A DNA stretch of 25,945 nucleotides from a virus. The translations under genes were made by a program, and so were the position numbers. The notes beneath the pieces are model-generated. The model was not told the DNA's origin, did not search any database, and was given only the letters and a program-made list of their open reading frames with translations. The stretch spans positions 1 through 25,945 of the IMG/VR virus record IMGVR_UViG_3300010883_000384; one strand, 5' to 3'. Each line of letters begins with the position of its first letter. The stretch's first letter is position 1. Shown piece after piece: positions 1 to 25,945 of the stretch.

Positions 1-632
1 GCTGCTGTGATGGGTGCCGCTGCGATGGGCGGCCCTGCGATGGGCGGCCCTGCGATGGGCGGCCCTGCGATGGGCGGCCCTGCGATGGGCGGCCCTGCGA
101 TGGGCGGCCCTGAGATGGGCGGCCCTGAGAAGGGCGTTGGTGACGGGGTGCTGCCGATGAGGTCAAGCTTGGAAATTGGCGGGTTGTACCCCATGCCTGG
201 GCTGGACCCGAACATGTCGGAGCCGCTCCCAAATGACCCGTTATTGGCCTGGAGCCCCCTCACGTTGAAGTCCTGTATGGGACCCGGCAAGCTGGGGTCC
301 GGCAAGCTGGGGTCCGGCAAAGGCGCACCCCCAAACCCGGCGCTCCCCTCGGTTCGCAGACCCAGACCCGGATCAAGTTCAGTCTTCCAGAGGTCCCCAC
401 TGGGTGTGAGGTCGCTCTGGGATGTTCCAAACTCGCCATAACCCTCCGGGGGGCTGAAGTCTTTGAAGTACTTGTCGTAGAGCTGCCTGCCCTGCCTGAT
501 CAGGCCATCCGAGCCACCCTGTTGGTCCTGGCGGGCCTGAGCAGCCCGTTCCTCATCCTCTCTCCGCTGTTGCATCCTACGAAGTTCTTGGAACTGCCAT
601 TGCTGTGTGAAAGGGCTCTGATAAATAGTCAT
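1..632 (-). CDS. Proline/glycine-rich pentapeptide-repeat virion protein, 3'-truncated by the window edge
   Basis: An open reading frame runs without a stop from ATG at 632 to the left edge, giving about 210 visible residues. It starts one base after the TAA of the preceding gene, and its upstream sequence contains AAGG. The first 45 residues (MTIYQSPFTQQWQFQELRRM...) are charged and Gln/Arg-rich, likely a helix or coiled coil. A Gly/Pro-rich low-complexity part follows, with LPDPS twice and then GPPIS followed by six GPPIA units near the edge. The position after nozzle and internal-protein genes suggests a virion component such as an injected protein, tail appendage or linker. No family is recognised. 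The + strand ORF over the same repeat (7-441) is its antisense shadow. Function is inference; the reading frame is well supported. Confidence 0.75.
   Translation of the reverse strand, partial: MTIYQSPFTQQWQFQELRRMQQRREDEERAAQARQDQQGGSDGLIRQGRQLYDKYFKDFSPPEGYGEFGTSQSDLTPSGDLWKTELDPGLGLRTEGSAGFGGAPLPDPSLPDPSLPGPIQDFNVRGLQANNGSFGSGSDMFGSSPGMGYNPPISKLDLIGSTPSPTPFSGPPISGPPIAGPPIAGPPIAGPPIAGPPIAGPPIAAAPITA
22..126. repeat. 15-bp tandem repeat, 7 copies (GPPIA/GPPIS codons)
   Basis: Unit GCGATGGGCGGCCCT occurs six times without mismatch (22-111), then once with a single change (GAG for GCG, 112-126), followed by a degenerate start of an eighth unit. The length is a multiple of three, so copy-number changes keep the minus-strand frame and add or remove GPPIA pentapeptides. 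Confidence 0.97.
286..320. repeat. 15-bp tandem repeat, 2.3 copies (LPDPS codons)
   Basis: Unit GGCAAGCTGGGGTCC is present at 286-300 and 301-315, followed by GGCAA. On the minus strand it encodes LPDPS LPDPS LPG. It has the same period as the GPPIA repeat in the same gene, so the gene seems prone to 15-bp slippage. Confidence 0.95.
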
Positions 633-633
633 G

Positions 634-1371
634 TTACCTTGGGGTACCTCCAGTGCCTTGCCCTCCCTGGCCCCCGATACCTGTACCGAGAAGCCCTCCG
701 AGCGGGTCTAGAGACGCGCCGGCTTGCATTACAAACCCCAGCGTGTCGAACTCGTTAGTTGCCACCGATGTCCCAGCGCCCATGAGTGGGTTGCCCCCGT
801 AGCCTGCGTTCATCATGCCGGCTTTCTGCAGCTCCCAGTCTCGCTCGCTCATCTGTTCAGCACGGAATGTATTCTCGATATCTTGGAAGCGCTGCTGCCC
901 CGCATACTGCATCTGGTCAACTATCGGAGCCATGCCCATCGCAGCGTTCTGGTACCCTCGCTCGGTGCGGTAGTTGTTCTCGTACAGGTTGGCAGAGACC
1001 CCTGCCCTCGCGTCTGCCATCGCATTGGCAAAGACCCCCGACCCAATACGATTCCCGCCGGCAGACCCCATGATCGGATCCCGCCCGGCACTGGAGACCG
1101 AGCGGTTGACTACGTCCTGCAGGTAGGGGTTGTTCGAGGCGTCTAGGTGGTCGCCACGTACCGTGGCCGCGTACTGCTCTTGGAAGTTCTTGTTGACAAC
1201 GTCGTCCTGTGCGATCCTCTGCATGTCTAGCAGGGACTGCCGTTGTGGGTCGGACATACCTATGTACTGGGCAGTCTCGCCCCACTGATCGACCATGCCA
1301 GCGGTCTTCCTAGTGCCCGCCCTCAGCCACTTGTTGAGCTTTGTTTGCGTTGTGGTAGTAGTGTCAGACAC
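634..1371 (-). CDS. Internal virion / DNA-ejection-type protein (putative)
   Basis: 245 residues from a GTG start directly after the TAG of the upstream gene (TAGGTG), with GAGG about 8 bases before. The protein is Ala/Gly/Gln/Asn-rich. It has an NPYLQDVVNR motif at about residue 81 followed by a long Ala-rich helical stretch and a glycine-rich tail (GGLLGTGIGGQGGQG). From memory, the NPYL-x-D-VV-x-R pattern is common in short-tailed phage proteins encoded next to tail genes and annotated as internal virion or DNA-transfer proteins, but I cannot verify a family name here. The location after the nozzle fits a head-internal or ejected protein. The gly-rich tail and lack of predicted membrane helices are what can be seen directly. 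Confidence 0.6.
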   Translation of the reverse strand: MSDTTTTTQTKLNKWLRAGTRKTAGMVDQWGETAQYIGMSDPQRQSLLDMQRIAQDDVVNKNFQEQYAATVRGDHLDASNNPYLQDVVNRSVSSAGRDPIMGSAGGNRIGSGVFANAMADARAGVSANLYENNYRTERGYQNAAMGMAPIVDQMQYAGQQRFQDIENTFRAEQMSERDWELQKAGMMNAGYGGNPLMGAGTSVATNEFDTLGFVMQAGASLDPLGGLLGTGIGGQGGQGTGGTPR

Positions 1372-1815
1372 CTAGAGCACCTCGATGTAGTTCACGGACA
1401 CAGGCTCCGCTGAGAGTATCTTGGACCAGCCGGGCCTGCCTCGGAACTCAATTTGGTGGCATTCCTGGCCCTTGGCGAACTGCCTGATCCCGTCCCATGC
1501 GATGTTGATCCAGGTTGCCAGATCCTGCCCGCCCATCGCGGGGAAGCTCAGAACCTTCACGCCTGTAGGATGCACATCGACCCGCGCGACGAGACAGGCG
1601 AGCACCTGCGATGCGGCAGAGTCCCAGATGACGAACGTCTGCAGGTAGTCCTGTTCTATCCCCTCCCGGATGTGGTCAATGCTTGTGCGTGACGACACCA
1701 TGCCATGGTCAAGCGCAGGCTCAAGGATACCCGAGAGCACCGACCACTCCTTCAGAGCGTGCTCGGTCGTGAGCAGGGTGAACCTCAGCTCGGGAGGGGA
1801 GAGTTCTGCGCTCAT
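1372..1815 (-). CDS. GNAT-like small phage protein
   Basis: 147 residues from ATG at 1815, which overlaps the upstream stop as ATGA and has AAGAGG four bases before it. An in-frame ATG further upstream (1863) is less likely because it lies inside the previous gene. The order of elements resembles GNAT-fold phage proteins: a strand pair (TFVIWDSAASQVLACLVARV), a GGQDLATW helix start, then a helix and CHQIEFRGRPGWSKIL, where R-G/x-GW-x-K-x-L resembles the end of the acetyl-CoA fold. No intact RxxGxG/A loop is obvious, so an active acetyltransferase is doubtful. Similar proteins sit among tail and internal virion genes of podoviruses. The role remains inferred. Confidence 0.5.
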   Translation of the reverse strand: MSAELSPPELRFTLLTTEHALKEWSVLSGILEPALDHGMVSSRTSIDHIREGIEQDYLQTFVIWDSAASQVLACLVARVDVHPTGVKVLSFPAMGGQDLATWINIAWDGIRQFAKGQECHQIEFRGRPGWSKILSAEPVSVNYIEVL

Positions 1816-2432
1816 GGGGCCTCTTGTGTGTCTGCGATCAGGTAGATATCCCAGCTCAGCCACGTCGAAGCGTTCGCCTCCAGCGTGACATCCGCGTCCT
1901 CACCAATGTAGTAGAGCCTGACCGCACTGGGGCCTGTGGACCCAGCAGGGTCAATCTTGAAGAGCGGGGAAGCGGTCCCGTGCGCCGCGAACGAGATCAC
2001 GAACCCTGTGCCGTAGCTAGGTACAACGGTGGCAGGGGGGTCAAGCACGGAGGTCCCGACGCCCCCGGCAAAGAACTTTGACGTGGCGGTCGAGTTGCTG
2101 AAGCGGAATTGTGCCAGCACCCGGGCGGCCCAGTGGAGCCCAGACGGCGGCGCGGACAAGGTGGAGAAGTCCAGCTCATCCGCGACAAGGTCGTAGAACC
2201 CGAGGTTGTCCTCGATGACGGTGTGTAGCAGGGTGGCGTGTATCCAGTTGGACGCACCTGTCCCCACCTGCGCGACACCTCCCGTCGCGGTGACCAAGCC
2301 CGAGTAGGTGAGACGCGCGTCGGTCTCCACATCCTCCACGAACCCACCGATGGACACGAGGTAGTCCGAAATCTGGCGGCGATGCTCTACGGCATCGTCC
2401 CAGAAAGCCGGGGGGCTGGGCGCGAATATCAC
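1812..2432 (-). CDS. Hypothetical structural-module protein
   Basis: 206 residues starting at GTG (2432), which overlaps the nozzle stop as GTGA. The sequence is rich in beta-formers and small residues (Thr, Ser, Ala, Gly) with alternating hydrophobic strands and ends with WDIYLIADTQ. The first 30 residues contain FWDDAVEHRRQISDYL, a probable helix. No catalytic motif, Cys cluster, signal peptide or membrane segment is visible. Overlap with the nozzle gene upstream and the GNAT-like gene downstream suggests co-expression as a tail or appendage component. I do not recognise the family. Confidence 0.65.
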   Translation of the reverse strand: MIFAPSPPAFWDDAVEHRRQISDYLVSIGGFVEDVETDARLTYSGLVTATGGVAQVGTGASNWIHATLLHTVIEDNLGFYDLVADELDFSTLSAPPSGLHWAARVLAQFRFSNSTATSKFFAGGVGTSVLDPPATVVPSYGTGFVISFAAHGTASPLFKIDPAGSTGPSAVRLYYIGEDADVTLEANASTWLSWDIYLIADTQEAP

Positions 2433-4036
2433 CGTGTGCCCCCCGACACAACCACGGGCTCGAACCCGCGGAATTGTGTGACGAACCCATTGAAGAAGAA
2501 GAACGGGCGCAGGTAGCGCCCCTGAATTCTGTACGGGATGCGCCCGAGTGTGTTGATGCCTGTGATCTTCGCCATTTCCGAGGGGGCCTTTCCGGGCAGG
2601 AGCCTGGCCTCAACACTCATCTGTATATCACTCGGGTCAGACACCGACCCGAAGACGGGTCTCACGTTTCGCAGAAGGACCCGCGCGGAAGAGGCCTGGT
2701 CTGCAAAGTCACCACCACCAATCTTCCCCTGCAGTGGAGCGCCCGAGTTGGTGAACCCATAGGGTTGATGGTCTGCCTGCGGGAACCCGATCAGGATCTC
2801 GTCTACCCCTGTCTGAGTCAGAGTATTTAGAACCACACTCCCCAAGTTGGGGGCTACGGTGCTGTCCATGTTTCTGGAACCGTAGTCACCCGGCACAGGG
2901 TCCGTGGTCTTGTTCGTGTCCATGGTGTCTGCAGTAATAGGGATAGTGGTGCCGATCCAGTCGAGTGTCACCGTGAGACGGGTCCACCTCTGCAGGTCGG
3001 CGTGGTATCCGTACACCCTCCCAGGCCCCACGCCCGGGAAGTTCCACCATATGGTCCTCCGCTCTGGGTCGTAGGCGACAGACGTGACATTCGTGACTGA
3101 CTCCATGTCAGTCCCGACCTCGTCCCGCCAGAAACGGTCAATCTTCTCCAGTCCGATGGGCCGCACGCTAGCGCCGTCGCAGGACATCCAGCCGGCCTCG
3201 GACGGGAAGTAGGTGAGACCTCCCACGGAGATCGCCCCTCCGGTGGCAATACACCCGCGGTGGCTGTCCACCTTTCGGAACTCGAAGATGTTTGAACCTC
3301 CAACGAAGTCCATCCTCCACACCTCCCGCTCCCGGAAGACAAGTGCGTACTCGCGCGAGGGGACGAGGGAGGTGATGCGCCCACCACTCCCCTGCAGCAC
3401 CTGGAAGTCACTCAGCACGTCAGTCGCTGCGGCAGTGCCCACCAGAGGCCAGAGCAGTGGGTTGCCCTGGGCAGACCAGTGCAGACCCCCCTCCTGCCTG
3501 CCGTAGGCAGCCGATAGGTCTATGTCTCCAAGGACGTAGAACCCTCGAAAGATCATCGAGACGTTGGCACTGGGCACTGACACGCTGCCGGTGGTCAGTG
3601 TGTTGTTAAGGATAGGCAGGAAGGCCGCGCCTGCGTTGGTCGTGTACACCGCACCGTTGCCAACACCCGGTGTAGCAAGTATCAGACCCGGAGGGGTTCC
3701 ACTCGGCGGCTCGTACTGGCTGAACGTCCACCGCCCAGAGTCCGACAGGGCCGTCATTGTAGGGGTGACGTCCGTGAAGGGCTGCCCATTGCGTGACAGG
3801 TAGGCGTTGCTGCTGGTGCCCGCCGCCATCCACTGGGTCCCGCCTCCAGCGGAAAGACGCCCATTGCCGTACCCACGCACAGTGTCAGAGATTACGTCCG
3901 CGGTATCTAGGTCCACCGCCGAAAGCCCGTGCATGGATGTGTAGCCGTTTGAAGTAGCTACTACATTGTCCGCGATACGCACGCCAGGGAGCATCACCTC
4001 TGCCTGGTCAGGTATCCATTCGCCTACGGGCTGCAT
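2429..4036 (-). CDS. Tail nozzle / tail tubular protein B-like beta-propeller
   Basis: 535 residues, ATG at 4036, six bases after the adaptor stop with TGAGG as ribosome site. It is dominated by short beta-strand repeats with Trp/Gly turns typical of podovirus nozzle or DNA-stabilisation proteins (T7 gp12 / P22 gp10 type). Examples are LHWSAQGNPLLWP near residue 185, SREYALVFREREVWRMDF near 227, and the block IATGGAISVGGLTYFPSEAGW near 265. These proteins form the hexameric lower tail tube that closes the portal channel. The gene order adaptor then nozzle agrees. The similarity is from recalled family features, not a search. The last codons overlap the next gene. Confidence 0.8.
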   Translation of the reverse strand: MQPVGEWIPDQAEVMLPGVRIADNVVATSNGYTSMHGLSAVDLDTADVISDTVRGYGNGRLSAGGGTQWMAAGTSSNAYLSRNGQPFTDVTPTMTALSDSGRWTFSQYEPPSGTPPGLILATPGVGNGAVYTTNAGAAFLPILNNTLTTGSVSVPSANVSMIFRGFYVLGDIDLSAAYGRQEGGLHWSAQGNPLLWPLVGTAAATDVLSDFQVLQGSGGRITSLVPSREYALVFREREVWRMDFVGGSNIFEFRKVDSHRGCIATGGAISVGGLTYFPSEAGWMSCDGASVRPIGLEKIDRFWRDEVGTDMESVTNVTSVAYDPERRTIWWNFPGVGPGRVYGYHADLQRWTRLTVTLDWIGTTIPITADTMDTNKTTDPVPGDYGSRNMDSTVAPNLGSVVLNTLTQTGVDEILIGFPQADHQPYGFTNSGAPLQGKIGGGDFADQASSARVLLRNVRPVFGSVSDPSDIQMSVEARLLPGKAPSEMAKITGINTLGRIPYRIQGRYLRPFFFFNGFVTQFRGFEPVVVSGGTR

Positions 4037-4042
4037 GTGGCC

Positions 4043-4723
4043 TCACGAGTAATGTATGAAAGCGCCATCATCGACCGCACCTGACTTGCGCTCCCGCAGA
4101 CCGGGTCGATACCGGGCACGGGCATCCGCGCTCTGCAGGGCTGCCTTGGTGGCCTCATAGAAACTGGACCACTTCTGTGTGGCCCCATCGTCTGAGAAGA
4201 ACTCAGTGGCTTTCTTGAGCACTGCATAGAGGTAGAGGTTCGGCTCCTTCAGCAGCAGCGCGTTGCTAGACGTAGGGACGCTTGGGACCAGAGCAAGCAC
4301 GTTTCCGTAGTACACCAGTGAGTACACATATGCAGCGTCGGGTATTGGGCCAAGCTGGAACACCCCACCGAGGCGGGTGTACACCATGGGGAACCCTGAG
4401 ACCGTGTTGCGCCCCGCCTCATAGAACGATCTCGGGTCCATGTACTCCAACACCCTGGACCTGCCAGAGGTGTTCTCCACTGTGAAGACGACCGTCTCGA
4501 TGAAGTCAGTGGGTTCGGCGAACTCTGCCACTCCAGACGCAAGGGTGCCCCCTAGCGCACTCGACTTGATCATGAGGTCAAGCCGCACGTCCTTCCTGAA
4601 GTCCGCTTCCGCAAGTTGGACAAAGAGCGAGATGTCACTGCTAAGCAGATCCTCGTTCTCCAGGTAGCTAGAGACCGAATCCGAGAGGGTCGAGTAGTCA
4701 ATGATCTGTACCGGGTTCGCCAT
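4043..4723 (-). CDS. Head-to-tail adaptor protein (T7 gp11 / P22 gp4-like)
   Basis: 226 residues, ATG at 4721-4723 preceded by CAGGGGGG. N-terminal DYSTLSDSVSSYLENEDL is followed by an acidic helix (LFVQLAEADFRKDVRLDLM), the beta-segment GVAEFAEPTDFIETVVF, and a late YYGNVLALVPS... NLYLYAVLKKATEFF region. This order (helical entry, beta core with P-x-DF, C-terminal helix) is what I recall for podovirus adaptor or gatekeeper proteins that form the ring between portal and nozzle. Its place immediately upstream of the nozzle gene supports that. The C-terminal 30 residues are basic and Arg-rich. Confidence in role is moderate to high. Confidence 0.75.
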   Translation of the reverse strand: MANPVQIIDYSTLSDSVSSYLENEDLLSSDISLFVQLAEADFRKDVRLDLMIKSSALGGTLASGVAEFAEPTDFIETVVFTVENTSGRSRVLEYMDPRSFYEAGRNTVSGFPMVYTRLGGVFQLGPIPDAAYVYSLVYYGNVLALVPSVPTSSNALLLKEPNLYLYAVLKKATEFFSDDGATQKWSSFYEATKAALQSADARARYRPGLRERKSGAVDDGAFIHYS

Positions 4724-4752
4724 CTACACCCCCCTGCCGTGTCTCGTGAGGG

Positions 4753-4983
4753 TCACTTCTTCGGCCTCCCCATGTAGTCCTTGGACGACCTGTCGAAAGC
4801 CCTGGCACCAGCCAAGGCCTCAGATTTCATACGGCGTTGGTCGTCCATGGTGGGCGACAGTTTGTCACTGCGCGGGTTGATGGGGGGTCGAGGACCTGTG
4901 AGCTTGGACTTTTTCGAAGGTGTCTTCTTGTACTTGTCAACCTTCTGACCCTTCACCCAGACGCCGCCTTTGGGGTCTGCCAC
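4753..4983 (-). CDS. Small basic structural-module protein
   Basis: 76 residues from GTG at 4983, which shares one base with the upstream TAG (TAGTG); GGAGG lies about 7 bases before. It is strongly basic (many Lys/Arg: KGQKVDKYKKTPSKKSKL) and proline-containing, with a short possible helix (DDQRRMKSEALAGARAF) in the second half. No Cys or membrane segment. Such peptides next to head-completion genes could be minor head or DNA-contacting proteins, but this is inference. No family recognised. Confidence 0.65.
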   Translation of the reverse strand: MADPKGGVWVKGQKVDKYKKTPSKKSKLTGPRPPINPRSDKLSPTMDDQRRMKSEALAGARAFDRSSKDYMGRPKK

Positions 4984-5333
4984 TAGAGCCTCCCTCCTGC
5001 AGTACGCAGTTGGGTGTAGTCCCGGTCATTCAACTTCTTCATCAGGCGGGACTTGTCCTCGTCGTTCCACCGATACATGTTCGGCCCATCGTTGAGCATC
5101 CAATCCTCCACGAGACTCAGGGGTATGCTGGCTACCCGAACTTGGCTTGCGCCCCCCCACAGAGAGCTAGTGCTGCGCTCTGTGTTCAAAAACGAGCTGT
5201 TGAGCCTGAGTGCCTGCTCCAGGTCGTCACCGTGGTGACGCTGCCGGGCGAGGGTATCCCCCGTCACAGGGTCTATCTTCACCTGGCGCTCCAGTAGATC
5301 CCCAGGCTCTCCTGCGGCTTGCCACCCGTTCAC
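4983..5333 (-). CDS. Conserved head-module protein of unknown function
   Basis: 116 residues from GTG at 5333, overlapping the upstream stop as GTGA. The longer open frame to 5447 runs inside the previous gene and is not needed. The N-terminal half is polar and charged (ERQVKIDPVTGDTLARQRHH). The C-terminal half has the pattern SIPLSLVEDWMLNDG ... NDEDKSRLMKKLNDRDYTQLRTAGGRL. From memory, an ending of this kind (IPLS-hh-EDW, then a helix, NDxDYxxLRTxxGRL) is common in small proteins near the tail adaptor of short-tailed phages. Function is not known to me; a minor head or adaptor-associated role would fit the position. Confidence 0.7.
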   Translation of the reverse strand: MNGWQAAGEPGDLLERQVKIDPVTGDTLARQRHHGDDLEQALRLNSSFLNTERSTSSLWGGASQVRVASIPLSLVEDWMLNDGPNMYRWNDEDKSRLMKKLNDRDYTQLRTAGGRL

Positions 5334-5707
5334 GCGATGCTCCGGGTCAGACAGAAGTAGAGGAACTGCGTGTTCGCGAGAGTACCCTTGATGGCGATGT
5401 ACCTGGGGAGCGGACCCGGAACCTGCACCATAAGGCTCGCCGTGCATACATAGGTCGTGTTCAAGGCGTAGCTTACGAGCGGCAGGGTGGTTGCATCTAC
5501 GGGGCTCAAAAGGGTGTCCCCGCCGTCAACCTTCATACCGCGAACCTCTATAGCCCCCACAGCACCGACTGCTACGATGAGGTCATCCATAGAGCTTGTG
5601 TCTATCCAATGCGGGTAGTAGTCCCCTGCCACCACAAGCAAACCATCCCCAAGCGGGCTGGCTAGCACACTGTTGTGGGTCTCTAGTTTTCTCGATTTAT
5701 TGGGCAT
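5330..5707 (-). CDS. Small beta-rich head protein (putative head decoration/fibre)
   Basis: 125 residues from ATG at 5707, one base after the upstream TAG. Upstream in-frame starts would lie wholly inside the previous gene. It begins MPNKSRKLETHNSVL, and the rest is mainly short beta strands with Gly/Asp turns (LLVVAGDYYPHW, LIVAVGAVGAIEVRG, YIAIKG). The final residues FLYFCLTRSIA are hydrophobic. Placement two genes after the capsid gene, and similar size to the next gene upstream, suggest a capsid-surface decoration or head-fibre component. There is no direct evidence for that. Confidence 0.6.
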   Translation of the reverse strand: MPNKSRKLETHNSVLASPLGDGLLVVAGDYYPHWIDTSSMDDLIVAVGAVGAIEVRGMKVDGGDTLLSPVDATTLPLVSYALNTTYVCTASLMVQVPGPLPRYIAIKGTLANTQFLYFCLTRSIA

Positions 5708-5708
5708 G

Positions 5709-6026
5709 CTACTGGATGCTCCTGTGGATGTTTCTATGCAAGGTTGTCGAGGACACGAGACACTTGAAGTCAAATGACTTCGGTATTGGCGACTGGAACT
5801 GCTGCATAACCAAAGTGTTGGCGAATATTGTGTTGCCCCATATAGTCCTGAACGCAACAATGGTAGAAGCAAAATCGTCAAGATCCGGGGCCAAGCCCAC
5901 CTGCACAATCAATCCAGCGTCCAAGTTCAAGGTGCAGGAATCACACGCAGATGTGTCAATGCGCCGCTGAGTGTTTGCGTCCATGGGAACGCCTAGAGCG
6001 CTATGCGTGCGGACTTTTAGAGGCAT
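5709..6026 (-). CDS. Small protein downstream of major capsid (putative decoration protein)
   Basis: 105 residues from ATG at 6026, preceded by GAGGG with about 5 bases spacing; a second ATG at 5984 has a weaker site. The frame extends upstream into the capsid gene, but no ribosome site supports that. It contains RIDTSACDSCTLNLDAG, a CxxC pair at about residues 28-31 that is not matched by another CxxC, then beta-rich LIVQVGLAPDLDDF and TIWGNTIFANTLVMQQF. It resembles its downstream neighbour in size and strand-rich composition. Role as a capsid accessory protein is inferred from position only. Confidence 0.6.
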   Translation of the reverse strand: MPLKVRTHSALGVPMDANTQRRIDTSACDSCTLNLDAGLIVQVGLAPDLDDFASTIVAFRTIWGNTIFANTLVMQQFQSPIPKSFDFKCLVSSTTLHRNIHRSIQ

Positions 6027-6081
6027 GAGACCCTCGGGTTGGAGGGGGGCAGGGAGCAGATCACTACCCCCCTCCGTAAAC

Positions 6082-6099
6082 CCGGTTCCAGAGAACCGG
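6082..6099 (-). terminator. Hairpin immediately after the major capsid gene
   Basis: A 7-bp perfect stem CCGGTTC/GAACCGG with a 4-base loop begins one base after the capsid TGA on the minus strand. It is followed by GTTTACGG rather than a strong U-run, so it is at best a weak terminator or an RNA-processing/3'-protection hairpin that lowers expression of downstream genes relative to capsid. Confidence 0.5.
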
Positions 6100-6100
6100 A

Positions 6101-7171
6101 TCAGTTTGCGTTGGTGAGAATCATCGCGTGGGCTCTGGGGTTGCACACCTCCAGGGTCCACTCCACCAACAGCTCGCGCCGGATAGAGTCCCCGCTCTTA
6201 GCCAGGTCGAACTGCTGCCACGGTCGCAGGTACGCGACCTTGAGGTACTCGGGATCGATCAGGAAGACCTTCCCGTCCTGCAGCTCAGCGGCGGTGTACC
6301 CCTCCGTACCCGCAGCACCCGTAGATCGGATGTGCCTGGACGGGACCACGTTCAGTGTGCCGAAGTTCGACATATACACGTCTGCGGTGGCGTAGATCGT
6401 GCGACTTGCGCGATCCGTCCGCATGGTGCTGTCCGCGCCCACGTTGCCGACCCCGTCGAAGGTTGAGATCAGGGTCTTGATCGTAGGCCCGGCGACGATG
6501 AGCGTCGGCTTGCCTCCGTTGTCCCATGCGTTCTCGACAGCATCGTCGATGTCGGTCTGGGCCATAGTCCCAGGGACCCCAAGTTCTGACCCAGAGCCCC
6601 AGATGTTGTTCCCGTCGTTCGTGCCCACGCTGGCCGCCGGGGAGGCGTTCGTGACCACCGAGTTGCCAGGCGAGGCGTCTGCCGGGAGAGTCATGAAAGA
6701 CATGAGAGGCCCAGCCACCCGTGTCGGGGAACTCCCGGTACTTGCATTCTTCGCCAGATTGACCGCCGAGATCGAGTAGTCCACGTCGTTCTTCAGAGAC
6801 CGTGCCTTGATCGCAGACTGGTAGGCCATCTCGCTGTCGCGACCCGCCTTGTCCACAACCTCGGTGGTCCCAGTCACCCGCACCGCTTTGGTGCTGATCT
6901 GGGTGTAGTTGCCGAGGCGTGTTGCCCCTGCCCCATCGGTGAATGTGATCGAGTCGTCACCCTCCGCAACCGAGTTGGACCCGGGCGTGTCGAGGGTGTC
7001 TGTCAACCACTCATGCAGAACCCCCGTCGCTGTCGTCGAGCCTGCAGCCGTGAGAATAGGCGATTCTGTAGGGTCGATGTTGTAGATGATATCCGAGAGA
7101 TCCTCTCGGGCACCACCTACCTCTCCGAGCCCCTGCCGGACCTGATTGGTGCTATATGATCTATTAGGCAT
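6101..7171 (-). CDS. Major capsid protein, HK97 fold, DUF5309/SU10-type
   Basis: 356 residues, ATG at 7171. The N-terminal block REDLSDIIYNIDPTESPIL (residues 23-41) followed by HEWLTDTLDTPG is characteristic of the DUF5309-type major head proteins of tailed phages. Later features agree: TQISTKAVRVTGTTEVVDKAG (about 90-110), a helical AYQSAIKARSLKNDVDYSI (spine-like helix), and the C-terminal VAYLRPWQQFDLAKSGDS ... LLVEWTLEVCNPRAHAMI. It assembles the icosahedral shell around the scaffold. It follows the scaffold gene by 23 bases and is followed by a hairpin. The start lacks a clear Shine-Dalgarno sequence; its leader is AT-rich. Confidence 0.9.
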   Translation of the reverse strand: MPNRSYSTNQVRQGLGEVGGAREDLSDIIYNIDPTESPILTAAGSTTATGVLHEWLTDTLDTPGSNSVAEGDDSITFTDGAGATRLGNYTQISTKAVRVTGTTEVVDKAGRDSEMAYQSAIKARSLKNDVDYSISAVNLAKNASTGSSPTRVAGPLMSFMTLPADASPGNSVVTNASPAASVGTNDGNNIWGSGSELGVPGTMAQTDIDDAVENAWDNGGKPTLIVAGPTIKTLISTFDGVGNVGADSTMRTDRASRTIYATADVYMSNFGTLNVVPSRHIRSTGAAGTEGYTAAELQDGKVFLIDPEYLKVAYLRPWQQFDLAKSGDSIRRELLVEWTLEVCNPRAHAMILTNAN

Positions 7172-7194
7172 ACTAAATTAGTCCATGATGTTAG

Positions 7195-8220
7195 TTAAGA
7201 CCCAAGAGAGCGAAACGCAGCCGCGATATCGTCTGTGCGTACACCCCCTGACTCCTTCAAATTCTTCATGGCACGGTCTCGCGTATCCCTGCTCGTGTCC
7301 CCGGGGTCTCTATTGGTCCCGGGACGAACTTTGGGTAGCGCTGCCATCTGTTTCTGGATTCTAGGCCTGCGAGCACTTGCCGCTTGGTTTCCCGCTTGCC
7401 CAACCATTGCTAGTTCGAGCAAACGGACCAAACGGGCGTCAACAAGCCCTGCCCATTCGTCCGCGCCGAGGCTTCCCCCGTTCGGACTCGTCGCCCACGC
7501 ACCGACCTGTGCGTAGCGCTCCTCGAAGTTCGTATTGAACTCTGGAGATACTCGCATGAGCGTTGCACGCTCCTGCGGAATTCTTTGCTGCAACTGGCGG
7601 CTCTTCTCCGCATCCGCCGCAGATGTGGCGGCCTGCAGCATCCGCTCCTGCTCCTGGCGCTGGATCACGTAGGCACTGTAGGCCCCGGGGTCTTCCTGCC
7701 GGAACTGGTCGAGCTGTTGCTGGCTCGGTTGTGACTGCTGTAGCTGAGCCTGCAGTTGCTGGGAGAGACCACTCAACTGGTGAATGTGCTGCTGCTCCTG
7801 AACGGTGCTCTGCACGCTCGTCTCTTCAAACTGTCGTCTCTGAGACGCCAGGTCCTCCATCTTGCGGGTGTAGTCGGCCTCCCGCGAGTACGAGCTTCTA
7901 AGCTCGTCGAGGGTCACATCCTGTGAGACACCACCGGGGAGTGTGACCTGTATTGGCGTCTCAGGGTCGTAGTCGTAACCGCCTTCGGTGGGGCTCTCGA
8001 CAGCCTCGATGGCTTCGCTGTCAAGTTCTGACGAGGGCTCGGGCTGGCCGGCCCCGGCAGCGGACTCCTCCCCACCCGCCGGAGTTTCGGACTCGTCCGC
8101 TACCGAAGCCTCTGAAGTGTCCGTGTCCGCCTCCGCACTGGCGTGCTCCTTGGCGAAGAAAGCCGACGCTGTTTCGCCCACAACCCCGCCCGTGGGTCCT
8201 GTGTAGTTAGGTGCGCTCAT
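7195..8220 (-). CDS. Head scaffolding protein
   Basis: 341 residues from ATG at 8220 (MSAPNYTGPTGG), overlapping the upstream stop as ATGA. The open frame further upstream is Arg-rich antisense-like sequence and is not included. The N-terminal third is very acidic and low in complexity (ADTDTSEASVADESE). A beta segment follows (IQVTLPGGVSQDVTLDELR), then a long Gln-rich coiled coil (about residues 110-215, QLQAQLQQSQPSQQQ). The C-terminus is basic with KNLKESGGVRTDDIAAAFRSLG. Acidic head, central coiled coil and basic C-terminal capsid-binding region between portal and capsid genes is the usual scaffold layout. Confidence 0.85.
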   Translation of the reverse strand: MSAPNYTGPTGGVVGETASAFFAKEHASAEADTDTSEASVADESETPAGGEESAAGAGQPEPSSELDSEAIEAVESPTEGGYDYDPETPIQVTLPGGVSQDVTLDELRSSYSREADYTRKMEDLASQRRQFEETSVQSTVQEQQHIHQLSGLSQQLQAQLQQSQPSQQQLDQFRQEDPGAYSAYVIQRQEQERMLQAATSAADAEKSRQLQQRIPQERATLMRVSPEFNTNFEERYAQVGAWATSPNGGSLGADEWAGLVDARLVRLLELAMVGQAGNQAASARRPRIQKQMAALPKVRPGTNRDPGDTSRDTRDRAMKNLKESGGVRTDDIAAAFRSLGS

Positions 8221-8585
8221 GAGGTCTGCCCCCTCTCCCATTTCCACTGATCGCGCAGTGCCCAATCGGCCCGCGCGGTCTCCGCTTCTTCGAGGCGATT
8301 CCGTACCGCTCCGGTGTCGTCGGAAGTTTTCCGTATTTGCTGCTGTTCCGCCACGAGATCGGCCATCGCGGACTCCCCATGCTTCCAATACGCTTGGAGA
8401 GCGCCCCACACCCGATCTACTGCCTGAACGTGCGCCACCGCGACCCACGCTTCATCAGGCCCCACGGATCTGCTCATGTTCTCGATACAGGACGACCTGA
8501 CTGCCAAGAACCCGCTCCTGAGATCCTCGTCCTCAAGTAGGTGCTTAGCACGGTCCCCCCTGGCGATGTCTTCGTCCCTGGTCAT
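8217..8585 (-). CDS. Small helical protein between portal and scaffold
   Basis: 122 residues from ATG at 8585 (MTRDEDIARGDRAKHLLED), chosen because it overlaps the stop of the 39-residue gene upstream as ATGA. It is almost entirely helical, with DRAKHLLEDEDLRSGFLAVR, a central Trp-containing helix (AVDRVWGALQAYWKHG) and a C-terminal charged helix (RNRLEEAETARADWALRDQW). Many podoviruses carry a helical protein of this size between portal and scaffold, of unknown function. No catalytic residues are apparent. Confidence 0.7.
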   Translation of the reverse strand: MTRDEDIARGDRAKHLLEDEDLRSGFLAVRSSCIENMSRSVGPDEAWVAVAHVQAVDRVWGALQAYWKHGESAMADLVAEQQQIRKTSDDTGAVRNRLEEAETARADWALRDQWKWERGQTS

Positions 8586-8701
8586 CCTATGCACCCGCAT
8601 CTCTCACACGGTCCTGTGTCAGGTGTGCTGTGCGAGAACCTCGCCCCCGCACTGTTCCTGTAGATGTGGCCTATGACCATGCATATCAGCCGCAGAATCA
8701 T
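8582..8701 (-). CDS. 39-residue Cys/His mini-protein, DUF1660-like
   Basis: A short frame begins ATG at 8701, five bases after the portal stop, and ends TGA at 8584-8582 overlapping the next ATG as ATGA. It starts MILRLICMVIGHIYR and ends CERCGCIG. The arrangement C7...GH12...C32-x2-C35-G-C37 matches the pattern I recall for DUF1660 prophage proteins (hydrophobic start, C-x4-GHxW/Y, then C-x-RCG), probably a single zinc site. It fills exactly the gap between portal and the next gene, with coupling at its 3' end. The ribosome site is weak (GATAGAG), so translation probably depends on portal translation. Confidence 0.6.
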   Translation of the reverse strand: MILRLICMVIGHIYRNSAGARFSHSTPDTGPCERCGCIG

Positions 8702-8706
8702 CTCTA

Positions 8707-11052
8707 TCACAAGGCTGCCCCTCCCATGTTTTGCAGATTCTGGTCCTGCATGTTCTTGTCCTCGATTACCACCTTGTGCTCCTCGACACCGAACCGAGCC
8801 TCATTCTCCGCGTCGGACAGCCGAAGCTTGAGCATGTTCTCCTCGTGGTCGTACTCGATCTTCTTGTCTCGTAGGGCAAGTTCCATGAGCTTGGCCCGCT
8901 GCTCTAGTTCCAGAGCCTGCTCCACCGGGTCCGGTATCTCGCCCTGCGCCTCCGAGATCTTCTGAGACTCCTCAGAGGCCGGTGACAGCACGAAGCGCTG
9001 CGTGTCCTTGAACCCGAGGGCCTCTGCCAGCGTGGAGAGCGTGTTGTAGACCTGCTCCTGGCCCACGAGGTTCTGATACCCGCCCGTGATGGCCTTCTCC
9101 TGCGCCATTGCCATGGTCTGCAGGTTGTTGATCTTCTCCATCTTAGACCCATGACCAAGACCCACGGATATCTCGAAGTCCATCTCGTGGTTCCATGTAG
9201 ACGGGTCCATCGGTACCCAGTCACCACGGAGTTTCAGCATCATCTTGTCTGTCTGATGCATGCATAGCTCGCGTAGTATTAGCTGGAACACATCTTTGAC
9301 GAGTGTGTCGGCGAGCGTGCGTGCGTAGAGCATGATCCGCTGCTGCTGGGCTGTGCTCTGCATCATCGCGCCGAACACATGCTTGCTGATACTGCCCGGG
9401 TTGATCCCCTGGGCGTCAGCGGAGACCCCGGTTCGGTTGGCTACCCGCTTGTCGTTCAGTTCCATGGCCGGGATCAGGGTGTCGCTGTTATCACTGCGGT
9501 CGAGAGGTCGGAGCGCACCCGGAGAATACTCCTCGATGTAAGATCCCGGCACGCCATACGCAAGTTGGTTCAGGTTGACCATCGGGGTGGCGGCCTCTCC
9601 AGGCCCGCCTTGGCTGAGCACCACATACCGTGGGTCGTTGTCGAGGTAGCGGGCATCGAGGTACTGCCGCCACAATGTGGTGTTGATGTGCTGGAGGTCC
9701 ATCACCACGTCTGCGAGAGAGAACCCGAAGAAGCGGTGCGGAATGGGTATAGGTGTGCCAGATGCGTAGGGGTGCCCGGCGACTGGGTCAGCCGACAGCA
9801 GCACCTGCCCGTACTCTCCTGCCACTACCACGTTCCACCACTCGCTGATACCGTCACCGTCCATGTCTATTCGGACATAACAATCGTTGACGTGTATCGT
9901 CCGCTCGCTGTCACTCCGGTAGCTGTTCACAAGGGGCTGCCCGTCGTCTTGGCTGGCCCGGATGATCCAGTCCTGGTCGGTCGTGTAGGTGCTCTGGCTG
10001 CCCGGCAGACTGTGGACGAGGTCTACGTCGTACCCGAGAGCAACCAGGTCTGACTCGGTGGAGCGCACCCGGTGCCCGACGAACCTGCACGTCGGGTCAT
10101 GGAGACCACGCGCGTCACGGTTGATGATGAACTCCTCGGGCGGGATGCACTCCAGCTCGACGTGTCCGGTGCCGTTGGTCCTCACCCCCTTGATGTCGAA
10201 TCGGACAGCCTGCTCCATCTCCGGGGGGATCTTCTCCAAGATGTTCGGGTCAACCTCCTCCCCATCAACCTTGACTGTTACAGCCCGTACCTCGAAGTTG
10301 TCGTCCTGACCGAGCTGCTCGAACTCGTCGATACTCTTCCCGTTGTAGGTCTCGATCTCGGTCGTGCGGCTGTCGTCCCACTGAACCTTGATGATCCCGT
10401 TCTTGCTGATGAAGCTATCCTTGATCGCCTCAAGCAAGACCTGGGTGCCACGCTGGTGCCGGAACACCCAGTTGCATGCGTCCGTGGCCTGCTTCGCCCC
10501 CTCCTCGTCGTCCGGTGCTACCGGAATCGCCTCGCACACCGTGGCGCTCGACGTGAAGACCTCTGCCATCTGAGGCATGGCCCACTCAACCGTCTCAAAG
10601 ACCTCGCGGCTCACCACCGAGCTTCGGCCCTCACGCTCGTCTCCACGGGTGTTGCCCATGTACATGTTGAGAGTCTGCCGCCTGGACTCTGCGAGTCGGG
10701 TGCCAGTCCAACCCAGGCCGGAATCCAACTCTCGCTGCACCACGGACACGAGTTGCTGCTCGTCGATCCCGGGCTCCATCTCCCTGTCGTCGTCGCCAGG
10801 ACCTTCCACATCCTCAGCGACCGGGTTGTAGCCCCCGGTCGCACCCATACTGGGCCTCAAGTCTGCGCCCCGCGCGTCCCCAGCCGCCCCTAGCGGGTTC
10901 GGAGCCTCGGTGCCCCCATAGTTCCCGGTCGGGTTAGGTGCCAAGGGGTACCCATCGCGGGTCGTCCGGTAGTCCGCACCTGGAGCGTTCACGTATTCGT
11001 TGTCGTCCCCCTGGTGAGGACCCCGTGTGGTCTGACCGTGCTTGGACTGCAT
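8707..11052 (-). CDS. Portal protein, P22 gp1-like family
   Basis: 781 residues, ATG at 11052, three bases after the upstream TAA, with GGAG overlapping that stop. After a low-complexity Gly/Pro/Asp N-terminus (about residues 1-95) comes the portal core: SSVVSREVFETVEWAMPQM (about 145), then TDACNWVFRHQRGTQVLLEAIKDSF, a hallmark of large podovirus portals. The clip/stem region has HRFFGFSLADVVMDLQHINTTLW (about 440) and NRTGVSADAQGI (about 530), and the C-terminus is a long charged helix (from KISEAQGEIPDPVEQALELE). It forms the dodecameric DNA channel and docks the terminase and the adaptor. Length matches the P22-type family. Confidence 0.92.
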   Translation of the reverse strand: MQSKHGQTTRGPHQGDDNEYVNAPGADYRTTRDGYPLAPNPTGNYGGTEAPNPLGAAGDARGADLRPSMGATGGYNPVAEDVEGPGDDDREMEPGIDEQQLVSVVQRELDSGLGWTGTRLAESRRQTLNMYMGNTRGDEREGRSSVVSREVFETVEWAMPQMAEVFTSSATVCEAIPVAPDDEEGAKQATDACNWVFRHQRGTQVLLEAIKDSFISKNGIIKVQWDDSRTTEIETYNGKSIDEFEQLGQDDNFEVRAVTVKVDGEEVDPNILEKIPPEMEQAVRFDIKGVRTNGTGHVELECIPPEEFIINRDARGLHDPTCRFVGHRVRSTESDLVALGYDVDLVHSLPGSQSTYTTDQDWIIRASQDDGQPLVNSYRSDSERTIHVNDCYVRIDMDGDGISEWWNVVVAGEYGQVLLSADPVAGHPYASGTPIPIPHRFFGFSLADVVMDLQHINTTLWRQYLDARYLDNDPRYVVLSQGGPGEAATPMVNLNQLAYGVPGSYIEEYSPGALRPLDRSDNSDTLIPAMELNDKRVANRTGVSADAQGINPGSISKHVFGAMMQSTAQQQRIMLYARTLADTLVKDVFQLILRELCMHQTDKMMLKLRGDWVPMDPSTWNHEMDFEISVGLGHGSKMEKINNLQTMAMAQEKAITGGYQNLVGQEQVYNTLSTLAEALGFKDTQRFVLSPASEESQKISEAQGEIPDPVEQALELEQRAKLMELALRDKKIEYDHEENMLKLRLSDAENEARFGVEEHKVVIEDKNMQDQNLQNMGGAAL

Positions 11053-11055
11053 GCC

Positions 11056-11346
11056 TTACTCCAGTTTCGTCTCGTCTAGCTTGTGGTCCCCGCACCAATC
11101 GGCAGGGAACACAGCCGGGTAGCCGCTCATGGTGGGCGCGTGCCGGCGACAGCGACCCACCTTGGCGGCCCCCTCGTAGGTGCTCACCTTCGGCAGGTAC
11201 CACATGCATGTGGCACAGGTCATACCCACCGCACGGTGCTTCCAGGGATCTGCAGACTGCTGCCCGCCCCGGCCAGGCAAGGTGCCCACCTCCGGGCGGC
11301 GCGCGCCGAGGGTCTCGATTGCCTGGTCCTCGGTGTAACTAGGCAC
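11056..11346 (-). CDS. Small Cys4 zinc-ribbon protein
   Basis: 96 residues from GTG at 11346, overlapping the upstream TAG by 8 bases, with GAAGG about 9 bases before. Four cysteines form a likely zinc site: C44-x2-C47, then GRC66RRH and DWC85GDHK. The pattern (TCxxCxW...GxCRR.P...DWCGxxK) is one I recall in small phage proteins near terminase and portal genes. The N-terminal 40 residues are polar and possibly disordered. It shares the TCxxC...GRCR pattern with the mini-gene just upstream of the terminase (12968-13147). Molecular role unknown; nucleic-acid or protein binding in packaging is a guess. Confidence 0.7.
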   Translation of the reverse strand: MPSYTEDQAIETLGARRPEVGTLPGRGGQQSADPWKHRAVGMTCATCMWYLPKVSTYEGAAKVGRCRRHAPTMSGYPAVFPADWCGDHKLDETKLE

Positions 11347-11557
11347 TGCGCTGCACCTTCGGCTTCCGCGCCTTCTTCCGCACCGCCTTCTTGCGCTCGG
11401 GAGCCGGGGGCTGTGTCTCGCCGTCTACGGTGGCGCTCGGCGGGGTCTTGACGCTGCCCTCTTCGAGCATCTCCCGAAGGCTGATCAGCTCGTCTCGGTT
11501 ATCGGACACCGCACGCATCACCTCGGTGACGCTCTTGAACCCAGAGATCTTGTTCAT
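11339..11557 (-). CDS. Small protein with basic C-terminal tail
   Basis: 72 residues from ATG at 11557 (MNKISGFKSVTEVMRAV), which overlaps the stop of the 29-residue ORF as ATGA. An ATG two codons earlier (11563) is the alternative. A helical N-terminal half (VTEVMRAVSDNRDELISLREMLEEG) leads to a Pro-rich linker and a Lys/Arg-rich tail (ERKKAVRKKARKPKVQR). That tail could bind DNA or RNA. It lies between terminase and portal. No family recognised. Confidence 0.6.
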   Translation of the reverse strand: MNKISGFKSVTEVMRAVSDNRDELISLREMLEEGSVKTPPSATVDGETQPPAPERKKAVRKKARKPKVQRSA

Positions 11558-11643
11558 CGGCATCGGCGTGACTCCGGGTTCCCAACACCCTGCGGTGATG
11601 GGGGGTGGTAGTGGAATTTATCTTTGAGGTCTTCGGTAGACAT
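11554..11643 (-). CDS. 29-residue ORF with Acb2/Tad1-like N-terminal motif
   Basis: ATG at 11643 is preceded by an ideal AGGAG (spacing 6) that overlaps the terminase stop. TGA at 11556-11554 overlaps the next gene as ATGA. The product begins MSTEDLKDKFHYHPPSPQG and ends at ESRRCR. The D-L-x-x-[RK]-F-x-Y-H-P-P element resembles the start of small phage proteins of the Acb2/Tad1 'hairpin' group, as I recall it. Those are about 70-95 residues long, so this would be only the N-terminal part. It may be a decayed gene, a true mini-protein, or a translational leader for 11339-11557. The strong ribosome site supports real translation. Confidence 0.5.
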   Translation of the reverse strand: MSTEDLKDKFHYHPPSPQGVGNPESRRCR

Positions 11644-11651
11644 GTCTGCTC

Positions 11652-12980
11652 CTATGTTACCCAGTTGGCTGAAATCTCAGGTCGGTCAATCTTAGCTTTG
11701 CTGCGTATGCCCATTGCTAAGTAGCTGAAAGCGTCAGCCCCGTGCGAACTCCAATCATGTATGGGTTCGTTCCGCAGCTCGCCTGTCTGAGCATTCTCAG
11801 CTCGATGCCATGATCGTAGAGCATCAATACCTCGCTTACACTTCTGGAGGTCGAAGTAGCAGCGCGGCAGTATCAGACGACCCTGCTCGATGCGCTCCTC
11901 GACCTCGCTCCGCGCGCGCTGGGTGACACGCGGGAGTTGCCGAAAGTGGATGCCGAGGCTCGCTGCCACTTCTAGGCGCGTCTTGCCGGTGCCCAGCTCG
12001 CGCACGCTGATGTCGTGCGGTGCGATGTGCTCCCGGTAGGTGTAAGGCTTCTCTCTGACGATCTTGCAGTAGTGCGCGAGGCTCTCCCCGCTGTTCTCGT
12101 AGTAATCGATGACACGGATCTCGGTGCCCGCCTGTTGCACGAACCAGACCGCAGTGGAGTCGGCCATCCCCAGGTCCCACGCCGTGATGGTGTCCAAAGC
12201 AGGGTCGTGCGGCACCCGTGTAAGACGCGACTCTGTGTCGGCAACGTCTACCAACCTGCCGAAGATCGCGCCCCGCACCGCAGCATTGCGGACGTTGAGG
12301 TACTCGCGGTCGTACTCCTCCTTCGACATCACACGATGCGCCGCGGCCAGCTCGCTCTTCGTCAACTCTCCAAACTCTGCCTCGTCGTCGGTTCTCTCGG
12401 AGGCTCCGGTGCTGACTACGTTCAGGTTCTTTCGGAACCACTCCGGGTCCGACTCGGCGTTGTCATACATCTGCCCGAGGGGGCCATTCGTACCCTTGAA
12501 GGTGCCAGCCAATACGCAACGCCCCTTGCGGTCTGATAGCGCCGGGCGCAACACCTCGGTGAAGATGGCGGGCTTGACGATGTCGTACTCGTCTATGCAG
12601 CAAGCGTCCAGGTAGATGCCACGCAGGGAGTCAGGGTGGTCCGCACCGTAGAGACGTAGTCTGGCACCGTTGGCTAGGTCCATCCTGAGTTCGGACTCAT
12701 TGTACTTGCGTATCTCGACGGGCAGCACTCTCGTAAACAGCTTCAGATAGTCCCACACAAGTTGCTTGCACGATACGAGGGTCGGCGCGATGTAAGCCCC
12801 GCGCCAGTCGTCCATATCGGTGCGGAGCGCATCGCGGATCAGGTGGTTGAGCAGGCACACCGTCTTGCCTGCGCGCCTGTGCATGACGACCGCGCCGAAT
12901 CGCCTTTCGTCCCAGGCTTCGTGTATCTCTTGCTGGTACCAGCGAGGGGAGTAAGGGATCGTGACGTTCAAACTAGACAC
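11652..12980 (-). CDS. terL: Terminase large subunit
   Basis: 442 residues. Walker A is VMHRRAGKT (residues 32-40), Walker B is GIYLDACCIDEYD (121-133, D130/E131), and the coupling motif region is VLAGTFKGTNG (156-165). The C-terminal RNase H-like nuclease has ITAWDLGMADSTAVW with D269 and D274, and a last acidic motif in SHGADAFSYLAMG near the end. It is the ATP-driven packaging motor and nuclease that docks on the portal. The start shown is GTG at 12980, overlapping the upstream mini-gene by 13 bases. A TTG at 12971, overlapping its stop as TTGA, is an equally plausible start and would remove only three residues. Confidence 0.95.
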   Translation of the reverse strand: MSSLNVTIPYSPRWYQQEIHEAWDERRFGAVVMHRRAGKTVCLLNHLIRDALRTDMDDWRGAYIAPTLVSCKQLVWDYLKLFTRVLPVEIRKYNESELRMDLANGARLRLYGADHPDSLRGIYLDACCIDEYDIVKPAIFTEVLRPALSDRKGRCVLAGTFKGTNGPLGQMYDNAESDPEWFRKNLNVVSTGASERTDDEAEFGELTKSELAAAHRVMSKEEYDREYLNVRNAAVRGAIFGRLVDVADTESRLTRVPHDPALDTITAWDLGMADSTAVWFVQQAGTEIRVIDYYENSGESLAHYCKIVREKPYTYREHIAPHDISVRELGTGKTRLEVAASLGIHFRQLPRVTQRARSEVEERIEQGRLILPRCYFDLQKCKRGIDALRSWHRAENAQTGELRNEPIHDWSSHGADAFSYLAMGIRSKAKIDRPEISANWVT

Positions 12981-13147
12981 CGCACGTTGTCGGCGAACAC
13001 CACGCGCAGGCCAGGCACCGGGACAATGTCAGCCCCGAGCGGGTAGGTCGGCACCGGCAGTAGCCGGCACCGGCCCATCGTGATGGTGCTCGTCTTGGGG
13101 TCCATCGTGATCGGTCTCATGAAGTATCGGCAAGCCCCGCAGGTCAG
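12968..13147 (-). CDS. Cys-rich mini-protein with possible CTG start
   Basis: The frame contains C-x2-C (TCGACRYF), then GRCRLLP and a final CLV (Cys at about 3, 6, 27 and 57 of 59 residues), like the Cys4 protein at 11056-11346. No ATG, GTG or TTG precedes the first CxxC outside the body of the gene two upstream. The only candidate at the junction is CTG at 13147-13145, which overlaps the preceding TGA as CTGA, in line with the ATGA/GTGA/TTGA joints seen elsewhere. Alternatives are a -1 frameshift fusion with the basic peptide before it, a far ATG at 13369, or an internal ATG at 13120 that would lose the CxxC. Confidence 0.5.
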   Translation of the reverse strand: MTCGACRYFMRPITMDPKTSTITMGRCRLLPVPTYPLGADIVPVPGLRVVFADNVRCLV

Positions 13148-13236
13148 CGCTTGCGCCCTGCCCTGGACTTGGCCTTCGACTTCGCGACTGCCGCACGTTG
13201 GATCGCTGCTGAGCTGGTCTTGGGTTTCGCCGGCAT
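13144..13236 (-). CDS. 30-residue basic peptide
   Basis: ATG at 13236 shares a base with the previous stop (TGATG). The product starts MPAKPKTSSAAIQRAAVAKS and ends SRAGRKR, followed by TGA. One third of the residues are Lys or Arg, which would suit nucleic-acid binding. It fills the space between two other small frames with no gap and joins the Cys-rich frame downstream as CTGA. Too short for family assignment; it might instead be the N-terminal extension of the Cys-rich protein through a -1 shift. Confidence 0.45.
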   Translation of the reverse strand: MPAKPKTSSAAIQRAAVAKSKAKSRAGRKR

Positions 13237-13451
13237 CAGGTGCCACCACCGGACATGCGCTTGGGCATGCGCCCGGGCGAGTTCGGCCCGCTCTCCTGCC
13301 CCTCAAGCAGCGGAGCCTCCCCTGCGTCTGGCAGCGACGGGTAGCTGATCTCCTTCCCCTTGCGGACATTGTTCTTGGCGGCTGAGTTCATCGGTCGCCC
13401 CTCTTGGTTCCCGTTTGCGGGGATACCGCTCGTTGACTTCAAGTTACTCAA
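13236..13451 (-). CDS. Small hypothetical protein, TTG start
   Basis: 71 residues from TTG at 13451, which overlaps the preceding stop as TTGA and has a perfect AAAGGAGG 9 bases before it. A second possible start is ATG at 13391 (MNSAAKNNVRKGKE), with GAGGGG 7 bases before, giving 51 residues. Composition is Gly/Pro/Lys-rich, with ISYPSLPDAGEAPLL in the middle and a basic, Met/Gly-rich end (GRMPKRMSGGG). No Cys, likely flexible. Function unknown. The two good ribosome sites may give two forms. Confidence 0.65.
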   Translation of the reverse strand: MSNLKSTSGIPANGNQEGRPMNSAAKNNVRKGKEISYPSLPDAGEAPLLEGQESGPNSPGRMPKRMSGGGT

Positions 13452-14989
13452 TACTTGAGTCCTCCTTTGACTATGTTGGATAGTGGGCCCGGCTCCATGT
13501 CACCAATGAGGTGCTCAGAACCCGGGAACATCAAGACATTGTAGGTGGAGTCGTCCACACCGAAGGTGATGCTGCGGGACTCTAGCTCCGCAAGGTCCGC
13601 TAGCTCAGCTTCCAACCCGTCAGCGACCTCATCCCCAATAACCGACCGGCCCCGCTCTAGTCCGCGAGTGAGCTGCCCCCGTTTGGCAGCGATGGCTGCC
13701 GCGGGCTCCATGCCGCGCTCCATGTACGCACTCAAGTCGTCCGCGATCCGCTTCTGGTTGGCGTTCAGGGCTTCGCTGTTGAGATTCTTGCCGCCTAGCA
13801 GAATGGTCGGGGGCCTCTCTGCCCGCCTCTTCGCCGGGCCATCCGGGAATCGCTGCCCATGTACACCAGCCTCTGATAGGTTGCGCTCACCCACCCGTCT
13901 TCGGATATCCGCTCCACCCCAAGCACCGTCAGGCTCTATGGCGTACTTCTCGCGCAGCGGGGTCAGTTTCTCCCGGACGAAGCCCGACTGCTCGGGCCAG
14001 TCCACGTCCTCGCGCAGTAGCTCGTGCTCGTCCACGTCCACGGTGGTCTGGTAGCTGTGTGCCGCGTCCACGTCACCGCGGAACATGAGGTGGCCGTTCT
14101 CAACGGCGTCGAGGCGTTCGAGGTCAGCCTCGACTCGCTGCAACCGCCGGATCGTAGTCTCCTTGGCCCTGATGAGGGCTTCCACTTCAACGCGGGAACT
14201 CTGCTCGGTCATTTGCTCGGTCAATTCGCGGATGCGGAGGTCATACGTGCCTTGCGCCTCTCGCAGCGTGTCGAGGTCCGCAGTGAACTCATCACGAAGA
14301 CCCCCGCGCCACTTGGGCGTAGACCGCACCCACTCACCAATCTCCTCAACGAGGTGCTCGGGGTAGTTCTCGCCGGTCTCAGTGTTGATGACACCGAGGC
14401 GGCCATCCCCGCCGAACTGGTTGTGGTAGTAGGTATGAACCTCCGGGCTATCTGGGTGACTGAGGTGTCCCCCCCACCCGTGGCTCTTTTCGAGGTTCGT
14501 ACCCTCGCCCGTCATGTAGGTGTCCTCGTCAATCTTCATGCGCTTGAACTTGTGCGGGCTCGCATGGAAGAGCTTCATCGCCGCCAGCTCGCCGGGGCCT
14601 GGTGTGTAGACGTCCATACCTGCGAGTGTGTAGGGGCTGACACCGCGGCGTGACAATGCGCCCGTGCTCTGCCCCAGGTGCTCTGCCGCCATCTCGTTCC
14701 CGGGGACCTGGTTGTACCCCGTCTGGAATCCAGAGAGCGCACCCTGAAGACCACCGAGCCGGCTGCCGCGAGCTGCGCCGGCCAGCCCGGTCGCGATGCC
14801 TGCGGCACCACCTGGAGCGGAAGCCAGGAGGTCTCGACCATGACGAGCCAGGCCCCCCATCGTCTCGGCGGCACCCTGGATATGCGCGAGCCGGTACGCA
14901 GCCTGGTCCTCTCCGGTCCACTCAAGAAGAGGGTCCGGTTCGCTGGGCGTCAGGTGCCGCGGGGGTGTGAAACCGTCGAAGAGCGGCAT
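13448..14989 (-). CDS. Polyvalent-type protein: shared N-terminal module plus ADP-ribosyltransferase-like region
   Basis: 513 residues, ATG at 14989 with AGGG 8 bases upstream. Residues 23-137 form a Gly/Ala-rich module (GRDLLASAPGGAAGIATGL ... TPGPGELAA) that also occurs in the 823-residue protein at 15230-17701. Directly after it comes KLFHASPHKFKRMKID (139-154), then TGEG (160-163), GWGG and DSPEVHTYY. That layout, FHxSP-hxF ... TGEG ... GWG ... Y, resembles the ART domains of phage polyvalent proteins. A central coiled coil (about 250-300) and a C-terminal segment that recalls polyvalent-protein linkers follow. Probably packaged or injected and acting in the host; ART activity is inference from motif order. 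Confidence 0.6.
   Translation of the reverse strand: MPLFDGFTPPRHLTPSEPDPLLEWTGEDQAAYRLAHIQGAAETMGGLARHGRDLLASAPGGAAGIATGLAGAARGSRLGGLQGALSGFQTGYNQVPGNEMAAEHLGQSTGALSRRGVSPYTLAGMDVYTPGPGELAAMKLFHASPHKFKRMKIDEDTYMTGEGTNLEKSHGWGGHLSHPDSPEVHTYYHNQFGGDGRLGVINTETGENYPEHLVEEIGEWVRSTPKWRGGLRDEFTADLDTLREAQGTYDLRIRELTEQMTEQSSRVEVEALIRAKETTIRRLQRVEADLERLDAVENGHLMFRGDVDAAHSYQTTVDVDEHELLREDVDWPEQSGFVREKLTPLREKYAIEPDGAWGGADIRRRVGERNLSEAGVHGQRFPDGPAKRRAERPPTILLGGKNLNSEALNANQKRIADDLSAYMERGMEPAAAIAAKRGQLTRGLERGRSVIGDEVADGLEAELADLAELESRSITFGVDDSTYNVLMFPGSEHLIGDMEPGPLSNIVKGGLKY
14579..14923. repeat. Duplicated module, copy 1 (N-terminal domain of the 513-residue protein)
   Basis: Encodes residues 23-137 on the minus strand. 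It aligns end to end, without gaps at the protein level, with 17189-17533. Two stretches are identical in DNA: 44 bases (14724-14767 = 17335-17378) and 39 bases (14867-14905 = 17477-17515). The repeats are direct, about 2.6 kb apart. Confidence 0.93.
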
Positions 14990-15005
14990 CCTAAGACCCT
15001 ACCGG

Positions 15006-15033
15006 TGGTGTTCCGATGGTGTTAGACTGGTGT
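15006..15033 (+). promoter_or_regulatory. Three TGGTGT direct repeats with 11-bp period
   Basis: TGGTGT occurs at 15006, 15017 and 15028, each 11 bases apart, so all three lie on one face of the helix. They sit between the divergent starts at 14989 (minus) and 15058 (plus), where a regulator would bind. No confident -35/-10 pair is visible around them, so the call is a candidate operator rather than a promoter. Confidence 0.5.
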
Positions 15034-15057
15034 ACTGAAACCAAGGAGGACATTGCG

Positions 15058-15306
15058 ATGTCACGAGCCGATGATGAGCTACGCAACGAACGAGTCCGAG
15101 CCGAGCGCGAAGCCGCGCTCGCGAGCATGAGCCCCGGCGCGCGTGCGCTCTTCGAGAAGCACAAGTTCAGCCACGAGACGACGCGGTTCAGCGTGCCAGC
15201 GGTGGACGGGGCTGTGAGTCGCGGAGCCATCACAGCGGGGGAGGCCCAGACGGTTCTGGCTGAGCTGCGGCGACAACGCCAAGCCCCACCAGCGGAAGAA
15301 CAATAG
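15058..15306 (+). CDS. Oppositely oriented small helical protein (moron-like)
   Basis: 82 residues. ATG at 15058 has AAGGAGGA at 15043-15050; an upstream ATG (15016) lacks a ribosome site. The product starts MSRADDELRNERVRAERE and is charged and helical, with a C-terminal helix (AGEAQTVLAELRRQRQ). It is the only + strand gene inside the leftward block. It stands between the two large proteins with the shared module and overlaps the 3' end of 15230-17701 by 77 bases tail to tail. Its own strong ribosome site and the TGGTGT array suggest independent expression. No family recognised. A regulator, superinfection function or antitoxin/immunity role for its neighbours are possible, none proven. Confidence 0.65.
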   Translation: MSRADDELRNERVRAEREAALASMSPGARALFEKHKFSHETTRFSVPAVDGAVSRGAITAGEAQTVLAELRRQRQAPPAEEQ

Positions 15307-17701
15307 CCGGCAGATACTCGCCATCCTGCACGGCCAGGATCAGGGTCTCGTACCAGTTCGGGTCGTTGTGGATGATCTCGCGCAGTTTCTGGAAGTCCTC
15401 GCGCACGTTGACGCCGTCCAGCTCTGCCTGGTCGGCGTCACGTCGCAGGCGCTCGCCGACCTGCTCGCGAATTTCTCGCGAAGTGGTGAGCCGCTTGCGG
15501 GTCGCCTCCGTCATGTTTGCTATGTCATCGAGCATCGCGCGGGTGGCGTTGCCTGTGCCAACCTCTTTGATCAGCTCTGTTCGGTCAACGTGCCCCCCCT
15601 GCCAGACGCCGGCCTGGACCTCGCCCGGTATCCCCGCGTCGGTGAGTGCCTTCTGGAACGCGGGCAGGTTCTTGCGAATCGTCTTCGAGCGGTGTGCTTG
15701 CTGCTGCGCGATGCGCTTGTCGCGCTTCTTCTTGCCAAGCTTCTTCGGCCACTTGTCGGGGTCCGGGCTGTTCCAGCCCTTGCTCTGGGAGTAGCCGAAG
15801 TCGCTCCATGTCTTAACACCCACACCCGAGCGCGTACCCCATGGCGCGGTGAAGCCAGCGTCACCACCGAAACCATGCGCTTCAGTGACGCTCGCCAGTG
15901 CGCCGGTCTGCTGCTGAGAGAGCGGTCCCGTGCCCGTGATGTGTGCCGCATTGACGTCACCGAGCTTCACGCCAGGAGCACCGGCAGGGAAGACGCTTCC
16001 GTACCCACTGATAGCCTGCACATCGACCAGGCCTCGGACTGACTCGCCTCCTCGGATCGCGCTCAGATCCTCGGGCGAAATGTGCCGCCCGCCCTTGTTG
16101 CGGATGTCCACCAGAGGGGAGGGGGACACCGAAGGGTTTAGCTCGACCGCCTTCGTATCGGGGTCAACCCACACGCCCGTCGTCGCCTGGTCGGGAGTAG
16201 CGCCAAACCCGATCTCCTCGTGGATGATGTCTTTGCCCGTGTCGGGGTTCGTCCAGTTGAGGTCGCCCGGATCGGCTTCATGCCCGATGCCACTAAGCGG
16301 CGCTCCCTCGTAGGGGGTGTGCATCGACTGCTTCTCGAAGTAGTCCCCGACAGTCTTCGCTGCGTTCTCCTTCGACGCCGCCAAGGTCGGAAACAGGCCG
16401 CGTGCAAAGTCGGTCTTGCCTTTCTGCGCTACCCAGGCCGCGGCCTGCACTGAGGTCGGGGTCCAATCGGTGCGACCACCGAGGGCTTGGGCGTTCGCAC
16501 GCTCTGCAGCGAGCACGCCCTCGTAGTCTAGGAATCTGTGTTGTGCAGCGGTGAACGCGCCCTCGGCCTTCTTGTAGCCGAAGGCCCTACCCTGATGGAT
16601 GTCGTTCACACCCACCGAGGGCAGAGGACGCGACGGGTCGCCGGCTTGTCCGTAGATGCCGGTTTTCGGGGTATCAAGCGAGAGCCCACCCTCGCGCACC
16701 AACCAGGACTTTTTCGCTTGAGCCTCAGTCTTACCCCGAACCTCGCCCGACATGCCGTGCATGTATGCGTTGCGGTCGCGGATATGAAAGGTGGTCTGGT
16801 TCTGCGGCGAGGCCTGCGCCGAGAAGATGCTGCTTACGTCAACCTCGGTCGTCGGGTCTTCGCCACCTATGGCTCTGAAGGCCGCGCGCTGTCTCGTGTA
16901 CCAGTCCGCGCCGAGAATGGCTCCATCCTCGATCAGAGAGTCGTAGTGGCGGCGCATTTCGAGAAGCTGATCAGCCGTGGCTACACCTTCCGGCCCACCG
17001 ATGAACCCCTCATCGCCGAGCTTGAGGTGTCGTCCCGTGCGTGCCACGGTGAGTGCTTCCGCATTGTCGAGGTTGCGAAGGTTGGGGGCCTGGGTGACTG
17101 CGTTGGCCTGGCCTGCGGTGGGTTGTTGATTGTAGATCGCGTGGGGCATAGCAACCCTGCGTCCACCTCGGGCCGCCGCGCCCGATACCGCGGCTAGCTC
17201 ACCTGGGCCTGGGGTGAAGACCTCCATGCCGGCTACTGCGTAGGGGTTGACACCTCGTGCCCTCAAATCGGCACCTGCACCCTCCAAGTGCTCCATGGCG
17301 AGCTGATTTCCGGGGATAGCGTTGAAGCCCTCTTGGAATCCAGAGAGCGCACCCTGAAGACCACCGAGCCGGCTGCCCCGAGCTGTGCCGGCCAGCCCGG
17401 TGGCAAGGCCAAGCGCTCCTCCGGGGACGGAGGCCAGGAGGTCGCGCCCAAAACGACCCACGCCGCCCATCGTCTTGGCGGCACCCTGGATATGCGCGAG
17501 CCGGTACGCAGCCTGATCCTCTTCGGTCCACTCGGAAGACGACGGTTTGCCGGGCAACCGGTAGTTGGACTGCACCCCGTCGAAGATCGACATCTTACGG
17601 GCACTCTGGAGCGCAGCCTCCTCTTGGTGTAGGCCACCGCTGTAGGCTCCTGTTTTCGGGGAGCCACCGCCAAGCAGACCCTTGAGCGTGAGGCCCGCCA
17701 T
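15230..17701 (-). CDS. Large multidomain polyvalent-type protein sharing the N-terminal module
   Basis: 823 residues from ATG at 17701, sharing one base with the upstream stop (TGATG). Residues 57-171 are the module also found in the 513-residue protein. After the same GELAA end, the sequence diverges completely. A region near 255-310 (ADWYTRQRAAFRAIGGED ... FSAQASPQNQTTFHIRDRN) recalls conserved segments of polyvalent proteins with W-Y and S-x-x-SP motifs. A very basic stretch lies near 655-690 (KKLGKKKRDKRIAQQQAHR). The last 43 residues carry a hydrophobic segment (YLPAIVLPLVGLGVVAAA), possibly membrane-inserting. Such proteins are typically packaged and ejected with the DNA. Enzymatic activity cannot be assigned. 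Confidence 0.65.
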   Translation of the reverse strand: MAGLTLKGLLGGGSPKTGAYSGGLHQEEAALQSARKMSIFDGVQSNYRLPGKPSSSEWTEEDQAAYRLAHIQGAAKTMGGVGRFGRDLLASVPGGALGLATGLAGTARGSRLGGLQGALSGFQEGFNAIPGNQLAMEHLEGAGADLRARGVNPYAVAGMEVFTPGPGELAAVSGAAARGGRRVAMPHAIYNQQPTAGQANAVTQAPNLRNLDNAEALTVARTGRHLKLGDEGFIGGPEGVATADQLLEMRRHYDSLIEDGAILGADWYTRQRAAFRAIGGEDPTTEVDVSSIFSAQASPQNQTTFHIRDRNAYMHGMSGEVRGKTEAQAKKSWLVREGGLSLDTPKTGIYGQAGDPSRPLPSVGVNDIHQGRAFGYKKAEGAFTAAQHRFLDYEGVLAAERANAQALGGRTDWTPTSVQAAAWVAQKGKTDFARGLFPTLAASKENAAKTVGDYFEKQSMHTPYEGAPLSGIGHEADPGDLNWTNPDTGKDIIHEEIGFGATPDQATTGVWVDPDTKAVELNPSVSPSPLVDIRNKGGRHISPEDLSAIRGGESVRGLVDVQAISGYGSVFPAGAPGVKLGDVNAAHITGTGPLSQQQTGALASVTEAHGFGGDAGFTAPWGTRSGVGVKTWSDFGYSQSKGWNSPDPDKWPKKLGKKKRDKRIAQQQAHRSKTIRKNLPAFQKALTDAGIPGEVQAGVWQGGHVDRTELIKEVGTGNATRAMLDDIANMTEATRKRLTTSREIREQVGERLRRDADQAELDGVNVREDFQKLREIIHNDPNWYETLILAVQDGEYLPAIVLPLVGLGVVAAAQPEPSGPPPL
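17189..17533. repeat. Duplicated module, copy 2 (N-terminal domain of the 823-residue protein)
   Basis: Encodes residues 57-171 on the minus strand. It is the partner of 14579-14923, in direct orientation. The protein-level boundaries are sharp: similarity begins at EWT-EDQAAYRLAH and ends at TPGPGELAA, after which the two proteins share nothing obvious. Confidence 0.93.
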
Positions 17702-18087
17702 CAGTGGAGCCTCGCGTCACCATTCGTTGCCGGCTTCTTCTTGGGTGACACTTTCCTGCCCTTCGGTTTCGGCTTGGGTGGGGCATCGCCCCAACTGAAG
17801 GACATCGGGCCGGTCAGGTTGAGGGTCTGCTCCTGGGTCGGAGCCTGGGGCAACACCGAAGCGAGTAGCGCCTTAGCGGCAACGATGTCCCCGCTCTCCG
17901 CGCACTCGATCATCGAGTCGATGATCTCATCCGCCCGGTCAGCGATAGCCTCGGCGATCCTGTGCTTGGCCTGTTGAAGTTTGTTCGACCCTGTCGGGTT
18001 CTTGCCGGGCTCGCCGGCCCTCTGCTGGTGCGGACGCAGGTTTGCGAGTTGCTGCTTCGTCGCGGGGCGCTTCTTCTTCGCCGGCAT
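17701..18087 (-). CDS. DUF5681-like small protein, possible terminase-small-subunit-type role
   Basis: 128 residues, ATG at 18087 after a strong GGGGGGAGGA. The N-terminus is basic (MPAKKKRPATKQQ) with GEPGKNPTGSNKLQQAK, close to the G-x-S-GNP-x-GRPKG signature of DUF5681. A helical core follows (RIAEAIADRADEIIDSMIECAESGDIVAAKALLASVLP), in which E-x-GD-x-x-AAK-x-LL is also typical of that family. The C-terminus is Lys/Pro-rich. DUF5681 proteins are often found in packaging modules. No separate small terminase is seen in the window, so this gene is a candidate, but that is inference. Confidence 0.55.
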   Translation of the reverse strand: MPAKKKRPATKQQLANLRPHQQRAGEPGKNPTGSNKLQQAKHRIAEAIADRADEIIDSMIECAESGDIVAAKALLASVLPQAPTQEQTLNLTGPMSFSWGDAPPKPKPKGRKVSPKKKPATNGDARLH

Positions 18088-18117
18088 GATCTCTGTCCTC
18101 CCCCCGAGGTGTCGTGA

Positions 18118-18372
18118 CTACCGACGTGTCTGTCCGGTCGGCTGCCTAGAGGGCGCGCTCTGGCTGCGGTTTCCACCACCAGGCCAGTTCTCCTCGACGA
18201 CCTTCGTGGCACCCCCATGATCCGGGTCCACGCCCAAGGGCGCGCTGTTGTCGCCATTGTTGGCCTGACCCGAGAGCCCACCCAGCGTGGGGTCCTGCGT
18301 TCGGCTGACGTTCTTGACCCCAGACCGTATCCCGGCACGCTTGAAGGGTTTTGACTTCTTGAAAGGGACCAT
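18118..18372 (-). CDS. Small basic Gly/Asn-rich protein, first gene of the leftward operon
   Basis: 84 residues. ATG at 18372 is preceded by AGGAGG with 5 bases spacing, the best ribosome site in the leftward block. The product begins MVPFKKSKPFKRAGIRSG, basic and likely disordered, then Gly/Asn/Pro-rich sequence (LGGLSGQANNGDNSAPLG) and an Arg-rich end. No Cys, no membrane segment. As the promoter-proximal gene it may be highly expressed. Family not recognised. Confidence 0.65.
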   Translation of the reverse strand: MVPFKKSKPFKRAGIRSGVKNVSRTQDPTLGGLSGQANNGDNSAPLGVDPDHGGATKVVEENWPGGGNRSQSAPSRQPTGQTRR

Positions 18373-18397
18373 TCAATCCTCCTGGGGTGCCTCCGCC

Positions 18398-18439
18398 GAG
18401 CCCCGAGCCGCGACAAGGAAATAACGCGACCCGGGGCTC
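18398..18439 (-). promoter_or_regulatory. Stable leader hairpin upstream of the first leftward gene
   Basis: GAGCCCCG (18398-18405) pairs with CGGGGCTC (18432-18439), 8 bp. Inside, CGCG (18409-18412) can pair with CGCG (18425-18428). The hairpin ends about 15 bases before the AGGAGG of the 18118-18372 gene, so it would lie in its 5' untranslated RNA and could affect message stability or translation. Confidence 0.5.
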
Positions 18440-18503
18440 TCTTGCAGAGACCACTATGTGGCCTGCAGGATGCCACGAAACGCGAGGGGCACGCAAGTGA
18501 GAG

Positions 18504-18541
18504 GCCCTGGGGGCTCCTGAGAGCGCCCCAGGGCGTCTTTT
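18504..18541 (+). terminator. Rho-independent terminator, + orientation
   Basis: GCCCTGGGG (18504-18512) pairs with CCCCAGGGC (18526-18534). The inner GCTC/GAGC adds 4 bp with a CTGA loop and one bulge. GTCTTTT follows at 18535-18541. The U-run is on the + strand only. No + gene lies directly upstream, so it ends antisense read-through, a short RNA or an attenuated leader. Confidence 0.75.
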
Positions 18542-18708
18542 GCAACCGGACCCTACCACGAACCCAGGATGCGGCCCGAATGTAACCCACCGGCCCCAAG
18601 AGGGACCCCCGGGGTCGCGCGCGCGTGTCTCTTATTAATAGACTTCCTTTTTCTCTCTCTCTCTCTAAAGGTAGAAGGGTTAGCCGAGGGGGGAGGGGGG
18701 TCGCCCCG

Positions 18709-18737
18709 TTGACCGGCCCATCGCCCGCTGTAATCAT
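18709..18737 (+). promoter_or_regulatory. Putative sigma70 promoter for the replication operon
   Basis: TTGACC (18709-18714, 5 of 6 matches to the -35 box), a 17-base spacer ending in TGT (extended -10), then AATCAT (18732-18737, 4 of 6). Initiation near 18744 would leave a short leader with GAGGAGG before the GTG at 18767. Plausible host-polymerase early promoter; not proven. Confidence 0.5.
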
Positions 18738-18766
18738 GGGCCTCCACCACGAACCGAGGAGGCCCT

Positions 18767-20701
18767 GTGCCCACCCCGATCTCGACCGACCCCGCAGTAC
18801 TCGCAGCCTGGCAGCTCTCAGGCCTAACCTCTTCAGACGCCAAGAAGATGAAGGTCGGACTCCTCACCGCGAACGAGAGAGACAAGTTCGACATCTACTC
18901 GAAGCCCGCAATGCTCCTGCCTTACTTCGACCGGCACGGTGCTGTGCTCCCGGGTTTCGCCCGTGTTCGTATCTGGTCCGATGACGAGGAGGCTCCGAAA
19001 TATATCCAGGTCGGGGGTGGCACAGAGGCCTACCTCCCACCCCTCATCAACTGGGACAAGACCCTGTCCGATACCAGTCGGCCTATCTTCATCACGGAGG
19101 GCGAGAAGAAGGCTGCCTGCGCCACGAAGAATGGCTACCCCTGCATAGGACTCGGCGGGGTCGATAGCTACCGAAGCAAGACGAGCCTCAACACCGGCAT
19201 CCTGCCAATCTTCGACGAGTTCGAGTGGGTGGGCCGGAAGGTCTACATCGTCTTCGATTCCGACATCCACGAGAACGCGGGTGTGGCGACCGCAGCCTTC
19301 AAGCTCTCGCGTGAGATGCTGAAGCGTGGCGCGAAGGTCTACATCGTGCTGCTCCCCCCCTCCCAGGCCAAGGTCGGGCTCGACGACTACATCGTCGAGC
19401 ATGGGACCGAGGCATTCGACCGGGTCCTCGACCGCTCCGAGCAGGAGGTCACACTCAGCTCGATGCTCGAAGACCTCAAGCAGAGGATCGTCGTGCTCCG
19501 AAGGGGGAGCGTCTACGACACACGCGACGAGCAGATCTACAGTCGTGACCACTTCGTCCGCACCGCATTCGCGCACTGGAACGTCGAGGGTCCGCCAGGC
19601 CCGAGGGGCGGGAAGCCAGAGAAGTACTACGTCGCGGAGGAGTACCTCGATTGGAAGCACCGCATCGATGTGACACACGTTGACACGAGACCCGACATCC
19701 CAACAGGTGTCTTCGTGGACAAGGACGGGCGGAACGTGCTCAACTGGTTCAGGGGCTGGGCCTGCGAGCCTGTGAAGGGCAGCGTGAAGCCATTCCTCAC
19801 CCTGATCAAACGCCTAACAAAGGGCGACAAGGCTGCTGCAGACTACCTGATCGGATGGCTCGCCCACCCCCTCCAGAACCCAGGGGTGCGAAACGATGTC
19901 TGTGTGGTCCTGGTCTCACGGACCAACGGGACCGGGAAGTCCACACTCGGCAAGACGATGCTCTCGATCTACGGAGACAACGGCCAGCACGGTCAGTACC
20001 TCCGACCGGGCATGCTCTTCGCTGACTTCAACGGGTGGGCGAAGGCCTGCCTCTTCGCCTACGCCGACGAGATCCCCGACGAGGGCCGCGTCTCGCACAG
20101 GCGTGAAGCCTTCAAGGCACTGATTGACCAACCCTTCGTGAACGTGAACATCAAGAACATCCCCGAGGTCGATGCGGTCCACCGCTGCAATTACCTCTTC
20201 ACCACGAACAACCCCGGTGCGATCCCCATGGACGAGAGCGACCGACGCTTCTTCGTGTTGAACACCATCGAGGAGTACTGGGAGAACGAGGAGTCGGACT
20301 CCTACTACGACTGGCTCCATGGCGGGGGTGCCTCGGCGCTCTTCCACTACCTGCTCCGCTACAAGTCGAAGGCCTTCGTCGCGCACCGAAAGCCCCCCGA
20401 GACCGAGGCGAAGCTACGCATGATTGAATCATCGAGGCCGAAGCTCGGGACGCTCGTGCACGAGTTCCTCGCCGAGGGTCCGCCCGACCTCTTCACGGAC
20501 GAACTCGTGTGGAAGCGGATCAGCGGGAAAGTTGGTCGCACCTCCGAGTACACACGGACCACGGTCGGCTCGACCGTCGATGGTTTCAGCCAGGTATTCA
20601 CCCGCAAGATCGAGGGGCTCAGGGTCCACTCCCTCGACCGCTCGTGGAAGGCCCTCAGCCCGAAGCAGGCGAAGGATCGGTGGGATGCCAATAATAGCTG
20701 A
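18767..20701 (+). CDS. Primase-helicase: TOPRIM (DUF3854-like) plus SF3/D5-type helicase (DUF5906-like)
   Basis: 644 residues from GTG at 18767 with GAGGAGG 5 bases before. The TOPRIM part has TEGEKKA (E111) and VFDSD (D164, D166), with LGGVDSY between. The C-terminal ATPase has Walker A RTNGTGKST (K391), Walker B FAYADE (D434/E435), sensor-1 TTNNPGAIPMDESD and the arginine finger DRRFF (R493). A winged-helix-like tail follows. This is the usual domain order of phage replicative primase-helicases, which unwind the fork and support primer synthesis. The window shows no separate primase, so this protein or the host supplies priming. First gene of the rightward operon. Confidence 0.9.
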   Translation: MPTPISTDPAVLAAWQLSGLTSSDAKKMKVGLLTANERDKFDIYSKPAMLLPYFDRHGAVLPGFARVRIWSDDEEAPKYIQVGGGTEAYLPPLINWDKTLSDTSRPIFITEGEKKAACATKNGYPCIGLGGVDSYRSKTSLNTGILPIFDEFEWVGRKVYIVFDSDIHENAGVATAAFKLSREMLKRGAKVYIVLLPPSQAKVGLDDYIVEHGTEAFDRVLDRSEQEVTLSSMLEDLKQRIVVLRRGSVYDTRDEQIYSRDHFVRTAFAHWNVEGPPGPRGGKPEKYYVAEEYLDWKHRIDVTHVDTRPDIPTGVFVDKDGRNVLNWFRGWACEPVKGSVKPFLTLIKRLTKGDKAAADYLIGWLAHPLQNPGVRNDVCVVLVSRTNGTGKSTLGKTMLSIYGDNGQHGQYLRPGMLFADFNGWAKACLFAYADEIPDEGRVSHRREAFKALIDQPFVNVNIKNIPEVDAVHRCNYLFTTNNPGAIPMDESDRRFFVLNTIEEYWENEESDSYYDWLHGGGASALFHYLLRYKSKAFVAHRKPPETEAKLRMIESSRPKLGTLVHEFLAEGPPDLFTDELVWKRISGKVGRTSEYTRTTVGSTVDGFSQVFTRKIEGLRVHSLDRSWKALSPKQAKDRWDANNS

Positions 20702-20714
20702 GCAATAGCTGAGC
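20693..20714. repeat. 11-bp tandem duplication across the primase-helicase stop
   Basis: AATAGCTGAGC occurs at 20693-20703 and again, directly adjacent, at 20704-20714. The first copy contains the stop codon TGA (20699-20701). Confidence 0.93.
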
Positions 20715-20767
20715 ACCCACGGGGCTTTGCAGCACCTGCCAGAGTGGGTTGCTCGCCCCGTCCGCGA

Positions 20768-20794
20768 TGGGGTACCCTAGTTTGCTGTACCCCA
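20768..20794 (+). promoter_or_regulatory. Inverted repeat in the leader of the 20841 gene
   Basis: TGGGGTAC (20768-20775) pairs with GTACCCCA (20787-20794), an 8-bp stem with 11-base loop, followed nearby by a third GTGGTAC half-site at 20796. A wider pair, ACGGGGC (20719-20725) with GCCCCGT (20755-20761), lies upstream. No U-run follows, so an operator or structured leader is more likely than a terminator. The 139-bp gap 20702-20840 holds no gene. Confidence 0.45.
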
Positions 20795-20840
20795 GTGGTA
20801 CATACTCCAAGACTCCAGATTCTCAACAAGGAACGAATAG

Positions 20841-21218
20841 ATGGCATATCCGAAGACTCTCGGCGCGTCCGCCGACAAACTCTACCGAGCCCGCGAGGCC
20901 CGCCTCGCACTCGACCGACAGGTCAAGAAGCTGAAGGCCGAGGAGGTGAGCCTCACCGACCACATCGGTGCTCTGCTCTCGAACCAGAGGCTCGACAAAG
21001 CCTCGGGCAAGATCGCCACGGTGTCGAAGACCCTGAAGCCGCTCGGGTCGATCCTCGACTGGCCCGCGCTCCTGAAGTACGCGGCTGATAATGAGGCGAG
21101 TGACCTCATCGAGCGGAGGGTCTCGGGCAAGGTGCTCGCCGACCGCGTCTCCCAGAAGGAGAAGGTACCGGGCGTGAAGCTCGAATACCTCGCCAAGATC
21201 TCACTCACCAAACGATAG
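20841..21218 (+). CDS. Conserved small phage replication-module protein
   Basis: 125 residues, ATG at 20841 preceded by AAGGAA. The N-terminal half is a long charged helix (DKLYRAREARLALDRQVKKL, KAEEVSL). The C-terminal half has ILDWPALLKYAADNEASDL, then RRVSGKVLADR and a strand VPGVKLEYLAKISLTKR. This two-part pattern, DKLYxxRxxRL at the start and PGVxxxxxxxISLTK at the end, is one I recall from small proteins near ssDNA-binding and polymerase genes in many podoviruses. Biochemical role is unknown to me. The position between primase-helicase and polymerase supports a role in replication. Confidence 0.75.
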   Translation: MAYPKTLGASADKLYRAREARLALDRQVKKLKAEEVSLTDHIGALLSNQRLDKASGKIATVSKTLKPLGSILDWPALLKYAADNEASDLIERRVSGKVLADRVSQKEKVPGVKLEYLAKISLTKR

Positions 21219-21230
21219 GATTCACCTAAC

Positions 21231-22067
21231 ATGAGCAACCAAGAAAACGCGCTAGCTACCCTGGAGGAGATGGGCCTCTTCGCCAAGGGCGGCACCTTCA
21301 ACAAGGGGATGTCCCTCACTGCAACAGCCCGCGGCGGGGATGTCCGACACGTCTCGATCAGGGGCGCGGTCTTCAACTTCTCCGAGACCGACACCCCCAC
21401 CGAGGAGCGGGTGCTGATCATCGATGCGGTGAGGTCGAACAACTGGTACTCCTCGGAGTACGAGTCGTCCAACACCTCGGCACCTGACTGCTTCTCCCTG
21501 CAGGACATCCGGGCGGGTGTCAAAGAGGCGGACATGGTCCCGCATGCGGAGTCAGCCGACAAGCAGCGCCCGGCCTGCCTCGACTGCCCTCAGAACGCAT
21601 GGGGCTCGGGGAAGGGGAACAGCAAGGCCTGCAAGAACTACGTCCGTGTGGCGTTCCTCAGAGGACCCGTCGAGACGCCCGCAGACGCGAAGAAGCAGGT
21701 CTTCGTGGTGCAGCTCCCGCCGACCGCTCTGAAGGCCTGGACCTCGCTCTGTGACGACTTCGAGGCGCACGAGGCCCCAGCGTTCTTCACATGCCACGCT
21801 GACCTCTCCATCGCGTCTCTGCCCTCGGGTGGCTACACGGTCGAGGTCGCCCGTGTCGTGGCCGAGGACGAGGGTCCGGTCACGGACCCCGAGGTCCTCG
21901 TCGCGGTGGCGCAGCGTCACGAGAAGACGGTCAACGCGATGCTGCTCCCACCGCCCCAGCGGGAGAAGGACCAGCCGAAGCTCGCGAAGCGTGGCACCCC
22001 TACCAAGAAGAAGAAGGTCTCGAAGAAGGCCGGCGCGAAGAAGAAGGTCACACGCCGCAAGGTGTAG
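21231..22067 (+). CDS. Putative ssDNA-binding-type protein with Cys cluster and Lys-rich tail
   Basis: 278 residues, ATG at 21231; the ribosome site is weak (AGGA 12 bases upstream). The N-terminal domain is beta-rich (GMSLTATARGGDVRHVSIRG, FNF). A Cys cluster follows at about 116-135 (CLDCPQNAWGSGKGNSKACKNY), a probable zinc site. Then an OB/beta-like region (FVVQLPPTALKAW) and a C-terminal tail with 15 or more Lys/Arg (KKKKVSKKAGAKKKVTRRK). Proteins with CxxCP-x-N-x-xGS...C next to PolA-type polymerases are often annotated as ssDNA-binding. A strongly basic rather than acidic tail is unusual for that role, so general nucleic-acid binding is the safer call. Confidence 0.65.
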   Translation: MSNQENALATLEEMGLFAKGGTFNKGMSLTATARGGDVRHVSIRGAVFNFSETDTPTEERVLIIDAVRSNNWYSSEYESSNTSAPDCFSLQDIRAGVKEADMVPHAESADKQRPACLDCPQNAWGSGKGNSKACKNYVRVAFLRGPVETPADAKKQVFVVQLPPTALKAWTSLCDDFEAHEAPAFFTCHADLSIASLPSGGYTVEVARVVAEDEGPVTDPEVLVAVAQRHEKTVNAMLLPPPQREKDQPKLAKRGTPTKKKKVSKKAGAKKKVTRRKV

Positions 22068-22092
22068 GCCCCCAAGTCGGGAGCCGACAAAC

Positions 22093-22133
22093 TGAGGGGG
22101 CGGGTCAGGCGAGGCGTCGAGCCCGCCCCCTCA
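22093..22133 (+). terminator. Strong 12-bp hairpin after the Lys-tail gene
   Basis: TGAGGGGGCGGG (22093-22104) and CCCGCCCCCTCA (22122-22133) form a perfect 12-bp GC-rich stem with a 17-base loop. No U-run follows; the next bases carry the ribosome site of 22148. It may be a weak or factor-dependent terminator, an RNA-stability element, or an attenuator that separates the first replication genes from polymerase. Confidence 0.55.
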
Positions 22134-22147
22134 CAAGGGAGAGACAC

Positions 22148-22342
22148 ATGGGATACAACGATTATATTGAGACCGACCCGAGGACCTGCGTTGGCTGTGA
22201 GAAGGTGACCGATGACGGTCTCGGATGTGGCCGCTGCGGCTTCAACTTCTGCGAGGATTGCCGGGCCAGTAGATGGCTGGATGTTTTCGGCGACCCGATG
22301 TGCTTCTGCATCGGCTGCGAGGACTGGATGGCTCATCAGTGA
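22148..22342 (+). CDS. 64-residue cross-brace-type zinc mini-protein
   Basis: ATG at 22148 with AAGGGAG about 6 bases before. Nine cysteines are placed as C14-x2-C17, C27-x2-C30, C35-x2-C38 and C52-x-C54-x2-C57 in a 64-residue chain. This spacing recalls RING/PHD/FYVE-type double zinc sites. Examples are TCVGCEKV, CGRCGFNFCEDC and CFCIGC. The stop overlaps the polymerase start as GTGA, so the two are translated together. Could be a polymerase accessory, a host-interaction protein or a stand-alone zinc finger. Family not recognised. Confidence 0.75.
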   Translation: MGYNDYIETDPRTCVGCEKVTDDGLGCGRCGFNFCEDCRASRWLDVFGDPMCFCIGCEDWMAHQ

Positions 22343-24126
22343 GCGTCTACGTCCTCGACATCGAGTCCGAGGGGATCAACTTCGATAGGCCCCACCTCCA
22401 ACCATTCCCGGTGGGGCTCGGGGTGCGCTACCCCGATGGCGAACGAGCCTACCTACCTTGGGGCCACACCCGGGGAGGGAACGAGACCGGAGCCTGGGAG
22501 AAGGCCTGCAAGGTCCTCCAGCGGATCACCCGCAATGGTGACACCATCGTGGGGCACAACATCACGGGGTTCGACATCCCGGTCATGGTCGAGCACATGG
22601 GCTTCGAGTGGCCGACACCCGACAGGATCATCGACACGAAGATCCTGGCTTTCCTCGCGATGCCAGACGCCCAGAAGAACGAGCTGAGCCTGAAGCCGCT
22701 CGGCGAGAAGATCCTCGGGCGGCCACCGACCCAGCAGGCGATCCTCCGGGACCACATCCTCACATGCGTCCCAGAGGCCACGAAGAAGAACTGGGGCGGC
22801 TACATCTTCCGGGGCCACGCCGACATCGTCGGGGCGTACTGCATCGAGGATATCGACCTCCCCTGGATGCTCTACCACAACCACTTCGCGCTCCTTGACC
22901 TCGACCAGGCCGCCATCGAGCGGGAGAACGAGGCCGTCCGTGTCGCGCACGCGATGACGGTGGCCGGCTACCGGACCAAGACCCTCAAGGGCGCGCTCGA
23001 CCTGACCCGCTCGACCCGCCTGAAGCTCAACAGGAGAATCCACCGCAAGCTCGGTGACGTGGGCCTCGACAGCCCGAAACAGCTCGGGCCGGTCCTCATG
23101 CGGTACTTCGGTGCCAAGGAGGACGAGTGGCCCAGGACCGCGAAGGGCGCACTCAGCACGAGCTGGAAGACCATCGGGCAGCTCTACGAGGACCCGATCC
23201 TCGAAGACCTCCACGCCTACAAGCAGGCGAAGACGATCCATGACAACCTCGTCGCCTGGACGGAGAGGGGGGCCCTGGCGACCGACAAGAGGGTCCACGT
23301 CCAATGGAACACCACAGCAGGCTCGGACGGTCAGGGTCGGACCTTCGGTGCCCGTACAGGGCGATTGAGCGCGTCTCACACCCAGAACGTGGCGAAGGAG
23401 CCCGAGCCCCTGATCGGGCTCCCGCTCCCGAACCTCCGGGAGCACGTCTGCGCCGCCCCCCACCACAAGCTGATCGTCGCCGACTACGCGGCCCAGGAGC
23501 CCCGGCTGACGGCGCACTTCGCGGGGGGTGCCCTCGCACAGGCTTACCGTGACAACCCCCAGCTTGACCCCCACACCCATGTCGCGAAGCTGATGGGGGT
23601 CAGCAGACCCCAAGGCAAGGCACTCAACCTGGGGCTCACCTACGGGCAGGGGATCGCGCTCCTCGCCCTGAAGCTCGGGGTCGAGTACGACCGTGCCCGT
23701 GAGCTGAAGGATGCGTTCCTCGACTCGCTCCCCGAGGTCAGGACCCTCGACGCGAATCTCAGGAAGCTCTGGATACGCCGAAAGCCGATCACCACATGGG
23801 GAGGGCGCGACTACCACTGCGAGACCGCGGCCCTCGACGACGACGGGGAGGTCATACGCAGCTTCGAGTACAAGGCTGTGAACACCTTGATCCAGGGGAG
23901 CGCGGCTGACCAACTCAAGCAGGCGATGATCGACTACCACAACCACCCCGACCGGAGGGGCTGGCTGATCATGACGGTGCATGACGAGATGGTCGTCGAG
24001 GTCCCGAAAGAGTTTGCGAAGGCCGAGGCCCTCGTCGTTAAGGAGGCGATGGAGGGCGTCGGACCGTTCGATGTGCCGTTCCTGGCAGAGGTCGGGATCG
24101 GCACCACATGGAGCGCAGCGAAATGA
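22339..24126 (+). CDS. Family A DNA polymerase with 3'-5' exonuclease
   Basis: 595 residues from GTG at 22339, overlapping the upstream stop as GTGA; the longer frame to 22273 runs inside the zinc gene. Exonuclease: Exo I LDIE (D7, E9), Exo II GHNITGFD, Exo III near GAYCIEDID. Polymerase: motif A VADYAAQEPR (D382), motif B R423-PQG-K427-x7-Y435-G, motif C VHDE (H548-D549-E550). It is the replicative polymerase, T7 gp5-like in domain content and somewhat shorter. Motif A has AAQE where SQIE is frequent. Y435 in motif B, where E. coli Pol I has Phe, suggests tolerance to dideoxynucleotides. It is followed directly by an ATGA-coupled gene. Confidence 0.97.
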   Translation: MSVYVLDIESEGINFDRPHLQPFPVGLGVRYPDGERAYLPWGHTRGGNETGAWEKACKVLQRITRNGDTIVGHNITGFDIPVMVEHMGFEWPTPDRIIDTKILAFLAMPDAQKNELSLKPLGEKILGRPPTQQAILRDHILTCVPEATKKNWGGYIFRGHADIVGAYCIEDIDLPWMLYHNHFALLDLDQAAIERENEAVRVAHAMTVAGYRTKTLKGALDLTRSTRLKLNRRIHRKLGDVGLDSPKQLGPVLMRYFGAKEDEWPRTAKGALSTSWKTIGQLYEDPILEDLHAYKQAKTIHDNLVAWTERGALATDKRVHVQWNTTAGSDGQGRTFGARTGRLSASHTQNVAKEPEPLIGLPLPNLREHVCAAPHHKLIVADYAAQEPRLTAHFAGGALAQAYRDNPQLDPHTHVAKLMGVSRPQGKALNLGLTYGQGIALLALKLGVEYDRARELKDAFLDSLPEVRTLDANLRKLWIRRKPITTWGGRDYHCETAALDDDGEVIRSFEYKAVNTLIQGSAADQLKQAMIDYHNHPDRRGWLIMTVHDEMVVEVPKEFAKAEALVVKEAMEGVGPFDVPFLAEVGIGTTWSAAK

Positions 24127-24434
24127 TAGACACAACAGACGATGGCGGGGCGGGTAAGCGTGAGGGGATGGGCCGGGGGCTCCGGCACGCCAACCCTGAT
24201 TTCGTGGCAGAGGCCCACTTCCTGCTCGACAGAATGCAGGTCGGCAACACCTTTACGGTGTGTAAGCTACGCGACATGATGTCTGAGGGCACCCACGATG
24301 ACCGCGCCCTCGGTGGCATCATCCGTGGAGCCTCGCAGAAGGGCACGAGGTTCGTGAAGATGGGGTACGAGACCAGCGGGAAGGCGCGCAACCACCACCG
24401 GCCTGTTATGCGGTGGCGAAAGGTGACACGATGA
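24123..24434 (+). CDS. Small basic, winged-helix-like protein behind the polymerase
   Basis: 103 residues from ATG at 24123, overlapping the polymerase stop as ATGA; the upstream ATG at 24108 lies inside that gene. Sequence features are FVAEAHFLLDRMQVGNTFTV (helix then strand), CKLRDMMSEG (recognition-helix-like), DDRALGGIIRGASQKG and a C-terminal HHRPVMRWRKV. The pattern of helix, short helix, D-x-RALGxxI...A-x-x-G and a basic RPVxxW end is typical of a wing-type DNA-binding fold seen in small genes after phage polymerases. Probable nucleic-acid-binding accessory; not proven. Ends ATGA-coupled to the nuclease gene. Confidence 0.65.
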   Translation: MIDTTDDGGAGKREGMGRGLRHANPDFVAEAHFLLDRMQVGNTFTVCKLRDMMSEGTHDDRALGGIIRGASQKGTRFVKMGYETSGKARNHHRPVMRWRKVTR

Positions 24435-25120
24435 AGAAACGCGCCGCGAAGCGAGCACGCCCGAAGAGCATCAAGGCCTGGAGCTACAGCACCTGGAGCA
24501 ACTGGGACAACTGTCCCAGAAAAGTGTACTTCGAGAAGATCGAGGGCCTGAAGTCGTCGGGCTCCCCGGCGATGGAGCGGGGCTCCCGGATCCACAGCCA
24601 GGTCGAGAACTACCTCCTCGGGAAGGGCGACCTCCCCGAGGAGTGCGAGGCACTCACCGAGGAGTTCGAGGAGTTGCGCGGTCTCGGTGTCGATGCCGAG
24701 GCGAAGATCTGCATGACCGAGCAGTGGGCGCTCGTGTCGTGGTTCGACCCGGCGGCCTGGGTCCGTGGCGCGCTCGACTGGTGCCACTGGATCTCGCCGA
24801 CCCACTTCAAGCTCGGGGACCTGAAGACCGGGAAGATCCGGTCAAAGCAGCACAAGACCCAGATGGGGCTCTACGCGCTCCTGGCCTTCAAGGCCTACCC
24901 GAAGGCGAGGAAGGTCACGGTCGAGCTGTTCTACTGCGACCAGGACGAGATACACGAGAGTGAGTACACCCGGAAGGCTGACTTCAAGAAACTCGAAGCG
25001 GAGTGGAAGCCACGGTGGGAGGGCCTGCTCGGGGACACGGAGTTCCCGGCGACACCGAACCCCCTCTGCGGGTGGTGTGACTACAGCGCGAAGAAGGGAG
25101 GCCCCTGCGCCCATGGGTGA
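24431..25120 (+). CDS. PD-(D/E)XK nuclease, Cas4/RecB-like with Fe-S Cys pattern
   Basis: 229 residues from ATG at 24431, ATGA overlap. Nuclease residues are H55 (RGSRIHSQVE), D116 (RGALDW), D130-x-K132 (LGDLKTGK), and Q144-x3-Y148 (KTQMGLYALL), the order of RecB/Cas4 nucleases. Cysteines C28 (NCPRK), C213, C216 (LCGWCDY) and C226 match the four ligands of the 4Fe-4S cluster in Cas4 and AddB-type proteins. It is likely a DNA exonuclease acting in host DNA degradation, recombination or end processing. The neighbouring polymerase supports a role in DNA metabolism. No cas1/cas2 is nearby, so this is a phage-type nuclease rather than a CRISPR adaptation gene. Confidence 0.88.
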   Translation: MKKRAAKRARPKSIKAWSYSTWSNWDNCPRKVYFEKIEGLKSSGSPAMERGSRIHSQVENYLLGKGDLPEECEALTEEFEELRGLGVDAEAKICMTEQWALVSWFDPAAWVRGALDWCHWISPTHFKLGDLKTGKIRSKQHKTQMGLYALLAFKAYPKARKVTVELFYCDQDEIHESEYTRKADFKKLEAEWKPRWEGLLGDTEFPATPNPLCGWCDYSAKKGGPCAHG

Positions 25121-25415
25121 CCCGAAGCCCGTCGATGGAGAAGAGGAGTTCGATTTCGATGAAGAATATATGTACGCCGACCTAGATGGTCGTGCGTCTC
25201 TACTTGCAGAGCACGACGCCGCCATCCGCGCCGAGCGAGACGCCTACTGGAAGGGGAGGGTGCGGGAGACGCTTAGCGGTACATGGGCCAACGGCTGGAC
25301 GTACCGAAACGCGCATCCGACAGTAGAGTGGACTGGCAACCCAACCCTCTCCCGTGCGCGGGCAGACTGGGTAAACACCATCATGGCCGAGGTGCTGGGG
25401 AATGACGATGAGTGA
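25113..25415 (+). CDS. Tagged small protein 1 of an array (KPVD tag)
   Basis: 100 residues from ATG at 25113, overlapping the nuclease stop by 8 bases (ATGGGTGA). It begins MGDPKPVDGEEEF, then an acidic stretch (DFDEEYMYADLDG), a helix AEHDAAIRAERDAYWKGRV, and NTIMAEVLGNDDE at the end. The central DAAIRAE and the end AEV-x-G-DE recur in the gene at 25538-25915, so the two are diverged paralogues. No Cys or known catalytic motif. GGGAGG lies about 13 bases upstream. Function unknown. Confidence 0.7.
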   Translation: MGDPKPVDGEEEFDFDEEYMYADLDGRASLLAEHDAAIRAERDAYWKGRVRETLSGTWANGWTYRNAHPTVEWTGNPTLSRARADWVNTIMAEVLGNDDE

Positions 25416-25545
25416 GACGAAGCCCGTCGAGAGCGCGGAGGCGTTAAAACGCTGTATGCCTTGTGTGGTAGGGCATCACGAAGCCTGCAACATCCGAGAC
25501 TTTCGCAGCCAATGCTGCTGCCAGAGAGGTGCCTCACATGACTGA
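25408..25545 (+). CDS. Tagged Cys-rich mini-protein 2 of the array
   Basis: 45 residues from ATG at 25408, overlapping the previous stop by 8 bases (ATGAGTGA). It begins MSETKPVESAEAL and then has no similarity to the other members: CMPCVVGHHEAC ... QCCCQRGASHD. The spacing C16-x2-C19-x3-HH-x2-C27 and the CCC cluster with a terminal HD suggest one zinc site, as in small Cys/His phage peptides. Its start is part of a 29-base repeat shared with the next gene. It ends by overlapping the next start by 8 bases. Confidence 0.6.
   Translation: MSETKPVESAEALKRCMPCVVGHHEACNIRDFRSQCCCQRGASHD
25417..25445 (+). repeat. 29-bp direct repeat, copy 1 (N-terminal tag)
   Basis: Identical to 25547-25575, 130 bp apart. 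It encodes T-KPVESAEA and the start of the next codon. Right after copy 1 the sequence continues AAAACGC, so GCGTT-AA-AACGC is a small palindrome at the end of the tag. Confidence 0.95.
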
Positions 25546-25915
25546 CACGAAGCCCGTCGAGAGCGCGGAGGCGTTCGTCGAGCGCATCGAAGATTACGAA
25601 AAGCCGCATGTGATCGAGTGCGTAAAGCAACGAGATAGCGAGCGAGACGCCGCCATCCGTGCCGAGGGGGAGGCTAAGGTGGAAGGCTACCGGATGCTGG
25701 TATGCCGAACTTCCTGCAAGATGCACTACCCAGCACCAGACGGCGAGTCGGACCCGTGGGAGATCATCCGTGCCGAGGAGCGGGCGAAGGCGCGGGAGCT
25801 GGCGAAAGCGGCGCTCACGAAGGGTATGTCAGTGCATCGTGGTCCGCCGATAAACGCACATTGGGAGGGTGACACCATCGACGCCCTCGTGGCTGAGGTG
25901 TACGGGGATGAGTAA
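25538..25915 (+). CDS. Tagged small protein 3 of the array (KPVES tag)
   Basis: 125 residues from ATG at 25538 with GAGAGG 8 bases before; it overlaps the previous stop by 8 bases (ATGACTGA). It begins MTDTKPVESAEAFVERIEDY. Helical region SERDAAIRAEGEAKVEGYR is followed by CRTSCKMHYPAPDG (CxxxC and H, possible partial metal site), a second helix with IRAEERAKARELAKAAL, and DALVAEVYGDE at the end. It resembles protein 1 in the DAAIRAE helix and the AEV-x-GDE end. Function unknown. Confidence 0.7.
   Translation: MTDTKPVESAEAFVERIEDYEKPHVIECVKQRDSERDAAIRAEGEAKVEGYRMLVCRTSCKMHYPAPDGESDPWEIIRAEERAKARELAKAALTKGMSVHRGPPINAHWEGDTIDALVAEVYGDE
25547..25575 (+). repeat. 29-bp direct repeat, copy 2 (N-terminal tag)
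   Basis: Perfect copy of 25417-25445. Shorter related copies start the genes at 25113 (13 bases identical, 25123-25135) and 25908 (20 bases with one mismatch, 25918-25937). Confidence 0.95.
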
Positions 25916-25945
25916 CTCGAAGCCCGTCGAGAGTGCGCCCCGCAA
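25908..25945 (+). CDS. Tagged small protein 4 of the array, 5' end only
   Basis: ATG at 25908 overlaps the previous TAA by 8 bases (ATGAGTAA). The visible part reads MSNSKPVESAPR and runs off the window. It repeats the overlap geometry and the KPVES tag of the preceding genes, which shows that the array goes on to the right. Nothing can be said about the rest of the protein. Confidence 0.6.
   Translation, partial: MSNSKPVESAPR

Follow-up and report, generated by a model that had tools for sequence, protein, structure and literature searches.

The genes of phage T4 that carry a capsid targeting sequence (CTS) have been seen as a way of bringing varied proteins into the head (PMC9026906; PMC3012670). 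The T4 internal proteins are packaged there and are cleaved by the gp21 protease. In the same phage, short homologies drive amplification and deletion (PMC9391042). A different kind of repeat at gene starts has been described in cluster K mycobacteriophages and cluster EF Microbacterium phages, in which short repeats, the start-associated sequences (SAS and ESAS), are tied to the translation starts of genes from different families (PMC3203893, PMC7302621). The SAS sits at the ribosome site ahead of the start, and the ESAS are inverted repeats, also upstream (PMC3203893).

Here we compare these systems with an array of four small open reading frames, o1 to o4, at the right end of a podovirus-like contig. 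The window, by which we mean the whole stretch of DNA analysed (25,945 bases), is an IMG/VR virus record (Table 1). Virion genes, among them those for terminase, portal, scaffold and major head protein, lie on the minus strand in its left arm, and its right arm, on the plus strand, encodes a primase/helicase-like protein, a family A DNA polymerase and a PD-(D/E)XK nuclease followed by o1–o4. Podoviruses and environmental phages, at 28–40% protein identity, are the nearest annotated relatives, and podovirus ctXG6705 (MW202481.1) is the top-listed match for both portal and capsid. Positions 36–10081 of the window are 99.9% identical to positions 1–10046 of a 10-kb contig, IMGVR_UViG_3300031625_000092 (L017); the two are the same phage in two records or samples, and L017 covers that interval only, with the array outside it. 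Elsewhere in the window, a 64-aa Cys-rich ORF has several C-x2-C pairs and a weak, sub-threshold IBR/RING match; the DNA polymerase ORF, as listed, starts within its 3′ part.

The gene directly before the array encodes the nuclease, whose relatives in phages are 24–31% identical to it. In distant relatives, the DNA 3′ of the nuclease gene soon reaches VRR-NUC-like and helicase genes (the VRR-NUC label being our own reading of the ORFs), so the small genes o1–o4 are probably an accessory insertion.

A direct repeat at four successive start codons

A sequence-only reading of this DNA had reported four consecutive ORFs with a common N-terminal tag, and we confirm all four, with a 38-nt repeat at each ATG (Table 1). 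A repeat finder given no hint returned one direct repeat, 38 nt long and present in four copies, every copy starting at an ATG. Over positions +1 to +33 the o2 and o3 copies agree at 31 of 33 nucleotides, most other pairs at 25–26 and the o1/o4 pair at 22. This identity is sharp-edged, dropping to background level upstream of the ATG and past about +38. The binomial chance of such agreement is 1.7e-14 for o2/o3 and about 1e-7 to 1e-8 per pair where the match is of the quality seen with o1 and o4.

Table 1. Positions of the array, its repeat copies and ribosome-binding sites, and of other genes of the window discussed in the text
Feature	Position	Strand	Remarks
Window	1..25945		IMG/VR record IMGVR_UViG_3300010883_000384, 25,945 bases
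513-aa protein	13448..14989	−	138-residue N-terminal module
823-aa protein	15230..17701	−	138-residue N-terminal module
64-aa Cys-rich ORF	22148..22342	+	
PD-(D/E)XK (RecB/Cas4-like) nuclease gene	24431..25120	+	PF12705 E=1.2e-16; phrog_69 E=1.1e-27
o1	25113..25415	+	MGDPKPVDGEEEF; 100 aa, acidic, pI 4.4, tagged; paralogue of o3
o2	25408..25545	+	MSETKPVESAEAL; 45 aa, 6 Cys, pI 6.8, tagged
o3	25538..25915	+	MTDTKPVESAEAF; 125 aa, acidic, pI 5.0, tagged; paralogue of o1
o4	25908..25945	+	MSNSKPVESAP..; start and tag, frame open at contig end
Tag copy 1 (o1)	25113..25150	+	76% to copy 2
Tag copy 2 (o2)	25408..25445	+	reference copy
Tag copy 3 (o3)	25538..25575	+	95% to copy 2
Tag copy 4 (o4)	25908..25945	+	68% over 38 nt; 26/33 for first 33 nt
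GGAGG Shine-Dalgarno-like site	25097..25101	+	11 nt before o1 ATG
GAGGTG Shine-Dalgarno-like site	25389..25394	+	7 nt before ATG 25402; 13 before 25408
GAGGTG Shine-Dalgarno-like site	25526..25531	+	6 nt before o3 ATG
GAGGTG Shine-Dalgarno-like site	25895..25900	+	7 nt before o4 ATG; inside conserved AEV codons of o3

All four copies use the same codons for KPV (chance 0.0045 under the codon use of the phage), and o2 and o3 do so for TKPVESAEA (chance 0.0011 on the same basis), so the tag was copied as DNA and is not a peptide reached by convergence. None of the four copies has lost the KPV(E/D) core, though o1 and o3 have otherwise strongly diverged. The contig comes to its end together with the o4 tag copy, 38 nt past the ATG, which may be an assembly break due to the repeat or to variation behind it.

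Searches of viral contigs, genome contigs and phage records, from which near relatives of the window may be absent, gave nothing related to o1, o2, o3 or the tag. When o1–o3 were compared by tblastn with 50,697 phage records there was no credible match, and none of the 80 loci recovered by a polymerase-alignment search, at 25–35% identity, carries the tag. Single-protein searches of viral contigs with nuclease, polymerase and portal returned distant polymerases and L017 only; the nuclease alignment was too divergent to serve as a search query. Degenerate tag patterns gave 13 single, chance-like matches, none with a second copy, and stricter patterns gave zero. The bare DNA core of the tag matched two copies of one unrelated site only, and the genome contigs gave no match to the tag.

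Joints between the genes and bodies behind the tag

At every joint, including that between the nuclease gene and o1, the ATG overlaps the preceding stop by 8 nt (ATGGGTGA, ATGAGTGA, ATGACTGA and ATGAGTAA), as had been claimed from the letters of the sequence. An alternative in-frame ATG of o2 at 25402 has the same 7-nt spacing from its GAGGTG as the o4 start has, so the true start of o2 may be 25402, in which case this overlap is 14 nt long. The idea that the fixed overlap is a special device did not survive comparison. Among 542 overlaps in the related loci that we fetched, the commonest lengths are 4 nt (205), 1 nt (92) and 8 nt (76), and a locus among the closest polymerase relatives (L024, 34% identity) has three 8-nt overlaps in succession, with MTD/MTN starts; a special role for the 8-nt overlap is rejected because such overlaps are this frequent. 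It is correct that the tag supplies the stop of the preceding gene, yet the arrangement is a common one, and MSE, MTE, MTD and MSN starts all yield TGA or TAA in the preceding gene's frame. In L024 the three successive small genes lie at 3019–4442 and two of them have the start MTD.YE.I.Q in common; in the first, similarity to phrog_2201 does not begin until residue 9, as though the gene had gained an extra start.

Past the tag, none of 2000 shuffles reaches the alignment score of o1 with o3, and codons are common at 24 of their 32 identical residues against 17.5 expected, which marks the two, by their sequences, as divergent acidic paralogues with patches of retained DNA identity. The body of o2 has no similarity to those of o1 and o3 at the DNA level (265 and 558 of 1000 shuffles, respectively, reach the score) and, in its own frame, no significant similarity to either protein. 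Another frame of the o2 body matches o1 weakly (11 of 1000 shuffles reach the score, with six tests made), so that o2 may, with low probability, be the remains of a paralogue. With a count of Cys residues that is improbable by chance (at least six in 1 of 5714 open shuffles) and codons that, beyond the tag, show none of the G+C position bias of the phage's genes, o2 is probably, not certainly, a gene. Its CxxCxxGxHxxC motif is reminiscent of zinc-binding small proteins, a likeness that is a lead only, as the motif had no other match among those loci that were scanned for it.

Neither o1 nor o2 has a match in Pfam or PHROGs, and o3 has sub-threshold matches only. An AlphaFold model of o3 is mostly helix at low confidence (pLDDT 54), and the protein is probably helical; this model and that of o2 (pLDDT 55) were of too low a quality for a fold search.

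Because the o2 body is unrelated to the others and the ATG-anchored repeat is common to the genes at the DNA level, the 5′ end of the gene was copied apart from the bodies. The sequence-only reading had gone further and seen in the array a modular cassette system, with genes inserted or exchanged behind a fixed start and tag. The tag on o2, the lack of kinship of the o2 body to o1 and o3, and the copying as DNA from the ATG onward support part of that idea. On the other side, the fixed overlap is an ordinary one and o1 and o3 are plain divergent paralogues; exchange of genes behind the tag is a possibility only, as no relative with the tag came out of the viral contigs, genome contigs and phage records searched and the contig stops within the fourth copy.

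Other gene starts shared within one genome

In 1.12 Mb of DNA from related loci and controls, with 15,553 ATG starts, we looked for pairs of starts that agree at 26 or more of the 33 nt counted from the ATG; six phage genomes were added later, so that nine phage records (371 kb) were covered. We set aside matches at record ends, pairs that stood alone at the threshold and paralogues within the window. Three cases stood out: o2/o3, the T4 pair ipII/ipIII, which was included as a control and is identical at 32 of 33 nt from the ATG and then at 9 of 33, and a pair in the related podovirus MW202481.1, the one convincing pair besides the other two. An ATG-anchored shared start tag is uncommon, not unique.

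The MW202481.1 pair (locus L107) consists of adjacent small genes at 9557–9739 and 9376–9552 on the minus strand which agree at 27 of 33 nt from the ATG and have the tag MQIELDYI.E; their BLASTP match covers residues 1–10 only, and the bodies are unrelated. Like o2 and o3, they join DNA identity from the ATG to unrelated bodies within a cluster of tiny genes; unlike o1–o4, there are two copies only, without overlap, with another tag and in A+T-rich DNA. The pair, which together spans 9376–9739, sits among about a dozen such genes.

The window itself contains a second case. Proteins of 823 and 513 aa have a common N-terminal module of 138 residues (67% amino acid identity; 79% over 359 nt of DNA) and nothing in common beyond it. 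An internal Met follows the module without a gap in the 513-aa protein (..GPGELAA-MKLFHASPHKF..), as if the module had been placed ahead of a complete gene. What comes after the module there (MKLFHASPHKF..TGEG..) is reminiscent of phage ADP-ribosyltransferase-type cargo domains, to which no search matched it. The two proteins resemble the tag genes in having a common 5′ module and otherwise unrelated parts and, judged at the level of sequence, the event is of the same kind as the copying of the tag. The module differs from the tag in being much longer, in having a different sequence (it has no similarity to KPVES) and in lying on the opposite genome arm, where both proteins are large orphans among the structural genes.

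Origin of the array and comparison with known systems

We favour, with a probability of roughly 60%, the reading that the array is a set of translationally coupled small accessory genes that closes a podovirus replication operon and arose by duplication of a gene's 5′ end and the joining of the copies to new bodies. A segment of about 12 codons, counted from the start codon, with the Shine-Dalgarno site just 5′ of it, would have been copied in tandem. Two of the copies, o1 and o3, would have retained related, fast-diverging bodies; in o2, the copied start would now stand before an unrelated Cys-rich body, having been joined to it when a deletion ran into a neighbouring gene or when DNA was inserted behind the tag. 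The order of these duplication and joining events is the one that we infer. A ribosome ending one gene could reinitiate at the next, overlapping start, and the repeated tags may act as short homologies at which recombination lets the array grow, shrink or swap bodies. The products may have an accessory role, in host takeover or counter-defence. Three things count against this duplication reading: the searches gave no relative with the array from which the order of events could be read, the tag core is unusually well kept relative to much of o1 and o3, which duplication alone does not predict, and o2 is short, lacks the G+C position bias and has the weak other-frame match to o1.

A rival reading is that the tag is a functional, CTS-like N-terminal peptide that takes unrelated small proteins to the virion interior, the replication complex or a host partner. 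The conserved core speaks for it, as does the anatomy of T4 ipII/ipIII, where about 10 identical N-terminal residues direct anti-defence proteins of diverse kinds to the head. We nevertheless regard this as fairly unlikely. The array genes are located in the replication arm, and the silent-site DNA identity is already accounted for by recent copying. T4 ipII, ipIII and ipI are basic, with pI values of 9.3, 9.5 and 8.9, whereas o1, o2 and o3 are acidic or neutral (4.4, 6.8 and 5.0). In the incomplete contig, the prohead protease family PF04586 (S78) gave no match with its controls working, and PF03420 (S77) gave none either, but its control was also silent. Because the array proteins lack the basic character of the T4 ones, and the contig, as far as it goes, yielded no prohead protease, we do not place the array among T4-type CTS genes. 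It is quite unlikely, too, that the tag is a portable N-terminal address on changing small early proteins, with genes swapped behind it, which would make these proteins CTS-like cargo with a destination other than, or besides, a T4-type prohead.

An improbable alternative is that the repeat works as nucleic acid, as a SAS-like translation-initiation enhancer or regulator binding site within the coding start. The fixed position at the ATG, the identical KPV codons and the GAGGTG common upstream would suit such an element, but SAS and ESAS lie upstream of the start codon and the array repeat is coding and starts at the ATG. Where the SAS is a 13-bp element immediately 5′ of the start codon, the array has only GAGGTG in common; the array joints contain no inverted repeat of the kind found in ESAS (17 bp, imperfect, upstream); and, when the four start regions were folded as RNA, they had no common fold and none was unusually stable (z −1.6 to +1.7). 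That these are ordinary tandem paralogues of a single gene family, in which o2 has been truncated or frameshifted, is very improbable: the paralogy of o1 and o3 and the weak other-frame match of o2 agree with it, but homology along the whole length is found for o1/o3 and not for the o2 body (o4 being cut off), and a Cys-rich o2 frame is improbable by chance.

A gene-front duplication of the kind that we favour would bear on more than this locus. The T4 CTS genes show that the members of a fast-changing set of counter-defence proteins can carry one common start tag. With a four-copy tag in a podovirus unrelated to T4, a second module in the same phage and the pair in MW202481.1, the copying of gene fronts may be a wider habit of phages, and ATG-anchored repeats offer a simple signature for finding unknown cargo tags and accessory-gene arrays. 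Of the systems compared, T4 ipII/ipIII is the closest match in anatomy, and the likeness is one of anatomy only. Both are sets of neighbouring small genes whose otherwise unrelated products begin with a common N-terminus of about 10 residues, the genes agreeing over about 33 nt of DNA from the ATG (32/33 in T4; 31/33 in o2/o3). The T4 genes are also alike upstream of the start (22 of 30 nt), where the array genes have only the Shine-Dalgarno site in common, and the array genes, unlike ipII and ipIII, overlap by 8 nt.
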